Shown here: one piece after another, positions 1 to 64,000 of the stretch
Layout: every line of letters begins with the position of its first letter
Numbering within the stretch: the stretch's first letter is position 1
NCBI RefSeq assembly: GCF_001571405.1
Contig: NZ_BCNX01000003.1
Location: forward strand, 124,001 to 188,000
Reading direction: 5' to 3'
DNA length: 64,000 nucleotides
Source: Methanoculleus thermophilus
GTDB taxonomy: Archaea; Halobacteriota; Methanomicrobia; Methanomicrobiales; Methanoculleaceae
Program-made: the position numbers and the translations under genes
The notes under the pieces: model-generated
Told to the model about the DNA's origin: nothing
Databases searched by the model: none
The model's input: only the letters and a program-made list of their open reading frames with translations

Positions 1-141
1 GGGAGACTGGTATCCTCTGCCGGCCTGGTCAACTACTATGACAGCGAAGACCACCGGGCCATCCATATCAGCCCGAAAGCGGTGATCGCTGTGACCATCG
101 TGACCGGAGTGGCAGTCTTTGTTCTCAATGCCCTCTTCTAA
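1..141 (+). CDS. Protein translocase subunit Sec61-beta (SecG), C-terminal part
   Basis: The reading frame is open from base 1 and stops at TAA 139-141; the start lies outside the window. The 46 visible residues begin with a conserved stretch (LVSSAGLVNYYDSEDHRAI) that is characteristic of the archaeal Sec61-beta cytosolic segment, followed by one hydrophobic membrane helix (AVIAVTIVTGVAVFVLNALF) at the very C-terminus, the tail-anchored layout of this family. It would be the small third subunit of the SecYEG protein-conducting channel. Its stop codon overlaps the stop of the convergent cofE gene by three bases. Confidence 0.85.
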   Translation, partial: GRLVSSAGLVNYYDSEDHRAIHISPKAVIAVTIVTGVAVFVLNALF

Positions 142-893
142 TCCTTTTTGCTCTTCAGTGCCGCCCTGATGATATCCTGCTCGGGCGTGAAGTAGACGGT
201 ATCGTGTCCGGTCCAGGTCCGGCAGTTTCTAAAGACCACCGCAGGGACTCCCTGGTGGCTCTCGCCCATGACGAAGTTTGCGAAGGCTGCTATCTCATCG
301 ACCACTGCTTCCTCGGTGATCTCAAGGACATGGCCGAAGAGATCGGTGTCGCCCCGGTAATCGTTGATCGCAGTCATCCCTGCCCACCCGATAGCAATGC
401 CGGTCTGGCCGCGCCTAAACGACCGACCGCAGGTGTCGGTGATGAGCACCCGGACATTTTTGCCGGTGATGCGGCGGATAGAGTCCCTGATCTCGGCAGC
501 CGCCCCCATGGGATCGGGCGGGAGAATGATGATCCGGCCGTCTTCAACGTTGCTGTGGTCGACACCCGCCCGCACGCCGATATGGCCGGAAGGTAACTCC
601 GATAGGATGAACGGGTACTCAAGCAGGATATCGGCGGACGAGTCCAGCACCGCCTGGACAAAGCGGGGATCTTCCTTGGTCTTTTCCGCGATCCGCACCG
701 CGTCCGCACCGGGGGTGATCGTGGCGAGGTCCCGGGTGAAACCTTTTGACTTTGAGTAGACCGATGAGGCGACGGCGAGGATATCCCCATCCTGAAACGC
801 GACCCGTTCACAGATCAGGGCAGGCAGGTCGTCGCCCTGCTGTATCAGGGGGAGGCCCAAAACTCCGATTACCTGGATATCCATGGAATTCAT
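138..893 (-). CDS. cofE: Coenzyme F420-0:L-glutamate ligase CofE
   Basis: This 251-residue protein matches the usual length and sequence of CofE, the GTP-dependent ligase that adds gamma-linked glutamates to F420-0 to make coenzyme F420, the hydride carrier of methanogenesis. Recognisable blocks are the N-terminal GLPLIQQGDDL, the SVYSKSKG stretch, the GHIGVRAGVDHSN block, the DTCGRSFRRGQTGIAIG block near residues 153-169, and NDYRGDTDLFG. Two possible starts lie close together, ATG at 893 and ATG at 884; the upstream one is used because neither has a clear ribosome-binding site. The gene converges on Sec61-beta with a stop-codon overlap. Confidence 0.93.
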   Translation of the reverse strand: MNSMDIQVIGVLGLPLIQQGDDLPALICERVAFQDGDILAVASSVYSKSKGFTRDLATITPGADAVRIAEKTKEDPRFVQAVLDSSADILLEYPFILSELPSGHIGVRAGVDHSNVEDGRIIILPPDPMGAAAEIRDSIRRITGKNVRVLITDTCGRSFRRGQTGIAIGWAGMTAINDYRGDTDLFGHVLEITEEAVVDEIAAFANFVMGESHQGVPAVVFRNCRTWTGHDTVYFTPEQDIIRAALKSKKD

Positions 894-1228
894 GGATCAG
901 TGATCGTCTTCACTTCCAGAAAAAGGCTCGGGTTCTCTTGCGGAGGATGACGCGGGATTTTGGGATTATTCGCCCCGGGAAGGGGCGCAACGCATCCTCG
1001 AGAGGAGGAGAGCGTTCGGGGCATGATCCCCGAAGGCGCGAGCACTGACGATTCGGAAACGATCAGGGGCCTTCGCGGTGCAACAGGCACAAATGGACGA
1101 GACAAGGGGAAAGCCTGGTGGCCGTGACCCGCGGGAACGCGCACCGCTGGTGCTCGATACTGGAAGAGCAACCGGCCGTCTGGAGCAGAGGTTCGCGAAA
1201 AGGAGAGACACCTGCGGTGCGACCACGA
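894..1228. other. Intergenic region with a compact hairpin cluster (968-1034)
   Basis: No gene is seen in these 335 bases. Within 971-1034 there are consecutive inverted repeats: CGCCCC 971-976 with GGGGCG 982-987; AACGC 989-993 with GCGTT 1012-1016 enclosing TCCTC 995-999 with GAGGA 1002-1006; and TTCGGGG 1015-1021 with CCCCGAA 1028-1034. The second and third structures share bases 1015-1016 and so compete slightly. The element lies upstream of cofE and downstream of the glycosyltransferase, both on the minus strand. It may be a transcript-end structure, a leader structure or a repeat-type element. Confidence 0.5.
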
Positions 1229-2461
1229 TCACCCGCAGGGCAGCCCCACGTCCTGCTTCAGCCGGAACTCCGGTTCGAACGAGGCAATCAGGTCGAGGTA
1301 CTGCTCGACGGTCCGGGTGATGAGGAAGTTCTCCCGCACCCTCTCGCGCGCTGCGTGCCCAAGTTGCTTGCGGAGATCAGGGTCGCGGAGCAGCTGAACG
1401 ATCCTCTTTGCCGCCTCATCGACCGAGGAGACCAGAAACCCGGTCTCTCCATCGCGAATCTGGTAGCGGATGCCGCCGACGTTCCCCCCGATCACCGCTG
1501 CACCCTTCCACATCGCCTCCGATACTGTCAGCCCGAACCCCTCCCGGAGGGACTTTTGCAGGACGACCGCCGCCCGCCGCTGGAGTGCGTTCACAAGTGC
1601 TCCGTCCTGGACGCTCATCACGATGACCCGCTCGCTACGGTGGGCGAGAAGCGATCGGTAGACCTCGGCCCCCTCCGGATCGTCGGTCGCAACGTTCCCG
1701 ACAAGAACCAGGGTGCACTCCTCCTCTTTTCGCGCCATCTCAAACGCCTTGATAACCCCCACAGGGTCCTTCCAGTGATCGAACCGTGAGATCTGCACAA
1801 CCAGAGGGAGATCTGTCGGGATACCGTAATGTTCGAGGCGCTCGTCAATGGCGCTCTCCGAGAGTTCCCGGTTCACGATGGAGAAGGGGTCGATCCCGGG
1901 CGTGAAGAAGACCTGCGGTCTCTTGAGATCCAGGCGGTACTCTCCGCAGGAGAGGACGATGGCGTCGTACTTCTCTATGAACGGGACGAGGTAGTTCCAG
2001 ACCTCCCGGTTCGGCGCAGTCAGGTCAAGGTGGCAGCGCCATACCCAGGGGCTCTTCTTCCGGTAGTGGGTGATCAACGGGAGAGGCTGGGGGTCGTGGA
2101 CGAAGACCACGTCGTGGTCGAGGTGGTTGCGCACCGCGTTCTCGTAGACGACACGCTCGTAAATCTCCTTCTTGCGGTCGGTCAGGTTGATCTCGGCCCC
2201 CTGGAGGGCGTTATGAAACTTCTTTGTCACGCTGAAGAAGTCCGGGGGGCCGTGAACGACGCGCCACCCGGTCTCTATGCCGAGACTGTTCATCAGAAGC
2301 GTCAGGGATGCAAGGATCTGCGAGACCCCGCCGCCGTAGTACGTGGAGTTCATGTGCATGACATGAAGGTCGTGGAGCGGTCGTGCCTTCGCCTTGATAC
2401 GGCGCACGGCCTCTTTCCCGATAAACGGCTCATAGTCGTCGATTGTGTGGATCGCGTTCAT
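1229..2461 (-). CDS. Trehalose synthase-like GT4 glycosyltransferase (TreT family)
   Basis: The 410-residue protein has the two-domain GT-B layout of retaining GT4 enzymes. The N-terminal half carries MHMNSTYYGGGVSQIL near residue 35 and VHDPQPLPLITHYR, both typical of trehalose glycosyl-transferring synthase TreT, which joins an NDP-glucose to glucose. The C-terminal half has VQISRFDHWKDP and the donor-site signature KSLREGFGLTVSEAMWKG with its E-x7-E pattern. The open frame continues 36 codons upstream, but ATG 2459-2461 is chosen because GGCGATCAGG precedes it and the family starts here. It diverges from the FAD/Rieske gene at 2613. Trehalose synthesis is inferred; another sugar acceptor is possible. 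Confidence 0.8.
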   Translation of the reverse strand: MNAIHTIDDYEPFIGKEAVRRIKAKARPLHDLHVMHMNSTYYGGGVSQILASLTLLMNSLGIETGWRVVHGPPDFFSVTKKFHNALQGAEINLTDRKKEIYERVVYENAVRNHLDHDVVFVHDPQPLPLITHYRKKSPWVWRCHLDLTAPNREVWNYLVPFIEKYDAIVLSCGEYRLDLKRPQVFFTPGIDPFSIVNRELSESAIDERLEHYGIPTDLPLVVQISRFDHWKDPVGVIKAFEMARKEEECTLVLVGNVATDDPEGAEVYRSLLAHRSERVIVMSVQDGALVNALQRRAAVVLQKSLREGFGLTVSEAMWKGAAVIGGNVGGIRYQIRDGETGFLVSSVDEAAKRIVQLLRDPDLRKQLGHAARERVRENFLITRTVEQYLDLIASFEPEFRLKQDVGLPCG

Positions 2462-2572
2462 CCTGATCGCCCTCCCCCTCCTCGCGATCACTCTTATGCA
2501 TAGCGGCAAATTCCTCTCCTTTCGCCCCCGGCACCAGGTGCCCGGGCCCCCCTGTTCAATCCTGCACAACCG

Positions 2573-2580
2573 TTATATGG
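2573..2580 (+). promoter_or_regulatory. TATA box for the first FAD/Rieske gene
   Basis: TTATATGG lies about 33 bases upstream of ATG 2613, with a strong GAGGAGG ribosome-binding site at 2601-2607. The paralogous gene at 4262 has a matching GTTATATG element. Confidence 0.5.
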
Positions 2581-2612
2581 GTGTCGCGGCACCCACCAGC
2601 GAGGAGGCCCAT

Positions 2613-4160
2613 ATGGTAGAGATATCAGGATCTCGGGGCGACCTGCCGGGCAGGCACGAGTCGTACTGGATGGCGACCTCGCCGGAAACGGCGTTTCCAC
2701 CCCTTGACGGCGAAGGGCGCGTTGATGTTGCGGTGATCGGCGGCGGCATTGCTGGAATCACCACGGCGTTTCTGCTCAAACAGGCGGGATTGACGGTCGC
2801 CCTCCTCGATGCTTACCGTATTGCCACGGGCACCACAGGTCATACGACCGCAAAGATCACGTCGCTTCACCGGCTTGTCTACAGATACCTGATCGACCGG
2901 TTCGGGAGTAAGAAAGCAAAACAATACGGCGATGCAAACCAGGCCGGGATCGAGATGGTCGCATCCCTCGTCCGGGATTACAACATCCCCTGCAGCTTCG
3001 AGCGAAAGCCGGCCTACACCTACGCGGAGTTTGAGGAGGAGCGGGATCTGGTCGCGGCCGAGGCGGATGCGGCACGAAGCCTCGGTCTTCCTGCTGCGTT
3101 CACCGATGAGGTGCCGCTTCCCGGGCGGACGCACGGGGCGGTAGTCTTCGAGGACCAGGCACAGTTCCATCCACGCAACTACCTCCTGCTGCTCGCCGGG
3201 CACCTCCCGGGGGAGGGGAGTTATGTCTTTGAGATGACGCGAGCCCTCGATATCGAGGAGCGGGCTGGAGGCGTCAACGTGAAGACCGACCGGGGCTCGC
3301 TCTCCTCAGACTATGCTGTCCTCGCTACGCACTACCCCATTTACGACCGTCCCGGCGCATACTTTGCCCGGATGCACGCCTCACGGTCCTACGCGCTCGG
3401 TATCCGTATCGATGAGCCGTTTCCGAACGGGATCTTCATCAATGCAGGAGATCCGGTCCACTCCTGGCGGTCGCAGCCCACTGAAGACGGGGATCTCGTC
3501 ATCGTTACGGGTGTTGCACATGACAGCGGGACGGTGACCGACACCCGGGCGCACTATCGCAATCTCGAGACCTATGCCCGGGCGATCTACCCGGTGGCAT
3601 CCGTCGATTACCGCTGGTCGGCACAGGACTACATCACCCTCGATCGCGTTCCCTATATCGGCCGCCTTGCCGCCGGCCACGACCGCGTCTTTGTCGCGAC
3701 GGGGTTTCAGAAGTGGGGGATGGCTGCCGGGACCGCAGCGGGGATGATCCTTGCCGACCTGATCCTGGGCCGCACGAACCCCTGGGCGGAGGTCTTCGAC
3801 CCTCTCCGGTTCCAGGACCAGCCGGAGTTCCCGGAGAAGGTGAAAAAGAGGCTCGCGGCTGCAGGGGGAGCGATCGAGATCGACGCAAATCGCATCGACC
3901 GCGAGACCGAGGCGATTCCGCCCGGAGAGGGTAAGGTCGTCGAGATCGACGAAGAAAAGATTGCACTCTTTCGGGACGAGCACGGCAAAGTCCATACCCT
4001 GGACCCGACCTGCATGCACATGGGCTGCACCGTCGCCTGGAACAACGCGGAGAGGTCCTGGGACTGTCCCTGCCATGGTTCACGCTATGGCGCCGACGGC
4101 AGAGTGATCGAGAGCCCGACAGTGAGGGATCTAAAGGAAAAAGAGGTTGTGCGGAAGTAA
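2613..4160 (+). CDS. FAD-dependent oxidoreductase with C-terminal Rieske domain, copy 1
   Basis: This 515-residue flavoprotein begins with a DAO-type Rossmann FAD motif (VAVIGGGIAGITTAFLLKQAG, near residues 32-52, trimmed core GGGIAG) and ends with a Rieske [2Fe-2S] domain: CMHMGC near residue 469 and CPCHGSRYG near 489 supply the two Cys and two His ligands. The order DAO domain then Rieske domain is that of the YhfW-like family, whose substrate is not established. The start at ATG 2613 is fixed by GAGGAGG a few bases upstream, even though the frame is open further back. A close paralog follows in tandem at 4262. Confidence 0.85.
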   Translation: MVEISGSRGDLPGRHESYWMATSPETAFPPLDGEGRVDVAVIGGGIAGITTAFLLKQAGLTVALLDAYRIATGTTGHTTAKITSLHRLVYRYLIDRFGSKKAKQYGDANQAGIEMVASLVRDYNIPCSFERKPAYTYAEFEEERDLVAAEADAARSLGLPAAFTDEVPLPGRTHGAVVFEDQAQFHPRNYLLLLAGHLPGEGSYVFEMTRALDIEERAGGVNVKTDRGSLSSDYAVLATHYPIYDRPGAYFARMHASRSYALGIRIDEPFPNGIFINAGDPVHSWRSQPTEDGDLVIVTGVAHDSGTVTDTRAHYRNLETYARAIYPVASVDYRWSAQDYITLDRVPYIGRLAAGHDRVFVATGFQKWGMAAGTAAGMILADLILGRTNPWAEVFDPLRFQDQPEFPEKVKKRLAAAGGAIEIDANRIDRETEAIPPGEGKVVEIDEEKIALFRDEHGKVHTLDPTCMHMGCTVAWNNAERSWDCPCHGSRYGADGRVIESPTVRDLKEKEVVRK

Positions 4161-4187
4161 GGCCGGGACGATTCAATTGCGGAAGGA

Positions 4188-4195
4188 GTTATATG
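4188..4195 (+). promoter_or_regulatory. TATA box for the second FAD/Rieske gene
   Basis: GTTATATG repeats the promoter motif seen before copy 1, so each copy probably has its own promoter. A leader of about 40 bases with GGAGG at 4249-4253 precedes ATG 4262. Confidence 0.45.
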
Positions 4196-4261
4196 TACCC
4201 GGCACAATGGTGACGCCCACCGTTGGGATTCGGGGGCGGTGGACGAAAGGAGGCTTGACGT

Positions 4262-5800
4262 ATGGAGTATAGACCGGGTACGGGATATAGCCTGCCGGGC
4301 AGGCACGAGTCGTTCTGGATGGCCACTACGGCGCAGACATCTCATCCCCCTCTGTCGGGGGATCTGGAGACCGATGTCGCGGTGATCGGCGGCGGGATTG
4401 TCGGGATCACCACCGCCCTCCTGCTCAAGCGGGCAGGCTACATGGTCACCGTGATCGAGGCGGACCGGATCGCCCGGGGGGTGACGGGCCGCACGACGGC
4501 AAAGATCACGTCGCTCCACCGGCTCATCTATGCCGAGCTCATCGATCGGTTCGGGAGCAGCCAGGCGAAGCAGTATGCCGACGCGAACCAGGCGGCGATC
4601 GATACGATAGCATCGTTTGTCCGGGAATACGATATCCCCTGCGACTTTGTCAGGAAACCGGCCTACACCTATGCGGAGTCTGAAGAGGAGCGTGATCTGG
4701 TCGCGGCGGAAGCGGATGCGGCACGAAGCCTCGGCCTTCCGGCGACGTTTGTGGAGGACGTCCCGTTGCCGGCCAGAACCTACGGGGCGGTACGGTTCTC
4801 AGACCAGGCGCAGTTCCATCCATTAAGATACCTCCTGTACCTTGCTTCCCTGATTCCGGGCGACGGGAGCCGGATCTTTGAGAAGACCCGGGCGCTCGAG
4901 GTCCAGGACGGCGGCGGATGGTGTGCGATCCGGACGGAGAACGGGATTATCACGTCCCGGGCGGTGGTCCTTGCGACCCACTACCCCTTCTACGACAGCC
5001 CCGGGTTCTACTTTGCCCGGATGGAGCCCTCGCGCTCCTACGTAATCGGGGCCCGGATCGACGAGCCGTTCCCGGAGGGAATGTTCATCAACGCCGATGG
5101 GCCGGTCCACTCATGGCGCTCACAGCCCGCCGAAGGGGGTGAACTCGTGCTCGTCGGCGGCATGGAGCACCGGACCGGCGAGCAGGTGGACACACGGAGG
5201 CACTACCGCGACCTTGAGGCCTACGCACGGTCGGTCTACCCGATACGGTCCGTCGACTACCGCTGGTCAACGCAGGACTACATCACCATCGACGGCGTCC
5301 CGTACATCGGACCGCTCGCCGACGGCCACGAGAACGTCTACATCGCGACCGGATTCCGGAAGTGGGGGATGACCAACGGCACCGCGGCCGCGATGATCCT
5401 TGCCGATATGATCCTGGGGCGCGCGAACCCCTGGGCGGAAGTCTATGCCCCCGACCGGTTCAAGCCCGCAGCATCGGCCCGGCGGTTCCTCGTCCATAAC
5501 ATCGAGGTGGCCGAGAGATACATCGGCGGCGTGATATCCCGGCCGGCCGGGGATCTCCGGGACGTTGCACCCGGCGAGGGGAGAATCCTGATGATCGAGG
5601 GCGAGAAGACCGGGATCTTTCGAGACCACGAGGGGCGGGTCCACGCGGTCAATCCCACCTGCAGCCATCTCGGGTGCATCGTCGCCTGGAACAGCGCCGA
5701 AGAGACCTGGGACTGCCCCTGCCATGGTTCCCGCTACGATCCCGACGGGAAGGTGATCCACGGTCCGGCGGTGAGGGATCTTAAGCCGCGGGGTGGGTGA
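4262..5800 (+). CDS. FAD-dependent oxidoreductase with C-terminal Rieske domain, copy 2
   Basis: This 512-residue protein has the same architecture as the gene immediately upstream: N-terminal GGGIVG FAD motif and C-terminal Rieske ligands CSHLGC and CPCHGSRYD. Long segments are nearly identical to copy 1, for example TTAKITSLHRLIYAELIDRF against TTAKITSLHRLVYRYLIDRF, and RYLLYLASLIPGDGS against NYLLLLAGHLPGEGS. The most divergent part is the linker between the two domains, around residues 400-440. GGAGG at 4249-4253 supports the start. It is a tandem duplicate whose two members may have split substrates or electron partners; the donor and acceptor are unknown. Confidence 0.85.
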   Translation: MEYRPGTGYSLPGRHESFWMATTAQTSHPPLSGDLETDVAVIGGGIVGITTALLLKRAGYMVTVIEADRIARGVTGRTTAKITSLHRLIYAELIDRFGSSQAKQYADANQAAIDTIASFVREYDIPCDFVRKPAYTYAESEEERDLVAAEADAARSLGLPATFVEDVPLPARTYGAVRFSDQAQFHPLRYLLYLASLIPGDGSRIFEKTRALEVQDGGGWCAIRTENGIITSRAVVLATHYPFYDSPGFYFARMEPSRSYVIGARIDEPFPEGMFINADGPVHSWRSQPAEGGELVLVGGMEHRTGEQVDTRRHYRDLEAYARSVYPIRSVDYRWSTQDYITIDGVPYIGPLADGHENVYIATGFRKWGMTNGTAAAMILADMILGRANPWAEVYAPDRFKPAASARRFLVHNIEVAERYIGGVISRPAGDLRDVAPGEGRILMIEGEKTGIFRDHEGRVHAVNPTCSHLGCIVAWNSAEETWDCPCHGSRYDPDGKVIHGPAVRDLKPRGG

Positions 5801-6249
5801 GAGGGCAAGAATATTGAGAGATGACGGAGGAGAGACCCAACTCGCACCAGTCCACTCACACTTGATCTTCGGTTTGCCTGGCACGGATTTCGTGGGGGTA
5901 TCGCCACGACTGCCCGCCCCCTTTAGGGGTCGGGAGGAGCGCGAAGCGCGGGTGGTGGGGGTTACAGAGATCTATCACTCCGTGGAGACAGGGGAGGGGG
6001 GATGCTCCCCCCGCACCTAGCGGTGCTTGAACTCCGGGCGTTCCGCCCGTCGTTCCTCGAAACTCATCGAGTTTCTCAAGCTCCGCTCTTTCAGAGCGTC
6101 GCACTCCCCTGAAACCCTCCCCCATATGGCGATTGCCCCCCGGTCCACTGCACCGGGCGGTGCTCCTGCCCCGTCCTTGGCAAAATGCTGCAACTAAAAA
6201 CCTTCGCCGATCACTACATGGATTCATTGTGGCATCAGAAAACTCCGGA
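5801..6249. other. Gene-free region holding seven short hairpins (5917-6098)
   Basis: No gene is seen here. Seven perfect inverted repeats with loops of three to five bases follow one another: CCCC/GGGG 5918-5929, GCGC-GAA-GCGC 5939-5949, GGGGGG/CCCCCC 5996-6012, GCACC-TAGC-GGTGC 6013-6026, CGGGCG-TTC-CGCCCG 6035-6049, GAAACTC-ATC-GAGTTTC 6059-6075 and CGCTCT-TTC-AGAGCG 6084-6098. Each stem has a different sequence, so this is not a simple duplication. It may be a structured RNA or a mosaic repeat element. Confidence 0.6.
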
Positions 6250-6256
6250 TGGATAA

Positions 6257-6264
6257 TTATAAAT
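6257..6264 (+). promoter_or_regulatory. TATA box, leaderless promoter of the DUF1922 gene
   Basis: TTATAAAT ends 28 bases before ATG 6292 with no ribosome-binding site between, which is the spacing of a leaderless archaeal transcript. Confidence 0.6.
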
Positions 6265-6291
6265 CCCGCCACCCGCACACTCCCATTAACC

Positions 6292-6558
6292 ATGTACCTC
6301 GTCATCCGCTGCCCGGGTTGCCGAACCTTCACCTATGTGGATCGCTATCAGCGCTGGAGGCTCTGTCCGATGTGTGGTGAGGCGATCAACGTAGGACAGG
6401 TGCCCGTTTACCTGGATGCAGATGACTTTTTGGATGCAGAGCAGGTGGTGAAGCAGCTCGAGGCGTATCTGCACCGGACCGGGAAAAAAGACTTGACGGA
6501 TCAGGATATCCAGCAGTTGCGGACCCAATACGCCAGATGGGTGAAAAACCGGACCTGA
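6292..6558 (+). CDS. DUF1922 zinc-ribbon protein
   Basis: This 88-residue protein starts with MYLVIRCPGCRTFTYVDRYQ and has a second knuckle CPMC about 17 residues on, giving a C-x2-C...C-x2-C zinc ribbon. The following acidic, helical segment (YLDADDFLDAEQVVKQLEAY) fits the small archaeal DUF1922 family. Its function is unknown. The start is fixed by a TATA box 28-35 bases upstream and no leader. Its stop codon directly abuts the stop of the convergent 49-residue zinc-ribbon gene that ends the Eha-Fwd operon, so the two small zinc proteins lie tail to tail. Confidence 0.8.
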   Translation: MYLVIRCPGCRTFTYVDRYQRWRLCPMCGEAINVGQVPVYLDADDFLDAEQVVKQLEAYLHRTGKKDLTDQDIQQLRTQYARWVKNRT

Positions 6559-6708
6559 TCACCAGAGATGCCCGCAACCGGGACAGAGTATACTCACTCT
6601 TCTACCGCAGTGCGAACAGTAAAGCCCCGTACGCTCGTTGTATGTCAGAGGCCTTCCGCATTTCTTACAGTGAATCGGGGCCTCGAACCCACACTCATGC
6701 CTGACCAT
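6559..6708 (-). CDS. 49-residue double zinc-knuckle protein, last gene of the Eha-Fwd operon
   Basis: Reading the minus strand from ATG 6706-6708 to TGA 6559-6561 gives 49 residues starting MVRHECGFEAPIHCKKCGRP and continuing with CSHCGRR and CPGCGHLW. There are three C-x2-C knuckles (CKKC, CSHC, CPGC) plus one early Cys, a small double zinc ribbon. The ATG overlaps the fwdC stop by one base (TGATG), the same junction as fwdA/fwdC, which argues for translational coupling and a real gene. The product is not recognised; the place suggests an accessory of formylmethanofuran dehydrogenase or a regulator. It is short enough to be missed by standard gene finding. Confidence 0.7.
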   Translation of the reverse strand: MVRHECGFEAPIHCKKCGRPLTYNERTGLYCSHCGRRVSILCPGCGHLW

Positions 6709-7478
6709 CAGTCCAGATATTTGAAGTCCTTCACAAAAAGATTTCCTTTTCCCCGGTTTGCTATATCCCCGGTAAAGTGGATAAGCGTCCGTCCTTCGTG
6801 CTGAACCACGCCGACCTTTTTAAAGGTAGGGAGCATCTCCTGTGCGGTTCCATAGACGTAACAGGACCCTTCTTTCATGTTCGCACCGGGACGGCTGCAA
6901 TTTCCATGAACAATCACCGTGCCGCCGTGCATCTCCGCTCCGGCCATATCCCCGGCATCGCCGTGCACGATCACCGTGCCCCCGGCGATATGCTCTGCGA
7001 GGAAATCACCGGCACGGCCGAAGACCTCCACGGTTCCGCCGGTCATCCCCTTTCTGCCGCCGCGATACCCCGACGCGCAGTAGTCGGCGGCGTCGCCCCG
7101 GCAGATGATGGTCCCGCCCGTCATCTCCCGCCCGAGCCAGCCGTCGGCGTTGCCGTGGATCTCGATCGTTCCGCCGCTCATGAAGTTGCCGCAGTGCATC
7201 CCGATATTGCCGAGGACCGTGATCTTCCCGCCGTCCATGTACTCGCCGATCCTCTTTAAGCGGAACGTATCAGCCCCAGATATGACAACCTCGACGTCTT
7301 CCGCCCGGTCGGCATCGCCCTCCACCGAGACCGTGAAGACCTCGTTAAGTCCAAGCTCCCGGTTCCCTCGCCAGACAGAAAGATCGGTGCCTGATAGGAA
7401 GTTCTTTGGGACGATCGCCTCCGCCTCGATGGGAATGAACGACTTTGCAGCAGGTTTCATCGCAAGTGTGACCTTCAT
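6708..7478 (-). CDS. fwdC: Formylmethanofuran dehydrogenase subunit C
   Basis: The 256-residue protein carries the tandem G-x2-G-x3-G repeats that form the right-handed beta-helix of FwdC/FmdC and the GltB C-terminal domain; examples are GGTIEIHGNADGWLG, GGTVEVFGRAGDFLAEH and GGTVIVHGDAGDMAGAE between about residues 100 and 200. In the enzyme this subunit supports the formyl-transfer half of the complex, which fixes CO2 on methanofuran with electrons from ferredoxin. The start overlaps the fwdA stop (TGATG) and its own stop overlaps the next small gene. Tungsten and molybdenum isoenzymes cannot be separated from this subunit alone. Confidence 0.93.
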   Translation of the reverse strand: MKVTLAMKPAAKSFIPIEAEAIVPKNFLSGTDLSVWRGNRELGLNEVFTVSVEGDADRAEDVEVVISGADTFRLKRIGEYMDGGKITVLGNIGMHCGNFMSGGTIEIHGNADGWLGREMTGGTIICRGDAADYCASGYRGGRKGMTGGTVEVFGRAGDFLAEHIAGGTVIVHGDAGDMAGAEMHGGTVIVHGNCSRPGANMKEGSCYVYGTAQEMLPTFKKVGVVQHEGRTLIHFTGDIANRGKGNLFVKDFKYLD

Positions 7479-9175
7479 ATCTCCGTCTCCGTCTCAATGC
7501 ACCGGTTCCGGTTCAGGTACTCCTCCTGCACGGGGTAGTTTCGCATCCGGACGGTGTAGTAGCGATTGAAATTCTCGACGAACTCCTGGTCCTTCTCCAT
7601 ATCATAGGCCTCGGAGACCTTCGGTTTAACCCAGAACGTTGCGTTGCTCCCATCGACCACGCACTCGCCCCTCCGGGCGACGACCCTGCCCCGCTTAATG
7701 GTGTACTCGGTCTGGCTGAACGCCTCGATCACCTTCTGATAATCGACCGCAGGATCGACCTCATCGATCCGGATCGGATAGATGGCGACGTCGGCGTAGG
7801 CCCCCGGAGCGAGATGCCCTTTCCCGATATCCTGAATACCGAGCGCCTTCGCCTGGCCGGCCCGGGTCATCACCGCGATCTCGTACCAGTCGAGTTCCCG
7901 CTCGATCGCCGGGAGGGGCACCCGTGACTCGGTCTCCGGGTGGACCGTCGCGAACTCGGCATCGCGGTACTTCTTGCTCATCAGGAGAGCAATGATCTCC
8001 GGATATCGGACGAACGGAGCGCCGTTCGGGTTATCCGTCGTGAGCAGGCACTGCCACGGGCTCTTGGTGAGGAGCGCGAGTTCGAGGCCGATCGCCCACA
8101 TGATCGAATTGACCAGGTTCTTGCGCCGGTAGACGACCGGGATGATCCCTGAGCCGGTCTCGAGCTCCACGTCGTGGTTGCTCCACTTGTCGTGGTGGAG
8201 GCGGTAGAGGTTGAACTCCATCGGCCCGTCGGCGGTCATCGTCGTCGTTCGGCCAAATAGGATCTGCCCCATGTCGATGACGATCTGCGGGCGCATGTTG
8301 ACAAAGTTTGCAATGGGCTCGCTCTTCGAGCAGAAGTCCTTCCAGTCCGAACCGCCGTAGGCATGGTACTGGACGTGCGTCGCATACAGCGTCTGCCTTT
8401 TCGGATTCAGGTCTGGGACGAGCCCGAGCGAACCGAGCGTGCAGGTGTAGTTCCCCGGCGTCCCCAGGTTGTTGCAGTGGAGATGGACTGAGTGCGGGAG
8501 GTGGAGGAGTTCGTTCGCCTCGATGACCGACCGGATGATCTCCGCAGGCGTCACCTCAAAATACGGCACCGGATCACGGATGCACGTGACGTTCTTGCCC
8601 CACTGCCAGGCCTCGGTGCCGCCGGGATTCGTGAGCTTGACGGCAAACCCCTTGACCGCCCGGAGCGTCCAGGCGATGATGGCCGCGACCCGTTTTACGT
8701 CGCCGTCCCGGATCGCCTCCATGATCGCCCAATTTCCGTCGAAGAGGGTGTTTGCCATCATGTCCTGCAGCGGCGTGTAGGTAAACTCCTCGTGGGTGTG
8801 CCGGGCCTCGAGCGGCGCCATAGCGCCCTCGAGCAGGGTGGTGTAGCCCATCACGCTGTAGCGGTAACTGTTGCCGTAGGTGGTCGGGACGCTGTAGCCG
8901 GAGGTGGCGTGCATCGGTCCGTGCCGGGGCGTCCTTCCGGCCCGCATATCTTCCGGGCTCATGTAGCGCCCGAAGTTCACCTTCGTCCCGCAGACGTGGG
9001 TGTGCGAGTCAATCCCGCCTGGCAGGGTGAGCATCCCGCGGGCATCGATCACCTCCGCCGCATCGCTCACCTCCTCGACGATCCTGCCGTCGCGGATGGC
9101 GATATCCATCACTTCGGCGTTGATCCCCCGGAGCGGATCGATCACGCAGGCGTTCTTTACGAGGAGTTCGCTCAT
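7475..9175 (-). CDS. fwdA: Formylmethanofuran dehydrogenase subunit A (amidohydrolase)
   Basis: This 566-residue protein is the metal-dependent amidohydrolase subunit that condenses formate with methanofuran. The metal-site motif GGIDSHTHVCG lies near residues 53-63, the lysine expected to be carboxylated is in GFAVKLTNPGG, further metal ligands are in HLHCNNLG, and the catalytic Asp region is LTTDNPNGAPF. Length and motif order match FwdA/FmdA. It overlaps fwdB upstream by four bases and fwdC downstream by four bases, so all subunits are probably made from one coupled message. Confidence 0.95.
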   Translation of the reverse strand: MSELLVKNACVIDPLRGINAEVMDIAIRDGRIVEEVSDAAEVIDARGMLTLPGGIDSHTHVCGTKVNFGRYMSPEDMRAGRTPRHGPMHATSGYSVPTTYGNSYRYSVMGYTTLLEGAMAPLEARHTHEEFTYTPLQDMMANTLFDGNWAIMEAIRDGDVKRVAAIIAWTLRAVKGFAVKLTNPGGTEAWQWGKNVTCIRDPVPYFEVTPAEIIRSVIEANELLHLPHSVHLHCNNLGTPGNYTCTLGSLGLVPDLNPKRQTLYATHVQYHAYGGSDWKDFCSKSEPIANFVNMRPQIVIDMGQILFGRTTTMTADGPMEFNLYRLHHDKWSNHDVELETGSGIIPVVYRRKNLVNSIMWAIGLELALLTKSPWQCLLTTDNPNGAPFVRYPEIIALLMSKKYRDAEFATVHPETESRVPLPAIERELDWYEIAVMTRAGQAKALGIQDIGKGHLAPGAYADVAIYPIRIDEVDPAVDYQKVIEAFSQTEYTIKRGRVVARRGECVVDGSNATFWVKPKVSEAYDMEKDQEFVENFNRYYTVRMRNYPVQEEYLNRNRCIETETEI

Positions 9176-10461
9176 CGCGCTCTCGCCTCCTGCATCAGCG
9201 TGTACATCTTTAAGAGGACCTCCCGATCAGAGGGGTAGACGGTGGAGATGACCTTCCTCGTCCGGATGGGCACCCCGTCCATCCGGTAAGCCGTCCCTTC
9301 AGCATCGATCCCGGTCACCGCAACGGGGATCTGGACGTTGCAGAACGCGGTCGTGGCATTCGGGTAGGGATCGAGCTGGACCACCGGGATCTCCGCGAGG
9401 TGCTCGAGGCACTTCCGCGGGAAGTGGGCGGCCGGGTCGCTCCCGACGATCAGCGCCGCGTCGCACTCTTTCCGGGCCAGGATGTCCACGGCCGTCGTCT
9501 CCCCGGGGTTGTAGAAGGCGATTCCCCGGGAGAAATCGATTCCGAAGGGGTAGCCGGTCATCCAGGTGTTCACTTCGTTCGACCCGTAGACGTTGTAGTG
9601 GCCCCGCATCGCCGAGATGGTGAACTTCGTGTGCCGGTTGAGTTCCGAGACGAGTTCGATGGCGTTTCGGATGTTCTTGTACTTCCCGCGGGTCATCGTG
9701 ATCCCGAGCCCGAAGTAGACTGCCCCGAACTTTGCGGACTTGCAGAGGTTCGCTACCCGGATGAGTTGCTCCCGGGTGACGCCCGCGACCGTCCGCGGGA
9801 TCGTCTCGGTCTTTCCGCGGACGATCGCACGGAGCGCCGAGAGAACCGCGTAGTCCCCACCGGGCTTGATACGCACGAATTCGTCGGCGATCTCCGCGGT
9901 CTCGGTCTTCCTGACGTCGACGACGATCACCTTCCGGTCGCGGAAGGCGTTCTCAAGGAAGAAGCCCTCCGCGTAGCGCGTGTAGCGGGAGAGATGGCGG
10001 GGATGGGCATCGATAGGGTTTGCGCCCCAGTAGACCACCAGATCTGCCCGGTTCTTCACCACCCCAAGGGTGCAGCCCGGGTGCCCGACTTCCTGGATGG
10101 CGAGGATCGACGGACCGTGGCAGACCGAGGAGGTATTGTCGATGACGCCCCGGACGAGTTCGGCCATATGCACCCCCACGCACTGCGCCTCCCCATGCGT
10201 GCCGCTCCACCCATACAGGAGCGGGCGCTCTGCCGCAAGAAGCATATCGGTGGCATACCGGACGGCCTCATCGTAGGTGATATCCTTCCAGGTCTTTCCA
10301 TCGCGCATGATGGGGTTTTTCAGCCTCTTTTCGCCCATGAACTTCTTTGTCCCGAGTTCGCAGGCGTTCGTGACGGCGACGACACGGTCCCCCTCCACTT
10401 CAACCTCGATGTCGTCGCAGAGACATCCGCAGAAGGGGCAGACCGCATCCTTAACGATCAT
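9172..10461 (-). CDS. fwdB: Formylmethanofuran dehydrogenase subunit B (catalytic, W/Mo)
   Basis: The 429-residue protein is the molybdopterin-type subunit that reduces CO2 to formate. The N-terminal CPFCGCLCDDIEV (Cys8, 11, 15) with CELG near residue 34 binds a [4Fe-4S] cluster. The metal ligand is the Cys in SSVCHGPS at residue 114; some homologs carry selenocysteine there, but here it is an ordinary Cys codon. LYGWSGTHGEAQ and GSDPAAHFPRK are further family blocks. It overlaps fwdD by 11 bases and fwdA by four. Confidence 0.95.
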   Translation of the reverse strand: MIVKDAVCPFCGCLCDDIEVEVEGDRVVAVTNACELGTKKFMGEKRLKNPIMRDGKTWKDITYDEAVRYATDMLLAAERPLLYGWSGTHGEAQCVGVHMAELVRGVIDNTSSVCHGPSILAIQEVGHPGCTLGVVKNRADLVVYWGANPIDAHPRHLSRYTRYAEGFFLENAFRDRKVIVVDVRKTETAEIADEFVRIKPGGDYAVLSALRAIVRGKTETIPRTVAGVTREQLIRVANLCKSAKFGAVYFGLGITMTRGKYKNIRNAIELVSELNRHTKFTISAMRGHYNVYGSNEVNTWMTGYPFGIDFSRGIAFYNPGETTAVDILARKECDAALIVGSDPAAHFPRKCLEHLAEIPVVQLDPYPNATTAFCNVQIPVAVTGIDAEGTAYRMDGVPIRTRKVISTVYPSDREVLLKMYTLMQEARAR

Positions 10462-10840
10462 AAGCGAGACCTCCCAGTTCTTCCATCAGTTCATGAACCG
10501 TCTTCGGCTCTTCATCCGTCGGTTCGATCTCCACCCGGTGCGACTTGAAATCCGGCATCCCGGTGGAGTGGGTCTCGGCAGAGATGATGTGGTTTGCATA
10601 CGGTCCATACGGGACAAAGACGGTTCCTGCCTCCACGTCGGGCGACGCGACCGCCCTCATGACAACAGACCCACAGGGACCGGTCACCCGGACAGCATCC
10701 CCGTCATCGAGCCCGAGTTCCATCATATCGAACTCGTGCATGAAGCAGGTGGATGTCTCCGCCGCGTATTCGGCTGATGTCTTGTTCTCGACGGTCACGC
10801 CCTGGTTCACCGTCCGCCCGGTGTTCATGAGAAAGATCAT
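10451..10840 (-). CDS. fwdD: Formylmethanofuran dehydrogenase subunit D
   Basis: This 129-residue protein is the molydopterin dinucleotide-binding domain that completes the FwdB active site; in some methanogens the two are fused. It begins MIFLMNTGRTVNQGV, has the beta-barrel block LGLDDGDAVRVTGPCGSVV, and the conserved FVPYGPYANHII motif. The C-terminus overlaps the start of fwdB by 11 bases and its start overlaps the polyferredoxin stop by four, fixing its place in the operon. Confidence 0.93.
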   Translation of the reverse strand: MIFLMNTGRTVNQGVTVENKTSAEYAAETSTCFMHEFDMMELGLDDGDAVRVTGPCGSVVMRAVASPDVEAGTVFVPYGPYANHIISAETHSTGMPDFKSHRVEIEPTDEEPKTVHELMEELGGLAYDR

Positions 10841-11442
10841 ACTTCCGCCTCCTCCTGCACTCCTTCGACCATCCGGGCGACCCGGATCGCAGAGTTCGGG
10901 CAGTGTGTCTCGCAGGTCTTACACCCCGTGCACTTCTCCTCGTGGAGGATTCTCACCCGTCCGCCCTCAATTCGCATGATAACCTCGTCGCTCGCGGACG
11001 TCCCCGTCGCTGCAAGTTGGAGATCGATCTGTCGGTTGACCGGGCAGGAGACACAGCAGTTCCCGCACCGCATGCAGAGGGTATCGTCGACCTCGAGGTG
11101 ATACCACGAGGAGAACGCCGTCCCGTCACGCCGGGCGATATCGAGGATCCGCCCGCTCGCAAGGACGCCTTCAGGACACGCCTCGACGCAGAGGCCGCAC
11201 CGGATGCAGTGACCGGGGTAGACCTCCGGCTCCCATTGGTCCTGCCGGCGGAGAACCGCTATGGCATCGGGTGCGGGGCAGATCATCATGCAGGAGAAAC
11301 AGCCCGTGCACTCCTTCTCTGTCCGGGTCGGGTAGCCCTTGAAGTAAGACGGGGTCTCGAGCGGCGCAGTCTTTGCGAAGAAGAACTTCTTCACCCATTC
11401 AGGCCGGAGGAACTCCCGCACGTAGTAGACGATCGATCGCAT
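10837..11442 (-). CDS. Polyferredoxin with four [4Fe-4S] motifs, linking Eha and Fwd genes
   Basis: The 201-residue protein has four C-x2-C-x2-C-x3-C motifs: CTGCFSCMMICP near residue 45, CIRCGLCVEACP near 80, CMRCGNCCVSCP near 123 and CTGCKTCETHCP near 172. The N-terminus (YVREFLRPEWVKKFFF) is rich in aromatic and basic residues and could dock on the membrane hydrogenase. It sits between ehaO and fwdD with a four-base overlap to fwdD, so it is well placed to carry electrons from the Eha hydrogenase to formylmethanofuran dehydrogenase. It resembles the EhaP/EhaQ or EhbK-type polyferredoxins, but has fewer clusters than the Methanothermobacter Eha ones; the exact subunit letter is uncertain. 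Confidence 0.85.
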   Translation of the reverse strand: MRSIVYYVREFLRPEWVKKFFFAKTAPLETPSYFKGYPTRTEKECTGCFSCMMICPAPDAIAVLRRQDQWEPEVYPGHCIRCGLCVEACPEGVLASGRILDIARRDGTAFSSWYHLEVDDTLCMRCGNCCVSCPVNRQIDLQLAATGTSASDEVIMRIEGGRVRILHEEKCTGCKTCETHCPNSAIRVARMVEGVQEEAEV

Positions 11443-11446
11443 CTCC

Positions 11447-12535
11447 TCACCTCTCGTTGCACGCGATACAGGGGTCGCTGCTGATGAACGTCGACGTCAC
11501 ATCGGCAATCGAGGTGGCATTGATGATCATCGAGTGGGCGCAGGCCTCGATGTTCATGATCGAGGGCGTTCTGATGGCGATGTCGAGCACCCGGCCGTAT
11601 TCGTCGGTCTTGATGGTGTAGACGAGCTCGCCCCGGGGTGCTTCGCCGCTGTGCGAGGCGGAACCTGCCTTGCAGAGGCCGCCGCCCCGGATGGGACCTT
11701 TTGGGAGCTCGCGTATGCACTTCCGGATCAGGTCGATGCTCTGGACGATCTCCTGGAACCTGACCATGACCCGGGCGAAGTTGTCGCCCTCGGTCCGGGT
11801 TATCTGCGTAAACCCGAGTTCCCGGTAGGTCGGGTGCCGGAGGCGCAGGTCGCAGTCCTCGACGCCGCTCGCCCGGGCCGTGGGGCCGACGGTGTGGGCC
11901 CGGATGGCCTCCTCGCGGCTCATGAACCCTATTCCTTTGCTCCGGAGCGCGATCAGCGGCCCGGTCTCGAAGATCCTGGTATACCGCTTCACCTCGTCCT
12001 CCACCTTCGCGAGGTCGGCAAGCATCCGCTCGGCGTCCTCCGGCAGGAGGTCGAACCGGACCCCGCCCGGGATCATGTAGGCGGTGTTGATCCGCGAGCC
12101 CGTCAGCCGTTCCAGGTTGTCAAGCACCGTCTCCCGGGTATTCAAGAGGTACATCGCGAGCGTCTCGTGCTCGATCGTGTAGCAGTAGGAGAAGTTCGCG
12201 AGGATGTGGCTTGCCATCCGGTCGAGCTCGTTTGCGATGACCCGGAGGTAAGCCGCCCGCGGCGGAACCGTGATCTCGCTGATCTTCTCCATCGTCTCGA
12301 TGAAGACCATGTTATGGATGACCGAGCAGATCCCGCAGACGCGCTCCGCAAGGAACATCACCTCCTGCCAGGGCCGCCCCCTCATGATCCGCTCGATCCC
12401 TTTCTTCATGTATCCGAGTTCGACCTCGGCCCTGAGCACCCGTTCGCCCGCCGTCTCGCACTTGATGCGGGCGGGCTCTTTCCAGCACGGATGCATCGGG
12501 CCGAGGGGTATGGATACGTCGACGGTCTTCTTCAT
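11447..12535 (-). CDS. ehaO: Energy-converting hydrogenase A, large (NiFe) subunit EhaO
   Basis: This 362-residue protein is the catalytic NiFe subunit. The N-terminal nickel motif is RVCGICS (Cys67, Cys70) and the C-terminal motif is DPCIACNER (Cys356, Cys359). The chain ends three residues after the last Cys, at the position where other large subunits are cut by a maturation protease, so no C-terminal extension is present and no processing should be needed. The sequence is of the membrane-bound, complex-I-related group 4 hydrogenases. It overlaps ehaN by four bases. HypD, encoded at 41.7 kb, is a maturation factor for this type of site. Confidence 0.9.
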   Translation of the reverse strand: MKKTVDVSIPLGPMHPCWKEPARIKCETAGERVLRAEVELGYMKKGIERIMRGRPWQEVMFLAERVCGICSVIHNMVFIETMEKISEITVPPRAAYLRVIANELDRMASHILANFSYCYTIEHETLAMYLLNTRETVLDNLERLTGSRINTAYMIPGGVRFDLLPEDAERMLADLAKVEDEVKRYTRIFETGPLIALRSKGIGFMSREEAIRAHTVGPTARASGVEDCDLRLRHPTYRELGFTQITRTEGDNFARVMVRFQEIVQSIDLIRKCIRELPKGPIRGGGLCKAGSASHSGEAPRGELVYTIKTDEYGRVLDIAIRTPSIMNIEACAHSMIINATSIADVTSTFISSDPCIACNER

Positions 12536-12990
12536 CGCTGCTTCTCCTCGTAGTCTTTGAATATCAGCGGCGCAACCGAGAGTATGGCGGAGAGGATCTC
12601 TGTCGGGCGGGGCGGGCAGCCCGGCACCGATGCCGCAATTGGTATATAGTTCTCGACGGGTGGTGAAGTTAAGCTACCCTTTCGGGCATAGACACACCCG
12701 GAGATCGGACAATTCCCGATGGCAACAGCCACTTTCGGCTCCGGGATCTTATCCCAGATATCACGAAGTTTGTCTACCCATTGCGGGGTTACAGAGCCGA
12801 TAACCAGGAGAACATCGGCCTCTCTCGGGTTGTTGTGGACGTAGATACCGTATTGTTCGATATCGTAGCGGGGTGCAAGGCAGGCGAGCACCTCGATGTC
12901 GCAGCCGTTGCACGACCCGACGTCGACGTAACTGACGTGGATCGACCTCGAGCGGACGACATTCTTGATCTCCTGGAGAATATTCCTCAT
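12532..12990 (-). CDS. ehaN: Energy-converting hydrogenase A, small subunit EhaN
   Basis: This 152-residue protein is the electron-transferring small subunit, homologous to NuoB. Its proximal [4Fe-4S] ligands are visible as SCNGCDIE (Cys27, Cys30), GNCPISGC (Cys94 or Cys99) and GCPPRP (Cys125). It is much shorter than uptake hydrogenase small subunits, as usual for group 4 enzymes. It is overlapped by four bases on both sides by ehaM and ehaO. Confidence 0.9.
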   Translation of the reverse strand: MRNILQEIKNVVRSRSIHVSYVDVGSCNGCDIEVLACLAPRYDIEQYGIYVHNNPREADVLLVIGSVTPQWVDKLRDIWDKIPEPKVAVAIGNCPISGCVYARKGSLTSPPVENYIPIAASVPGCPPRPTEILSAILSVAPLIFKDYEEKQR

Positions 12991-13370
12991 GAGAGGATCG
13001 CCTCCCGGATCCGTTCTCGGCCTCTTGCGACGGCCTCATCGAAGGATCCGTTCTCTATCATCGCTTGTGTATCGTTGTAAATTTCCTGCATTCTCTCTGT
13101 ATCCACAAGGGGTATGAATCGGGTGAAGAGTTCGCACCCGAGTTCTTTTGCGACCGCATCGCCCTTGTCCGCGTACTCAAGTCCCATCTCCCACCGGGAC
13201 TCGAGGTTCTCGAGCAGGGCCATATCGAAGTTCTGGATCAGCACCCTCCGGAGTTTCGCGTCCTTCACCCCGAGACGCTCTGCAATCGCCCGGACGGTCT
13301 CGTCATGCCGCGTGCTCGTGAGGATGGTGTACTTCATCTGACGGAGGTCTTTTTCGTAGAGGAACTTCAT
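12987..13370 (-). CDS. ehaM: Energy-converting hydrogenase A subunit M (DUF1959)
   Basis: This 127-residue hydrophilic, mostly helical protein has no cysteine pairs for a metal site. Its sequence (ERLGVKDAKLRRVLIQNFD, then CELFTRFIPLVDTERMQEIY) fits the DUF1959 family, which is the EhaM subunit in Methanothermobacter. It lies directly before ehaN, as expected. A second Met at residue 12 is an alternative start. Its role in the complex is not established. Confidence 0.75.
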   Translation of the reverse strand: MKFLYEKDLRQMKYTILTSTRHDETVRAIAERLGVKDAKLRRVLIQNFDMALLENLESRWEMGLEYADKGDAVAKELGCELFTRFIPLVDTERMQEIYNDTQAMIENGSFDEAVARGRERIREAILS

Positions 13371-13618
13371 GCGAGCACCCCGAAACTATGCGCTATCGCG
13401 TAGGCGAGGAATCCGAGCACCATCACCCAGAGCAGCCCCATCTCGTAGCGTTTCAGAGCGAGTTCGTCGTGAACCAGGGTAAGCGCCGTGGCGATGACGA
13501 GCAGGACCACACCCGCGAGTGTCTGGTCGGCCACGCTCCAGTTCTGGGCGGCCTGGGCGAGGAAGACCGCCACGTAGAAGGCCGCTCCTGCCGTGAGGAG
13601 AAGGCGTATCCTACTCAT
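13367..13618 (-). CDS. Small Eha membrane subunit (EhaL/EhaK-like)
   Basis: The 83-residue protein has three hydrophobic segments (LLLTAGAAFYVAVFLAQAA, LAGVVLLVIATALTLV and GLLWVMVLGFLAYAIAHSF), with a short polar loop HDELALKRYEMG. It is the only gene between ehaJ and ehaM, where Methanothermobacter has ehaK and ehaL; by position and size it is most like EhaL. It overlaps its neighbours by four bases on each side. Confidence 0.65.
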   Translation of the reverse strand: MSRIRLLLTAGAAFYVAVFLAQAAQNWSVADQTLAGVVLLVIATALTLVHDELALKRYEMGLLWVMVLGFLAYAIAHSFGVLA

Positions 13619-14463
13619 CCCATGATCACCCCGAGGACTATGATGTAGATGACGAGCGCGCCCGTCACGAGACTCTGTATGGTAACCGTGTCGTAGGGCG
13701 AGAGCATCGGAGAGACCGCACAGACGAACGAGAGCGAGACGAGGATTAGGAGCATCAGGAGTAACGTGAGACCCAGCGGCAGAGCTCCGACGAAGAGGAG
13801 GACGAACGCGTAGAGGAGCACGTAGGTCTTGAGAGCGAACCCCACCTCAAGCCCGGCGCGCCAGACTCCGAAGTGCTCGGTCATGTTTCCGCTCACGATC
13901 TCTTTTGCCTCGATGATCGAGAACGGGCCGTAATGCATCTTAGAGAGGATCACGAGATACAGCGCCACGGCCGCCGGGAACGCCGCGGTGAAGAGGAGCG
14001 GGCCGTGGACCTGCTGGTAGGCCGCGATCTCCGCGATCGAGAGCGAGCCGGTAAAGAGGTAGATCACGGCGACGGTGGCGAGGAGCGGCAGCTCCGAGGC
14101 TGCCGATATGACCGACCGGATGGCCCCGAACTTCGCGTAGGGCGAGCCCGAGGAGAGGCCGGTCCCGTGCTCCACGATCTTGTGGAGGAGATAGACCGCA
14201 AAGAGGAGGAGGAGGCTTCCCCCGGAGAGGAGGACAAAGAGGGCTGCGCTCCAGATGCCGATAGCCACAAAGACTACCGCGACAAAGAGGGTCTGGCTTG
14301 CCGTCTTCGGTACCCAGGTCTCTTTGAAGGAGAACTTCAGGGTATGCAGGATCTCCTGCCAGATCGGCGGCCCCGGCCGTCCCTGGACTCTTGCGATGAT
14401 CTTCCGGTGGATGCCGTGGAAGAGCAGGCCGACGAAGGTTGCAAAGAGCAGGTATTCGATCAT
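13615..14463 (-). CDS. ehaJ: Energy-converting hydrogenase A subunit J (NuoH-like)
   Basis: This 282-residue integral membrane protein with about eight helices belongs to the NuoH/EchB family that links the redox module to the ion channel. The loop KIIARVQGRPGPPIWQEIL near residue 24 is the family signature (R-x-Q-x-R-x-GP), and FSIIEAKEIVSGNMTEHFG is the second conserved acidic loop that contacts the small subunit. It is placed as in the Methanothermobacter eha operon. Confidence 0.88.
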   Translation of the reverse strand: MIEYLLFATFVGLLFHGIHRKIIARVQGRPGPPIWQEILHTLKFSFKETWVPKTASQTLFVAVVFVAIGIWSAALFVLLSGGSLLLLFAVYLLHKIVEHGTGLSSGSPYAKFGAIRSVISAASELPLLATVAVIYLFTGSLSIAEIAAYQQVHGPLLFTAAFPAAVALYLVILSKMHYGPFSIIEAKEIVSGNMTEHFGVWRAGLEVGFALKTYVLLYAFVLLFVGALPLGLTLLLMLLILVSLSFVCAVSPMLSPYDTVTIQSLVTGALVIYIIVLGVIMG

Positions 14464-14464
14464 G

Positions 14465-14668
14465 TCAGTATCCTATGAACGGGATATCCCCATCCTTGGT
14501 TTTCGCGTTCCACCACAGTGCTATGAAGACGACGAAGGCGGGGAAGGCGATGACCGCGAGAATCTGCGCGGCCCAGACCGGGAGGTAGCCGGCGGCCGCG
14601 AGGGGCTCGCCTGCTATCCCGATACCCGCCGCCGCAAGACCGGTGATCAGTGCTGTCTGTTTCTTCAT
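14465..14668 (-). CDS. ehaI: Energy-converting hydrogenase A subunit I
   Basis: The 67-residue protein has two membrane helices and a short charged C-terminus (WNAKTKDGDIPFIGY). It is called EhaI from its place between ehaH and ehaJ and its size; the sequence itself is too short to be decisive. It is one base from ehaJ and six from ehaH. Confidence 0.65.
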   Translation of the reverse strand: MKKQTALITGLAAAGIGIAGEPLAAAGYLPVWAAQILAVIAFPAFVVFIALWWNAKTKDGDIPFIGY

Positions 14669-14674
14669 GGCTTA

Positions 14675-15352
14675 TCACATCGATATGACGATCTCCGCCA
14701 CCCGCAGGAAGAGGAGGAGCGAACTGACGTGGACCATCAGGATGAACGGCGCTCCCTGTGCCCTCGTGATCTCCGCCTTTGCCACATAGAACGGTGCCAT
14801 GCCCTCTCCCATGACGCCGAGGACCAGGAACGCCTTCGCGACGAGGGGGACCGTCACCGCGTCGGTGAAGAGTTCCCACATGCTCAGCGTGCCGGTGCTC
14901 GCGGCGATGATCGCCGCGCCGCCAAAGAGCGGTACAGTGGCGAGCATCGCGACGATTCCGTACTGAAACGCGGCGTTTAAGACATGCCGGTTCCGGTAGG
15001 CCGCGACGATGCCGATGTTCGTGATCCCGACAAGCGACGCAAAGAGGGTGAAGTTGAAGACGTCCCCGGTCGCCATTGCCCCGAGCGTGGCCAGACCACA
15101 GGCGATCGCCATGAATCGCTGGAACCGCATGAGACCGGGGTCGACCTCCTTTGCGTAGTAGGCGTCCCCGCCGAAGGCTATGTCCATCTGTCTTTCGGGC
15201 CTGCTCACGATGACGAGCAGCGTGAAGAGGAGGGCGAAGGCGAAGAGCGCCGCGGTGTAGGGGCTGAAGTAGGCGACGATGTCGCCGAACTCCAGCACGA
15301 AGAGTTCCGGCCCGCCGATGTTCGGGGTGGGGAGGTTAAACATCCGGACCAC
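14675..15352 (-). CDS. ehaH: Energy-converting hydrogenase A subunit H (antiporter-like)
   Basis: The 225-residue protein has about six membrane helices and carries conserved charged residues within helices (FGGDAYYAKEVDPGLMRF, MGEGMAPFYVAKAEI), as expected for a shortened relative of the NuoL/M/N antiporter-like subunits that move ions. It is roughly half the length of a full antiporter subunit. It overlaps ehaG by 17 bases. Confidence 0.8.
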   Translation of the reverse strand: MVRMFNLPTPNIGGPELFVLEFGDIVAYFSPYTAALFAFALLFTLLVIVSRPERQMDIAFGGDAYYAKEVDPGLMRFQRFMAIACGLATLGAMATGDVFNFTLFASLVGITNIGIVAAYRNRHVLNAAFQYGIVAMLATVPLFGGAAIIAASTGTLSMWELFTDAVTVPLVAKAFLVLGVMGEGMAPFYVAKAEITRAQGAPFILMVHVSSLLLFLRVAEIVISM

Positions 15353-15944
15353 CTCTCCGCATCGTTCCCACGAGGGACATCTTTGCCATCACCTTGATGA
15401 GGATCGCACCGCCCGCCATCATCACCCCAAAGAACCAGTACGCGGGGAGGAACATGAAGACGAAGAACGCCCCGATCCAGATCGCCCACGCATAGCCGCT
15501 CACGGTCTCGATCAACTCGAACTGCTCGGCATGCCCCTTGCACATGAAGTAGAAGACCGCCCCCACCGCAGCGACCGCCCCGCCGGTGAAGCCCGAGAGG
15601 ATGATGCCGTAGGCGACCAGGATCAGCGCGAGGATGCCCGGAGCGCTGTCCATGACCTCGATCCGGAACGCCGGTCCCTTCGGAGCCTGGAGCCCTTCTC
15701 TCGTGATGTAGACCTCGGAGACCGCCATCAGTTCGGATATCCCGACGACGAGCCCCGGGAGGATGAGCGCCTCGGCAAGGTCGGTGGCGATGAGCGCGAT
15801 CACGACGAGCCCGAGGACCTCCGCGAGGTCGGTGAGGAGGACCCGGTGCAGGTCGTCTTTCTCCCGGACGATGGCTGTAAACCCGATGATGAGCCCGATC
15901 ACGGCGACGGCGAGCCCGAACGAGTAGGTGGCGGCGTCCATCAT
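15336..15944 (-). CDS. ehaG: Energy-converting hydrogenase A subunit G
   Basis: The 202-residue membrane protein has about five helices. The loop FTAIVREKDDLHRVLLTDLAE after the first helix is typical of EhaG, with TREGLQAPKGPAFRIEVMD in the middle loop. It starts at the last base of ehaF and overlaps ehaH by 17 bases. Its individual role in the ion-translocating module is unknown. Confidence 0.75.
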   Translation of the reverse strand: MMDAATYSFGLAVAVIGLIIGFTAIVREKDDLHRVLLTDLAEVLGLVVIALIATDLAEALILPGLVVGISELMAVSEVYITREGLQAPKGPAFRIEVMDSAPGILALILVAYGIILSGFTGGAVAAVGAVFYFMCKGHAEQFELIETVSGYAWAIWIGAFFVFMFLPAYWFFGVMMAGGAILIKVMAKMSLVGTMRRGGPDV

Positions 15945-16411
15945 CAGGACTCCTCCCTCCGGAAGAGGAAACTCGCGATCGCAAACGCTACAAAGAGGAT
16001 GCTCGTCTCGACGACCGTATCGAACCCCCGGGTGTTGTAGAGGATCTCATCGATGATGCCGCCGGGGTGGGCGACGATCGTCGTCCCCATATGGAGGGTG
16101 GTATCGGCGAGCCACTGGCTGAACGGGGTGAGGTAGGCCGTCACGTAGCCTGCGTAGGGGGAGTTCTCCGGGTACTGCGACTTCACGGGAGTTGTTCCGA
16201 ACGGCACGCCGCCCCGGTCGTAGGGGTCGAGAGGACTTTCCGGGTTGAGGGTCTTCGGGTAGAGCTGGTCCTCGTTGTAGGTGATGGACGGCAGGGTGAT
16301 GAGGCCGAAGACGAGCACGATCACGAAGAGGAGCGCATACAGCCCGGTGAGGTTCTCAAGCCTTGAGAGCGCCGCCGATATCCGGGTAATGATCGATCGG
16401 TTCGGCGTCAT
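15944..16411 (-). CDS. ehaF: Energy-converting hydrogenase A subunit F
   Basis: The 155-residue protein has one N-terminal helix (LYALLFVIVLVFGLITLP), a long polar segment of about 75 residues that should lie outside the membrane (LYPKTLNPESPLDPYDRGG) and a C-terminal helix (SILFVAFAIASFLFR). This layout and the motif NTRGFDTVVET match EhaF and the related MnhB/MbhF-type subunits. Confidence 0.75.
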   Translation of the reverse strand: MTPNRSIITRISAALSRLENLTGLYALLFVIVLVFGLITLPSITYNEDQLYPKTLNPESPLDPYDRGGVPFGTTPVKSQYPENSPYAGYVTAYLTPFSQWLADTTLHMGTTIVAHPGGIIDEILYNTRGFDTVVETSILFVAFAIASFLFRREES

Positions 16412-16647
16412 CGTGCGGCCTCCTTGCGTTCGATGACCCGCATGAGAACGAAGGTCGAGATTGCCGTCACGGCGATGAAGGTCATGATAGCGAGCATCTC
16501 GTCGTAGGCGAGCATGATCAGGAGAAGCCCGAATGCGGGGATCTCAAGATTGATCAGCCTCGTAAGGTAGGTCTTCTCGCGCGGGAACCCGGCGGCGATC
16601 ACCCCGATGATGAGGATGATGCACCCGAGGATGAACTCAGGCGTCAC
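16408..16647 (-). CDS. ehaE: Energy-converting hydrogenase A subunit E
   Basis: The 79-residue protein has three hydrophobic segments with the conserved loop AAGFPREKTYLTRLINLEIP and the helix FGLLLIMLAYDEMLAIMTF, an MrpC/NuoK-like arrangement with an acidic residue in a helix. It is named from position and size within the eha series. Confidence 0.7.
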   Translation of the reverse strand: MTPEFILGCIILIIGVIAAGFPREKTYLTRLINLEIPAFGLLLIMLAYDEMLAIMTFIAVTAISTFVLMRVIERKEAAR

Positions 16648-16882
16648 GAATATCCCTCCTCATGAGCGGCAGGATGATGATGGTCGAGATGGGGATGATC
16701 AGGCTGACGACGATCGCGACGTCCAGGTAACCGCGGTCGACGACGAACGGGATGACGCCGCCGTAGATGATCCCGATTGAGATCAACTTTTTGAAGGGGT
16801 CCTGCTGGAGGTAGGTCCCAAGGGCGCCGATGAGCGCCACGGACGCGAAGAGGATGATGATGATCTCATCCACGCCGCTCAC
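16637..16882 (-). CDS. ehaD: Energy-converting hydrogenase A subunit D
   Basis: The 81-residue protein has three hydrophobic segments; LQQDPFKKLISIGIIYGGVI is the conserved loop between helix one and two, again NuoK/MrpC-like. It overlaps ehaC by 17 bases and ehaE by 11. The letter is assigned from gene order. Confidence 0.7.
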   Translation of the reverse strand: MSGVDEIIIILFASVALIGALGTYLQQDPFKKLISIGIIYGGVIPFVVDRGYLDVAIVVSLIIPISTIIILPLMRRDIRDA

Positions 16883-17108
16883 CCCCTGCGTACGTGCTTG
16901 CGATGGCGTTCGACTCGAGCGTCGACCCGACGAAGTAGGCCGCGGCCGCGACGAGGGCGAGCGGGTGGTCGATCAGCAGGACGAGCGTACCCGCGACGGC
17001 GAAGTTCATGACGTTCACGTAGAGAAACTTCCTGCCGGTGTTTTTCTCAAGCGTTGCCCGGATGACGGCAAAGAGCGCAATCGCGGCCACGACGTAGAGC
17101 GCTATCAT
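16866..17108 (-). CDS. ehaC: Energy-converting hydrogenase A subunit C
   Basis: The 80-residue protein has three predicted helices and the loop RATLEKNTGRKFLYVNVMNF between helix one and two. The C-terminal tail is polar (IASTYAGGERRG). It is assigned as EhaC from gene order and size. It overlaps ehaB by four bases. Confidence 0.65.
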   Translation of the reverse strand: MIALYVVAAIALFAVIRATLEKNTGRKFLYVNVMNFAVAGTLVLLIDHPLALVAAAAYFVGSTLESNAIASTYAGGERRG

Positions 17109-17596
17109 TGCCGGACCCTCCAGAGCCGCGTAAGGAGTCTGCTCGCGTGGACGTGCGAGAGCCCCTGGATGGTGAGGATGGCGATGACCATCCCGGCGAT
17201 GAAGTCCGTTGCGGCAAATCCGATCTGAGTGAAGCCATAGACGACTAACGTGGCGAGTACCGCCCCGGTGGTCCCGGCGTAACCGGGGTCATGGCAGATG
17301 CGGTTGCCGATATACACCATCAGGGCTGCGGCGAGCCCTCCGGGGATGCCGGCGACGTAGACGCCGCAGGCGGCGAGGAGGGTCCCTGCCGAGGCGTCGG
17401 GAGAGCAGACGATATTCCCCATCATGGTGCCGCCGGGAAGAGCGCCGCCGCCGGCCTCGATATCGCGCGCAATGGCCGACGCTCCGCTGACACCCCCCGC
17501 TTCTGGTAATTTGAAGAGAATATCGATAGTTACGAAGAGTATCCAGCTGATAGCGGCTGCAGCCAGGATGTGGAGGATCTCACCCAGCATTATCAC
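17105..17596 (-). CDS. ehaB: Energy-converting hydrogenase A subunit B, first gene of the operon
   Basis: The 163-residue membrane protein is rich in glycine and alanine. A central block (GGALPGGTMMGNIVCSPDAS) and DPGYAGTTGAVLATLVVYGF recall the hydrophobic MtrD/MtrE-like style. It is called EhaB because it precedes ehaC; no separate ehaA is seen upstream before the tRNA. The start is GTG 17596 or ATG 17590. A TATA-like element lies about 30 bases upstream, so the message is nearly leaderless. Confidence 0.6.
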   Translation of the reverse strand: MIMLGEILHILAAAAISWILFVTIDILFKLPEAGGVSGASAIARDIEAGGGALPGGTMMGNIVCSPDASAGTLLAACGVYVAGIPGGLAAALMVYIGNRICHDPGYAGTTGAVLATLVVYGFTQIGFAATDFIAGMVIAILTIQGLSHVHASRLLTRLWRVRQ

Positions 17597-17622
17597 TCAA
17601 CTACTGGAAAATACGGTCAATC

Positions 17623-17634
17623 TATTCAATAAAG
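17623..17634 (-). promoter_or_regulatory. Probable promoter of the Eha-Fwd operon
   Basis: On the minus strand this reads CTATTCAATAAAGG reversed as CCTTTATTGAATAG, an AT-rich TATA-like element 27-38 bases before GTG 17596. All downstream genes to 6559 overlap or nearly touch, so no other promoter is obvious. Confidence 0.45.
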
Positions 17635-17639
17635 GTTTT

Positions 17640-17917
17640 GTTGTTACCATTTCGGGCATGGTTTGGCCGGAATGCACCGGTGGAGCGCCCCAGGGGCGAT
17701 ACCCCCGGGTTACTTTTGTATATCATATAAGATATTCCAAAAACAATATAATTTTCCACGCGCGCATTCTTGGCCGTTGCGCTCCGTTGATGCCGGATAT
17801 CCAGGTGCCGGGGGTTCATGAGCGGCGGGCGCCGGGATGCCCGGGTTGCGGGGAGCCGGCGACCGCCCGGGCCGCCGGGGAACAAGTATAATGCTCCAGG
17901 CGGCGACATATATGCGA
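17640..17917. other. Intergenic region with AT-rich island before tRNA-Leu
   Basis: No gene is seen. Bases 17717-17757 form an unusually AT-rich island in a GC-rich setting and contain the dyad ATATC-ATATAA-GATAT; it could be an operator for the eha promoter nearby. AGTATAAT at 17885-17892 is a fitting TATA box about 30 bases before the tRNA. Confidence 0.4.
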
Positions 17918-18002
17918 GCGGGGGTTGCCGAGCCAGGTCAAAGGCGCTGGATTTAGGGTCCAGTCTCGCAGGAGTTCAAGGGTTCGAATCCCTTCCCCCG
18001 CA
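17918..18002 (+). tRNA. tRNA-Leu (anticodon TAG)
   Basis: The acceptor stem GCGGGGG 17918-17924 pairs with CCCCCGC 17995-18001, followed by discriminator A. The anticodon arm CTGGA-TTTAGGG-TCCAG shows anticodon TAG. A long variable arm and T arm GGGTTCGAATCCC complete a class II tRNA. CCA is not encoded. Confidence 0.95.
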
Positions 18003-18053
18003 TTCTTTCTGCACACCTCCGGTGGAGCGTGTCCCTGGTAAGGACAGGGTCGG

Positions 18054-18140
18054 TCATGCGTCGACCACTTCCACGATCGCGATCTCGCCCTCCGTGAGCC
18101 CGTAGACCATGCGGCCGTGGCGGGGTGAGATACAGCGCAA
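18054..18140 (-). pseudogene. Possible C-terminal remnant of a small toxin-like gene
   Basis: One minus-strand frame ending at TGA 18054-18056 reads SPRHGRMVYGLTEGEIAIVE followed by VVDA and stop. This resembles the last strands of RelE/ParE-like or related small toxins, but nothing upstream in frame gives a complete gene. It lies just downstream of the HepT/MNT pair. The evidence is a short stretch only. Confidence 0.25.
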
Positions 18141-18488
18141 CTAACGTCTGGTCTCGTTGAGAATCGACAGGATTTCCTGCTTGAGAATCGGAAGATCATC
18201 GCGCAGGGTCAGGAACACCGCTTCGTAGTCCACGCCGAAGTAATGGTGGACGATCTTATCCCGCATCCCCGCAGCCTCTCTCCAGGGGATCTCCGGGTGC
18301 TCGGCACATAATTCCGGCGATACCATCTTTGCCGCCTCACCAATGATGGTCAGCATGCGCTCGATCCCGGCGCGTTCCAGCCTGTGGTTCCGGAGATCCT
18401 CCGCCGATCCGATGCCCCCGGAGAACTCTTCGATGCTTATTATGGCATCAAGGATATGATGGAGATATGCGAGGTCCTCCGGCGTCAT
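18141..18488 (-). CDS. HepT-like ribonuclease toxin (DUF86/HEPN)
   Basis: This 115-residue helical protein has the HEPN catalytic motif R-x4-H-x-Y as RDKIVHHYF (Arg76, His81, Tyr83), followed by GVDYEAVFLTLRDDLP. HepT proteins cleave RNA unless neutralised by the partner nucleotidyltransferase, which AMPylates the motif tyrosine in characterised pairs. Its start lies 41 bases inside the partner gene. The pair is a type VII toxin-antitoxin module by gene content. Confidence 0.88.
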   Translation of the reverse strand: MTPEDLAYLHHILDAIISIEEFSGGIGSAEDLRNHRLERAGIERMLTIIGEAAKMVSPELCAEHPEIPWREAAGMRDKIVHHYFGVDYEAVFLTLRDDLPILKQEILSILNETRR

Positions 18489-18777
18489 AGATCACCACAG
18501 CATCACGGTAGATTGCATCGGCAAGGTACGGGCTCACGGCGTTCTCGGTGACGAGATCCACCTTCATGCCAAGAGCCCGGGCGAGTTCGTCCTCGATCCG
18601 GACAAGCGAAAAGAGGCTTTTTTTGCGGGCGAATCTGACCAGGATATCGATATCGCTCGCCGGATTGGCGGATCCCCGCGCATAGGAGCCGAAGACCGCG
18701 ATCCACTCGGCATCGTGTCTGGTGAGTATTGAGATGATAGTCTCGCGTGCCGCCCTGGTTAATGTGTGTCCTGTCAT
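18448..18777 (-). CDS. MNT-domain nucleotidyltransferase antitoxin (MntA-like)
   Basis: The 109-residue protein has the minimal nucleotidyltransferase signature GSYARGSANPASDIDILV with Gly30, Ser31 and metal-binding Asp42 and Asp44, and a third acidic position in MKVDLV. In studied pairs it transfers AMP to the HepT tyrosine. It precedes and overlaps hepT. No clear ribosome-binding site or TATA box is seen just upstream; the palindrome array at 19017-19230 is the nearest noticeable upstream element. Confidence 0.85.
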   Translation of the reverse strand: MTGHTLTRAARETIISILTRHDAEWIAVFGSYARGSANPASDIDILVRFARKKSLFSLVRIEDELARALGMKVDLVTENAVSPYLADAIYRDAVVIYDAGGPRISPSYP

Positions 18778-19016
18778 TGCGCCCGACCGTATCTACCGGG
18801 GTAGTATGACGCCCATCCGTATCAGTCTTTTGAGGGGCAACGCGGCTCCGGGGAGAGGAGGTGGCTGAACTCTCCTGAAGATGGGGGCAAAGGCTGGAAA
18901 GCAACGGTGACCCCGGCCTCTATGACGCGATGAAGCGGACGGCGCCGGAGGCGATCGGTCGCAGTACGCAATCGCTGAGGGGGCCGGTTGTGAATACCGG
19001 GTATCTGCAAACGGTT
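18778..19016. other. Non-coding stretch between MNT gene and palindrome array
   Basis: No supported gene is seen. A possible degenerate half-site, TTGTGAATAC, lies near 18988, just before the main array. Confidence 0.3.
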
Positions 19017-19230
19017 TTGTGTATATCAAAACCGATCCGATATACACAAAGTTCGTTGTGTATACCAGAGTATACACAAACCGTACCCCAGGGGTTATGG
19101 GTCACCCATGACCCACAACGGAATTTGTGGGTCACAAAACGCACTATATGACCCACAAAAAAACGTTGTGCGACACAAAATGGGGTTTCATGTCGCACAA
19201 AATCTCTTGTGCGACACCGGCGACGCACAA
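19017..19230. repeat. Three-block array of related palindromic half-sites
   Basis: Twelve half-sites in alternating orientation form three blocks. Block A: TTGTGTATA 19017, TATACACAA 19041, TTGTGTATA 19056, TATACACAA 19071. Block B: TGGGTCA (partial) 19098, TGACCCACAA 19109, TTGTGGGTCA 19125, TGACCCACAA 19149. Block C: TTGTGCGACA 19166, TGTCGCACAA 19191, TTGTGCGACA 19207, CGACGCACAA (degenerate) 19221. Each block has a perfect central dyad CACAA-N6-TTGTG, and only the outer four or five bases differ between blocks, always in matching pairs. It lies between the PAS gene stop and the MNT/HepT pair. Confidence 0.9.
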
Positions 19231-19267
19231 CGACCGGACCTAGGAGTCCCCGGGGAAGATATCCCAC

Positions 19268-21526
19268 TCACGCCAGGTCGTACCGCCGCAGGAACTCCCG
19301 GACCTGCCGCGACTCGATCCAGCCCCGGTCGAGCTCCGCGATGTAGCCGTTGATCCGGGCTACCTGCTCCCGGATCTTCCCCGTGGCCATCTCTTCATCG
19401 AGGAGTTCGCTCATCCCCAGGATCACCTGGAGCGGCTGGCGGATGTGGTCGCCGAGGATCGCGAACTGCTCGATGTTCCGCTCGATCTGCTCGAACGCAT
19501 GCTGCCGGAGCTGCTCGTTCTGTTTCCGCTCGGTGACGTCCCTGCCGACGACGTGCACCCCGATCACCGACCGGTCGCGGACGATCGGCGACTCGTTCAG
19601 TTCGAGAAAGGCCACCGACCCGTCTTTGCGGTAGAACTCGACCTCGAGCCCCTCAACAGGCTCGCCCCGGGCAATCTTCTTCCGCCCCTCCTCCCAGGCG
19701 GAGAGCGACGCAGGGACGATGAAGTCCCGGCACTTCCTGCCGAGGACCTCATCGGGCGTGTAACCAAGGATACGGGTCACCGCCGGGGAGATGTAGGCGA
19801 TCCCGCCCTCTTTGTAGCAGGTGTAGATCATATCGAAACTCTGCTGCATGATCTCCCGGAACTGCGACTCGCTCTTCTCAAGAGAGTCCCATGCCTGGAA
19901 CCGCTCAATCGTGCCGCCGAGCCGCCCGGCGACGATATCGAGCAGCGCCCGCTCTTCGGCGAGGAACGGCCCTTCGTCCCTCTCCGGCCTCTCGTGGAGG
20001 TAGCAGACCTCCACCATCCCGACCGTCTCCCCGAGGACGACGATAGGGGATGCCTGCCGCCAGGGCGTCTCCTCAAAGTGTTCCGTCGCGAACCGGCGCC
20101 CCTGCACCGTGATCCGCGCGACGGCATTCTCCGGGAACTCCCAGCCGGAGGGGAGGACCCGGACGACCTCACGGAAGATCTCATCGAGCGAAGACTTCGA
20201 ATGCCGCTCGATGATCCGGGATACCTCGTACAGGACCGAGAGTTCCTTCACCCGCTCGTTTAAGTCGTGTGTCCGCTTCCGCAGGGCGTCCTCCCCCCGC
20301 TTCTTCCCGGTGACGTCCCGCGCAACCGCCGCAACCCGGACGACGTTGCCCCGCTCGTCGGCGGCCGGGTAGAGGATGACATCGTAAAACCGCCCTTCCC
20401 ACGCATCCTCGAACCGTGCGGGCCGGCCCGACGCGACGACCTCCCCAAGACGCGCCACGTACACTGCCGCCTCATCCGGCGGGAAGAACTCGAATAGGCT
20501 CCGGCCGATGAGATCCTCCCGGCTCCGTGCAAACCGCCGTGTCGCCGTCTCGTTGACCTCGATGAGCCGGCCAGTCCTATCGAGGAGAATGATCATCTCG
20601 CTCGGGGCGTTCAGGAGCGCCCGGGCCGTCGCCTCGCTCTCCCGGAGTTCGTCCTCGGCACGCTTCCGGTCGGTGACGTCGTAGAGCTGCTCGACGATGA
20701 ACGCCACCTCGCCGTTCTCATCCAGGATCGGGCTTGAGCGGCACTCCAGGTACCGCCCGAATTCGGGCACGAACTTCTCCACGACCTCCCGCTTTCTGCT
20801 CACGACGGCATGGGCCGTCGCACAGACCGTGCAGGGCGCCGTCCTCCCGATGAGTTCGTAGCACTTCCGTCCCCTGACCTCCTCCGGTCTCATCCCGATC
20901 AGTTCGTAGCCGGTACGGTTATAGCGCAGGATCGTGTGGTCCGGCAGCTGGACGGCGACGATATCCCCGAGGCTCTCAAACAACCCCTCAAGCAGCCTGT
21001 TCATCTCTTCCACTCTGCGCCGTGTTCGCTCCTCCTCGGTGACGTCAAGCCAGGTGACGACGGCCCCGGATATCGTCCCTCCGGTCACGATGGGCGTGGC
21101 GGATACGGAGATGTAAATCTCCTCTGCTTGGCCGTCGTGAAGGATAAACCGAACATCAATCAGTTGTTCCCCTCCGATCGCCCGCCGGCCGGGAAGATCT
21201 TCCGGTCGAACAGGGTTTCCGTCGGGGTAGTAGAGCGCTGTGCCCCCCTCTCCTCTTCCTAGGAGTGCCCGGGCCACCCGGTCACCTTCACCGGAGCTCA
21301 CCACGATTGCTTTTCCGGCAGCATCGTAGACTATCCCCCGCCTTCCTATGGCGGCGAGGAGTGCGTTATGCTCGCGTTCTGCCCGGGCGGCAAGATCGCG
21401 GTTCTCGGCGAGCAGAGCCTCGATGCCTGCTTTTAGCCTCTCTTGCAGTTGACTGTTGGGCGTGGGAAGAGCATCTTGAATCAACTGCTGGAGTCTATCC
21501 AATGGCTCGTTGCGCAAGTTATCCAT
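19268..21526 (-). CDS. Multi-PAS sensor protein with DHp-like tail but no ATPase domain, copy 1
   Basis: This 752-residue soluble protein has no membrane helix. After a coiled N-terminus come about five PAS/GAF-type units, marked by TGGTISGAVVTWLDVTEEER, the MRPEEVRGRKCYELI unit with CTVCATAH, NGEVAFIVEQLYDVTDRKRA, a GAF-like segment (LYEVSRIIERHSKSSLDEIF), and a last PAS ending HVVGRDVTERK. The C-terminus (EQFAILGDHIRQPLQVILGM, His in the phosphoacceptor position) resembles a histidine-kinase DHp helix, yet the chain ends about 50 residues later with no HATPase motifs. Start ATG 21526 follows GGGAGATG; the frame is open 21 codons further. No response regulator is adjacent. Confidence 0.85.
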   Translation of the reverse strand: MDNLRNEPLDRLQQLIQDALPTPNSQLQERLKAGIEALLAENRDLAARAEREHNALLAAIGRRGIVYDAAGKAIVVSSGEGDRVARALLGRGEGGTALYYPDGNPVRPEDLPGRRAIGGEQLIDVRFILHDGQAEEIYISVSATPIVTGGTISGAVVTWLDVTEEERTRRRVEEMNRLLEGLFESLGDIVAVQLPDHTILRYNRTGYELIGMRPEEVRGRKCYELIGRTAPCTVCATAHAVVSRKREVVEKFVPEFGRYLECRSSPILDENGEVAFIVEQLYDVTDRKRAEDELRESEATARALLNAPSEMIILLDRTGRLIEVNETATRRFARSREDLIGRSLFEFFPPDEAAVYVARLGEVVASGRPARFEDAWEGRFYDVILYPAADERGNVVRVAAVARDVTGKKRGEDALRKRTHDLNERVKELSVLYEVSRIIERHSKSSLDEIFREVVRVLPSGWEFPENAVARITVQGRRFATEHFEETPWRQASPIVVLGETVGMVEVCYLHERPERDEGPFLAEERALLDIVAGRLGGTIERFQAWDSLEKSESQFREIMQQSFDMIYTCYKEGGIAYISPAVTRILGYTPDEVLGRKCRDFIVPASLSAWEEGRKKIARGEPVEGLEVEFYRKDGSVAFLELNESPIVRDRSVIGVHVVGRDVTERKQNEQLRQHAFEQIERNIEQFAILGDHIRQPLQVILGMSELLDEEMATGKIREQVARINGYIAELDRGWIESRQVREFLRRYDLA

Positions 21527-21929
21527 GTAACATCTCCCTTTCTGGCATTGCTCGGTCTTCTGCATCTCTTTGCTCGCTCTTGCGCTCACGCAATTGGTGT
21601 GGTGAGATTGGTCCGTACGGGCCCGGGGTGGATCGGGCGTCCGCTCCTCCGGTCAGCTTGCCGGGCAACCGGTGAACCATGGGCCGCTCTGAAGGCATAG
21701 TGAGATGGTGACCATCATCTGCAGGAACAGGTGAAATCAGTATCAATATATTTTTGATAGAATAAATTTAATTGAGCCAGAACTTATTGCTTTGACGCCG
21801 AACCTGGTTGCCGGATCTTTTCAGCTTCGAGTACCCACAAGCCCGACGATGACCGCGGATCTGACTGCAATAGATTACCGTGCGGGTATGCGCATGATAT
21901 ACGGCTGGAGATTTGCATCGGGCGCATGA
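21527..21929. other. Gene-free leader region of the PAS gene
   Basis: No supported gene. An AT-rich stretch at 21737-21775 may hold the promoter for the minus-strand PAS gene, which would imply a leader of about 200 bases. Confidence 0.3.
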
Positions 21930-22100
21930 ATGGGCCCTCATAAAAACTCTTCTCTTCCGCATCCTTCGGGATTACCGCAGGCAGCAAAGCGGCTCTCTGT
22001 CATCGTCATGTGGGCAGGGAGGCTGGAGATCGTGCCCGTCATCGCCCTGGTGGCCCGGGCGTCTCAATGGCTGTCCTGGGTCACTAACGCCGCTCTCCGG
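21930..22100 (+). pseudogene. Possible remnant of a TrkH potassium-transporter C-terminus
   Basis: In one plus-strand frame bases 21984-22060 read RLSVIVMWAGRLEIVPVIAL, which matches the very end of TrkH/KtrB-type potassium channels (helix ending GRLEI.PVLVL). Upstream and downstream the frame loses any TrkH likeness and no start signal is seen. It looks like a decayed tail of a lost gene; chance similarity is possible because the match is short. Confidence 0.4.
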
Positions 22101-22287
22101 GATGGCGCTGAAAGAATCTCGAAAGAGCGATTGGCGGCATTTACGGGGATGACGATGCGAACTCAAGAATATTGAGAGAAAATAATTCTCTTTGTCCTTC
22201 TGCGGCTGCAGGAAGCAGAGGGAGGCGCACAAAAAGGCACTATTATGGGCGATCGAGGAGATCGCCGGGGCGGGGCAGAGATGAGCC

Positions 22288-22746
22288 TTATGTCCGGTGC
22301 CCGAGTCTGGAGGCCACATAGAGCGCAATCAGAGAGATTGCCCCGATCACCTCAACACCTATCACGAACGCCATGAGCGGGACCTCGCCGGCTATCCGGA
22401 GAACTCCCGCTATCGGTCCGAGCTCGATAGGGGCCTCCCCGGAAGCCGGGGTCGGTTCGGCGAGCCAGTCGTAGAAGAGCGCCATCCCGACTACGAGCAT
22501 GATGGTTGCCATGAAGATGAAGATGAGCAGCCCCAGGATCTCGGTCTTCCGCAACGTCTTCCCCGCAACTCGCACCGAGGGTACCGCAGTACCTGAAGCG
22601 AAGGTCAGCAGGGCAATCCCTACGACGATGGCTGTACATCCGAGGAATGCCCCGGCAGGTGTCGGATTGCCGTACATTGCATAAGATCCAAGAACTAGAG
22701 CAACGATGATTCCAATGGCTGCAAAAGCAAGCCTGTTCTCATGCAC
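22288..22746 (-). CDS. Hypothetical four-helix membrane protein
   Basis: The 152-residue product has four clear hydrophobic segments: FAAIGIIVALVLGSYAMYG, GAFLGCTAIVVGIALLTFA, ILGLLIFIFMATIMLVVGMA and FVIGVEVIGAISLIALYVA. No family is recognised. The frame is open upstream to 22809, but GTG 22744-22746 is preferred because GGAG lies eight bases before it. It is a single gene with no obvious partner. The alternative is a longer protein of 173 residues. Confidence 0.65.
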   Translation of the reverse strand: MHENRLAFAAIGIIVALVLGSYAMYGNPTPAGAFLGCTAIVVGIALLTFASGTAVPSVRVAGKTLRKTEILGLLIFIFMATIMLVVGMALFYDWLAEPTPASGEAPIELGPIAGVLRIAGEVPLMAFVIGVEVIGAISLIALYVASRLGHRT

Positions 22747-23190
22747 ATCTCTCACTCCATCTCTCCTATCCGGGATTCGCGACCAAGAAGCCGCACTCGA
22801 CCACCCCATACTTCGGTGCTGAAGGCCCAGCAGACGCTGGATCTGGAGCCCTATCGATGGTTATCCCGACAGGGCAGCCTGGTAGTGCACCTCGAACGTT
22901 TGTAGCCAGCTGGCGGGGGGTCACGGAATCACCCGGTACATGCGCTCATCTCTTTTTGCCGATGTAGAATCGCTGGCATACCTATGCCGGATCATATTCT
23001 ACATGATTGAACATGATAGTACTCTACAGCAAGGATATATTTAAGCGTATGCACCCGCCGTCCGCTGCACCCGGCATACCGGGTTTCGAGCAAGCGGGAT
23101 ACGATCCGGGGTTTCCCGGTGCACAAAGAACGGTCCCTCTCAGATAGGATCCCTGCCATTAGAGGGACTTTGCAGAACGGACCATATACG
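22747..23190. other. Intergenic region with nested palindromes
   Basis: No gene is seen in this stretch. It holds the nested hairpin at 22962-23004, a TATA-like GATATATTTAAG at 23033-23044, a CCCGG-CATA-CCGGG hairpin near 23070, and a dyad GTCCCTCT/AGAGGGAC spanning about 23133-23168. Confidence 0.45.
22962..23004. repeat. Nested two-stem palindrome
   Basis: ATGTAGAAT 22962-22970 pairs with ATTCTACAT 22996-23004, and inside it GGCATA 22975-22980 pairs with TATGCC 22983-22988. The stems are nine and six base pairs, separated by four and seven unpaired bases. It could be a cruciform operator or an RNA hairpin with an internal loop. Confidence 0.6.
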
Positions 23191-23197
23191 CACCAAG

Positions 23198-23205
23198 ATA
23201 TTTAT
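23198..23205 (+). promoter_or_regulatory. TATA box for the PUA/PAPS-reductase-like gene
   Basis: ATATTTAT lies about 24 bases before ATG 23225 and 30 before the second ATG 23231, with no ribosome-binding site, so the message is probably leaderless; the spacing slightly favours 23231. Confidence 0.5.
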
Positions 23206-23224
23206 TCATTTCTCTCCAACGAAT

Positions 23225-24640
23225 ATGCAAATGCCACGCCTTTATCTTGGAAAGATCCTGCTTCGATGGTGTGATTCCTGCCACGCTCCGGTGCTCTCCG
23301 GGACCTGCGCCTGCGGCGCCTCGACCCGCCCGGTCGCCGTCACACCGCCAGGAGACGCCCGGCCTGCGTTTCCCGACGATATCGAGCGGATCAACCGCAT
23401 ATTCTCCGACCATTTCGGAGCGCCACTGATACCGGATGGTCATATCGCACTCTTAAACAAAGTCCCTTCTGAAGATCGTATGGATGAGATCGTCCTCGGC
23501 GGCGCGGTCGTGGGGGCGATTCGCTATCTCCCCGAGGCCCGGCGCTGGGAACCTCTTCCGCGTCCTGCTGCCGCGGCGTACCTGAGGCCGACGAAGCGCT
23601 TCGTCGTCGTCGACGATGGTGCAGTCCCCTCCATCCGGGACAGCGGTGCGAGCCTCCTTGCGCCGGGCCTCGTCTCGATCGATCCTTCTGTCAGCGAGGG
23701 CGACGAAGTCTTCATCCTGACGCGGGCCGGAGAGTGTATCGGCGTGGGCAGGGCGAGAGTCGACGCCGCCACCGCCGCGACGATGGAGCGTGGGACTGTT
23801 GTCCGGACCCGCAAAAATGTCCCATCGGTCTGCGTTCCGGGAAAAGCGACATGGGAGGATGCTGTTCGGGCAAACGAACAGGTCCTTGCGGAGCACGAAG
23901 CCGCGAGCGTCAAGTTCATACGGGATGTTGCAGAACAGAACCCCAGGCAGCCCACAATCTCTTACTCCGGCGGAAAAGATAGCCTCGCAACGCTGCTCCT
24001 CGTACAGAAAGCCCTCGGTCCGGTCCCGCTTCTCTTTGCCGATACGGGGCTTGAGTTCCCCGAGACCTATGAGAATGTGGAGGCCGTAGCGGAACGCTAT
24101 GGACTTACTGTTCTCCGGATCTCCGATGTGGAGACGTTCTGGAGCGAGTTTGAGAGGAACGGCCCGCCGGCCGTCGACTACCGCTGGTGCTGCAAGGTCT
24201 GCAAGCTTCACCCTGTCGGGCGCCTGATCGACGAGAACTGGGGTGAGTGCCTCACGTTCATCGGGCAGCGAAAGTATGAGTCGGTGAAGCGGATGCAGAG
24301 CAAGCGGGTCTGGCAGAACGTTCATGTCCCGCAACAACTCTCGGCGGCCCCAATCCAGCATTGGACGGCGATGCACGTCTGGCTCTACATCTTCCGGGAG
24401 AAGGCGCCCTACAACCGCCTCTACGAGCGGGGGCTCGACCGTATCGGGTGTTTCATGTGCCCCTCAAGCGACCTTGCAACATTTGAGATCATCGAAGAGG
24501 CGCACCCAGAACTCCTGGCGATGTGGCGCGAGAAACTCGCCGGATGGCAGGAGAAGCAAGGCCTCCCCGATGACTGGATCGAGAAGGGGCTGTGGCGGAA
24601 GCGGGGAGATGCGGATGAAGAAGCAGATAGTTATAATTGA
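23225..24640 (+). CDS. Zinc-ribbon, PUA and PAPS-reductase-like PP-loop protein
   Basis: This 471-residue protein joins three parts. An N-terminal zinc ribbon (CDSCHAPVLSGTCACG, residues 16-31) is followed by a PUA-like RNA-binding domain (residues 120-190; GLVSIDPSVSEGDEVFILTR). The PP-loop ATPase domain of the PAPS-reductase superfamily has SGGKDSLATLL near residue 246, DTGLEFPETYENVE, and WCCKVCKLHP. A late pair CFMCPSS may bind a second metal or cluster. The PUA domain suggests an RNA substrate, perhaps tRNA thiolation, rather than sulfate assimilation; this is inference. It overlaps hisH by 26 bases. Confidence 0.82.
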   Translation: MQMPRLYLGKILLRWCDSCHAPVLSGTCACGASTRPVAVTPPGDARPAFPDDIERINRIFSDHFGAPLIPDGHIALLNKVPSEDRMDEIVLGGAVVGAIRYLPEARRWEPLPRPAAAAYLRPTKRFVVVDDGAVPSIRDSGASLLAPGLVSIDPSVSEGDEVFILTRAGECIGVGRARVDAATAATMERGTVVRTRKNVPSVCVPGKATWEDAVRANEQVLAEHEAASVKFIRDVAEQNPRQPTISYSGGKDSLATLLLVQKALGPVPLLFADTGLEFPETYENVEAVAERYGLTVLRISDVETFWSEFERNGPPAVDYRWCCKVCKLHPVGRLIDENWGECLTFIGQRKYESVKRMQSKRVWQNVHVPQQLSAAPIQHWTAMHVWLYIFREKAPYNRLYERGLDRIGCFMCPSSDLATFEIIEEAHPELLAMWREKLAGWQEKQGLPDDWIEKGLWRKRGDADEEADSYN

Positions 24641-25223
24641 TTACGGGCTCGGCAATCTCCGAAGCGTCTTTCGGGGCCTAGAGAGGGCAGGAGCGGCGGC
24701 GGTGATCTCGGCGGACCCGGAGGTGATTGCGGCAGCCGATGGCATCGTTCTCCCGGGCGTCGGGGCGTTCCGCGAGGGGATGGAGATGCTTGGCGATCTC
24801 AAAGAGACCGTCCTTTCTGCCGCAAAGGATACGCCGCTTCTTGGGATTTGCCTGGGGATGCAGATGCTCATGGACAGAAGCGAGGAGCACGGCATCCACA
24901 GAGGGCTTGGGCTCGTGCCGGGAGACGTCAAGCGCTTCCCCCCCTCCGCCGGGGAGAAGGTACCTCACATGGGCTGGAACACCATCGAGATCCGGCAGGA
25001 TACAGCACTCTTTGATGGGCTCCGCAGGGAGGAGTACGTCTATTTCGTCCACTCCTACTACGCAGCGGCTGCACCGGAGCATACCCTTGCAAGCACCGAC
25101 TACATCCACTCCTTCGCGTCCGCCGTCAATAGCGGGCTTGCCTACGGTGTCCAGTTCCACCCGGAGAAGAGCGGCGCAGTCGGCCTTCGGATCCTCGAGA
25201 ACTTCATCGAGAAGATCTGCTAA
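24615..25223 (+). CDS. hisH: Imidazole glycerol phosphate synthase, glutaminase subunit HisH
   Basis: The 202-residue protein is a class I glutamine amidotransferase that feeds ammonia to HisF in histidine synthesis. The nucleophile is in LLGICLGMQ (Cys79), and the His-Glu pair is in YGVQFHPEKS near the C-terminus. KVPHMGWNTI and YFVHSYYA are HisH-specific blocks. Start ATG 24615 is preferred over ATG 24609 because GGGGAG lies at a better distance. It is translationally coupled to the PP-loop gene; hisF is not in the window. Confidence 0.93.
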   Translation: MKKQIVIIDYGLGNLRSVFRGLERAGAAAVISADPEVIAAADGIVLPGVGAFREGMEMLGDLKETVLSAAKDTPLLGICLGMQMLMDRSEEHGIHRGLGLVPGDVKRFPPSAGEKVPHMGWNTIEIRQDTALFDGLRREEYVYFVHSYYAAAAPEHTLASTDYIHSFASAVNSGLAYGVQFHPEKSGAVGLRILENFIEKIC

Positions 25224-25249
25224 ATACGAGAACCGCGGGCAGATTGGCG

Positions 25250-25286
25250 GCCGACCCTTTTTACCCTCATCTCCTCCGGGGTCGGC
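25250..25286 (+). terminator. Possible terminator hairpin after hisH
   Basis: GCCGACCC 25250-25257 pairs with GGGTCGGC 25279-25286, with a T-rich start of the loop. It lies 27 bases after the hisH stop, between convergent genes. Archaeal termination usually needs only a T run, so the role is uncertain. Confidence 0.3.
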
Positions 25287-25379
25287 GGCGTAGCGGCAGG
25301 GTGACGGTATGAACCGGCATCTTTCCTGCCCTAGATTTTCATGAATACCCCTTTCTGAGTAAAAATAAATGGGAACTCC

Positions 25380-27218
25380 TCAGTTCCCGTTCGCGTGCTT
25401 GCGCATTTCCTGGTCACGCAGGATGTTGCGCTGGATCTTTCCTGAGATGGTCTTTGGAAGACTCTCGACAAACTCGATTGCTCGAGGATACTTGTACGGA
25501 GCGGTGGTGTTCCGGACATGAGCCTGAATATCTCTGACCAGCGATTCAGATGGCTGGTAGCCCGGTTTTAGGATGATGAAGGCCTTGACGATCATCCCCC
25601 GGATGAGGTCCGGCGACCCGACAACCGCTGCCTCCTGGACGGCCGGGTGCTCCATGAGCGCGCTCTCGACCTCGAACGGCCCGATCCGGTAGCCGGAAGA
25701 CTTGATGACGTCGTCGCTGCGCCCAACGAACCAGAAGTAGCCATCCTCGTCCATGTAGGCTTTATCGCCGGTGTAGTAGAACCCATTCTGGAACGCTTCC
25801 TTATTTGCCTCGGGGTTGTCCAGGTACTCCACGAAGAGTCCGACCGGCCGGGGATCGAGTTTGATCGCGATGCGCCCTTCTTCGCCGACGCCAACCGGTT
25901 TTCCCTCGTCGTCGTGAAGTTCGATATGCCAGCCGGGGACCGGTTTGCCCATGGATCCGGCCTTATGCTTCATGCAGGGGAACGTGGCAATGCAGCAGAC
26001 GGTCTCCGTCTGGCCGTAGCCCTCATAGATCGGCAGCCCGGTGCCTTCTTTCCAGACGCGGATCACCTCGGGGTTGAGCGGCTCCCCGGCACTACAGCAG
26101 TGCCGCAGGTACCGGAAGTCGAACTTATCGAGATCCGCGAGGATCAGCATCCGGTAGACCGTCGGCGGCGCACAGAACGTTGTAATCTCATACTTCTCGA
26201 TCAGCGGCAAAAGTTCGGTCGCGCTGAACTTCCCCCGAATATCATGGACAAAGATGCAGGCACCGACGATCCACTGGCCGAAGATCTTGCCCCAGGCGCA
26301 CTTCGCCCACCCGGTATCCGAGAACGTCAGGTGAAGGTCGTTCGGATGCAGGTCGTGCCATAGTTGCGCGGTAATAATGTGCCCGAGCGGGTAGCTGTGG
26401 TCGTGCAGCACCATCTTGGCCTGGCCGGTGGTGCCCGACGTAAAGTAGATCAGCATGGGATCGGTCGATTTCGTCTTCTTCGAGATCGGCATGCTGACGG
26501 TGTGGTGCGATACTGGTGCTGGGTACTCGAGTTCGTGCGGGTAGCTTACCCAGCCCTCCCGCTCTCCGTCCACGAGGAAGAGGGTCTCAAGCAACGGGCA
26601 AGCGTCTGCGACCTCATCGACCTTTTCAGCATTCTCGCAGTTCGTGATGATCATCCGGAATTTACCGGCTTGCACTCGGTATTTGAGGTCTTTTGGCGTC
26701 AGCATCGTTGGGCAGGGGCAGAAGACCGCGCCGAGTTTAATGAGCGCAATGACGAAGATCCACCACTCAGGTACCCGGGGCAGCATCAGCATGACCCGGT
26801 CGCCCTTCTTGATGCCGTACTTGATGAGGATGTTTGCAGCCCCGTTGGAGAGGTACCGAAGGTCACGGAACGTGTACTTCTTCTCATTCCCCTCCTGGTC
26901 GACCCAGATCATCGCCAGTTTGTTCCGATCTATCTCGGCCCACCGATCGATGACGTCGTAGCCGAAGTTGAAATATTCCGGAACATCGATCTTAAAATTG
27001 GCGCAGGCAGCATCGTAATCTGTCATGTTTGGCCCCGAGGCGCTTGCAAGCGGCGCTCCCACAGGGACAGCGGCCTTGACCCCGCTTCCGGATGCACCAT
27101 TGAAGTACGTCTTGCAGAGTTCGTTGAGCCATTCGGACCGGGACATACCCCGGGGTTCGCGTATCCTATCGATCTGCGTGACGAGATCGTCATCCATCGT
27201 GACCGAATATCGCACCAT
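25380..27218 (-). CDS. AMP-forming acyl-CoA synthetase with N-terminal ribbon-helix-helix domain
   Basis: The 612-residue protein begins with about 42 residues that read as a CopG-type ribbon-helix-helix unit: strand MVRYSVTMD, helix DDLVTQIDRIRE, turn PRGMSRSE, helix WLNELCKTYF. A flexible Gly/Ala linker leads to a full ANL-superfamily enzyme: P-loop TSGTTGQAKMV, GYGQTE, the hinge GRSDDVIKSSGYRIGPFEVE and C-terminal KTISGKIQRNILR with the catalytic Lys. It resembles medium-chain or acetate-type synthetases. ATG 27218 is the start of the ribbon strand. Several TGGTGC half-sites lie directly upstream, so autoregulation by the fused domain is plausible. Confidence 0.85.
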   Translation of the reverse strand: MVRYSVTMDDDLVTQIDRIREPRGMSRSEWLNELCKTYFNGASGSGVKAAVPVGAPLASASGPNMTDYDAACANFKIDVPEYFNFGYDVIDRWAEIDRNKLAMIWVDQEGNEKKYTFRDLRYLSNGAANILIKYGIKKGDRVMLMLPRVPEWWIFVIALIKLGAVFCPCPTMLTPKDLKYRVQAGKFRMIITNCENAEKVDEVADACPLLETLFLVDGEREGWVSYPHELEYPAPVSHHTVSMPISKKTKSTDPMLIYFTSGTTGQAKMVLHDHSYPLGHIITAQLWHDLHPNDLHLTFSDTGWAKCAWGKIFGQWIVGACIFVHDIRGKFSATELLPLIEKYEITTFCAPPTVYRMLILADLDKFDFRYLRHCCSAGEPLNPEVIRVWKEGTGLPIYEGYGQTETVCCIATFPCMKHKAGSMGKPVPGWHIELHDDEGKPVGVGEEGRIAIKLDPRPVGLFVEYLDNPEANKEAFQNGFYYTGDKAYMDEDGYFWFVGRSDDVIKSSGYRIGPFEVESALMEHPAVQEAAVVGSPDLIRGMIVKAFIILKPGYQPSESLVRDIQAHVRNTTAPYKYPRAIEFVESLPKTISGKIQRNILRDQEMRKHANGN

Positions 27219-27364
27219 ATGTACACGTATGTGGTGCAGAATATCACCTTTTTGATTTGACACGCACCACATTCAGAAAAATCACGATCTTTTTGGTGCA
27301 TTCCACCTGGTGCATACCTGATCATCTGCCATCCGTTTCAGGGGCGCACCACTCTGCCGCACCA
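27212..27364. promoter_or_regulatory. Cluster of seven GCACCA/TGGTGC half-sites between divergent genes
   Basis: GCACCA occurs at 27212, 27264, 27346 and 27359, and TGGTGC at 27232, 27294 and 27308. The pair 27212/27232 forms a dyad spaced 20 bases, two helical turns, over the synthetase start codon. TGGTGCAT is directly repeated 14 bases apart, and the last two GCACCA copies are 13 apart. The cluster covers the promoter region of both the synthetase and the dehydrogenase at 27402. Confidence 0.65.
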
Positions 27365-27401
27365 CTACTTTCAAGTAGGGATCGGGCATGAAAACGGCCA
27401 C

Positions 27402-28226
27402 ATGGCTGGACAGACTATACTGGTTACGGGTTCGACGGACGGCATCGGGAAGGCAACCGCACGCGCACTGGCTTCATTGGATCATTATGTACTGCTGCAC
27501 GGCAGAAACCATGAGAAGGGCGAACGAGTCCTTGCAGAACTGAAGGAGGCCACGGGATCCGACCGATTGAGCCTCTATATCGCCGATCTCTCGGTACAGG
27601 ATCGGATCCGAAGACTTGCGGAGGATATCGCGAAGAAGCATGATCGGCTTGACGTCCTTATTAACAACGCCGGAGTCTTCATGCCGAAACGGGAGGTTTC
27701 GCCGGATGGGATCGAGATGACGTTCGCCGTGAATTACCTTGCGCAGGTCCTGCTCACCCATGAACTCCTTCCCCTCCTTCGGAGGAGTGCCCCGGCAAGG
27801 ATTGTAAACGTTGCATCGATTGCACACCGTGGCGTGGGGTCCGTCGACTGGGGGAACCTCCCGGGCTTTTCGAATTACGACCCCTATGATGCCTACGCCG
27901 TATCGAAGGTGGGCATCATCGCCTTCACCATCCAGGCTGCCCGCGTCCTCGAGGGGACGGGAGTGACTGCAAACTGCCTCCATCCCGGGGTGATCGACAC
28001 AAAACTCCTTCGGGCCTATATTCGCGAACAGAATAACGGTTCCCCGCCGGAGAGAGGAGCCGAGGTGGAGACATACCTTGCTCTCTCGCCGGATGCAGGG
28101 AAGGTGAGCGGCAGGTACTTCGAGGAGAACCGGTGGACCCAGCCATCTTCCCTTGCCCTCGATCCCAAAACCCAGGATCGGTTCTGGAAGATGGCGCTTG
28201 ATCTTACTGGAATTGGTGAGTGGTGA
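27402..28226 (+). CDS. Short-chain dehydrogenase/reductase (retinol-dehydrogenase-like)
   Basis: The 274-residue protein has the classical SDR layout: cofactor motif TGSTDGIGKAT at residues 9-19, NNAGV near 88, the catalytic YAVSK near residue 165 and LHPGVIDTKLL after it. The arginine following the first strand (LLHGRN) suggests NADP(H). The long C-terminal segment is typical of retinol-dehydrogenase-like members; the substrate is unknown. It is divergent from the acyl-CoA synthetase and shares its half-site cluster, hinting at common control. The ribosome-binding site is weak. Confidence 0.85.
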   Translation: MAGQTILVTGSTDGIGKATARALASLDHYVLLHGRNHEKGERVLAELKEATGSDRLSLYIADLSVQDRIRRLAEDIAKKHDRLDVLINNAGVFMPKREVSPDGIEMTFAVNYLAQVLLTHELLPLLRRSAPARIVNVASIAHRGVGSVDWGNLPGFSNYDPYDAYAVSKVGIIAFTIQAARVLEGTGVTANCLHPGVIDTKLLRAYIREQNNGSPPERGAEVETYLALSPDAGKVSGRYFEENRWTQPSSLALDPKTQDRFWKMALDLTGIGEW

Positions 28227-28305
28227 GACGAAAGCATGATGACGGATTAGAGTGAGCGACACTCACCCGGGTATCCGGGCAACCCAGAACCTGGAGGATG
28301 AGTGC

Positions 28306-28479
28306 ATGAAGCGTAAACTGAAAGGCGATGAGAAGGCGGAGACGAAAGAGTACTGGTGCGAGATCTGCGGAGCGGCCTGTGACGAGATTACCGAGGAGAA
28401 CTATCCCGACCTTGAGAAGGCCCGGGTGCTCTGTCCGGACTGCAAGAGATCCTACGAGGAGTCCTGCAGGCTGCGGTGA
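28306..28479 (+). CDS. Small zinc-ribbon protein (57 residues)
   Basis: The product has a charged, lysine-rich start followed by CEICGAAC and CPDCKRSYEESC, a C-x2-C...C-x2-C zinc ribbon. No specific family is recognised. GGAGG at 28293-28297 lies at a good distance from ATG 28306, which is why this start is taken over the longer open frame from 28252. It may be co-transcribed with the dehydrogenase 80 bases upstream. Confidence 0.65.
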   Translation: MKRKLKGDEKAETKEYWCEICGAACDEITEENYPDLEKARVLCPDCKRSYEESCRLR

Positions 28480-28616
28480 ACGGGAACGGCAGGCTGTGCT
28501 CATGCCCGAAAGTTGGGATGGTGGTGGGGTGTCAGCCAGATTTATGAGTCGTGGGAGTAACTATATTGATACCTCGGCGGGGACTACCTCCTGTCAAGTC
28601 GCACAACCAGACTCCC

Positions 28617-30704
28617 ATGATACCAACGAAACCTGCACGTGAGGATAAGGCCTCGCCCTCAAGCCTGGTAGAGGGCGATGGTATCCTCATCGTTGACGCC
28701 ACCCTAACGATCGTGCAGGCTAATCTCCCGATACAGAGCCTTTTTCATGCGACCGAGGAAGATCTTCTCGGAGCAGATGCTTCTTGGGTCATCCAGCAGT
28801 ATCTTGGACCACTGTTGACGGAGGAAGGAGCACTCAGAGAGGTCATTGCCCTCCTCCACAATGAGATGTGCCCCCCGTCGCTCCTCCTCAATATCCTGAT
28901 CCCGGGGACGGGTGTCCGGCGGATATCCATCACCACGAGTACTATCAAGACCACTACTCCCGCACTCCGGCTCCTTGTCTTTCATGACACCGGTAAGGGT
29001 GATGCCGACCTCGCCTTGAGCGCCCATGAAGAATCCCCCATGGTCATCTTCACCCAGGACTGTGAACTCCGCTATCTCCGCGTCAGCAGTCCTGAAGGCC
29101 CCGTCCTCCTCCCGGATTTCGCCCCCGGGAAGACAGATGCCGACCTCTTCTGCCCCGAGGATGCCTCACGGCTGACCAGGCTCAAATCTCGCGTTCTGGA
29201 GACCGGGGAGGCAGCGAGGAGTAAACTGCTCCTCACCATCAACGGAGCCGTTCGCACCTTTGATCTGGCGGTTATGCCGATGAAATATGACAACGGACAG
29301 GTATACGGCATCTGTGGGACTTTGCTCGACGTTACCGAATGGAGCCGGGTTATCGAGGCGCTCACAACGAGCGAACGGCAGCTTTCCACGCTGTTGAGCA
29401 ATCTTCGGGGGATGGCCTACCGATGCAGGATAGAACGCAGCTGGACGATGGAGTTCGTCAGCGAAGGAGCGGAGAGGGTCACCGGTTATCTTCCGGAGGA
29501 CCTGATTGGCAACCGCAAGGTCGCTTATGGTGACCTCATCCACCCCGATGACCGTGAGCGGGTCTGGAGGGAGGTCACATCCGGGCTTGCGGAGGGGAGG
29601 CCGTTTCAGATGACGTACCGCCTGATCACAGCAACAGGCGAGGTGAGGTGGGTCTGGGAGCAGGGACGGGGAGTTTCCGGTTCCCGGGGCGGGGTCGATA
29701 TGATCGAGGGTTACATCACCGATATCACCGACCGCGTCAGAGCCGAGGCTGCCCTCGCAGAGAGCGAAGAACGTTTCCGGAGCATCTTCACCACAAGCCA
29801 CGCGGTCATGATGATCGTAGATCCCGGGACCGGTGCCATCGTTGACGCAAATCCTGCGGCGAGCGCCTACTACGGCTACCCGCTCGAGACCCTCACCTCG
29901 ATGCGGATCACCGATCTCAACACCCTCGAACCGGAAGCGGTGCTGGACGAGCTTCAGAAGGCCGCGGTCAGCGAAGGACAGCATTATTCATCCCGTCATC
30001 GCTTGGCAGACGGTCAGATCCGCGATGTAGATCTTTACAGTGGTCGGGTTGTCATCCATGGCCGGGTGCTCCTGCATTCCATCGTCCACGACGTCACCGA
30101 GCGTCGGAAGGCTGAGGAGCAGTTCCGGGCGCTCCTGGACGCCACGCCCGACGCAGCCATGCTTATCGATCATCGTGGGACCATCCTTGCCTTAAACGAG
30201 GTAATGGCGGCACGATTTAACAAAAACGTAGATGAACTCGTCGGGACGTGCTTGTACAACCTCTTCCCGCCGGAACTGGCGGCGGCACGGCGGGATGCGA
30301 TCGAGCATGCCCTCACTGCGGGTAAACCCTACCGGTACATCGATAAGCGTCCTGGAACGATCCTTGAGATTATCCTCTTCCCGATCCCGGGTGAGCGGGA
30401 GGATACCCGCAGGGTGGCGATCGTTTTGCGCGACATCACCCTGCAGCAAGAACTCGAGCAGGCTCGGAAGGAGGCATTCGATCGGATCGAGCAGAACATC
30501 GAGCAGTTCGCGATCCTCGGTGACCACATCCGTCAGCCGCTCCAGGTGATTCTTGGAATGTCATACCTGCTCGAGGATGAACAGGCGACCAGAGTGATCC
30601 AGGATGAGGTCAGGCGGATCAACGAGTACATCCGGCAGCTCGACCAGGGCTGGATCGAGTCGAGAAAGATCCGGGAATTTCTCAGGCGGCATGAACTGGT
30701 GTAA
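28617..30704 (+). CDS. Multi-PAS sensor protein with DHp-like tail but no ATPase domain, copy 2
   Basis: The 695-residue soluble protein contains about five PAS units, with recognisable ends YGICGTLLDVTEW, MIEGYITDITDRVRAE, LHSIVHDVTERRKAEE and VAIVLRDITLQQELEQ. The C-terminus (EQFAILGDHIRQPLQVILGM) is nearly identical to that of the PAS protein at 19268, followed by YIRQLDQGWIESRKIREFLR, and then the chain ends. A DHp-like His is present but the HATPase domain is missing. The start is uncertain: ATG 28617 is used, with GTG 28551 possible. Confidence 0.82.
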   Translation: MIPTKPAREDKASPSSLVEGDGILIVDATLTIVQANLPIQSLFHATEEDLLGADASWVIQQYLGPLLTEEGALREVIALLHNEMCPPSLLLNILIPGTGVRRISITTSTIKTTTPALRLLVFHDTGKGDADLALSAHEESPMVIFTQDCELRYLRVSSPEGPVLLPDFAPGKTDADLFCPEDASRLTRLKSRVLETGEAARSKLLLTINGAVRTFDLAVMPMKYDNGQVYGICGTLLDVTEWSRVIEALTTSERQLSTLLSNLRGMAYRCRIERSWTMEFVSEGAERVTGYLPEDLIGNRKVAYGDLIHPDDRERVWREVTSGLAEGRPFQMTYRLITATGEVRWVWEQGRGVSGSRGGVDMIEGYITDITDRVRAEAALAESEERFRSIFTTSHAVMMIVDPGTGAIVDANPAASAYYGYPLETLTSMRITDLNTLEPEAVLDELQKAAVSEGQHYSSRHRLADGQIRDVDLYSGRVVIHGRVLLHSIVHDVTERRKAEEQFRALLDATPDAAMLIDHRGTILALNEVMAARFNKNVDELVGTCLYNLFPPELAAARRDAIEHALTAGKPYRYIDKRPGTILEIILFPIPGEREDTRRVAIVLRDITLQQELEQARKEAFDRIEQNIEQFAILGDHIRQPLQVILGMSYLLEDEQATRVIQDEVRRINEYIRQLDQGWIESRKIREFLRRHELV

Positions 30705-30782
30705 CTCTAACGGCCGCGAGTATGCGTTTCACCGCTCAGGGTCGTAACGAATGCGGCAAGGAAGGCGTGCCTCTCTTCGGCG

Positions 30783-30956
30783 ATGCTCCTCACTCTCGCA
30801 CCGCTGATTCTCCTGCTCGGTCTCTCTGCCCTATTGATAGGTTCGATCCTATTCATCATCGAGGATTCCCCGGAAGGAGAAAATTGTCCAGATACGCCTT
30901 CTGCTTCGCCGGTCCGTAGAAGAAGTATCCGAGGACCCGGAAAGATTGCAAGTTGA
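30783..30956 (+). CDS. Possible small single-pass membrane protein (57 residues)
   Basis: ATG 30783 to TGA 30954-30956 encodes a very hydrophobic first half (LLTLAPLILLLGLSALLIGS), then an acidic patch and a basic tail (SPVRRRSIRG). The clear membrane segment is the main support. No ribosome-binding site or TATA box is evident, and no homolog is recognised. It fills an otherwise gene-free 445-base stretch after the PAS gene. Confidence 0.35.
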   Translation: MLLTLAPLILLLGLSALLIGSILFIIEDSPEGENCPDTPSASPVRRRSIRGPGKIAS

Positions 30957-31149
30957 AGCTCCCTGAGGACTCTCCCGTCGGACGGCACCCTTGCATTGGA
31001 TCTGAGCATGACGAACCTCCCTTGCAACAGGGTCCGATGCCGGCGGGAGGCCTGCCGCTCGTACCGGGGGAGAGGGTGTCCTCTGCCCCCATTTTCCGAT
31101 GAGGATGATAGCCGAACCCTGGAGGCCAGGGTGGTGATCATACTTCCGC
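30957..31149. other. Rest of the gene-free stretch before the C39-like gene
   Basis: Nothing further is supported here. Confidence 0.4.
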
Positions 31150-31845
31150 TCAGGGCAGCGGCGCCTCCGGCACCCAGGCCGGAGGCACGTCCCAGGTGAC
31201 GAACGCCGGCCGCTCCGCAGGCGCTTCGCCCCGGATGAAGACCCCGATGCCGTGGTACTTAGGCGACTCCGGTCCGTAGGGGAGCTCGGCCAGGTAGTCG
31301 TGCCAGGACTGCACGAACTCGTCGCGGTCCATGACGAGCCTCGTCCCGAGGATGGCGGGGTCTTCGATGTAGACGGAGCGGTCGTCCACCCCGATCACGA
31401 CCATGTAGTGGCCCACCGCCCAGGACTCCTCCCAGGTCTTGTTCGCCTCCCTGAAGCGCTGGCCGTCGATGATGACCGGGACGCCATCGCGGATCGAGGC
31501 CTCGAGGTCGGCGATGGTGAGGTTGTCTTTCCACTCCGCCTCAAGGCCGAGGTCTCTTGCCACCCGGACCATATCCCAGGGGTAGGTCCCGTGGACGGGG
31601 GTGGTGTTGAGGTAGATGCGGAGGTCGGTCTCGAAGGCGTCGAGGCCCCAGTAGGAGAGCACCGCCTGCATCGATGATGCACCACAGGAGTAATACTCCG
31701 CCTGCCGGACGTCGGGGACCCCGGCGAGGATGGTCGGCTCCTCCGGGGCGGCGGGGCCCGGAACCGGGATGCCGGTCGCGAGGAGGATGGCAGCGGCGGC
31801 GAGTACGGCGCTGATGAAGAATGAGAGGATTATGCGGGTATCCAT
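31150..31845 (-). CDS. Exported C39-like cysteine protease domain protein
   Basis: The 231-residue protein starts with a signal or anchor helix (IILSFFISAVLAAAAILLAT). A papain-like C39-type fold follows: QAEYYSCGASSMQAVLSYWG with the candidate nucleophile Cys54, and WAVGHYMVVIGVDD with His146, then IEDPAILG supplying the Asp. It would act outside the membrane. C39 domains usually sit on bacteriocin exporters, but no ABC transporter or peptide gene is next to it, so the substrate is unknown. The tail is proline-rich. Confidence 0.75.
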   Translation of the reverse strand: MDTRIILSFFISAVLAAAAILLATGIPVPGPAAPEEPTILAGVPDVRQAEYYSCGASSMQAVLSYWGLDAFETDLRIYLNTTPVHGTYPWDMVRVARDLGLEAEWKDNLTIADLEASIRDGVPVIIDGQRFREANKTWEESWAVGHYMVVIGVDDRSVYIEDPAILGTRLVMDRDEFVQSWHDYLAELPYGPESPKYHGIGVFIRGEAPAERPAFVTWDVPPAWVPEAPLP

Positions 31846-31881
31846 GAGAGGGACCTTCCCGGAGAATTGTTAATTATTTCT

Positions 31882-32466
31882 TTATTGTGCGGGAACGCAC
31901 TCCTCCTCCAGGGCCGCGAGGAACGCGACGAGGAGCGCATGTCTTTTGGCGGCGATCTCCCGGGCGGTCTTCGTGTACATGAGGTCCTTTAAGTTGAGCA
32001 GTTTTGCCCGGATGTGATCGACCGCGTCCGGGATCCCTCCGCCCCGCTCTCCGGCTTGCATGAATGTCCTTGCGATCCCGACCGCGCCCATCGCGTCGAG
32101 TTTGTCCGCGTCGGAGAGCACCCGGGCCTCGAGGGTAGCGGGGTCGATCCCGGTGCTGTAGCGGTGCGCCCGGACGGCGTGGGCGATGGCGGCGATGCGG
32201 TCTTCTGGGTAGCCGATGGAGCGCAGATACGCCTCTGCCATCCTCGCCCCCTCCTCTTCGTGGAGAGCGCCCGTTCTCTCCTCGAGCGGCCGGGCGATGT
32301 CGTGGAATAACGCGGCCGGGATGAGGATATCCATATCGGCGCCTTCGCGTGCACCGATCTCTTCCGAGAGGCGCACGACCCGGAGGGTATGGTCGAACCC
32401 GTGCGCTCCGGAGCCCTGGAGCACTGTCCGCACGTGCTCCAGCATCGCATCGATCTCGTTCTGCAT
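31882..32466 (-). CDS. HD-domain phosphohydrolase
   Basis: The 194-residue protein has the HD metal motif set: HGFDHTLRV near residue 23, ALFHDIARP near 51 with the central His-Asp, and SDADKLDAMGA near 105 with the last Asp. It resembles the YedJ-like group of small HD hydrolases acting on nucleotides or related phosphates. ATG 32466 is taken as start since the conserved region begins there; 13 more codons are open upstream. It lies between the protease and the ADP-ribosylglycohydrolase on the same strand. Confidence 0.82.
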   Translation of the reverse strand: MQNEIDAMLEHVRTVLQGSGAHGFDHTLRVVRLSEEIGAREGADMDILIPAALFHDIARPLEERTGALHEEEGARMAEAYLRSIGYPEDRIAAIAHAVRAHRYSTGIDPATLEARVLSDADKLDAMGAVGIARTFMQAGERGGGIPDAVDHIRAKLLNLKDLMYTKTAREIAAKRHALLVAFLAALEEECVPAQ

Positions 32467-32523
32467 GAGAGATCTCTTCCCCGGGATCGGAAAGACTCTT
32501 CTCAACCGCTATCGGTCCCCGGC

Positions 32524-33474
32524 TCACACCGCAGCAAAGCCCGGTGATACCTCGCTACAGCGCATCAGCCGCTCGGCATACGCCTCGATGAGGTCGCGCT
32601 TTGCAAGGCACTCGAGCCACCCCCGCGGGATCGCGGACGCCCCGGAGTACGCCCCGGCGAGCTGCCCGTAGACCGCCGCGGTGGTATCGGCATCCTCTCC
32701 GAGGTTCACCGCGAGGAGGCAGTCCTCTTCAAACGTGCTGCTCCGGCCAAACGCCCAGAGCGCCGCCTCGACCGAGGCCGCGACATACCCGCGCCCCCGG
32801 ATCTCGGGCGGCTCTTTGCGGAGGTAGGACCCCGCCGCGACCGCATCGATCTCGCCGGTGAGCGGGTGCTCTTCCCAGTAGCCCGGAACCGGCGAGTAGC
32901 GTTCCGAAAGCAGCGCCTCTTTCGGCGCACCGGCAAGTGCTCCGAAGATCAGCCCCCCGAAGTACCTGCAGGCGTCGACGGCCACCGGCAGTGCGTGCGT
33001 GGTCCGCGAGCTCTCGCCGGAGAGTAGTTCGATCGCCCGGGCAGGATCTTTAGCGTAGAAGATCGGCACCGGGGCTAGACGCATCAACGATCCGTTGCCT
33101 GCCGACCACTCGTCGGTCAGACCAGGGAAGGGCTCGCGGGTGCGCATGAAGCGCTCGAGGGCCCTTCGGGTCGTCGTCCCGATATCAAAGCACCTCTCTG
33201 TGCTCGAGAGGTGCCCCTCCCGGTACCAGCGCACGTAACGATCCAGCTGGTCGATGGGGTCGAACCCCTGCCTCTCGTTCAGGCTCTCGGCAAGACAGAG
33301 GGCGAGCGAGGTATCGTCGGTCCATTCCCCGGGCTTGAGGTTGTGGCGTCCGCCGCCGACCATGCCGGTGACAGGCTCAAACGTTCCCGGCGGCCGGAAC
33401 TCGACGGCTACCCCGAGGGCGTCGCCGACGGCGAGCCCGAGCAGGCAGCCGCGGTAACGGTCGATCCTCTCCAT
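32524..33474 (-). CDS. ADP-ribosylglycohydrolase (DraG family)
   Basis: The 316-residue protein has the DraG-type double metal site: [17 protein letters not shown] near residue 55 and [19 protein letters not shown] near 270, together with the opening [13 protein letters not shown]. The family removes ADP-ribose from proteins or nucleic-acid ends. ATG 33474 is used, with TTGATC before it; the frame is open upstream to a TTG at 33501. No ADP-ribosyltransferase is seen nearby. Confidence 0.87.
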
Positions 33475-33578
33475 GATCAACTCTGGCGTCACTTTCACCA
33501 AAGAGCGTTCTGTTTCGGCTCAAATAGCAACTCTCATCCCTTCCTCACTCCCTATCTCTCATCAAGAGAGATTGCCGA

Positions 33579-36500
33579 ATGTCCCGCGCCGTTCTGTACC
33601 GCCAATTGCCCGGAGAGGGTCTAGAGAGATTCATTGCGGAGTTCCGGAGATCTGCCGCCCGCGACCCGTTCGCCACCATCCTCATCGTCCCGACCTCCCA
33701 CCTTGCCCGGAGGATCGTCCACCGCCTCGGCAAGGAGGGTATCCCCGTCATCGCCGATACCGTCACCACCCTCCCCGGGTTTGCAAGGAAGGTGGTCCTG
33801 GCCCATGCAACATCGGAGACGCTGATCTCCGCTACCGAGTCACGGCTCATTCTCGCCCGGCTGCTTGCCGCCGGCAGGTGCCCGCTCCTTTCCGGGTCCG
33901 GGGCCGTCGAGGAACTCGCGACCCTCTTTGAAGTCCTCATCATGCGGAAGGTCGAGTATCCGGCCGCCCTCGGCGACCTTGCAAGTCAGAAGAGCGCCGA
34001 GATTGCCCGCCTCCTCGACGCCTACCTCCAGTTCCTCGACGAGCACCGCCTCGTCGACGAAAGCACGCTCTATTCCCGCGCAATGAGGGTGATCGCCGGT
34101 GAAGGCGTCGGGTTCCGGACCGTCTACGTCTATGGGCTCTTCGAGCCGATGCCGCTCGAGCGGGACCTGCTTCTTGCCCTGCGCCAGAGTGCAGATGAGT
34201 TCTACTACATGCTGCCCTACGCCCCAAACCCGGCGGTCTTCTCGGACGACGGCGGGTGGCTTGGCCCGGATGCGGTCGTCTCCGGGGATGAAAAAAACGA
34301 GCGCTCTTTGCGCATTGCCCGGCTCTTCTCCCGGTGCGAGCCAGCGGACTACAGCGAGTCCATTATGGTCGCAGAACGGCGGGACAGACTCGATGAGGTC
34401 CGGGCGATCGCCCAGGAGATCCGCTCCCTGATCACGGGAGGGGTCCGGCCCGATGAGATCGCGGTCGCGTTTCCCGATCTCGCGTCAATGGTGCCCTATG
34501 TGGAAGAGGTATTCCCCGACTTCGCGATCCCGTACACCGCGTCCGGCGGTCGGCCGCTCTCTGCATCACCGCTTGTCTGGGCGCTTCTTTCGGTCCTCGC
34601 CGTCCCGATCCGCGGCTACCGACGGGAGGACGTCGTCGCCCTCACGGCCTCTCCTTACCTGCCGAACGCCGGCGGTTGCGAGATCGACTTCCTCTCCCGG
34701 GAGGCCCGGATCACCGCCGGAGCCGCCTCCTGGGAGGAGCGGTTTGCCGCGCTCATCCGCACCCTTGAGAATGAGCGGGCTAGACCGGATGCGCCCAAGC
34801 ACCGGCTCACGGCAAAGATTGCTGCCGTCACGGCAGCACAGGAGAAGATCAGGTCGCTCTTTGCCGACCTTGCGGCTCTTGAGGGTGAAAAGACAATCCG
34901 GGAGCACCTTGCTGCCTACCGCTCGCTCCTCGAGCGGTGGCAGGCCCCGGTGATGCCGGCAGACGGCGACCCCGATCTCCTCGATCGTGAGGCCCGGGAT
35001 CTTAGGGGATTTACGGAGGCGCTCGCGGCGCTCGACCGCTTTGCCTTGCTGCTCCCGGGGGAGAAGATACCGCTTGCGGAGTTCTTCTCCATGCTTGAAC
35101 TCCTTCTCTCCGGGACCCGGACCGGCAGAGAGCGGCACGGCAACGCCGTCCAGGTGGTCGGCGTCCGGGAGGTTGCACACCTTTCCGTCCCCTACCTCTT
35201 CATCGGCGACCTCGTGGAGGGCGCGATGCCCCGGCTCACCACCCGGCTTCCGTTCACCACCGATGCCGAGACTCGGCGCCTTGGGACACGAACAGGAGAG
35301 GATATCCTCCGGGAAGAGCGCTACCACTTCATCGCGGCTCTCCTTTCCGGGCGGACCCGTGTCTACTTGAGTTACCCCGCATCCGACGGCGCAACGCCGC
35401 TGGTGCGATCAGGATTCATCGACGCCGCCAAAGAGGCGTTCTCCCCTGCACCGTGGGGGAGCGGTGACTTCCCGGACTCCCGGCTCGCAGCAGCCAGGCG
35501 AGCCGGCGCCCACCTCGCCCGGGGGGAGATGCCGGAGAGGATGCCGCCGGGCCTCACGGTTCCCGAGGCGGTCTCCCGGCTCAACATCGAGAACTACCAC
35601 AGGAAGGGCGCCTACGACTCCCCCTACGATGGCCTCCTCGAGGGTGACCCGGCAATCCTCGCGGCGCTCGCCGAACGGTTCGGCGACGGGGCGATCTTTT
35701 CTCCGACCGCGCTTGAGACCTACGCGGACTGTCCGTTCCGGTTCTACCTGGAGCAGGTCCTCGGACTTGCACCCTTTCCCGATGCCGATCCCGACCTGAC
35801 GGCACAGGAGCGGGGGAGCCTCATCCACCGGATAACCTATCGGTTCTACTCCGGCTGGAAGGGTGACGGCAACGGGGCGCTCACCGAGGCGTGCTACCCG
35901 GATGCCGTCCGGCGGATCCTCGATACCGGCCGGGAGGAGACAGAACGGCTTGCCCTCGATAGCCCCCTCTGGGTTGCGGATAAGGAGGTCCTCCTTGGGT
36001 CGCCCGCGGTGGGAAGGGGCCTCCTTGAACGGTTTCTCGAGCACGAGATGGCGGTCGCGGGCTCCCATTTCGTCCCGCAGGCCTTCGAGGTCTCGTTCGG
36101 CCTCCCGCTGGTGCCGGGAGAGGTCGACGCTGCCTCGATTGAGGATGCAATCGCCATCCCGCTTGGCAACGAGACGATTCGCCTGCGGGGCAGGGTCGAC
36201 CGCGTCGACGTCATGCCCGACGGCCGGTTCATGATCACCGACTACAAGACGGGGACCTCACACCACGGACTCAAGGATATCCAGGCTGGAAAAGCGCTCC
36301 AGCTCCCTCTATACCTTCGGGCAGTCGAGATCCTGACAGGGATGGAAGGAGTCGCAGGCACCTACTACACCCTCAAGCGCGGGGAGGTCCGGAATCGGCC
36401 GGTCTTCTGGGACGCGAGTCTTGCGGAGTGCTTCTCCTGCTACACGGGTTCACAGAGAAACGGCGTCGGGGATGTCCGGGAACTGGTCGAGACCACGCTC

Positions 36501-36659
36501 TCGTGGGTGCAGAAGTATCTTGCTGGGATTCGGAGGGGCTTCTTCCCGCCCCGGTTGGATTCCGGTCCATGCCCGACCTACTGCGGCTTTAAGACTATCT
36601 GCCGGTTCGATCCCCTGCGGATACTCGAAGCGGAGGCGATCCCCGATGGCACTGACTGA
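33579..36659 (+). CDS. AddB-like nuclease subunit with Fe-S cluster, partner of AddA
   Basis: This 1026-residue protein resembles the AddB/RexB subunit of helicase-nuclease complexes that process DNA double-strand breaks. The N-terminal helicase-like region (ATILIVPTSHLARRIVHRLG) lacks a Walker A P-loop. The C-terminal PD-(D/E)xK nuclease has RGSLIHRITYRF and MITDYKTGTSHHG near residue 885. Four Cys likely hold a [4Fe-4S] cluster: CPFRFY (Cys718) and CPTYCGFKTIC (Cys998, 1002, 1008); the C-x3-C spacing is one longer than the usual C-x2-C. It overlaps the addA-like gene by 14 bases. Confidence 0.8.
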   Translation: MSRAVLYRQLPGEGLERFIAEFRRSAARDPFATILIVPTSHLARRIVHRLGKEGIPVIADTVTTLPGFARKVVLAHATSETLISATESRLILARLLAAGRCPLLSGSGAVEELATLFEVLIMRKVEYPAALGDLASQKSAEIARLLDAYLQFLDEHRLVDESTLYSRAMRVIAGEGVGFRTVYVYGLFEPMPLERDLLLALRQSADEFYYMLPYAPNPAVFSDDGGWLGPDAVVSGDEKNERSLRIARLFSRCEPADYSESIMVAERRDRLDEVRAIAQEIRSLITGGVRPDEIAVAFPDLASMVPYVEEVFPDFAIPYTASGGRPLSASPLVWALLSVLAVPIRGYRREDVVALTASPYLPNAGGCEIDFLSREARITAGAASWEERFAALIRTLENERARPDAPKHRLTAKIAAVTAAQEKIRSLFADLAALEGEKTIREHLAAYRSLLERWQAPVMPADGDPDLLDREARDLRGFTEALAALDRFALLLPGEKIPLAEFFSMLELLLSGTRTGRERHGNAVQVVGVREVAHLSVPYLFIGDLVEGAMPRLTTRLPFTTDAETRRLGTRTGEDILREERYHFIAALLSGRTRVYLSYPASDGATPLVRSGFIDAAKEAFSPAPWGSGDFPDSRLAAARRAGAHLARGEMPERMPPGLTVPEAVSRLNIENYHRKGAYDSPYDGLLEGDPAILAALAERFGDGAIFSPTALETYADCPFRFYLEQVLGLAPFPDADPDLTAQERGSLIHRITYRFYSGWKGDGNGALTEACYPDAVRRILDTGREETERLALDSPLWVADKEVLLGSPAVGRGLLERFLEHEMAVAGSHFVPQAFEVSFGLPLVPGEVDAASIEDAIAIPLGNETIRLRGRVDRVDVMPDGRFMITDYKTGTSHHGLKDIQAGKALQLPLYLRAVEILTGMEGVAGTYYTLKRGEVRNRPVFWDASLAECFSCYTGSQRNGVGDVRELVETTLSWVQKYLAGIRRGFFPPRLDSGPCPTYCGFKTICRFDPLRILEAEAIPDGTD

Positions 36660-39600
36660 ACGCCAGGCGAGGGCCGCGCTCGACCATTCAATGAGCCGGT
36701 GCGTCACCGCCGGGGCGGGGACGGGAAAGACGCACGTCCTGGTCCAGAAGTACCTAAGCCTCCTTGAAGCCGGTGCCTGTGTCGGGGAGATCCTCGCCCT
36801 GACCTTCACCGAGAAGGCGGCGAACGAGATGAGAGTCCGGGTCCGCCAGGCGATTGCAGCAAAAGAGGGAGAGCGGTGGGACGCCACCCGGAATGAGTTC
36901 TTGTGGGCGAAGATATCGACTTTCCACTCCTTCTGCGCCTCAGTCCTTCGCGAATTCTCCATCGAGGCCGGGGTGGGGCCGGCCTTTGCCGTCCTTGATG
37001 AGTGGGAGGCGTTCCGGCTCCGGGAGAAGGTGGCGGAGGACCTCATCCATGGCTGTCCTCCAGAAACGTGCCGCGCCGCAGTGATTGCTGTCCTGCGGGC
37101 GATAGGGCCGTACGAGTTGAAGAGATACCTGGAGACCCTGTACTCCCGCCGCGGGGCTACCGAGGCGTTCTTTGCCGCGCTCGCAGAGGGCGAGGAGAAA
37201 GTGCTCGATGCCTGGCAGGAGGCCGTGGAGCGGCATCGGGCGGAGACCCTCGCAACCTTCCTCGAACGTGCCGCCCCATCGATCGAGACGCTCCGGGATC
37301 TCGCCGCCCGCTATTCGGGTGAGCGGGACCCGGGGGAGGTCTACCTTCGAGCCATCGGACCCTGCCTCTCCGGTGAGATCAGGGTCGCGGAGATGCTCGA
37401 AGTCCACAAAGACCGGCGTTTCTCTGCGAGAATGGGGCAAAAGAAGAATTGGAGCGGTGACGACCTCGATGCCCTCCAGGCGGCCTACAAGAACCTGGAT
37501 AGGTGCCTCAAGGACCACGCCGGGATCCTCTCGCTTGCGTTCGACCCTGCCGACCCGTTCACCCGGGCGACGCTCGACTTCCTCCGCGACCTCGGGGTGA
37601 CCTTCTTGACTTTCCTCGAAGCGGTTGAAGCGGAAAAGAGGCGGCAAAACGCCCTCGACTACGATGACCTGGTGAACCGCACCCACCGGCTCTTCTCCGA
37701 TCGCGAGGATATCCTTAGCGCGCACTTCCGGAATCGGTTCCGGTACATTCTGATCGATGAGTTCCAGGATACCGATCCCGTCCAGATCGCAATCATCAGG
37801 GCTATTCTCGGCGACCCGGACGAGAACCCCGCGAATCTCTTCATCGTCGGCGACCCGAAGCAGTCCATCTACCTCTTCCGGGAGGCGGACGTGACGCAGT
37901 TCAGGAACGCCCGCGACCTGATCGAGCACGCCCTCGGCGGGGAGACGATAGCGCTCGACGTCAATTTCCGGAGCACCCCGGAGGTTCTCGGGTTTACCAA
38001 CGCAATCTTCGGCTCTCTGATGGCGGAGTGCGAACGCCCCTGGGAGTTCCTCTACGAGCCCCTGCACGCATCCCGAAAGAGCGAGACCGGTTCGGTCGAA
38101 CTCCTCCTCTGTCCAAAGATCAAGGACCGGGCGGAAGGCCGCCGGGCCGAAGCGGAGATGGTGGCAAGAAAGATCCGCGCCATCGTCGAGCAGGGAGAGA
38201 AGCGGGTCTATCTGGACGGGGGATCAAGGCCGGCCGGGTATGGGGACGTCGCCATCCTCCTTGAGCGGCGGACGAACCTTTCCTACTACGAGTGGGCGCT
38301 CGCCCGGTACGGCGTTCCCTACCACGTCCACGCGGGCCTCGGGTTCTACGAGCGCCAGGAGGTCTACGACCTCTATAATATCCTTCGGTTCCTTGTAAAC
38401 CACCTGGACGATGCGGCGCTCTACGGCGTGCTGCGGTCACCATACTTCGGGTTCTCCGATGCCCGGCTCTATCATCTCGCCGCATCACCGGGGGCATACC
38501 TCTGGGAGCGATTGTTGGCGGACGGGGGCGCGGATGCAGTCAGGGCTGCGGCGACCCTCCGGGACTGGATCTCGCTCTCCCGCAGGCTCCCGCCAGCCCT
38601 TCTCCTCCGCCGGATCGTCGAATCCTCAGGCATCTTTGTCGTCTTCGGCGGGATGATCGGGGGTGAGCAGGCCGCAGCGAACGTCGAGAAACTGATCGCC
38701 ATCGCGAGGGAGGCCGGTTCCTCCACGCTCGATGATCTCGTGGCAGAACTCGGGCGATGCATCGATGACGAGCAGCGGGAGGGGGATGCTCTCCTGGATC
38801 TTGCGTCCTCCGATGCGGTCCTGATCATGACCGTCCATGCTGCAAAGGGGCTGGAGTTTCCGGTTGTCGTCGTCCCGGACCTTTCGGAGACCCCGCGGCC
38901 CGACGGCGCGACCATCATGGTGGAGGAAGGGCTGATGCTCGGGGTCTCGATCCCGAACCCGGCAAACGACCACGAGCGTGAGGAGACGCCCATCCTCCGG
39001 ATACTCAAGGACGAGCACCGGCAGAAAGAGGAGGCGGAGCGCAAACGGCTCTTCTATGTCGCTGTGACCCGGGCACGAGATCACCTCATCCTCTGCGGAG
39101 AGGCGTTGGATGAAGTCCCAAAGAGCCTTGAGGACGGGAAAACCCGGATGGCCTGGCTCGCGCACTGTCTCGGTCTCACGCCAGAGGTCCGCGCCCGGGG
39201 CGAGGCCGTGCTCGCCCTCCCAAACGACGAGGAACTCCATATCCCGCTCACCACCGATCCCTCTGCGATCCCGGTCGAGGTGCAGGAGACCGCCAGGGTC
39301 TGCCTGTCACTGCCGGACGATCTTCCCGCGGCGGCCGCCCCGGTGGGCATTCTCCCGGACGGGGCGGAGGAGCGCGTATACTCGGCAAGCGAGATTGAGG
39401 CGTACCTCCGCGGCTCGTTGGAATCACGGTCACCGGGGTTTGCCACCGGGGGAGACGGCCTGACCCGCGGCCTCGTCGTCCACGAGGTCTTCCAAGGCCG
39501 GGACCCCGCTACGGTGCTGCGGCGCTACGGCATGGATTCCGGCAAGGCAGACGAGTACCGGGAGCTCTACGAGCGGTTCCTCGCCTCGCCCCTGATGCAG

Positions 39601-39945
39601 GACGCTCTCCAGGACCACCGTGAGGTGCCGTTCCTCGTGCGGGTGAACGGGTTTGCGTTCCAGGGGACCATCGACCGACTGGTACAACGACCGGGCGGCG
39701 CCTGGCTGCTCATCGACTACAAGACAGGAAAGCCGGGGGATCTTGAGGATTACGCAATCCAGATGACGATCTACCGCCGTGCGGCGAGGCAGATTCTCGG
39801 GGCGCCGGTGACACCCTACCTCTACTTCGTCGATCTCGATCGCTGGGTTGAGGTTACGGTGGACGAGGATCGGGTCTTTGCCGAGATCGCCCGTGCGGTC
39901 AGGGAGATCGAGGGAGGAAAAGAAGACGAGCAGGGGGTAAGGTAA
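36646..39945 (+). CDS. AddA-like UvrD-family helicase with C-terminal nuclease
   Basis: The 1099-residue protein is a superfamily 1 helicase fused to a nuclease. Walker A is AGAGTGKTHV (residues 22-31), motif Ia LTFTEKAANEMRVRV, Walker B LIDEFQDTDPVQ, motif III GDPKQSIYLFR, motif V MTVHAAKGLEFPVVVV and motif VI RLFYVAVTRARDHL. The C-terminus carries FQGTIDRLVQRPGG and LLIDYKTGKPGD, a RecB-type nuclease. ATG 36646 lies within the end of the addB-like gene, so the two are coupled. AddAB is chiefly bacterial; Rad50-Mre11 does this in most archaea. Confidence 0.87.
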   Translation: MALTERQARAALDHSMSRCVTAGAGTGKTHVLVQKYLSLLEAGACVGEILALTFTEKAANEMRVRVRQAIAAKEGERWDATRNEFLWAKISTFHSFCASVLREFSIEAGVGPAFAVLDEWEAFRLREKVAEDLIHGCPPETCRAAVIAVLRAIGPYELKRYLETLYSRRGATEAFFAALAEGEEKVLDAWQEAVERHRAETLATFLERAAPSIETLRDLAARYSGERDPGEVYLRAIGPCLSGEIRVAEMLEVHKDRRFSARMGQKKNWSGDDLDALQAAYKNLDRCLKDHAGILSLAFDPADPFTRATLDFLRDLGVTFLTFLEAVEAEKRRQNALDYDDLVNRTHRLFSDREDILSAHFRNRFRYILIDEFQDTDPVQIAIIRAILGDPDENPANLFIVGDPKQSIYLFREADVTQFRNARDLIEHALGGETIALDVNFRSTPEVLGFTNAIFGSLMAECERPWEFLYEPLHASRKSETGSVELLLCPKIKDRAEGRRAEAEMVARKIRAIVEQGEKRVYLDGGSRPAGYGDVAILLERRTNLSYYEWALARYGVPYHVHAGLGFYERQEVYDLYNILRFLVNHLDDAALYGVLRSPYFGFSDARLYHLAASPGAYLWERLLADGGADAVRAAATLRDWISLSRRLPPALLLRRIVESSGIFVVFGGMIGGEQAAANVEKLIAIAREAGSSTLDDLVAELGRCIDDEQREGDALLDLASSDAVLIMTVHAAKGLEFPVVVVPDLSETPRPDGATIMVEEGLMLGVSIPNPANDHEREETPILRILKDEHRQKEEAERKRLFYVAVTRARDHLILCGEALDEVPKSLEDGKTRMAWLAHCLGLTPEVRARGEAVLALPNDEELHIPLTTDPSAIPVEVQETARVCLSLPDDLPAAAAPVGILPDGAEERVYSASEIEAYLRGSLESRSPGFATGGDGLTRGLVVHEVFQGRDPATVLRRYGMDSGKADEYRELYERFLASPLMQDALQDHREVPFLVRVNGFAFQGTIDRLVQRPGGAWLLIDYKTGKPGDLEDYAIQMTIYRRAARQILGAPVTPYLYFVDLDRWVEVTVDEDRVFAEIARAVREIEGGKEDEQGVR

Positions 39946-39977
39946 AGAGAGGTTTTCGCACCGGCCTCCCCGCGGCT

Positions 39978-40139
39978 TCAGTCATAGAGCCCGATCGCGA
40001 GGAGATCGTCGTCCGAGAGTTCGTCCCAGAGTTCAAGGACGATCGAGCCGTCGGCGAGAACGTCTCCGGGGATGACCCATTCGGAGTCGACCTCTCTGAC
40101 CTCTTCAGCGCCCTCGGGGGTTCTCACGAGCACTTTCAT
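39978..40139 (-). CDS. Small acidic conserved protein (53 residues)
   Basis: The product starts MKVLVRTPEGAEEVREVDSE and ends DELSDDDLLAIGLYD; it is acidic and probably a small beta domain. GGTGATAGT ends a few bases before ATG 40139, an excellent archaeal ribosome-binding site, which rules out the longer frame. It is 20 bases downstream of the QueG-like gene on the same strand and convergent with the addA-like gene. Function unknown. Confidence 0.7.
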   Translation of the reverse strand: MKVLVRTPEGAEEVREVDSEWVIPGDVLADGSIVLELWDELSDDDLLAIGLYD

Positions 40140-40158
40140 AATACTATCACCATGCCCT

Positions 40159-40818
40159 CTACTCCCCCCTGGCAGGGCAGGCAAGTTCGCAGGCGCGGCA
40201 GTGATCGATGCGTTCTCTCCCGGAGGCTTTGTCGGCGTTCATCCGCTCAAGGCACCGCTCCCGGCTGAACCTGCCGGTGGATAAGGCGTCCATCGGGCAG
40301 GCGCGGATGCAGTAGCCCTCGCAGCCGGCACAGAGATCGCCTTTTGGAAGGTCACGATCTGGGCATTCCAGCTCCACCCAGACCGCCCGGAACCGGACCC
40401 TCGGCCCGTATCCTGGGACCAGGACGAGGTTGTTTCTCCCCATGCGCCCGATGCCCGCCATACATGCCGCGTCTTTGAGGTAGATCCCGCCGGCCTCCGG
40501 CTGGTAGGGGATGACCCGGCTTTCGACCCCATAGTGCTCCTGCAGCCAGCGGCCGAGATCTCTCCCGATACCAGTAAGGATCCGGTCTCCGGGCGTCCCA
40601 CGGTCTGGTTCCCAGAGGTCGAGTTCGGGGTGCTCTGGATCGTGGTAAAGCCCGAGGACGATGTAGGTCCCCCGGTCTCTCTGCGATCCCCGGTATCCAT
40701 CCGCAACCGCTGAAGGACAGTCGATAAGCCGCTTTGCCGGGACTGCTCCCGCCACGTCGGCCCCGAGTTCACGCGCTCTCCGGAGGGCCGCTCTGATAAT
40801 CTCTTGGTCGTCGGGCAT
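40159..40818 (-). CDS. 4Fe-4S double-cluster protein (QueG-like C-terminal type)
   Basis: This 219-residue protein has two ferredoxin motifs near the end, CAGCEGYCIRACP and CRACELACP, preceded by the block KDAACMAGIGRMGRNNLVLV that is typical of epoxyqueuosine reductase-like proteins. It is clearly shorter than QueG (about 350 residues) and lacks a cobalamin-enzyme repeat domain, so a true QueG role is doubtful. ATG 40818 is chosen at the conserved start MPDDQEIIRAALRRA, though the frame is open to 40923. Confidence 0.7.
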   Translation of the reverse strand: MPDDQEIIRAALRRARELGADVAGAVPAKRLIDCPSAVADGYRGSQRDRGTYIVLGLYHDPEHPELDLWEPDRGTPGDRILTGIGRDLGRWLQEHYGVESRVIPYQPEAGGIYLKDAACMAGIGRMGRNNLVLVPGYGPRVRFRAVWVELECPDRDLPKGDLCAGCEGYCIRACPMDALSTGRFSRERCLERMNADKASGRERIDHCRACELACPARGE

Positions 40819-40980
40819 TGGAGAGGGTATGGAGCCGGGGGGTGAAGAAGAAACCGGTCGTCCACCGTCTTCGGGCATGGCATACCGAGTCCTGCGTCGC
40901 TCATGGTCACGGTACCGTAACACCGGGGATGGACAGCGTCGTGCTGCCGGGTAACGACCCCAAGGACCGGCGGCACAGGA

Positions 40981-41454
40981 TTACAGCCCCAGGTCGGAGA
41001 GCCCAGGATGATCATCAGGGCGCCGCCCCAGCGGCCAGTGAAACTTTCGCTCCCCCTCTGTGATCGGCAGGTCGTTGATGCTGGCGTAGCGGCGGCGCAT
41101 CAGCCCATGCTCATCAAACTCCCAGTTCTCATTCCCATAGGAGCGGAACCAATTCCCCGAGTCGTCGTGCCACTCGTATGCGAATCGTACGGCTATTCGC
41201 GCTTCATGGAACGCCCAGACCTCCTTGATCAGGCGGTAATCGAGTTCTTTCGCCCACTTCCGCTGCAGGAATTTGACAATCTCCTCGCGGCCGTTCACGA
41301 ACTCCGCTCTGTTGCGCCAGACGCTGTCGGGGCTGTACGCAAGCGAGACCCTCACCGGGTCACGGGAGTTCCATGCGTCCTCAGCCATACGGACTTTCTG
41401 CACCGCCGTTTCATACGTGAACGGCGGCAACGGGGGTCGACTCTGCTCGGTCAT
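40981..41454 (-). CDS. DUF1348 / SnoaL-like (NTF2-fold) protein
   Basis: The 157-residue protein is a nuclear transport factor 2-like cone. The blocks [39 protein letters not shown] and [18 protein letters not shown] match the DUF1348 family of small cytosolic proteins. A catalytic activity has not been assigned to the family. It stands alone between the QueG-like gene and a tRNA. Confidence 0.85.
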
Positions 41455-41606
41455 ACGTGCATGACATCACTGCGGTGTTGATAAGAGTATGCCCGGATGG
41501 CATCGGCGCACCCTCGTGCGGACGGCAGAACGAGGTAGTTAGATAGTAGAATTGCATTGCTAAATCGTAAATGTGCTTTGTGGTGGAACTGAGTTGAGAA
41601 ATAGGA

Positions 41607-41678
41607 CGCCCCGGCTGGGATTTGAACCCAGGTCGAAAGCTCCGGAGGCTTTCAGGATATCCACTACCCTACCGGGGC
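41607..41678 (-). tRNA. tRNA-Arg (anticodon CCG)
   Basis: On the minus strand GCCCCGG pairs with CCGGGGC, followed by discriminator G. The anticodon loop CTCCGGA shows anticodon CCG. The T arm is CTGGG-TTCAAAT-CCCAG. CCA is not encoded. It closely resembles tRNA-Arg(GCG) at 57779. Confidence 0.94.
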
Positions 41679-41730
41679 CGTCATAACATGTTGTTGCCTA
41701 TTGTATAAAAGGCCAGCGATAAGGAGCCCC

Positions 41731-42762
41731 TCATCTCCTCCTTGACTCGTAGAGATGCCAGATCTTACAGGCTCCTTCGTGGCTGACCATGCAGGGACCG
41801 ACCGGAGTGCGCGGAGTGCAGACCTTCGCAAAGAGCCGGCAATCGGACGGCCGGGCGACGCCGCGCAGCACTTTATCGCAGATGCAGGCCGAATGCTTAT
41901 CCACGTGCCGGATCGTGATATCGAACTTCTTCTGCGCGTCGTAGGCCTCGAACTCCGGCTTTAAGCGGAGGCCCGATGCCGGGATCACCGGGAACCCGCG
42001 CCATTCAACATCGAACGGATCAAAAACCTCATACATGAGGCGTTTCGCCTTGACGTTCCCCTCCCGGGTGACCGCGCGCGGGTATGCGTTCTCCACCTTA
42101 TGCACGCCATCGCGGACCTGCTGCACCGCCATCAGAAGGCCAAGGAGAATGTCCTCCGGTTCGAACCCCGCGACGACCTGCGGGACGGGGAACCGCTCAT
42201 ACTCTTCATAGCCCATCACCGTGCAGACGTGCCCGGGGAGGATGAACCCATCAAGCGTCGCCTCCCCCTGAGAGAGGAGCCACTCCATTGCCGGGGGGAC
42301 GAGCCGGTGGCACGAGAGGATCGAGAAGTTTTCTGGCGGGCGGGTGAGGATCGTGGCGGCGACCGTCGGCGCGGTGGTCTCGAATCCGACCGATATAAAG
42401 ACGACCTCCCGGTCAGGCTCCCGTCTTGCGATCTCCACCGCCTTGTGGACGCCCTGCACCACCCGGACGTCTCCACCGCTCGACTCGAGCGAGCCCTTCG
42501 TCCCCGGGACGCGTAAAAGATCGCCGTAGGTCGTAATGGTGCAGCCGCGCTCAACCAGGTCGAGCGCGGCATCAATCTCCCCCTGCGGCGTGATGCAGAC
42601 CGGACAGCCCGGTCCCATCACGATCTTGAGCCTTTCGGGAAGGATGCTCCGGAGTCCGGCGCGCGCGATCGCCGCCTCGTGGGTACCACAGATATGCATG
42701 AGCGTGATATCCCGATCGACGAGATCGTGAAGTGTCTTGAGGATCTCCTTACCTACCGCCAT
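41731..42762 (-). CDS. hypD: Hydrogenase maturation factor HypD
   Basis: The 343-residue protein is the iron-sulfur scaffold on which the Fe(CN)2CO group of NiFe hydrogenases is assembled with HypC. Signature blocks are LMHICGTHEAAIARAG near residue 21, MGPGCPVCITPQGEID near 49 with Cys, ISVGFETTAPTVA, and the C-terminal cluster-binding cysteines (CICDKVLRG, RPSDCRLF, GACKIWHLY). It would serve the Eha enzyme of this window as well as other hydrogenases. No other hyp gene is adjacent. Confidence 0.95.
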   Translation of the reverse strand: MAVGKEILKTLHDLVDRDITLMHICGTHEAAIARAGLRSILPERLKIVMGPGCPVCITPQGEIDAALDLVERGCTITTYGDLLRVPGTKGSLESSGGDVRVVQGVHKAVEIARREPDREVVFISVGFETTAPTVAATILTRPPENFSILSCHRLVPPAMEWLLSQGEATLDGFILPGHVCTVMGYEEYERFPVPQVVAGFEPEDILLGLLMAVQQVRDGVHKVENAYPRAVTREGNVKAKRLMYEVFDPFDVEWRGFPVIPASGLRLKPEFEAYDAQKKFDITIRHVDKHSACICDKVLRGVARPSDCRLFAKVCTPRTPVGPCMVSHEGACKIWHLYESRRR

Positions 42763-42825
42763 GGATTCTCATACTGATCTCTCGCCGATAGAGCATATTG
42801 GTGCCGGTGGTGACACCGGGAGGAT

Positions 42826-43641
42826 TCACGCAGCCCGATAGAAGGTCCCTTTCCCTTCCCGCACGGGCTCGACCAAACCTTCCCCGGTATCTATGGCATC
42901 TCTCGACGACGCCCGGCCGGGAGACGCCGCATCGATCACCTCTCCGCCAAGCATCGACGCGATCTGCTCAAGTTTTCCAGGGTTTGCCGGCCTGACCCAG
43001 ATCTCGGTGCCCGGCCTATCAAGGGTGTTGATCTGGACGCGGTCGGGGTTGATCGCCGCGACGGCGTCCTTGAGAAGCCGGAGTTCCTCTGGGGTGTCGT
43101 TGAGGCCCGGGACAATGAAGACCTCAAGCCAGATCTGACCGGTGAACTCCCGGGCAAATGCCGTAATCCCTGCAAGCACCCGTTCTGCGGTGATGCCCGG
43201 GCATGGCCGGTTGATCTCTTCAAAGACCTCTTTTGAGACCGCATCAAGCGACGGTACCACGAGGTCTGCCCGCATGAGGGCAGCCCGGACCTCCGGATCA
43301 GGAAGGAGCATGCTCCCCGTCAGCACCGCGACCTGGTAATGGGGGTAGTTGTCTTTGATGAAGGCAATAATCCTCTCGATGCCGGTATGGAGCGTCGGCT
43401 CCCCCGAGCCGGCAAACGTGACATAGTCAAGATCCGGTGCCGTCGCGAGAAAATCATCGAGTTCCGCAATGACCTGGTCGGCTGGGACGTATTCGCGCCG
43501 CTCGCAGGTGAGGTTGAGCGTCCGCCCGCACTCACAGTAGATGCAGTCGTAGGCGCAAGTCTTCTGCGGCATCAGGTCGACCCCGAGCGAGGTACCCAGG
43601 CGTCGGGAGAGAACCGGGCCGAAAAGGTGGTGATATCCCAT
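42826..43641 (-). CDS. Radical SAM protein (COG0731-like)
   Basis: The 271-residue protein has the radical SAM cluster motif CAYDCIYC near residue 29 and the following GSGEPTLH block for SAM binding. The opening MGYHHLFGPVLSRRLGTSLG and the motif INPDRVQINTLDRPG are typical of the COG0731-type archaeal family whose substrate is not established; wybutosine-synthesis TYW1 is a distant relative. ATG 43641 is chosen since homologs start at this motif, although 17 more codons are open upstream. Confidence 0.82.
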   Translation of the reverse strand: MGYHHLFGPVLSRRLGTSLGVDLMPQKTCAYDCIYCECGRTLNLTCERREYVPADQVIAELDDFLATAPDLDYVTFAGSGEPTLHTGIERIIAFIKDNYPHYQVAVLTGSMLLPDPEVRAALMRADLVVPSLDAVSKEVFEEINRPCPGITAERVLAGITAFAREFTGQIWLEVFIVPGLNDTPEELRLLKDAVAAINPDRVQINTLDRPGTEIWVRPANPGKLEQIASMLGGEVIDAASPGRASSRDAIDTGEGLVEPVREGKGTFYRAA

Positions 43642-44017
43642 ATCCGGGGTATAGTCTAGCGTGAGGAGGTATGAGGATTCCCTTTGCGGCACTAAAGTGG
43701 TCGATGGAAGTGAGGCCGCCCGGTTGATGCCGCTCGGGCGGTCAGGAATACCGGCCCGATTGCTGACAGAAAAGACCCGGTAGACAATCGCGTCGATAAA
43801 CTCATCGTACGCCTGCGCGGTCGAGGATTGTTACGATACTGCCAGAGAGGCGAAGCTCTCGTCGATGGCTTCGGCATTGGATTCGATGTAGGAAATGATC
43901 TAGCCTTTGATCTCTCAGGTAGATTCGAGACAAGAACTTCTGAAGCCATCAGCCATAGTTTATCGGTACAGAGTGCCGAAAGTGCCTCATGACACGACGC
44001 GCGAAGGTGCTTATTCC
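43642..44017. other. Intergenic region with a possible gene remnant
   Basis: No intact gene. On the minus strand one frame at about 43835-43920 reads IISYIESNAEAIDESFASLA before a stop, and a second frame about 15 codons earlier reads MASEVLVSNLPERSK. A one-base shift would join them into a small antitoxin-like protein. This is a weak case for a frameshifted remnant. Confidence 0.3.
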
Positions 44018-44028
44018 GAATGTATATA
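44018..44028 (+). promoter_or_regulatory. TATA box of the TIM-barrel gene (leaderless)
   Basis: TGTATATAATG lies 25-35 bases before ATG 44053, with no ribosome-binding site, fixing the start at 44053 rather than the upstream ATG 44020 that lies inside the TATA box. Confidence 0.65.
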
Positions 44029-44052
44029 ATGTTTCGGCCGGGAACATTCTGT

Positions 44053-44784
44053 ATGTTCGGTGTCTCCACCTACTGCCTTCACCAGGAGCCGCTCGCAGTA
44101 GCACTCGAAAGACTTTCTCCGATAACCGACTGCGTGGAGGTGATGGACGAAGGGCTGCACCACCTCGAGAGCGTAGAGCCGCTGGAGAGTTACTCGTACC
44201 TCTACTTCATCCACGCGCCGGCCCGAGGGATCAACATTGCAAGCATCCATGAGCCCATCCGGCGGGCGAGCATCGAGGTCCTGACGCAGACATTCACTCT
44301 CGCTGCGGAAGTCGGGGCAGACGTGGTAATCCACCCGGGCTATTACGCGTGGATCCAGGAGCGGGATCATGCACTGGGGATGTTCAAGCAATCGCTCAAA
44401 GAGCTGACGGCGGCAGCCGAAGACCTCTCAGTGACGTTCTTTGTGGAGAATATGGGCAACTGGGAATATTTCTTCCTGCGCTCCTGCGAGGATCTGCCGC
44501 TCATCGATGGGATCGGGTTTGCGCTCGACGTCGGCCACGCCAACTTGAACGGGTGCCTGGACTGCTTCCTCGCACACCCTACGGCGCACTACCACCTGCA
44601 CGACAACAATGGCGATGATGACACGCACTCTCCTATAGGGACCGGGACGATCGACTTTGTGGCTGTGATGGAGGCCGTGCAGAGGAACAACGTCATCCCC
44701 ATTATTGAGGTGGAGACCCTTGATGGAGTGACCGCCAGCATCACCGCACTGGAAGCGATCGATCCTGCGGTGTCGGGTACATAG
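44053..44784 (+). CDS. Sugar phosphate isomerase/epimerase-like TIM-barrel protein
   Basis: The 243-residue protein belongs to the AP-endonuclease-2/xylose-isomerase-like barrel superfamily. Metal-site blocks are LYFIHAPARGINIAS near residue 54, GADVVIHPGYYAW near 90, VTFFVENMGNW near 132, GFALDVGHANLNG near 158, HYHLHDNNGDDDTH near 180 and IPIIEVETLDG near 217. The substrate is unknown; DNA-repair activity is less likely since endonuclease IV is longer. The TATA spacing supports a leaderless start. Confidence 0.78.
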   Translation: MFGVSTYCLHQEPLAVALERLSPITDCVEVMDEGLHHLESVEPLESYSYLYFIHAPARGINIASIHEPIRRASIEVLTQTFTLAAEVGADVVIHPGYYAWIQERDHALGMFKQSLKELTAAAEDLSVTFFVENMGNWEYFFLRSCEDLPLIDGIGFALDVGHANLNGCLDCFLAHPTAHYHLHDNNGDDDTHSPIGTGTIDFVAVMEAVQRNNVIPIIEVETLDGVTASITALEAIDPAVSGT

Positions 44785-44831
44785 TTCTGTTCTGACCCGG
44801 TACCTCCACCTTTCACCCTGGATCGGCCGTA

Positions 44832-44841
44832 ACCTTTTATA
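44832..44841 (+). promoter_or_regulatory. TATA box of tRNA-Thr
   Basis: CCTTTTATAAGG, a near-perfect archaeal TATA box, lies about 33 bases before the tRNA 5' end. Confidence 0.7.
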
Positions 44842-44872
44842 AGGAAAAACTCCAACATAATTGGTGCTTCGT

Positions 44873-44945
<73 letters not shown>

Positions 44946-45245
44946 TGGGAGCCCGAGTTCTTAATCTCTTCTCGAAAATTAATCCGTAGCGTCAGCACTT
45001 CAGTGCTGGATGGCGCGATCCCTCCTGAGTTCATCAGAAATGCGGCACGGTGCTGGGTTTGTAACTCCTCAGATGCAGAGTATATAGAGGGGTTCGAAGA
45101 GTGCAGGGCGATCTTCTCTTCGATCCCGGCGGGCCGCCATCACGATCGATCTTGACCATGCCGTACCGGACGCTTATGTCGGCCCCCAACTCCTGTGCAT
45201 ATCGCGAGCATTAAGGCACTCTCCCGACAAACCAATCTGGCACTG
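44946..45245. other. Gene-free stretch after tRNA-Thr
   Basis: About 300 bases with no supported gene. CGCTTATGTC near 45170 could be a weak promoter for the FKBP gene; if so, translation might begin at GTG 45195 rather than ATG 45246. Confidence 0.35.
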
Positions 45246-45683
45246 ATGGCACCTGTACAAGACGGCGACACCCTCCTCCTGCACTTCACCAGCACACGTC
45301 CCGACGGCGAGATATTCGAGGACTCCCGGTCGGGCGAGCCGATTCGGGTAACCCTTGGAGCAAAGCAGATCAATCCCCTCTTTGAAGAGGCATTGATTGG
45401 AAGAGAGCCCGGCGAGACGGTGACGGTGGTGCTGCCCCCGGAGAAGGCATATGGGAAGTTTCATAGAAAACTCGTCGTCACGGTAAAGCGAAAGAAACTG
45501 AACCTCGACCACGAGCCGGTCCCCGGCGAATTCCTCAAACTCGAGGTCATGGGCAGACCCTGCCTGGTGACCGTCGTCGACGTGGACGAAAAATCGATCA
45601 CCGTCGACGCCAACCACCCACTTGCAGGTGAGACGATCACCTACACGATCACGGTCGTGGCGATCCTCCCCCGGGAGGGTTGA
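45246..45683 (+). CDS. FKBP-type peptidyl-prolyl isomerase (SlyD-like)
   Basis: The 145-residue protein begins MAPVQDGDTLLLHFTSTRPD, has GEIFEDSRSGEPIRVTLG and LIGREPGETVTVVLPPEKAYG, the FKBP core, and an inserted-in-flap domain (residues 65-120; VPGEFLKLEVMG and ANHPLAGETITYTITV), the archaeal short-FKBP layout. It should act as a prolyl isomerase and chaperone in the cytosol. Homologs start at MAPV, so ATG 45246 is used in spite of no ribosome-binding site. Confidence 0.88.
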   Translation: MAPVQDGDTLLLHFTSTRPDGEIFEDSRSGEPIRVTLGAKQINPLFEEALIGREPGETVTVVLPPEKAYGKFHRKLVVTVKRKKLNLDHEPVPGEFLKLEVMGRPCLVTVVDVDEKSITVDANHPLAGETITYTITVVAILPREG

Positions 45684-45809
45684 GCCCTCGAGAGACCGCA
45701 AGCCCCGTCCGGTGAATGCGGGCGATGCCCCGCCGCGCCCGCCGGACGTTACGTCAAAGAGTCGTATAAACACTGTATTTTTGGTTTTCAACCGGGTCTG
45801 CTCCAGCGG

Positions 45810-45818
45810 GTATTTATC
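45810..45818 (+). promoter_or_regulatory. TATA box of the 5'-nucleotidase gene (leaderless)
   Basis: GTATTTATC lies 23-31 bases before ATG 45841 and no ribosome-binding site is present. Confidence 0.55.
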
Positions 45819-45840
45819 CGGTCCATAAAAACCTCTTCTC

Positions 45841-47523
45841 ATGAGAATAGGCTCATCCGGAGACGGGGGATCGCCTTGGGCACAGGCGATCATCGGTTTA
45901 CTTCTGCTGCTGGTCGTCGTGTCTATCCCCATTGCACTCTCAGGCCCCTTCTCCCCGGGTCCCGAACCGGTGCACGTCAAGTTCCTCGCGGTCAACGACT
46001 TCCACGGACAGTTCCCCGACGGGCAGAAACTCGACGGCGAACCTGCCGGGAGCGCGCCGGTGCTTGCGTCATACCTCAAAGGCGCGATGGCGGATGCCGA
46101 TGATGCGACCACGTTCATCGTGTTCCCCGGAGACGTCGTCGGCGCGTCGCCGCCGGAGTCTGGGCTGCTGCTGGACGAACCCACGCTCCTCTTCTTCAAC
46201 AGTTTTGCGGACGACTGCTCGAAGATGGTCGCAACCTTTGGGAACCACGAGTTCGACCGGGGCGTCGACGAACTGTTGCGGATTGTCCACGGCGGGAACG
46301 GTACGACGACAGTCACCCGCCTTGTGGACCCTTACCCGGGCGCGGTAGCGGAGTATGTCTGCTCGAACGTGGTCTGGAGGGAGAACGGCACCCTCCTTGC
46401 GGCACCCTACACGATCCTGGATGCAGGAGGTGCAAAGATCGCGTTCATCGGTGCCACCACAACAAAGACTCCCTCGATCCAGCGCCCGGTCTACGTCGAA
46501 GACCTCGTCTTTCAAGACGAGACCGAGTCGATCAACCGCTACGTCCCGGAGATCCAGCAACAGGGGGTGCATGCGGTCGTCGTCCTCCTCCACGAGGGCG
46601 GCGAGCAAGACCCCTACGACGGTCCTACCAGGGATGGGGGCAACGTGACGGGCAGGGTTGCCGAGATCGTCGCCGGCCTTGACCCTGACGTGGATCTCGT
46701 CCTCTCGGGCCACACCCACAAATTCACCAACGCCTACCTGGAGAATGCCGGCGGAAACCCGGTGCTGGTGACGCAGGCATACAGTTACGGCAGGGCGTTT
46801 GCCGACGTCGACCTCGTCATCGATCCCCTCACCGGGGAGGTCTCCCATGCATCGGCAGAGATCGTCCCGGCATACAAAGCCCGTGTCACCCCCGATCCGG
46901 AGGCCGTGTCGCTACTCCGGATGAGCGAAGAGGCCGTCGGGCCGCTGACGAACCGGGTCGTCGTGGTTGCTTCGGCGGAGATCACGCGGCTGGAGACCGA
47001 CGCCGGCGAATCCGCGCTCGGCAACCTCGTCGCCGACAGCCAGCGGGCGGCTATGGGCGCCGATATCGCGTTCATCACCACCGGTTCGCTCCGGGCCGAT
47101 ATAGAAGAGGGCAACGTCACATGGGGAGACCTTTATGCAGTCCAACCCTTCTCTTCGACCGTCCTATCAATGACCCTGACGGGCGAACAGGTCCTCGAGG
47201 CGCTGGAACGGCAGTGGGAGACCCCGCTGCCGCCCCACAACCTCGCCGTCTCCGGGCTGTCGTATGCTTTCGATGAAAGCAAGCCCGTCGGCAGCAGGGT
47301 CACCGAGGTCCGGGTGGACGGCGTCGTGCTCGACCCGAACGCAGAATACACAGTCGCGATGGTCGATTTCCTCGCGACCGGCGGCGATGGATATACCATC
47401 TTTACGGAAGGGAAGAATGTGGTCTATGGCCCGCTCGATCGCGATGCACTGGTCGCCTACATGGAATCTCTCCCGGGGCCGGTGGATGTGAAGGTGGAAG
47501 GAAGGATTACAAAGGTCGCGTGA
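45841..47523 (+). CDS. Exported 5'-nucleotidase / UDP-sugar hydrolase family protein
   Basis: The 560-residue protein has an N-terminal signal-anchor helix (AIIGLLLLLVVVSIPIALS). The metallophosphatase domain shows FLAVNDFHGQFPDG near residue 48, FPGDVVGASPPE, ATFGNHEFDRGVDE and LSGHTHKFTN. The C-terminal 5'-nucleotidase domain carries ESALGNLVADSQRAAMGADI, NPxN-like NLAVSGLSYAFD and ATGGDGYTIFT for substrate binding. It should hydrolyse nucleotides or nucleotide sugars outside the membrane. Confidence 0.88.
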   Translation: MRIGSSGDGGSPWAQAIIGLLLLLVVVSIPIALSGPFSPGPEPVHVKFLAVNDFHGQFPDGQKLDGEPAGSAPVLASYLKGAMADADDATTFIVFPGDVVGASPPESGLLLDEPTLLFFNSFADDCSKMVATFGNHEFDRGVDELLRIVHGGNGTTTVTRLVDPYPGAVAEYVCSNVVWRENGTLLAAPYTILDAGGAKIAFIGATTTKTPSIQRPVYVEDLVFQDETESINRYVPEIQQQGVHAVVVLLHEGGEQDPYDGPTRDGGNVTGRVAEIVAGLDPDVDLVLSGHTHKFTNAYLENAGGNPVLVTQAYSYGRAFADVDLVIDPLTGEVSHASAEIVPAYKARVTPDPEAVSLLRMSEEAVGPLTNRVVVVASAEITRLETDAGESALGNLVADSQRAAMGADIAFITTGSLRADIEEGNVTWGDLYAVQPFSSTVLSMTLTGEQVLEALERQWETPLPPHNLAVSGLSYAFDESKPVGSRVTEVRVDGVVLDPNAEYTVAMVDFLATGGDGYTIFTEGKNVVYGPLDRDALVAYMESLPGPVDVKVEGRITKVA

Positions 47524-47659
47524 ATTTGCGGTCTCTCCGTTTTTTCAGCCGAATGGCTGTATGAGTAACTACCTGGGTCCGGGGCTCGACGCTGCTCTCC
47601 CGGCAGCAACCTTCATAATCCAGCACGAGCGATAGGCGCCGCTGTCCGGAGTTGTTGTC

Positions 47660-48328
47660 ATGAAGATACTTGGTATCAATGGGAGTCCCCGGGGCGAAAG
47701 GAGCGCCACGTTGCGGCTCATCGCCGCGGTCCTCGAAGGTGCAAAGGAGGAAGGGGCAGAGATCGATCTCGTAAACATCATTGACCTCGATATCAAATTC
47801 CGGAACGCCTGCAGCGCCTGTTTCCAGGAGGGCAGGTGCGTCGAGGATGACGATTTTCCGGGGCTGTACGAGAAGATCAAGGGTGCCGATGGGCTTGTGC
47901 TCGGGTCTCCTGTGTATATCGACCAGATCACCGGCCAGATGAAGCTGCTCATCGATCGCATGGCCGATGGAATCCAGTGCCAGGTGCTCTCGGGGAAGTA
48001 CGGATGCTCGGTCTCCACCTCAGGCGACCACGCCGAGCAGGAGGTTGTTAAGTACCTGAACCACTTCCTCCAGATGCTCGGTGCGACGCCGATCGGCGGT
48101 TTGGGAGTTGCAACCGGGAAGGATCCGGATGCCCTGATCCGGTCGGAAGAGGATGCGCGCAAACTCGGAAAGACGCTTGCCGAGGCAATACGGACCCGGC
48201 GGCAGTACCCGGAGATCGCAGCGTTCCACGAGCGGTTCCAGAAGAAATTCGAAGCGGTCATCACCGGCGAAAAACCCGAGTGGCCGGGTGATTACAAGCA
48301 CTGGGTCGATCAGGTCTGGGTCTGGTAA
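47660..48328 (+). CDS. NADPH-dependent FMN reductase / iron-sulfur flavoprotein-like
   Basis: The 222-residue protein has a flavodoxin-like fold: the FMN phosphate loop ILGINGSPRGERSATL at residues 3-18 and GLVLGSPVYIDQITGQMK near 75. The cysteine cluster CSACFQEGRC near residue 51 fits the compact motif of archaeal iron-sulfur flavoproteins, though with C-x2-C-x5-C only three Cys are close together. It is likely a cytosolic electron-transfer or oxygen-defence protein. No neighbour defines its partner. Confidence 0.82.
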   Translation: MKILGINGSPRGERSATLRLIAAVLEGAKEEGAEIDLVNIIDLDIKFRNACSACFQEGRCVEDDDFPGLYEKIKGADGLVLGSPVYIDQITGQMKLLIDRMADGIQCQVLSGKYGCSVSTSGDHAEQEVVKYLNHFLQMLGATPIGGLGVATGKDPDALIRSEEDARKLGKTLAEAIRTRRQYPEIAAFHERFQKKFEAVITGEKPEWPGDYKHWVDQVWVW

Positions 48329-48737
48329 AACCCGCACTCACCCAGACTCCCGCGCACCCCGGATCAGCCCGGGGAAATTCGGCCGCCGTCCCCAACTCCG
48401 TCGTCCCCAGGGGCACCCCGGCCGCGCCGTTCACCGGAGGAGAGAACGCGACCGTCTGGGTACCACTTCGGCGCCGGGCGTGAAGGCGCTCGTGACGGGA
48501 ATGAGTGGATGGATCCCCTGGTACAAAGAGCATGAGCGTGCCAAGCGTAAGAGGACTATCGTAACGTGCAGAAAATACCGCCGTTCGGTAAACCGACTGC
48601 GTTGGTTCTTAGAATTTATCCACGAACCTGCTCTGCATTTATCCATGCCCTTTGTACCGGTCAATGTTTGTGGGATATATGCATCCGCGGTACATCCCGG
48701 CGGGTATTCATTGGAATCGGTTGGAACGAAGCAGACC
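48329..48737. other. Gene-free stretch with a PII-gene fragment
   Basis: No intact gene is seen. The left part holds a decayed copy of the end of the PII gene found at 49189; the right part is featureless up to the promoter of the ferritin-like gene. Confidence 0.5.
48390..48530 (-). pseudogene. Decayed C-terminal copy of a PII-like gene
   Basis: The minus strand reads VAFSPPVNGAAGVPLGTTEL, against IVFSLPVNGVAGVPPGIPE at the end of the intact PII-like protein at 49189. DNA also matches: GGGGCACCCCGGCC and CGCCGTTCACCGG occur in both places in the same order. Nothing upstream restores a full gene, so this is a remnant of a second copy. Confidence 0.6.
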
Positions 48738-48740
48738 TAA

Positions 48741-48750
48741 TATATTTATA
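48741..48750 (+). promoter_or_regulatory. TATA box of the ferritin-like gene
   Basis: TATATTTATA lies about 75 bases before ATG 48820. A leader of roughly 45 bases follows, with GGAGATC close to the start codon. Confidence 0.6.
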
Positions 48751-48819
48751 GAATGATAGCGCACGGCCCGGAGCGGAGGGCCGCCTCTGTAGGCCTTCAC
48801 CGATACTGGAGATCTGACC

Positions 48820-49134
48820 ATGCCTGATTTTACAAACCCCTTTGCCGGGAACCATATGGAGCGCAAACTGGATCGCGGGGAACTTATCCGGACGATCCGG
48901 TTCTCGATTGCCGCGGAGTATGAGGCGATCCAGTTCTATGAGCAGATCGCCGAGTCGACCGACGACCCGCTGGTCCAGAAGGTGATGCGGGATATCGCAG
49001 ACGAGGAGAGAGAGCACGCCGGGGAGTTCCTCCGCCTCCTTCGGGAGATTGAACCTGCCGAGGAAGAGTTCTACCGGCACGGCTACGAGGAGGTCGAGGA
49101 GATGATCGAGGAGTTGAAGAAGGGCGGGGCTTGA
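48820..49134 (+). CDS. Ferritin-like di-iron protein (rubrerythrin/encapsulated-ferritin type)
   Basis: The 104-residue protein is a helical hairpin with iron-binding motifs AAEYEAIQFYEQIAE near residue 31 and IADEEREHAGEFLRLL near 61 (E, E-E-x2-H pattern). A half-bundle with one E and one ExxH per chain is typical of encapsulated ferritins, which dimerise to build the di-iron site; ordinary rubrerythrins are longer and carry a rubredoxin domain, absent here. The acidic tail (YEEVEEMIEELKKGG) could target a shell. No encapsulin gene is in the window. Confidence 0.78.
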   Translation: MPDFTNPFAGNHMERKLDRGELIRTIRFSIAAEYEAIQFYEQIAESTDDPLVQKVMRDIADEEREHAGEFLRLLREIEPAEEEFYRHGYEEVEEMIEELKKGGA

Positions 49135-49188
49135 CCGCCCTTTTGTGCCGTATCAGAGAGTTGGGTTGCGAGCAAGCGATTGCACTCT

Positions 49189-49893
49189 CTACTCAGGGAT
49201 CCCGGGGGGCACCCCGGCCACGCCGTTCACCGGGAGGGAGAAGACGATGGCTCCGGCGTCGGTGTGCGGTCCTGCCCGGGTGGCGATCGCCTGCATGATG
49301 CCGCATTTAAACTCGCTCTTTGTGAGGATAAGGATCAGGTCTTTCTCGGGCAGGATGGGCACTCCAAAGAACGTCTCCATGCTCTCGAAATTGGTGCCGT
49401 ATGCCGGGATGACGGTTCCTCCTGTAGCGTTCGCACCCTTTGCCGCCTCCATTACTTCAGTTGAGAAACCCTTGTTTACAACCGCAATGACCAGCTCGTG
49501 ACGGATTATACCCTGTTCCATACCGGATCGCCTCCCCTCTCCCTGCAGTGAGCCTCGCAGGTACTCCACCGTTCTTGCGCCACAAACGCTCCCTACAGGC
49601 ACCGTAAACGCGATACCGCGACCGGATTGTTCCGGTGTCAGTTCATCGTGCATCTTCTCAAGCAGACTCTTTGACGACTCGGACGGCACCATGCCGATAA
49701 GGATCGTCTTCTCTCTCTCGCCCAACCCAAGATATGCCATAATTTTTGAATCAACGGTGCCTTTCCCCCGTGTCAGGAGAGTGCATCTCGCCCTCCCATC
49801 TTTAAGGAGGTTCATTACCCTTTCCTCTCGTCCGCGGTCGAAGATGGCAATCATCACCACCAGCGACCCGCCTGCAGACGTCTCGTCGAGCAT
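49189..49893 (-). CDS. Tandem PII-like (GlnB-fold) regulatory protein
   Basis: The 234-residue protein has two similar ferredoxin-like halves. Each shows a nucleotide-loop block: GKGTVDSKIMAYLGLGEREK with IAFTVPVGSVCGARTVEYL in the first, and GANATGGTVIPAYGTN with IVFSLPVNGVAGVPPG in the second. This is a fused pair of PII-type units rather than a classical GlnB with a uridylylated T-loop. It lies 15 bases downstream of the DUF1538 membrane protein on the same strand, so it probably senses a nucleotide or small ligand to gate that protein. A third, decayed partial copy lies at 48390. Confidence 0.78.
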   Translation of the reverse strand: MLDETSAGGSLVVMIAIFDRGREERVMNLLKDGRARCTLLTRGKGTVDSKIMAYLGLGEREKTILIGMVPSESSKSLLEKMHDELTPEQSGRGIAFTVPVGSVCGARTVEYLRGSLQGEGRRSGMEQGIIRHELVIAVVNKGFSTEVMEAAKGANATGGTVIPAYGTNFESMETFFGVPILPEKDLILILTKSEFKCGIMQAIATRAGPHTDAGAIVFSLPVNGVAGVPPGIPE

Positions 49894-49908
49894 TTCGGTC
49901 CCCGCATC

Positions 49909-51444
49909 TCACAAGTCGATGATATCTGTATCCTCTCTATCAAAGGATACTGCCTTCGCCATGGCTCTCACCCTTCGCACCTTCATCTTATAGATCAACC
50001 CCATAACCTGCACTGTGATCAGCGGCATCATGGCCACCACGGTAATGATCCCGAAAGCTTCGGTCAGCACGCTGCCCCCCATAACCCTTGAGACCCCTGT
50101 TGTGAACGGAAGCAGGAATGCCGCCGCCATGGTGCCTGCGGCAATTCCACCGGAATCAAACGCGATCGCGACAAAGATCTGGGGCGCAACGAATGTCAGT
50201 GCCAGGGCAACAGCGTAGCCCGGCAACAGGAATAGCCAGATCTCAATCTCCGTTAGGACACGGACCATGACGAGCGCCAGTGCAACTCCTACGCTTACAG
50301 AGAGGCTCAGCAGCATGATCCGGCGTGAGATCGCGCCGCTGGTGATCTCATCGATCTGGTTGACGAGAATCTGCACGGCGGGCTCCGCGGCAACAATGAA
50401 AAAACCGATGACGGCACCGAGCGGGACCAGGATCCAGTTGTACGGCAGAGACGTGAGAGCATGGCCCAGGTAGATCCCGGCAGGCACAAAACCTATGTTC
50501 ACCCCGGTCAGAAAGACCGTAAGTCCAAAGAGGATGTAGACGATTCCCACGCCGATCTGGATCAATTGAGTTCTGGAGAGTCTCAGGTGTACCACCTGGT
50601 ATACGCTGAAGATCACCACGATGGGTAGTAGAATCAGTGAAACTTCCCTGAGGAACTGAATCAATCCTCCGGCATACAGTCTTGCGAGTTCCGCTGTGCT
50701 GCTCACTGTGGTGGTGGGTTCATAGGCATAACCGGTTCCGGCGGGGTCAAAGAACAACCCCAGGATCAGGACCGCGAGGATCGGCCCTATCGAACAGATC
50801 GCAGTGAGTCCGAAGCTGTCTTCCGACCTCTTCTCCCCACGGACGGCCGAGATGCCGGCACCCATTGCAAGGATAAAGGGCACGGTGATGGGTCCCGTCG
50901 TAACCCCGCTTGAATCGAAGGCTACGGCCAGATAGTCCAGTCCAGTGAACGCCGCCAGGAGAAATACCAGAGAATACAGGAGAACAAACGTATAAGACAG
51001 CCGGACCCGGAGGAGGATCCGGAAGACGGCGAGAACCAGGAAAATGCCCACACCAAAGGCAACTGTGGCTACAAAGACAGGATCGGGGATGGCGGGGATC
51101 TGACGTGTCAGCACCTGCAAGTCGGGCTCTGCGGCTGTGAGGACTGCGCCCAGCACGAAACTGGTGAGGATGATCAGCCAGACATTGCGAGATTCGGTCA
51201 ATTTGGAACCTATCAGTTCCCCCATCGGCATCACGGCCATATCAGCCCCTTGTGTGAAGGCGCTCATGCCTACGATGAGCAGGACGGCACCTATTGCAAA
51301 GAGTATCATTGTTCCTGTGGGCAGAGGAGTCAGGGTTAGGTGGAGCAGAACGACGATGGCGCAGATCGGCAGGACTGAACGCAGTGACTCTTCAAACCTT
51401 TTGAGGAGAACGTATCCCATCTCATACACCCTCTCTTCAGCCAT
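49909..51444 (-). CDS. DUF1538 membrane protein, probable transporter
   Basis: The 511-residue protein has about twelve to fourteen helices in two homologous halves. Repeated blocks include GMSAFTQGADMAVMPMGELI against GVNIGFVPAGIYLGHAL, ARAEPDL-like TAAEPDLQVL against VAAEPAVQILVNQI, and VAFDSSGVTTGPITVPFILA against IAFDSGGIAAGTMAAAFLLP. These are the signatures of DUF1538, found with PII-like partners. The function is thought to be transport; the substrate is unknown. It precedes the PII-like gene with a 15-base gap. Confidence 0.85.
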   Translation of the reverse strand: MAEERVYEMGYVLLKRFEESLRSVLPICAIVVLLHLTLTPLPTGTMILFAIGAVLLIVGMSAFTQGADMAVMPMGELIGSKLTESRNVWLIILTSFVLGAVLTAAEPDLQVLTRQIPAIPDPVFVATVAFGVGIFLVLAVFRILLRVRLSYTFVLLYSLVFLLAAFTGLDYLAVAFDSSGVTTGPITVPFILAMGAGISAVRGEKRSEDSFGLTAICSIGPILAVLILGLFFDPAGTGYAYEPTTTVSSTAELARLYAGGLIQFLREVSLILLPIVVIFSVYQVVHLRLSRTQLIQIGVGIVYILFGLTVFLTGVNIGFVPAGIYLGHALTSLPYNWILVPLGAVIGFFIVAAEPAVQILVNQIDEITSGAISRRIMLLSLSVSVGVALALVMVRVLTEIEIWLFLLPGYAVALALTFVAPQIFVAIAFDSGGIAAGTMAAAFLLPFTTGVSRVMGGSVLTEAFGIITVVAMMPLITVQVMGLIYKMKVRRVRAMAKAVSFDREDTDIIDL

Positions 51445-51871
51445 CGTGGGTTAACGCGTCAGACTGACCCAAAGTGCCTCTCCTCTCCAGTAACCCGGCA
51501 TATATACATTGGGCCGTACAGCCCACCATCGGATACCAGCCCTTTTCGGCCATTCTCCGCCTGGAAACGGCCGGATGGGATCCCGGAGCAATCTCTGGGA
51601 GCGTGTGGGGCACGATCAGGAAGGCTATGTGATCAAAAGGGGAAGACCTCGCAGGAATCTTACGCAGGAGAACGATGAACAGGTATGCTCTCATTCATAA
51701 GGAGGAGTGAGCCAACATACAGTCTCTTTTTGATGGGGATATGCGCGGTCATCAGGTCAATTTCACGAATATTTTACTATAAAATCTCATATAGTAAATT
51801 ATCAATCGCTGATTGGTGCCCGACAGGTTTTTTAAAGATATCATTATGATATTCGCCATCAACCATAATTT
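51445..51871. other. Intergenic region with two promoters and an AT-rich dyad
   Basis: No gene is seen in these 427 bases. CATATATAC near 51500 is a likely TATA box for the minus-strand DUF1538 gene. AT-rich bases 51765-51865 hold the dyad TTACTATA/TATAGTAA (about 51775-51801) and GATATC-ATTAT-GATATTC; TTTTTTAAAG near 51831 may be the promoter for the gene at 51872. Confidence 0.45.
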
Positions 51872-52477
51872 ATGCTCAGCATCGTCCCGGAGATCAGCCC
51901 GGATACCTTCTCCCTGATTATTATCCCGGTGTTCATCTTCTTTGCACGGATATGCGACGTCACCATCGGGACGATGCGGATCATCTTCGTCTCCCGTGGG
52001 ATGAAGATGATCGCTCCGATCTTCGGGTTCTTCGAGGTCTTCATCTGGATCATCGCCATCGGCCAGATCTTTCAGAACCTCACAAACCCGCTCAACTACT
52101 TTGCTTATGCGGCCGGGTTTGCCACCGGGAACTTCGTTGGGATGCTCGTCGAGGAACGACTGGCAATGGGGCTTGCGATCATCCGGATCATCACCCAGCG
52201 TGACGCGACCAATCTCATCGACTATCTCCGGGGCGCTGGATACGGGGTGACCGTTCTCGACGCTCAGGGAAAACAGGGCCCCGGCAAGGTCATCTTCTCG
52301 GTGGTCAAGAGGAAGAACATCCGCGACGTGGAGAAGGCTATTCACGAGTTCAACCCAAAAGCGTTCTACTCAATCGAGGACGTCCGGCGGGCTGCGGAGG
52401 GGACGTTCCCGGTCGCCGTGCCCGGCCCAACCCCGTTCCACGCTCATTTGGGCAAGGTCATGCGGAAGGGGAAGTGA
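51872..52477 (+). CDS. UPF0316 membrane protein (DUF5698 plus DUF2179)
   Basis: The 201-residue protein has three N-terminal helices with the family loop [19 protein letters not shown] near residue 25, then a cytosolic DUF2179 domain ([20 protein letters not shown] and [18 protein letters not shown]). The family is widespread and uncharacterised. The start has no ribosome-binding site, fitting a leaderless message. It converges on the sugar-dehydrogenase gene with a 20-base overlap. Confidence 0.85.
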
Positions 52478-53612
52478 CCCCCGGATAGGTTATCCGATAG
52501 ATGGCGTTCGCCCGGTCGTCCGAGACCAGGAGCGATCCGTCTCTCGTCACCTCCACATCCACGGGCCGGCCCCACGCCTCCCGGCCCTGGAGCCAGCCCT
52601 CGGCAAAGACCTCGTAGGCAGTGGGTGTGTCGTTCTCAAGGGTAACCATCGTCACCCGGTAGCCGATAGGCTCGAGCCGGTTCCAGGAGCCGTGCTCGGC
52701 GATGAATATCCGGCCCTGGTACTCTTCCGGGAACTGATCGCCGGTATAGAACCGCATGCCGAGCGCCGCCACGTGCGGACCGAGTTCCTGCTCCGGCGGC
52801 GTGAACTCGCTGCACGACCGCCCCGCCCCGAACTCAGGATCGGGGATCGACCGCCCGTGGCAGTAGGGGAACCCGAAATGCATCCCTATCTGTGGCGCAC
52901 GGTTCAACTCGTCCGGCGGGGTATCGTCGCCGAGCCAGTCCCGGCCATTGTCGGTGAACCACAACTCATTGGTCAGGGGATGCCAGTCAAACCCTACAGT
53001 GTTTCGGATGCCCCGGGCGTAGATCTCGAGATCGGTCCCGTCCGGATTCATCCGGAGGGTGGTCCCGAACCGTTCGTCGCCGGGATCGCAGACGTTGCAG
53101 GGAACCCCCACCGGGACATAGAGTTTCCCGTCGGGTCCGAACGCGATGAACTTCCACCCGTGCAGCCGGTCGTCCGGAAAGGCATCGCTCACGACCACGG
53201 GATCAGGGGGCTTTGTGAGGTCGGCCTCGATGTTGTCGTAGCGCAGGATGCGTCCGATCTCGGCGACATAGAGGGAGCCGTTCTGGAACGCGACGCCGTT
53301 AGGGGAGTCGAGACCACTATCTATAACGATCACCTCATCGCCCCTCCCATCGCCGTCACGATCAGGGATCGCATAGACGTTCCCCGCCTCTCGACTCCCG
53401 ACAAAGAGCGTCCCATTTGGAGACAGAGTCATCGACCGCGCCCCGGTGACGTTTCCGGCGTAGAGATCGATGGCAAACCCCGGCGGGAGGGTGATCGTCT
53501 CGAGCGGCAGGCTGCCGGTAGGGCCGCCCGGGGAGACCTGGAGAACCACGGCGATGCCGAGTAGGGCAAGAACAGCAACGGTGGTGAGGATGAGTGCGGT
53601 CCGGCGTGACAT
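52458..53612 (-). CDS. Exported beta-propeller sugar (sorbosone-type) dehydrogenase-like protein
   Basis: The 384-residue protein starts with a signal-anchor helix ([20 protein letters not shown]). The rest is a six-bladed propeller of the GDH/sorbosone dehydrogenase type: [51 protein letters not shown] with [12 protein letters not shown], and [18 protein letters not shown]. Such proteins often bind PQQ, but PQQ synthesis is unusual in methanogens, so the cofactor and activity are uncertain. Confidence 0.8.
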
Positions 53613-53769
53613 AGATCAACTCTAGAACTCCGGATGCCGGGAGCGCATATAGGTGTTACTCAGGGGTCGTCGATCAAGTATCGCTCATTGCCATCGCGAA
53701 CCGCCTCACGTACCGGGCGTTTGAGATATTCTAATGTATCTTCTCGTGAAATGTAACAGAGGAATTGCG

Positions 53770-54369
53770 ATGACAAATCACCCGGTTAAAAACATGATGC
53801 GATTGATGGCGACCAAGATCAGGACCATCGCGGACGTAATGTCCGACGATCAGATCGATGCGTTCCTCGATGAGATCCTGAACGCCAACCGCATCTACAC
53901 CATAGGCGCCGGCCGCTCAGGACTGGTTGCAAAAGCGTTCGCCATGCGTCTTATGCATCTTGGCTTTACTGCCTTCGTTGTCGGGGAGACTGTGACCCCG
54001 GCCATGAAGCCGGGAGACATCATCGTTGTCTTCTCCGGTTCCGGGGCGACCAAGACGGTTGCGGATATCTCAGAGACCGCAAAGGAGATCGGTGGGAGGG
54101 TCTGCCTCATCACGTCGAAGAAAGATTCGAGGATCGGCCGCATCGCCGACTGCGTCGTCATCATCGAGAGCCAGCGGGACAAGGTGGCCGATGAGTCGGC
54201 GGAGTTCGAGATCCGGCAGATGATGGGTGAGCACAAATCGTTCGCACCGCTCGGCACCATCTTCGAGACGACCGCAATGGTCTTTGCAGACGCGATCATC
54301 TCGCGGTTGATGGAGATCACCCAGTGCAAGCCAGAAGATCTCCAGTGCCGGCATGCAAACATTGAGTGA
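53770..54369 (+). CDS. 6-phospho-3-hexuloisomerase (HxlB/PHI)
   Basis: The 199-residue protein has a SIS sugar-isomerase fold. IYTIGAGRSGLVAKAFAMRL near residue 42 and VVFSGSGATKTVADI near 91 are the two phosphosugar-binding segments, and the C-terminal helix (FETTAMVFADAIISRLME) is conserved. PHI works with hexulose phosphate synthase in the ribulose monophosphate route, which many archaea use to make pentose phosphates. ATG 53770 with GAGG upstream is preferred over 53734. It is nine bases from the next gene. Confidence 0.88.
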   Translation: MTNHPVKNMMRLMATKIRTIADVMSDDQIDAFLDEILNANRIYTIGAGRSGLVAKAFAMRLMHLGFTAFVVGETVTPAMKPGDIIVVFSGSGATKTVADISETAKEIGGRVCLITSKKDSRIGRIADCVVIIESQRDKVADESAEFEIRQMMGEHKSFAPLGTIFETTAMVFADAIISRLMEITQCKPEDLQCRHANIE

Positions 54370-54378
54370 GGAGTAGTC

Positions 54379-55485
54379 GTGAACGAGCACAGGTACGCCG
54401 GCCGGGTGCGCGGGGTGGAGATGTCCGGGATCCGGAAACTCTTCGATGCCGGAGGGCCGGACGCGATCAACCTCGGTATCGGACAACCGGACTTCGATAC
54501 GCCTGAGCATATCAAGATGGCCGCAATCGCCGCCATCAGGGAGGGAAAGACCGGCTACACTCCAAACGCCGGCATCCCTGAACTTCGGGAAGCGATATCC
54601 GAGAAGTTTGCCCGGGAGAACGGTCTGGATTACCTGCCGGAGCAGATCCTGGTCACGGCAGGTGGGAGCGAGGCGCTCCACCTCGCGATGGAAGCCCTTG
54701 TGGACCCTGGCGACCGTGTTCTCTTCACAGACCCGGGTTTCGTCTCCTATGCCGCGCTTGCGACGTTCGCCGGGGGGAAGCCGGAAGGCGTCCCGCTCGA
54801 TGCAACCCTGCACATAGACGTCGAACGGGCGAAGGAGCAGATGGACGGGGCGCGGGTCTTCGTTCTGAACTCGCCTGCAAACCCGACGGGGGCCGTCGAA
54901 AGCGAGGAGTCGATCCGTGCCCTCGTGGAGTACGCAAACGACCGAAAGGTCACTGTCATCTCCGACGAGGTCTACGAGCACTTCGTCTACGAGAAAAAGC
55001 ACGTCAGCGCTGCGCGTTTCGGCGAAGACGTCATCACGATCAATGCCGCGAGCAAGACCTACGCCATGACCGGCTGGCGGGTCGGCTACCTTGCGGCGCC
55101 CGAGGATTATATCCCCCAGTTCCTCAAGGTGCACCAGTACGCCCAGGCATGTGCAACGTCGATCTCGCAGTATGCCGCGCTCGCCGCCTACACCGGCGAC
55201 CAGAGCCCCGTTGAGCGGATGCGGGAGGAGTACCGCGCACGGCGAGACCTCCTGTATGCAGGGCTCACCGAACTTGGGTTCGACTTCCCCCGGCCGGAGG
55301 GTGCGTTCTACATGTTTGTCCCGATGGGGCGAACCCTTATCCAGAAGGCCGTTGATGCGGGTGTCATTATCGTGCCGGGCGAGGCTTTCGGCTCACGGGC
55401 ACCCGAATACGCGCGCTTCAGTTACGCAACCTCCCGGGAAAACCTCTCGCGGGCGATTGCACGGCTCAAAAGACTGATGGAGTGA
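54379..55485 (+). CDS. Class I/II PLP aminotransferase (aspartate aminotransferase-like)
   Basis: The 368-residue protein is a fold-type I aminotransferase. INLGIGQPDFDTPEHI near residue 33, TGYTPNAGIPELREAI near 55, NSPANPTGAV near 170, and the PLP lysine in INAASKTYAMTGWRVGY (Lys226) are all present, with FSYATSRENL near the end. It may make aspartate, alanine or aromatic amino acids. It starts at GTG 54379 with GAGGAG upstream and lies in an operon with hxlB and the M42 peptidase. Confidence 0.9.
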   Translation: MNEHRYAGRVRGVEMSGIRKLFDAGGPDAINLGIGQPDFDTPEHIKMAAIAAIREGKTGYTPNAGIPELREAISEKFARENGLDYLPEQILVTAGGSEALHLAMEALVDPGDRVLFTDPGFVSYAALATFAGGKPEGVPLDATLHIDVERAKEQMDGARVFVLNSPANPTGAVESEESIRALVEYANDRKVTVISDEVYEHFVYEKKHVSAARFGEDVITINAASKTYAMTGWRVGYLAAPEDYIPQFLKVHQYAQACATSISQYAALAAYTGDQSPVERMREEYRARRDLLYAGLTELGFDFPRPEGAFYMFVPMGRTLIQKAVDAGVIIVPGEAFGSRAPEYARFSYATSRENLSRAIARLKRLME

Positions 55486-55491
55486 GTTAGA

Positions 55492-56529
55492 ATGGTGAAA
55501 GAGTTACTCAAGAAATTATCGGATGCTCACGGCGTCACGAGCAGGGAAGGAAACATCAGAGATATCGTCCGGGCGGAACTTGCAGGAGTGGTCGACGAGT
55601 TCCGCGAGGACAAGATGGGCAATCTGATTGCCATAAAGCGCGGCGACGGCTTCTCCATCATGCTCGCCGCTCACATGGACGAGATCGGCCTGATGGTCCA
55701 GTACATCGACGAGAAGGGGTTCATCCGGGTCGTTCCTCTCGGCGGATGGTTCGGACCGGTGCTCTACTGTCAGCGGGTGATCCTCCACGGAACGAAAGGG
55801 CCGGTCCCGGGAGTCATCGGCGCGAAGCCTCCCCATGTGATGAAGGAAGAGGAGCGCAGGAAAGAGATCAAGATCGAGGATATGTTCATCGATGTGGGTG
55901 CGGCGAGCGCAGAGGAGGTGAAGAACCTCGGGATCGAGATCGGCACCCCGATCACCATCGACCGCGAATATAGAGAACTCGCCGGCACCCGCGTCACCGG
56001 CAAAGCGCTCGACAACCGTGTCGGTGTCGCCATGCTCATCCGGGCCCTGCAGCAGGCAGACTCGCCCCACACGCTCTACGCCGTCTTCACCGTCCAGGAG
56101 GAACTGGGGCTGAAAGGGGCGAAAGTGAGTGCCTACTCCTTAAACCCGGACTGCGCAATCGCAACCGATGTTACCATTCCCGGTGATCACCCCGGGATCG
56201 ATAAGAAGGATGCGAGCGTCGAGATGGGCAAGGGCCCGGTCCTCGTCCTCGTCAGCGCAAGCGGGCGCGGGCTCATGGCCGACCCGAGGATGACGGCGTG
56301 GCTCCGGGAGACCGCGGAGAAGAACAACATTCCCTACCAGCTCGAGGTCGGGACCGGCGGTAACACCGACGCGACGATCATCCACCTCGAGCGGGGCGGC
56401 ATCCCGAGCATCCCATTCTCGATTCCGGCCCGTTACATCCACTCCCCGGTCGAAGTGGTCGACACCGCCGATATTGAGGCGGGGGTCCGGCTCCTGGTAG
56501 AGGCGCTGAAGAGCAAACCGGCGCTCTAA
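55492..56529 (+). CDS. M42-family aminopeptidase
   Basis: The 345-residue protein matches the tetrahedral M42 aminopeptidases. Metal and catalytic residues are visible in LAAHMDEIGLMV (His-x-Asp), GKALDNRVGVAML (bridging Asp), VQEELGLKGAK (catalytic Glu pair), IATDVTIPGD (Asp) and RYIHSPVEVV (His). It cleaves amino-terminal residues from peptides in the cytosol; a glutamyl- or general aminopeptidase is most likely. It is six bases after the aminotransferase. Confidence 0.92.
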   Translation: MVKELLKKLSDAHGVTSREGNIRDIVRAELAGVVDEFREDKMGNLIAIKRGDGFSIMLAAHMDEIGLMVQYIDEKGFIRVVPLGGWFGPVLYCQRVILHGTKGPVPGVIGAKPPHVMKEEERRKEIKIEDMFIDVGAASAEEVKNLGIEIGTPITIDREYRELAGTRVTGKALDNRVGVAMLIRALQQADSPHTLYAVFTVQEELGLKGAKVSAYSLNPDCAIATDVTIPGDHPGIDKKDASVEMGKGPVLVLVSASGRGLMADPRMTAWLRETAEKNNIPYQLEVGTGGNTDATIIHLERGGIPSIPFSIPARYIHSPVEVVDTADIEAGVRLLVEALKSKPAL

Positions 56530-56796
56530 AATACCTTTTTTGGTTCTGTAGTCACAGTAAAAGGTGCGCCCGGGAAGTGGGCATCATAACCCGGATGCGT
56601 ATCGGTTCACGGGTGCAGTCTATTATTGGGTTTCACAGGCCTTACCGCCTTGACCTGCGAACTGGCTGCATCCCGGTGATTGCACCCTCGGGTTGATCCC
56701 TCTCCCAGGCAGATCACCCCCTGGTTCTGAGAGATTATTAATTTTATTCGCTCATAAGAATAACAATTATCTCGCTGTCGTATCACTCAAAAGGTC

Positions 56797-57024
56797 TCAT
56801 TCTTCAACAAATATGACCGTGACGGGACACGAGTCGGCAGCCTCCATGGTGCAGTCGGCAAAGTCTTCGGGCACCTCACCTTCTGCAGGATTGCCGTTAA
56901 CCCGGTACTGCTCCGCAACCTCGGAGAGACTGTCATCTGGGTTCTGCTCAAAGATATCCGGGCAGAGCGTCCAGCAGTTTTCGCAGCTGATGCATCCCGA
57001 TCTGTCGATGGTAACCTTTACCAC
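56797..57024 (-). CDS. Small [4Fe-4S] ferredoxin
   Basis: The 75-residue acidic protein has one cluster motif, CISCENCWTLCPDIFE near residue 11, and the remote SCPV near the end. Another Cys in DCTMEAADSC suggests the disulfide seen in some mono-cluster archaeal ferredoxins. GTG 57024 is preferred as start with GGAGG a few bases upstream; the frame is open five codons further. It is a general electron carrier candidate and has no operon partner. Confidence 0.82.
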   Translation of the reverse strand: MVKVTIDRSGCISCENCWTLCPDIFEQNPDDSLSEVAEQYRVNGNPAEGEVPEDFADCTMEAADSCPVTVIFVEE

Positions 57025-57150
57025 GCGTAATACCTCCACGTTGATATAGCACGGAAGGGCGCTCTTCCATGTTAAACATGACGGATGTGTGACGATCCAC
57101 GTGTTTAGAGAGAAGGTATAACATCCGACTGCTCAAACATAAGAGGGTTC

Positions 57151-57480
57151 ATGCAAAATACGGCTTGGATTACTCTGTTCTTCGCCGGGCTTCTGGAGGC
57201 GGGCTGGGCGCTTGGGCTGAAGTATACCGAGGGCTTCACAAAGATCGTGCCGTCGGTGGCAACCCTCGTTCTGATGGGAGGAAGCTTCTATCTCCTCTCG
57301 CGGTCGCTTGCCGACCTCCCGATCGGAACAGCGTATGCTGTCTGGACCGGCATCGGGGCGATCGGAACGGTCATCGCGGGGATCGTCCTCTTCGGCGAAT
57401 CGCGGAGTGTTGTCCGCCTTCTCTGCATCCTGCTGATCGTGTCGGGAATTGTTGGGCTGAAACTCTGTTCGGATGCCTGA
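57151..57480 (+). CDS. SMR-family transporter, SugE/Gdx type
   Basis: The 109-residue protein has four helices and the small multidrug resistance signature: ITLFFAGLLEAGWALGLKYT with the central Glu at residue 16, GGSFYLLSRSLADLPIGTAY near 56 and WTGIGAIGTVIAGIVLFGES. The sequence ALGLKYTEGFTK is of the Gdx (guanidinium exporter) rather than EmrE subgroup. It probably works as an antiparallel homodimer. TATA-like GGTATAAC lies about 30 bases before a short leader with AGAGGG. Confidence 0.87.
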   Translation: MQNTAWITLFFAGLLEAGWALGLKYTEGFTKIVPSVATLVLMGGSFYLLSRSLADLPIGTAYAVWTGIGAIGTVIAGIVLFGESRSVVRLLCILLIVSGIVGLKLCSDA

Positions 57481-57778
57481 ATGGGGCGCGGGATCCCGAC
57501 CCATTACGTTTTATGGTCCTCGATCTCTACTCTCGTTTGCACTTTGGGTGAGAGTACCTGATCCAGCTGGCGTGCTGTTCTGAATCCAATCTCGCTCTGA
57601 ACTGGTGTCCAGGAGTTTCCCGGACTTTAACAGTCTTGTGGATTATCAGCACAAACTCCAGCCACGTCGTAAAGCCTGCCCTCCCGGTGAGTCGGGAGCG
57701 GTATGACGACATGTGAGTGGAGCGCCGGAGAGCAATTCCCGATTGCGATACAAAAGCAAGGAAAACTAAAATCTAAGA
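57481..57778. other. Gene-free stretch before tRNA-Arg(GCG)
   Basis: Nothing is supported in these 298 bases. Confidence 0.4.
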
Positions 57779-57850
57779 CGCCCCGGCCGGGATTTGAACC
57801 CGGGTCAAAAGCTCCGCAGGCTTCTAGGATATCCACTACCCTACCGGGAC
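57779..57850 (-). tRNA. tRNA-Arg (anticodon GCG)
   Basis: On the minus strand GTCCCGG pairs with CCGGGGC, with a U-G wobble at the second pair, then discriminator G. The anticodon loop CTGCGGA shows anticodon GCG. The T arm is CCGGG-TTCAAAT-CCCGG. CCA is not encoded. It is a close paralog of tRNA-Arg(CCG) at 41607. Confidence 0.94.
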
Positions 57851-58006
57851 ACAAGAAAATGTGCCTTGTCCCTAATAACTACGCTGTTCATGTTAAAAAG
57901 GATTGCCCACCGGAGGGTGCAAACCCTCCGGGGGAGCTGAAAATTCCTGGAGTTATCGGGATTCTTGTCTGGTAAAAACTGACCCGAGGATGAGGCCCGC
58001 GGGGCC

Positions 58007-58678
58007 TCATACACCTCCCGCGCGCATCACCGTATGCACCTTCACATCGTTTCCGGAGAACTGGATCAGGTAGTTCCCAAACTGACCCACGAAGATCCGC
58101 TTGCGGATATCCGCACTGTAGCGTTTTCCAAACCCGTCCTGGGCCACAATCTTGCCGGACTCACGGTCCCTGACCGTCACTTCAAACCACGAATCTTCGC
58201 TTGGATAGGTCTGCTTGAAGACCCCTTCACTCTTCTTCCCGTAATCACTTGTACCGTGCTTCTCCCGCGTGATCATCTTCGGTTCCACCTCAAAGTCGAT
58301 GATGAGCGGGGGTGCGGTCAGGTCAAAGGAGAAGGCTTCCACCGAATGGCTGAGGTTGAACTGCGTCGTCCTGTTGTAGATCGTGACGTAGGGATCCGGG
58401 GTCGGCGTTATCTCCGGCGGCCTGCTGAGTGTTGGACCGGCTACACCGCTTGTTACGGTGGGGTATGGAGTTGCCGGGGTCAGGTACCCCGGATCGAAGT
58501 CCTGTTCGTCTTGCGTCTCTTCCGGGGCTGAGCCCGAAAAGATGTTGGACCAGCTGGGTTCGCCGCCCGGCGGCGGTTCCGCGCACCCGGCGGACGCGAG
58601 AGCTAGGAGCATCACCACGGTTACAAAGAATGTTCTATACACCCAGTTCACCGTAATGGGATTATTTTTATTGGCCAT
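58007..58678 (-). CDS. Probable lipoprotein
   Basis: The 223-residue protein has a signal peptide with a lipobox-like LASAGC (Cys32) after the helix FFVTVVMLLALASA. A Pro/Thr-rich linker (residues 60-100) leads to a beta-rich domain (FEVEPKMITREKHGT and SWFEVTVRDRESGKIVA) of no recognised family. It is likely anchored outside the membrane. A TATA-like ATATATTTA lies about 40 bases upstream on the minus strand. Confidence 0.72.
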   Translation of the reverse strand: MANKNNPITVNWVYRTFFVTVVMLLALASAGCAEPPPGGEPSWSNIFSGSAPEETQDEQDFDPGYLTPATPYPTVTSGVAGPTLSRPPEITPTPDPYVTIYNRTTQFNLSHSVEAFSFDLTAPPLIIDFEVEPKMITREKHGTSDYGKKSEGVFKQTYPSEDSWFEVTVRDRESGKIVAQDGFGKRYSADIRKRIFVGQFGNYLIQFSGNDVKVHTVMRAGGV

Positions 58679-58909
58679 TTATGCTTTTATTCTTGGATTT
58701 TTTGAGAAAAATTTTTCACAATAAATATATATTAAGATAGTATGTTATCGCCATAAACCGTCTTGCTGAAACAATTTTGTTGTCTTGACCTCTTGAGAAT
58801 TCTCTAAAAACTTGTAGGACATTAAGCGCCAATTATAGTGACTCGTGCGTCCCGGGCACTGCTTCCTGGATATCCAGTAATGTATATCTGCGCCAGACAT
58901 CAACGTTCT
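58679..58909. promoter_or_regulatory. AT-rich divergent promoter region
   Basis: TATATATTAA near 58725 serves the minus-strand lipoprotein gene, and AATGTATATCTG at 58878-58889 lies about 25 bases before ATG 58910 for the glycosyltransferase. No gene is seen. Confidence 0.5.
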
Positions 58910-60442
58910 ATGATAACGATGGGCAGAAAACAGGGAAAAAGAGCAAAGCACGGGGAACAAACATACAACAATGGGGGAGATCTCGATTCGGACACCCCTA
59001 TACCGACACGCTCAGATTCGCTTACGCTCGACAGAACCGTAGCGTCCATCAAGTATAACCGCTACGTTCAGATCCTTATCGGGCTGACGCTTGTCGGGGC
59101 CCTCCTTCGGTTCTATAACCTCGCCGGAAACTCGCTCTGGCTCGATGAAGCCGCGACACTCTCGTTCGCCCGGCAATCGCTCATCGGCATCTGGGAGAGC
59201 ATTGCTGGCGGGGAGTTCAACCCGCCGCTCTTCTATTGGCTGGAGCACGCGATGCTCGTCTTCGGGGAGAGTGAGTTCGTGCTTCGGTTCCTTCCTGCGC
59301 TCTTTGGCGTTCTGACAATCCCGGTCGTCTATTATATTGGAACAGAGTTCCGGGACAAAAACGTCGGGCTCATAGCCGCCGCACTCCTTACGTTTTCGCC
59401 CTTCCACATCTTTTACTCACAGGAAGCCCGGGCATACGCCCCGATGCTCTTCTTCTTCTCTCTCGCGCTGCTCTTTTACGTGCGGGCGAGCAGATCCGAT
59501 GAGGTCCGATCCTGGGTTCTCTTCGGCGTCTTCTCCGCCGTTGCCTTCTGGATGCACTTTTACGCGTTCGTTCCGGTCGCCGTCCTTATCCTCCATGCCC
59601 TCATCACCCGTGCGGGCGATATTCGGCGTGATGTCCGGAGCGCGAGAGCACCGGCCCTCGCGCTTACTGCCTTCATCGTCACGACCCTTCCCTTGCTCTT
59701 TGTCACGGCCAACCTCTTCCTGGTGAGGACGTCGTCCGCCCCGACCTTCGGTATGCAAGGGTTCGACGTCGTCTACCAGACCTTCCTCCAGATCTCAGGG
59801 TTCAGCGACCTCCTCCTCGTGCTGTTTCTCATCCTCTTCCTGCTCGGCGTTGCCTATACCTGGCGTGATGACCGGGACGGAGCACTCCTCCTTGTCTTCA
59901 TGATGATCCTCCCGATAGTGGGGAGTCTTATCCTCTCTTCGAGGATGCCGATGATCCCGCGCTACCTCATCTACCTCCTTCCGGTGTACTTTGTCGGGAT
60001 TGCATCTGCATATCCTGGACTCTACGCTCTTGTCAAGGACAGGAGAGCAGTCTATCTGGCTCTCGCGGCGGCTTTTCTCGTCAGCACGCCATTCCTTGCA
60101 GCCTACTATACGACACCCCAGAAGAACGACTGGCGGGGTTTTTCCGCAGAACTTGACGAAATGACCAAAGATGGCGATCTCGTCGTTGTGCTGCCGTCTT
60201 ACATGACGCTTCCGCTCAATTATTACTACAGCAATGCAACAGACGGGACCATCGAACTTGTGGCGACGACCGAGGGGGATCTTGAATTGATCAGGAATCA
60301 GTATCCTGGAAAACAGACGTACTATGTGGTAACCGGGGATATCTTCGCCGCAGACCCCACCGGAGATGCGGTGAACTGGCTCCAAGCGAATACAGAGTTT
60401 GCCGGGCAGCGCATGGGGATCTACCTCTTCAAGTCGGTCTAA
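58910..60442 (+). CDS. GT39-like membrane glycosyltransferase (PMT/ArnT superfamily)
   Basis: The 510-residue protein has a polar, basic N-terminus of about 60 residues and then ten or more helices. The first lumenal loop carries NLAGNSLWLDEAATLSFARQ, whose acidic residue is the GT-C catalytic position, and GGEFNPPLFYWLEHAML. The C-terminal soluble part (DWRGFSAELDEMTKDGDLVV) faces outside. It likely moves a sugar from a lipid-phosphate donor to surface protein or lipid. ATG 58910 fits the TATA spacing; ATG 58919 and 58838 are alternatives. It is the first of two glycosyltransferase genes in line. Confidence 0.8.
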   Translation: MITMGRKQGKRAKHGEQTYNNGGDLDSDTPIPTRSDSLTLDRTVASIKYNRYVQILIGLTLVGALLRFYNLAGNSLWLDEAATLSFARQSLIGIWESIAGGEFNPPLFYWLEHAMLVFGESEFVLRFLPALFGVLTIPVVYYIGTEFRDKNVGLIAAALLTFSPFHIFYSQEARAYAPMLFFFSLALLFYVRASRSDEVRSWVLFGVFSAVAFWMHFYAFVPVAVLILHALITRAGDIRRDVRSARAPALALTAFIVTTLPLLFVTANLFLVRTSSAPTFGMQGFDVVYQTFLQISGFSDLLLVLFLILFLLGVAYTWRDDRDGALLLVFMMILPIVGSLILSSRMPMIPRYLIYLLPVYFVGIASAYPGLYALVKDRRAVYLALAAAFLVSTPFLAAYYTTPQKNDWRGFSAELDEMTKDGDLVVVLPSYMTLPLNYYYSNATDGTIELVATTEGDLELIRNQYPGKQTYYVVTGDIFAADPTGDAVNWLQANTEFAGQRMGIYLFKSV

Positions 60443-60454
60443 GGAGGGGGGACA

Positions 60455-61573
60455 ACGACCGACACTTACGATCTCACAGTAATCATCCCGACCTTCAATG
60501 AAGAGGAGAATATCGCAGCAATCATTGATGCGGTCAACACTGTTCTCACGAAGAACAGCATCCACGGCGAAATCCTGGTCGTGGACGATGACTCGAAGGA
60601 CCGTACGATCCCGATCGTTCGGGAGATCACCGGCAAAAATAGCAACGTACGGCTGATTGTCCGGAGAGAAGATCACGGTCTCTCTCAGTCAGTCGTCGAG
60701 GGGTTCCGAGCGGCTCGATCCGATATCCTGCAGGTTATCGATGCTGATTTTTCGCACCCACCGGAGCTCATTCCCAAGTTCTATGAGGCGATACGAGAGG
60801 GGGCAGACATCGCCATAGGAAGTAGGTACATGAAGGGTGGAGATATCGAACAATGGCCGCTCAAACGAAGGATCATATCCCTCGGCGCCACCGCATTTGG
60901 CCGTATTCTCTTCCCGGAGGTCACAGATCCCGTAAGCGGGTTCTTTGCCGTGCGGCGGGAGGTCGTTTCCGGTGCTCCCCTTGCGCCACGGGGCTACAAG
61001 ATCCTGATGGAGATCCTTGGCAAGGGCCGATGGCGCTCGTTTACCGAGATACCGTTCGTCTTCAAAGATCGTGAGGAGGGAGAAAGCAAACTGCGGCTCG
61101 GCACGATGATCGACTACCTCGGACAGTGCGCCAGTATCATCCACTTTGCGATGGCACATAGGACTGGGCCGGTCTGGGCTGAGTGGACGAAGGTCCTTCG
61201 GTTCGGATTTGTCGGGCTTTCCGGGATTCTGGTCAATATGGGCCTCCTCTACGCTCTGACTGAGATCGCTGGCCTCTATTATCTGGTCTCCGCAGCAATC
61301 GCAATCGAACTCTCAATCGTAAACAATTTCATCTGGAATGATGTCTGGACATTTCGTTCAGCAAAAAACCTGAAGTTCAAGCAGAAAATTTCGCGGTTCG
61401 GATCGTTCCAGGCGGTATCAATGGGTGGGCTCGCAATCAACATGGTCATTCTCTATCTTCTTGCGGATATTGTCGGGGTCTACTATCTCATCGCGAACCT
61501 TGTGGGGATATTCATCGCGTTTGCCTGGAACTATACGATGAATAGGCACAACACGTGGGCAAGAGCATACTGA
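60455..61573 (+). CDS. GT2 dolichol-phosphate sugar transferase with GtrA domain, apparent ACG start
   Basis: The protein is 372 residues if begun at ACG 60455. It has a DPM1-like GT2 domain (TVIIPTFNEEENIAAIID, ILVVDDDSKDRT, QVIDADFSHPPE, AIGSRYMKGG) and then a GtrA-like four-helix domain (FGFVGLSGILVNMGLLYALT). The product should make dolichyl-phosphate sugar for the upstream membrane transferase. No ATG, GTG or TTG lies in frame before the conserved N-terminus; AAGGAGG at 60441-60447 lies seven bases before ACG, where homologs would start MTD. GTG 60581 would cut into the nucleotide-binding domain. Confidence 0.83.
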   Translation, partial: TTDTYDLTVIIPTFNEEENIAAIIDAVNTVLTKNSIHGEILVVDDDSKDRTIPIVREITGKNSNVRLIVRREDHGLSQSVVEGFRAARSDILQVIDADFSHPPELIPKFYEAIREGADIAIGSRYMKGGDIEQWPLKRRIISLGATAFGRILFPEVTDPVSGFFAVRREVVSGAPLAPRGYKILMEILGKGRWRSFTEIPFVFKDREEGESKLRLGTMIDYLGQCASIIHFAMAHRTGPVWAEWTKVLRFGFVGLSGILVNMGLLYALTEIAGLYYLVSAAIAIELSIVNNFIWNDVWTFRSAKNLKFKQKISRFGSFQAVSMGGLAINMVILYLLADIVGVYYLIANLVGIFIAFAWNYTMNRHNTWARAY

Positions 61574-61654
61574 CGCAGCACCCAATGCAATTCCGCTTGG
61601 CCTTCATTTTCGATCGGAAAGTAACTTGCGGTTGATGACGGCCAAGACTCCTGG

Positions 61655-62824
61655 TTACCCTGAGTACCCCCGAATAACCCCCCGGTACACATCCACCGCC
61701 ATCTCAAGTTGCCTTACGCTGACCCGCTCGTCTACCGCGTGCAGCGTCGGGACTTCTCCCGGCCCGTATTCAACGACAGCAAATCCCTCATCCCGGAGGT
61801 ACTTTGCGTCGCTTGCCGCCCACTGGAGGAACGGGACCGCCGGCATCCCGTAGACCCGTTCCACCTCCTGACAGACCGCTCGGACAATCCGGGCGTCCAG
61901 AGGCGTCAGGGTCGGTTCGGCCACATCCATCTCACGGATTGTCGCGTCCGGTGCGTGTTCGGCGATACCTCTCCGGAGGTCCTCGAGGGAGCACCCCCAC
62001 GGCACCCGGATGTCGAGATCCATCCGGCACTGCTCCGCCACAATGTTCGCCTTCTCTCCGCCCTCGATGCGCCCAGGGTTGAACATCAACCTGGTGAGGA
62101 TCTCTTCTCCCCCCTCGATACCGAAGACGTCGCGGAAGACCCGGGCGGACTGGGTGATAAGAGGCTGCAGGTCTTTTCCTGGCGGGAAGGGATGCGCGTG
62201 GAGCTCCCGCAGGTAGCCGATGAGATCGAACGCCGCCATAACAGCACTCTTCCCGACGATAGGATAGAGCGAACTGTGTCCCGGTTGGCCGCGGAACGAG
62301 AGGTTGATCCGGTAGAGGCCTTTCTGGCCGATCCCCGGGCTGAGTGCCGGAGTTGGTTCGGCGATCAGGCATTCGCGGGGCTTGAGCAGATCCTGTGCAA
62401 GCAGCGACCGGATCCCATATTCCCCGCCGGTCTCCTCGTCGCAGACGAAAGCAAGCTGCACCTTTGGGTCTATTCCCTCCTCGATCAGGTCACGGTACGC
62501 GGTAAGGAGAGCGGCACACCCGCCTTTCATATCGGTAGCGCCCCGCCCCCAGACGTAGCCGTCGCCAATCTCCCCGCTGTAGGGGTCGTGTCTCCAGTCA
62601 TCGGGGATGGCAGGGACTACGTCGACGTGGCCGCAGAGGAGGAGCCGGGGATCGGGTTCGGTCGTGACGAGGTTATCACGCCCGCCAGGGTTTGAGACAA
62701 TCCGGCTCTTCACTCCAAGCGCATCAAGGAACTCCCCGATGAATGCGACGATATCTGCGGTGTTCCCTGGCGGGTTCTCGCTCCTGATCTGGACGAGCGA
62801 TGAGGTGAGGCGGGCGACATCCAT
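61655..62824 (-). CDS. M20-family metallopeptidase (DapE/ArgE-like)
   Basis: The 389-residue protein has the M20 di-zinc site: LLLCGHVDVVPAI near residue 60, GRGATDMKGGCAAL near 94, FVCDEETGGEYG near 127, LIAEPTPAL near 153 and TLHAVDERV near the end. Opening RSENPPGNT is typical of succinyl-diaminopimelate desuccinylase or acetylornithine deacetylase relatives; the exact substrate is not decided. It is 12 bases from the gene upstream. Confidence 0.87.
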   Translation of the reverse strand: MDVARLTSSLVQIRSENPPGNTADIVAFIGEFLDALGVKSRIVSNPGGRDNLVTTEPDPRLLLCGHVDVVPAIPDDWRHDPYSGEIGDGYVWGRGATDMKGGCAALLTAYRDLIEEGIDPKVQLAFVCDEETGGEYGIRSLLAQDLLKPRECLIAEPTPALSPGIGQKGLYRINLSFRGQPGHSSLYPIVGKSAVMAAFDLIGYLRELHAHPFPPGKDLQPLITQSARVFRDVFGIEGGEEILTRLMFNPGRIEGGEKANIVAEQCRMDLDIRVPWGCSLEDLRRGIAEHAPDATIREMDVAEPTLTPLDARIVRAVCQEVERVYGMPAVPFLQWAASDAKYLRDEGFAVVEYGPGEVPTLHAVDERVSVRQLEMAVDVYRGVIRGYSG

Positions 62825-62836
62825 ATGCGGGTCTCC

Positions 62837-63346
62837 TTACGCAGATCTGCTTGCTACATATTCGTCAAAGAGGCGGGCGAGTTTCGAGGTCTTGTAGAGC
62901 TGTTTGATAAACTTCGGGTCGAAGAACTCGTCGATGAACATCGAGAGGTACTCAGCCGGGATAGCCTTTTTCTCGTCGGGGTTGAGCACAATGCGGAAAC
63001 TCCGATACTGAGCAGGGTCCTCACGGTCGTAGATGCCGGACCAGAGGATCGGGAGTTCCTCGAATACGTCCGGGTGCTTTTCTTTGAGCCAGTTGATGAA
63101 TTCGGGGAAATGCGCCCGCTCACCGACCTTCTCCTCGTCCAGGCGCCACCGCATGTACTCCATGCTCATGATGTTTCGAGGCGACATGTAGTTGTAGGCG
63201 AGAACACTGAGGGTGTAATCAATGTGGGCAAGAGCATCAGTGAAGTAGAAGTACAGGACCGGGTGAAACTCGCTGGGATTTTCTAGAATTAACGATTTGT
63301 TGTAGAACATCTGCATGACGCGAGCATACTCGTTCATTTCTAGCAT
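62837..63346 (-). CDS. Conserved hypothetical protein, 169 residues
   Basis: The product is soluble, mostly helical and rich in aromatic residues (RVMQMFYNKSLILENPSEFH, PVLYFYFTDALAHIDY, SMEYMRWRLDEEKVGE). No cysteine, signal peptide or membrane segment stands out. No family is recognised. It probably shares a message with the M20 gene 12 bases downstream. ATG 63337 is an alternative start. Confidence 0.6.
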   Translation of the reverse strand: MLEMNEYARVMQMFYNKSLILENPSEFHPVLYFYFTDALAHIDYTLSVLAYNYMSPRNIMSMEYMRWRLDEEKVGERAHFPEFINWLKEKHPDVFEELPILWSGIYDREDPAQYRSFRIVLNPDEKKAIPAEYLSMFIDEFFDPKFIKQLYKTSKLARLFDEYVASRSA

Positions 63347-63459
63347 ACTTCTTCCTATTGGGAAGAATGGTACAAAAAAGTACCCCTCTCATACAGTGGT
63401 GGGACCGGCAATCCCGGACAAGGGGGAGGGGTTATCCATTGCCTGTTGGCAGGTTCTGG

Positions 63460-63475
63460 CCTTGCCCAGGCAAGG
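63460..63475 (-). terminator. Possible terminator hairpin after moaA
   Basis: CCTTGCC 63460-63466 pairs with GGCAAGG 63469-63475 with a two-base loop. It is about 60 bases past the moaA stop. Confidence 0.3.
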
Positions 63476-63533
63476 CGCATGACCCTGGTTCCGTCTGTCG
63501 CTTCAGTTACGGTTCCGCCTATGATGACGGTAT

Positions 63534-64000
63534 TCACGTGAAGAACGGCTTACGCCTGCTCACGGCTTCCCTGAATGCATCTTCAAGTTCTTTGCCGTGC
63601 TTGCCTCTGGTATCCACCAGATTGTCGCTTCGCAGAAGACAGGGCTTGAGTTTGCCATCCGACGTCACGCGCAGGCGGTTGCAGAATGCACAGAATTCCG
63701 TGTTGTGGAGAGGCCGGACCACCTCAACCTCAGCACCATCGAGGCAGTACTTTTTGCGGTGATGCATCCTGCGGGTGACGACCCGGGTTGCCTTCTCATT
63801 GAGTTCCTGCTCGACGCTGTCCACATCGCCGTGGAACTTGCACTCGTTGAACTCCATCAACTCGATGACCTGCAGGATGAGGTCACGCTTGCCGCGGACA
63901 AAGGCCATGAAGTCGTCTACCTCATCCTCGTTGATGCCTTCAAGGAGCACCATATTGATCTTGACCGGAGTGAGGCCGACCTCGATCGCCGCATCTATCC
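63534..64000 (-). CDS. moaA: GTP 3',8-cyclase MoaA, C-terminal half (runs off the window)
   Basis: The gene enters from beyond base 64000 and ends at TGA 63534-63536. The visible 155 residues include VKINMVLLEGINEDEVDDF, the C-terminal [4Fe-4S] motif FCAFCNRLRVTSDGKLKPC (C-x2-C-x13-C) that binds GTP in MoaA, and the closing SRRKPFFT. MoaA is a radical SAM enzyme for the first step of molybdopterin synthesis, required here for formylmethanofuran dehydrogenase. The N-terminal radical SAM motif lies outside the window. Confidence 0.9.
   Translation of the reverse strand, partial: IDAAIEVGLTPVKINMVLLEGINEDEVDDFMAFVRGKRDLILQVIELMEFNECKFHGDVDSVEQELNEKATRVVTRRMHHRKKYCLDGAEVEVVRPLHNTEFCAFCNRLRVTSDGKLKPCLLRSDNLVDTRGKHGKELEDAFREAVSRRKPFFT

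Follow-up and report, generated by a model that had tools for sequence, protein, structure and literature searches.

The minus-strand run of eha and fwd genes in the window, by which we mean the whole stretch of 64,000 nucleotides of Methanoculleus thermophilus DNA analysed here, ends in a gene for a microprotein of 49 amino acids, which is conserved across a methanogen order and is predicted to form a double zinc ribbon. We propose that this zinc protein is an independent, free-standing adaptor for RNA or for another protein and no stoichiometric subunit of formylmethanofuran dehydrogenase (Fwd) or of the Eha-type energy-converting hydrogenase (Eha). As a whole, this proposal, which draws on comparisons of sequences, is given a probability of about 45%; that the gene is real and independent, and its product no obligatory part of Fwd or Eha, is very probable.

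The position at the end of the eha-fwd run suggests a missing part of the enzyme, whereas natural deletions and decayed copies of fwdC show that gene and enzyme are separate. The comparison defines a family of small proteins whose ligands are invariant and which most of the sampled genomes of a single methanogen order encode; the gene and its convergent DUF1922 partner offer a clear target for small-protein work in hydrogenotrophic methanogens.

A 49-residue zinc-ribbon gene and its family

The zinc protein carries three CxxC knuckles (C14/C17, C31/C34 and C42/C45) in addition to H4 and C6. The first-pass annotation, which named no strand, had described a 49-residue frame with three C-x2-C knuckles; the frame is present at 6559..6708 and lies on the minus strand, and reading the plus strand of the same interval does not give the zinc protein. 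The proposed start of the gene inside the fwdC stop codon, through TGATG, was borne out (6710..6706), as was its position behind all the eha and fwd genes: it closes a run of minus-strand genes that extends from about 17596 down to 6559 and in which every junction is an overlap or a gap of 4 nt. The junction between fwdA and fwdC, claimed to be an identical TGATG, is actually ATGA, an overlap of 4 nt (7478..7475). Furthermore, the Eha-type membrane genes of the run match PF09879-PF09882, and NuoB/D-like hydrogenase genes are also found in it. The stop codons of the zinc gene and of the DUF1922 gene on the opposite strand touch back to back (TGATCA). No Rfam matches were found at 5800-7600, and a scan of 6100-7100 for bacterial-type terminators was negative, which carries little weight for archaea.

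Table 1. Features of the window around the zinc gene.
Feature	Position	Strand	Basis
Zinc gene, 49-aa double-zinc-ribbon microprotein (HxC, then three CxxC; W49)	6708..6559	-	ORF, non-chance, conserved candidate ligands, purifying selection
TGATG stop-start overlap, fwdC / zinc gene	6710..6706	-	zinc gene starts at the A of the fwdC TGA
DUF1922 (PF09082) zinc-ribbon gene, 88 aa from the ATG at 6292	6292..6558	+	35.8 bits, cut-off 30
fwdC, formylmethanofuran dehydrogenase subunit C	6708..7478	-	TIGR03122, 236 bits
fwdA, joined to fwdC by ATGA	7475..9175	-	TIGR03121
fwdB	9172..10461	-	TIGR03129
fwdD	10451..10840	-	NF042908, under its cut-off, E 6.5e-32
Polyferredoxin	10837..11442	-	FwdF-like and NuoI-like 4Fe-4S matches
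Eha-type energy-converting hydrogenase genes (large, small and membrane subunits)	11447..17596	-	profile matches
cofE	138-893		

Several other elements flank these genes. The non-coding interval before the DUF1922 gene (5840-6190) contains a dispersed repeat with 37 matches in its own genome, itself included, most copies being 75-90% identical over 25-160 bases. Two adjoining genes on the plus strand (2445-4160 and 4262-5800) encode FAD oxidoreductases (DAO), each with a C-terminal Rieske domain, and apparently arose by tandem duplication. Upstream of the Eha genes, at 18141-18777 on the minus strand, lies a pair of HepT-like and nucleotidyltransferase (MNT-like) genes, likely a pair of the toxin-antitoxin type.

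A frame of this size could be a chance ORF or a decayed remnant, a reading which the small size, and nothing else, favours. The window contains 463 ORFs between 30 and 80 aa long, and the zinc gene alone among them has at least three CxxC motifs; in 60 first-order Markov shuffles, such ORFs averaged 0.017 per window. When 199 sampled genomes of the order were searched at the protein level, 131 matched at E<=1e-3; one (G190), a partial match inside a 392-codon frame of another protein, was dropped, leaving orthologues in 130 genomes. Residues H4, C6, G7, C14, C17, C31, C34, C42, C45 and W49 are kept in 130/130, and with them eight candidate metal ligands in the four pairs H4/C6, C14/C17, C31/C34 and C42/C45. 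Counted from the aligned start, the proteins have 49 residues in 119 cases and 50 in 11, those of family f6 having one extra N-terminal residue.

In the window's own family of genomes (f1), dN/dS is 0.063 over 390 pairs, sampled from 31 of the 39 loci, and the variable sites fall on codon positions 1, 2 and 3 in the proportion 18/16/47, so that 47 of 81 are third positions. The zinc family thus evolves under strong purifying selection. The shuffle counts, the dN/dS and the invariant, order-wide ligands reject a chance origin, the probability of which is negligible; as far as sequence allows, this is a genuine gene.

Behind fwdC, the frame and its cysteines are kept in all 39 gene-bearing f1 genomes, the named loci of which belong to Methanoculleus and relatives; in one further f1 genome (G026) the gene was absent among the matches of the order search. 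When a profile was run against 246 phylum genomes, strong matches came from genomes of the order only; no full-length relative was found outside it, where nine genomes gave partial matches of 24-27 bits. The family therefore appears, as far as sampled, to be confined to the methanogen order of the window.

Linkage with fwd and eha across the order

Gene neighbourhoods were read at one locus per genome in 130 genomes, and loci with less than 250 bases on the side needed were dropped (2 upstream and 2 downstream). Among the 128 loci then available, the upstream neighbour is fwdC in 70, the polyferredoxin of the hydrogenase side in 9, Pelota in 10, fwdA without fwdC in 1 and something else in 38. 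The fwdC position is characteristic of four of the six families, with 39/39 loci in f1, 13/23 in f2, 7/10 in f3 and 11/12 in f4, compared with 0/20 in f5 and 0/24 in f6. A stop-start overlap of 1 nt (TGATG or TAATG) occurs in 61 of the 70 fwdC-adjacent loci, one of them with only a stub of fwdC (L061), and thus translation of the zinc gene is likely coupled to that of fwdC in those lineages. Behind fwdC, the overlap would tie translation of the zinc gene to ribosomes finishing fwdC, so that the level of zinc protein would track the synthesis of Fwd. In f5 and f6, the gene would be expressed without fwdC. In our explanation, the zinc gene would thus hitch-hike on the expression of eha-fwd in f1 to f4.

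Two of the 70 fwdC neighbours are dead remnants beside an intact zinc gene, and each of the two genomes has another fwdC elsewhere. At L061 (genome G072), the last 34 codons of fwdC are left, followed by the zinc gene and DUF1922, a unit which lies about 190 bases from a tRNA-Leu gene. The sequence is 80-83% identical to the window (83% for DUF1922), though G072 belongs to another family; the unit was likely acquired by horizontal transfer, and the arrangement looks as if the pair had moved as one. At L083 (G066), the frameshifted fwdC extends across three reading frames and contains stops, in a draft genome in which sequencing error is possible. The converse is seen in four loci of a group within f6 (g10), where fwdB, fwdA and fwdC are directly followed by the convergent DUF1922 gene, with the zinc gene missing between them; the Eha marker is retained in each of these four genomes.

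Counts over whole genomes give a similar separation. In the 132 high-quality genomes of the order, fwdC is present in 132, the Eha marker PF09879 in 104 and the zinc gene in 83; zinc gene and marker occur together in 79, the zinc gene without the marker in 4, the marker without the zinc gene in 25 and neither in 24. In one of the 4 (G082), an Eha large-subunit gene of 73% identity was found, which raises the joint count to 80, the marker having probably been lost to a contig break; in the other three (G041, G072 and G184), which are near-complete, a search for Eha-type genes found only paralogues of 33-40%. The marker is thus present in 79/83 genomes with the zinc gene and in 25/49 without it, counts which ignore kinship, and this excess speaks for some link with Eha or for shared ancestry.

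The first-pass annotation had considered an overlooked subunit, assembly factor or translational regulator of the complex. What stands of this is a conserved metal-ribbon gene, located behind fwdC in four of six families; a role as subunit or dedicated factor is not supported, given that fwdC is found in 132/132 genomes and the zinc gene in 83/132, and that the latter is intact beside two dead copies of fwdC. Two forms of the idea were tried and rejected, namely an Fwd subunit present wherever the complex is, against which the same counts and the four out of four g10 loci with fwdBAC alone can be set, and an Eha subunit following Eha, in view of the 25 Eha genomes without the zinc gene and the 4 zinc-gene genomes without the marker. 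Compared with models of the Fwd subunits and others, the zinc protein gave mostly matches to zinc-ribbon models and no Fwd model among them. Since fwdBAC and Eha occur without the zinc gene, and the zinc gene in genomes where no Eha-type gene was found and beside a dead fwdC, a subunit role is unsupported. Natural absences, dead remnants and co-occurrence together lead us to reject an obligatory part of either complex; such comparison of genomes excludes it while leaving room for a regulator.

A regulator of this kind would be an accessory, non-essential protein, translated in step with FwdC, binding Fwd or Eha and tuning the activity or assembly of the complex. The 1-nt overlap, the 9 further loci directly behind the Eha-side polyferredoxin and the Eha excess would all be expected of it, and a precedent exists in MtrR, a protein of 49 aa which modulates a methanogenesis complex (PMC13370731). 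We nevertheless hold it to be rather unlikely, as g10 retains fwdBAC without the zinc gene, 25 high-quality genomes have Eha and 49/132 have fwdC without it, the gene persists beside a dead fwdC and a fwdC stub, and linkage with fwd is nil throughout f5 and f6. The Eha excess also weighs against a free-standing adaptor, though here it is confounded by shared ancestry.

The convergent DUF1922 gene

While the upstream gene varies between loci, the convergent DUF1922 gene (PF09082) is mostly constant. It lies within 600 bases downstream of the zinc gene in 121/128 loci, and in 109 of the 122 loci measured, no more than 15 nt separate the stop codons of the two genes. Further downstream, cofE is found in 46 of the 88 loci with enough sequence. 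By sequence, the closest solved structure to the DUF1922 protein of the window is 1gh9 (MTH1184; E 0.00019), and a literature search for DUF1922 found nothing.

The zinc protein and the DUF1922 protein could accordingly form a functional pair, either as a hetero-complex or through mutual control via the overlapping 3' ends of their messages. The convergent adjacency and the tight spacing point in this direction, and the pair outlasts both moves of the upstream operon and the likely transfer at L061. However, in 20/20 loci picked from genomes without a known adjacent zinc gene, DUF1922 has no zinc gene beside it (in one, G060, the zinc gene is located elsewhere), and the pair is therefore not obligatory. 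The zinc gene, in turn, lacks a DUF1922 gene within 600 bases in 7/128 loci, and tight convergent spacing may persist merely because few breaks are tolerated. We regard a functional pair as rather unlikely, to the same degree as an Fwd/Eha regulator. A bolder suggestion is that the tail-to-tail pair, specific to the order, acts as a small metal- or redox-responsive regulator, of which one half, in four of six families, would be stop-start-coupled to the last eha-fwd gene. Its amount would then report how many ribosomes pass through the message of the enzyme that fixes CO2 first in methanogenesis, and in the remaining families the regulator would be expressed independently; this we find very doubtful.

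Predicted fold, the ribosome and known small zinc proteins

The free-standing adaptor that we prefer would be built as a nested double ribbon similar to that of PriA. Two zinc ions would be held in an outer site formed by H4/C6 with C42/C45 and an inner site formed by C14/C17 with C31/C34; we infer these sites from the order of the ligand pairs, which fits the likeness to PriA. NCBIfam models of PriA match the zinc protein weakly over residues 2-46 (E 0.003). AlphaFold2, run with 25 close sequences, returned one model with a mean pLDDT of 78.9 and four with 49-54. Aligned with this single model of moderate confidence by VIA-align 2, PriA (residues ~432-482) covers model residues 1..47 with Z 3.5, an rmsd of 3.3 and 46 aligned residues; RPB9-type ribbons reach up to Z 3.8, values of Z which may mean a common arrangement only. 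A Z of at least 2 was obtained for 38/367 chains, and a Z of 5 for none. Foldseek gave no match at E<=0.001, the best having E 0.97; its list includes the aS21-type chains 9qf4_Ay, 9o17_AZ and 6ydh at low scores, none of which is among the VIA-align rows listed.

The target of such an adaptor, a less certain point than the fold, would be either RNA, most probably at the ribosome or close to it, or another protein, with the DUF1922 protein perhaps acting alongside. C1 domains aside, the PDB entries that match best by sequence are zinc-ribbon proteins of the aS21 type from the archaeal 30S subunit, with E 7e-4 for the profile and 0.005 for the single protein. In one family (f5), Pelota lies directly upstream of the zinc gene in 10/20 loci. 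The f5 locus L111 presents a ribosome-rescue neighbourhood, with the zinc gene behind genes for Pelota and an NFACT protein and an ABCE1-like gene on the other strand. On these PDB matches and the gene neighbourhood of the examined locus we would lean towards RNA or the ribosome. Against an adaptor speaks that the zinc protein resembles aS21 and PriA only weakly and mainly through the spacing of its cysteines, that only one of the five AlphaFold models reaches a pLDDT of 79, with the Foldseek result given above, and that the Pelota neighbourhood, present in half of the loci of one of six families, may be due to chance.

The same matches and neighbourhood could be taken to mean that the zinc protein is itself aS21-like or another ribosomal zinc-ribbon protein particular to the order. 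According to published work, aS21 belongs to the archaeal ribosome and carries two zinc knuckles (PMC7005279); it is also present in the ribosome of Methanosarcina acetivorans (PMC12605026). The zinc protein scores 13.8 bits against NF011481 (aS21 / HVO_2753), the cut-off of which is 61, and a separate aS21-type gene above this cut-off is present in 24/24 genomes of the order examined, and the window's own genome has one; for this reason the window protein is not aS21, and orthology was rejected. A profile comparison of the zinc family with 23 of the 24 aS21 rows, one with a stop being left out, gave a probability of 95%, in an alignment that reflects mainly cysteine spacing. Moreover, a structural ribosomal protein would hardly be absent from 49/132 high-quality genomes, and we judge a ribosomal protein of either kind distinctly improbable.

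A paper of 2009 reported that, in this order, eha adjoins the genes for formylmethanofuran dehydrogenase, in passages that do not mention a zinc protein (PMC2686161). The same report gives 62 order-exclusive clusters, 26 of them hypothetical, among which the zinc family may already be listed. Among the matches listed by a literature search on Methanoculleus and on zinc-ribbon or other small proteins, no title concerned the zinc gene. The family would appear to be new and of a known kind of protein, and its function is a prediction.

Several known systems resemble the zinc protein in part. The cysteine-rich region of PriA, where four pairs of ligands make up nested zinc sites, is like the zinc protein in the aligned span 1..47 and in the weak NCBIfam matches; in contrast to PriA, the zinc protein is stand-alone, begins with an HxC instead of a CxxC pair and has no helicase. 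Double zinc ribbons are also described by Pfam DZR (PF12773), which 36/36 alignment rows of the relatives match at E<=1e-3, whereas the window protein, with 25.6 bits, stays under the gathering cut-off of 27.3. DZR is, to our knowledge, a broad family without a common function. Proteins of the aS21 / HVO_2753 type (NF011481; 9fny_A1, 6sw9_C, 6skf_Az) are likewise archaeal CxxC microproteins, and their first three knuckles align with residues 13-45 of the zinc protein; unlike it, the aS21-type proteins of the order add a fourth knuckle at the C-terminus and lack an N-terminal HxC.

MtrR, which acts on the Mtr complex of Methanosarcina mazei, is a methanogen protein of the same length; it differs in being a membrane-localised regulator, for which the account at hand describes no zinc ribbon, and would be a fair analogue for an accessory regulator of Fwd or Eha (PMC13370731). 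The zinc-finger u-proteins of Haloferax volcanii differ from the zinc family in that the latter has no full-length relative outside its order among the 246 phylum genomes sampled. For proteins of this type, metal content must be measured and not assumed (PMC11241148). As archaeal C(P)XCG microproteins they are nonetheless comparable to the zinc protein, and their deletions often result in condition-dependent phenotypes (PMC6562870).

Follow-up and report, generated by a model that had tools for sequence, protein, structure and literature searches.

A putative operator array of SoFic-type fic genes, left as an orphan in a Methanoculleus genome

The closest described counterpart of the sequence reported here is the operator of CccR, a Class II Fic protein of Yersinia pseudotuberculosis with a C-terminal HTH, which represses its own gene via 10-bp inverted repeats arranged as AGATAATCAT-N26-ATGATAATCT (PMC9755527). 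Class II members make up approximately 80% of Fic proteins (PMC9755527). CccR alone was found when the literature on Fic proteins with hsd operons, operators or palindromes was searched. The array family described below shares with it a Fic protein with a DNA-binding C-terminus and inverted 10-bp half-sites adjoining the gene of that protein, autorepression having been measured for CccR; the copy studied here keeps only a remnant of fic. The CccR operator is a single pair of another sequence (AGATAATCAT) set 26 bp apart, whereas the arrays comprise 4 to 14 half-sites built on TTGTG and separated by 4, 6 or 14–15, often 3' of fic, and CccR is only distantly related to the array-associated Fic proteins. 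The fit of its 26-bp gap to a series of 4, 15 and 26 (steps of 11) is suggestive only.

SoFic is a known single-gene anti-phage system (E. coli Sofic, PMC12249575), and SO_4266 of S. oneidensis (PDB 3EQX) is its structural representative in this comparison. The array-associated Fic proteins of relatives contain Fic_N and Fic domains, match the PADLOC SoFic profile with an E-value of 2e-113 and find in 3EQX their best PDB match, with a TM score of 0.81 over the whole length, but they fall below the cut-off of the strict NCBI SoFic equivalog (180 of 550 bits). The passages of the E. coli study compared here deal with a small antitoxin (AS1) and auto-inhibition and gave no description of DNA sites. 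Controller (C) proteins of restriction-modification (R-M) systems offer a further parallel, being regulators encoded with an R-M system whose several operators set the expression of its genes, such as the three operators of the Esp1396I controller (PMC3758141); the regulator here would, in contrast, be a Fic enzyme, and a link of the arrays to R-M control is a conjecture.

The window array and the history of its locus

The window is the whole stretch of DNA analysed, 64,000 nucleotides of Methanoculleus thermophilus (contig NZ_BCNX01000003.1, positions 124,001 to 188,000). From 18988 to 19230 it contains 14 half-sites of 10 bp in a chain, paired into seven dyads (H0 to H6) of the form TTGTGnnnnn/n'n'n'n'n'CACAA, of which six are perfect or near-perfect and the seventh, H0, is degenerate. 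The half-sites, dyads and co-varying outer bases that a first-pass annotation had described are indeed present at this place; its arrangement of twelve half-sites in three blocks consists of real sites, yet it overlooked H0, and the chain is the clearer description. The array and the sequence preceding it are made up as follows.

18883–18975, + strand: 3' remnant of a fic gene (NGDPGLYDAMKRTAPEAIGRSTQSL...), approximately 80% identical in DNA to the intact fic genes that precede the arrays of relatives
18979–18993, + strand: remnant of the fic stop-codon region, aligned with intact fic 3' ends
18988–19010, unstranded: H0, degenerate dyad TTGTGAATAC-cgg-GTATCTGCAA, lying over the old stop codon
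19017–19049, unstranded: H1, dyad TTGTGTATAT/ATATACACAA with a 13-nt loop (15 in relatives)
19056–19079, unstranded: H2, dyad TTGTGTATAC-caga-GTATACACAA
19095–19118, unstranded: H3, dyad TTATGGGTCA-ccca-TGACCCACAA
19125–19158, unstranded: H4, dyad TTGTGGGTCA/TGACCCACAA with a 14-nt loop
19164–19202, unstranded: segment holding the recombination between two ancestral arrays, located by three-way alignment and BLAST, with array 1 of the near relative G033 to its left and array 2 to its right
19166–19200, unstranded: H5, dyad TTGTGCGACA/TGTCGCACAA with a 15-nt loop
19207–19230, unstranded: H6, dyad TTGTGCGACA-ccgg-CGACGCACAA

The inner gaps of H0 to H6 measure 3, 13, 4, 4, 14, 15 and 4 nt, and successive dyads are separated by spacers of 6, 6, 15, 6, 7 and 6 nt. 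Thirteen dyads of the array geometry were counted in the array against a mean of 0.052 and a maximum of 2 in 1000 dinucleotide shuffles, while the rest of the 64-kb window has no more than three in any part. Genome-wide, CACAA-N6-TTGTG occurs in five places, three of them inside the array. The outer five bases of the half-sites come in three flavours. Agreement among them (out of 5) averages 4.67 for the two arms of a hairpin, 4.25 for half-sites facing each other over an N6 spacer and 1.30 for hairpins that are not neighbours; the two arms of a dyad thus agree as had been claimed, but neighbours across a spacer do so nearly as well, so that a flavour is common to neighbours and extends beyond the two arms of one dyad.

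The half-sites alternate in inverted orientation, which rules out a CRISPR array or a simple tandem repeat, in agreement with the first-pass annotation. The idea that the array is coding (orfS frame) was dropped because indels between loci shift the frame. A DNA-similarity search of plasmids and phages returned no match.

The history of the locus can be read from its relatives. Intact fic genes there end in GAG GGG GAC CGG TTG TGA, encoding E G D R L and the stop. The window genome (G000, 99.5% complete) gave no match to the Fic domain (PF02661) and nevertheless retains two arrays. G033 has two arrays at a distance of 3 kb, enclosing an Mrr-type nuclease gene and an intact fic. The window is 98% identical to array 1 of G033 over 18442–19240 and follows it up to approximately 19163 (three-way alignment, BLAST); from 19166 on, it is 100% identical to array 2 and the PAS gene behind it. 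The window array is therefore a hybrid of the two arrays that flank the fic segment in G033, and either recombination between these arrays removed the segment or the window represents the site before its gain. It is the scar or the empty site of array-by-array recombination and an orphan in either case, and the absence of both the fic segment and any other Fic gene means that its sites are probably now without a partner. The PAS and HepT/MNT neighbours are incidental. The earlier suggestion of a mosaic interspersed element is accordingly borne out in the literal sense of a recombinant.

Two observations concern the surroundings of the array. The start of the MNT gene (window 18780–18856) has unlinked counterparts with 84–88% identity in many congeneric genomes (G016:C122 and G006:C13, for example). 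A tRNA-Leu gene is located at 17918–18002, approximately 1 kb from the array, and the array of locus L076 also lies near a tRNA-like sequence.

Arrays beside fic genes in the order and across phyla

Absence or scrambling in relatives is not what was seen: of 35 congeneric genomes, 30 gave BLAST matches to homologous sequence or arrays. In most of these genomes the array opens on the stop codon of a gene encoding Fic_N and Fic domains. Three congeneric loci possess the full operon hsdM-fic-[array]-hsdS, with Fic, HsdM and HsdS domains found. A search of the order for the architecture recovered it in 41 of 232 genomes and 13 of 40 genera, with few matches to a reversed control, and the arrays of its other genera and families are again mostly situated behind fic genes or fic remnants. 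Conversely, when fic genes were retrieved by protein, those of this subfamily usually had arrays, and paralogues at 35–40% identity were without them.

The distribution was extended by scanning GTDB genomes for CACAA-N6/7-TTGTG-N14..25-CACAA-N6-TTGTG. The scan returned 93 stretches against a roughly estimated chance expectation of 11, in Planctomycetes, Proteobacteria, Verrucomicrobia, Armatimonadota, Clostridia, Methanosaeta, ANME-2 and others. Although the gap was free to vary from 14 to 25, it peaks at 14, 24 and 25 and, to a lesser extent, at 17. A fic gene lies within 400 bp of 54 of the 73 stretches with a gap of 14, 24 or 25 and of none of the 20 with other gaps, giving p=6e-10, a value that is indicative only because some of the loci are related to each other. 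The array is upstream of fic in 25 of these 54 cases and downstream in 29. The fic loci often hold 4 to 14 half-sites, and their core-to-core gaps are quantised (14 in 62 cases, 24 in 59, 25 in 14, 23 in none, 26 in one), as are the spacers (6 in 60 cases, 7 in seven). HsdR, type III Res, HsdM and RhuM proteins are among those encoded behind 3' arrays. An array of 10-bp TTGTG+5 half-sites, with a 6-bp outward spacer and inward gaps of 4 or 14/15 bp, thus adjoins SoFic-like fic genes, on either their 5' or their 3' side, in many phyla.

The matches with gaps of 17–18 (L139, L145, L152, L166, L197 and others), from Bacteroidales, Cellulomonas and Propionibacterium, have no fic neighbour and are probably unrelated repeat families.

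Could the array be a selfish or neutral palindromic repeat, akin to REP/BIME or MITE elements and spreading by itself? Genomes with several copies, orphans whose dyads are well preserved (G000, L028, L057) and flanks of homogenised appearance are what such an element would produce, and REP/BIME palindromes are likewise short and strung between genes. They are dispersed, however, whereas the arrays are tied to one gene family, keeping in unrelated phyla to the stop codon of fic or to the sequence immediately ahead of its start, and most orphan arrays inspected in the genus and the order still have a fic remnant. Such a repeat is therefore extremely unlikely.

Relatives' arrays have lost hairpins in a modular fashion and contain inverted loops. 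With the arms unchanged, the loop is inverted between relatives in H1 of L042 and in H5 of L026, the latter compared with 19176–19190 of the window. The modular loss and the inversions, together with the recombinant nature of the window array, bring to mind an array of core sites at which a tyrosine recombinase moves or exchanges a cassette of fic and R-M genes. In XerC/XerD dif, two arms of approximately 11 bp surround a 6-bp centre, with an inner CATAA-N6-TTATG. CACAA-N6-TTGTG and its 10-6-10 geometry resemble this core. The arrays differ from dif in their many sites and quantised inward gaps; no recombinase gene was seen with the arrays among the loci read, the homology of two arrays accounts for the exchange without one, and the sites track fic genes of one winged-helix type (see below), which a recombinase would not follow. 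We consider recombination sites very unlikely and retain operators of fic as the preferred reading.

The Fic protein and its winged helix

The association was then viewed from the protein side. So that loci would not be chosen by the pattern, fic genes were collected by protein alone in three groups: one bacterial order, one bacterial phylum and the archaeal order. With exact cores, arrays were present at 12 of 36 close Fic homologues and at none of 36 distant ones, and only the close homologues were enriched in gaps of 14, 24 and 6/7. Allowing one mismatch, all 19 array-bearing fic genes fell in one half of the tree (19/34 vs 0/33), and the array label requires 11 changes on the Fic tree as opposed to 16.9 in shuffles. 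The wing motif of the array-bearing half resembles GxGRRxxxY, that of the other half being mostly EITGxxRYKxY, and it is associated with array presence at p=1.4e-8. Within the fic loci collected by protein, arrays are thus confined to the clade whose C-terminal winged helix is of this one type. An AlphaFold model of an array-associated Fic (pLDDT 92.6) displays this winged helix at the C-terminus, composed of helices 297–306, 312–319 and 323–335 and two wing strands.

Arrays with a TTGTG core could not be detected at 15 of the 34 fic genes of the array clade, two of which, L098 and L100, retain the geometry around a different core. Their arrays, located just behind the fic stop codon, maintain the 6-nt spacers and the 4/15-nt loops around half-sites TTGTACGTAA and TTGTCTGTAA, and the recognition helix of their Fic proteins reads IPYDSG instead of IPKxTA. 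The joint alteration of recognition helix and half-site suggests that the Fic winged helix may read the sites.

Operators of another regulator, such as an R-M controller or a global repressor that happens to govern fic, were also weighed. Nineteen of the 73 well-spaced GTDB stretches, roughly a quarter, have no fic within 400 bp, and some arrays adjoin hsdM or YhcG nuclease genes, at least two being beside a DUF1016/YhcG nuclease. Against this stands the single core that follows the winged-helix type of Fic over many phyla (19/32 vs 0/35), no gene family adjoins the arrays as constantly as fic does, and CccR demonstrates that Fic-HTH proteins bind such repeats. We judge a separate regulator unlikely, and we think it probable that the window array consists of putative operators, that is, DNA binding sites, of a SoFic-type Fic gene. 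Operators were the best supported of the three ideas first proposed for this array, though not as operators for three related regulators: the flavours coexist within single arrays beside one fic gene, which leaves one regulator per flavour without support and points to one kind of protein, a SoFic-type Fic with a C-terminal winged helix.

The same geometry recurs without fic at L163:4402–4457 and L181:1424–1479, beside DUF1016/YhcG-type PDDEXK nuclease genes and, in L181, also hsdM; these ANME-2 and Methanosaeta genomes have a separate fic-plus-array locus. Three plasmid fic genes picked by protein (Novosphingobium, 49% identity; Citrobacter, 33%; Rhodobacter, 37%) have no TTGTG array. On plasmid pEJ01 of Rhodobacter xanthinilyticus (L260), a different inverted repeat, TTGCCTAA...TTAGGCAA, is found just before the start of the fic gene with approximately 37% identity and is perhaps another type of Fic operator.

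DNA sites and their possible mode of action

A chain of RNA hairpins, as entertained in the first-pass annotation, would mean that the array is transcribed with fic as part of a 3' or 5' untranslated region, serving mRNA stability or acting as an antitoxin-like RNA. The constant proximity to fic, often within its operon, would suit such an element, and the window array folds far better than its shuffles (z −8), as would any inverted repeats. Pairing in RNA from one strand should favour G.U, yet on the fic-sense strand the non-Watson-Crick pairs are balanced, with 49 G.T and 42 A.C (p=0.53). In the genus set, G.T and A.C number 21 and 24 at core positions and 32 and 14 at flank positions 6–9, the latter being few events shared by descent. 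Inner loops are tolerated in either orientation (H1 of L042, L026 compared with H5 of the window, L098 and L100), the spacers hold to 6 nt while their sequence varies, and an Rfam search of the window array gave no family at the gathering score, with sub-threshold microRNA matches only. The balance of mismatches, the inverted loops and the retention of spacer length without sequence are the marks of a double-stranded DNA element; the array points to behaviour as DNA rather than RNA, and the hairpin idea is left with very little probability.

The step from an inner gap of 4 nt to one of 14/15 nt equals one helical turn, so that the half-sites stay on the same face of the helix. Fic dimers would then bind neighbouring half-sites on that face via their winged helices. 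Upstream of fic, an array bound in this way would bring about autorepression; with an array that separates fic from a following gene, commonly hsdS, hsdR or res, Fic may set the expression of that gene. Further considerations count against Fic operators: a position 3' of a gene is unusual for an operator, and the agreement of arm flanks together with some reverse-complementary spacers exceeds the requirements of a simple dimer site. When two bacterial upstream arrays were scanned with promoter consensus sequences, the results were at chance level and gave no clear promoter overlap.

A broader scheme, to which we lend somewhat less than even confidence, would be a form of cis-control of SoFic-type defence genes that crosses the domains of life, in which operator arrays are read by the Fic winged helix, upstream arrays mediate autorepression, arrays between fic and a restriction or specificity gene place the R-M operon under Fic control, and array-by-array recombination gains or loses the cassette. 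A site array common to SoFic-type genes of Bacteria and Archaea gives a direct handle on how the toxicity of Class II Fic proteins is controlled, predicting binding sites, autoregulation and cross-talk with R-M operons. It likewise allows fic loci, even lost ones, to be marked from DNA alone, and recombination between its own control arrays would be a route for a defence gene to leave (or enter) a genome.

Finally, two further features were observed in the bacterial and GTDB loci. In L136, L191, L124, L153 and L177 (all bacterial), the 6-nt spacers around a hairpin are mutually reverse-complementary, rendering the whole 56-nt stretch palindromic. At L122:4212–6107, the gene behind a fic array encodes AlbA_2 and HATPase_c_4 fused to Fic-like_C (PF21247), a Fic-type C-terminus on another protein.
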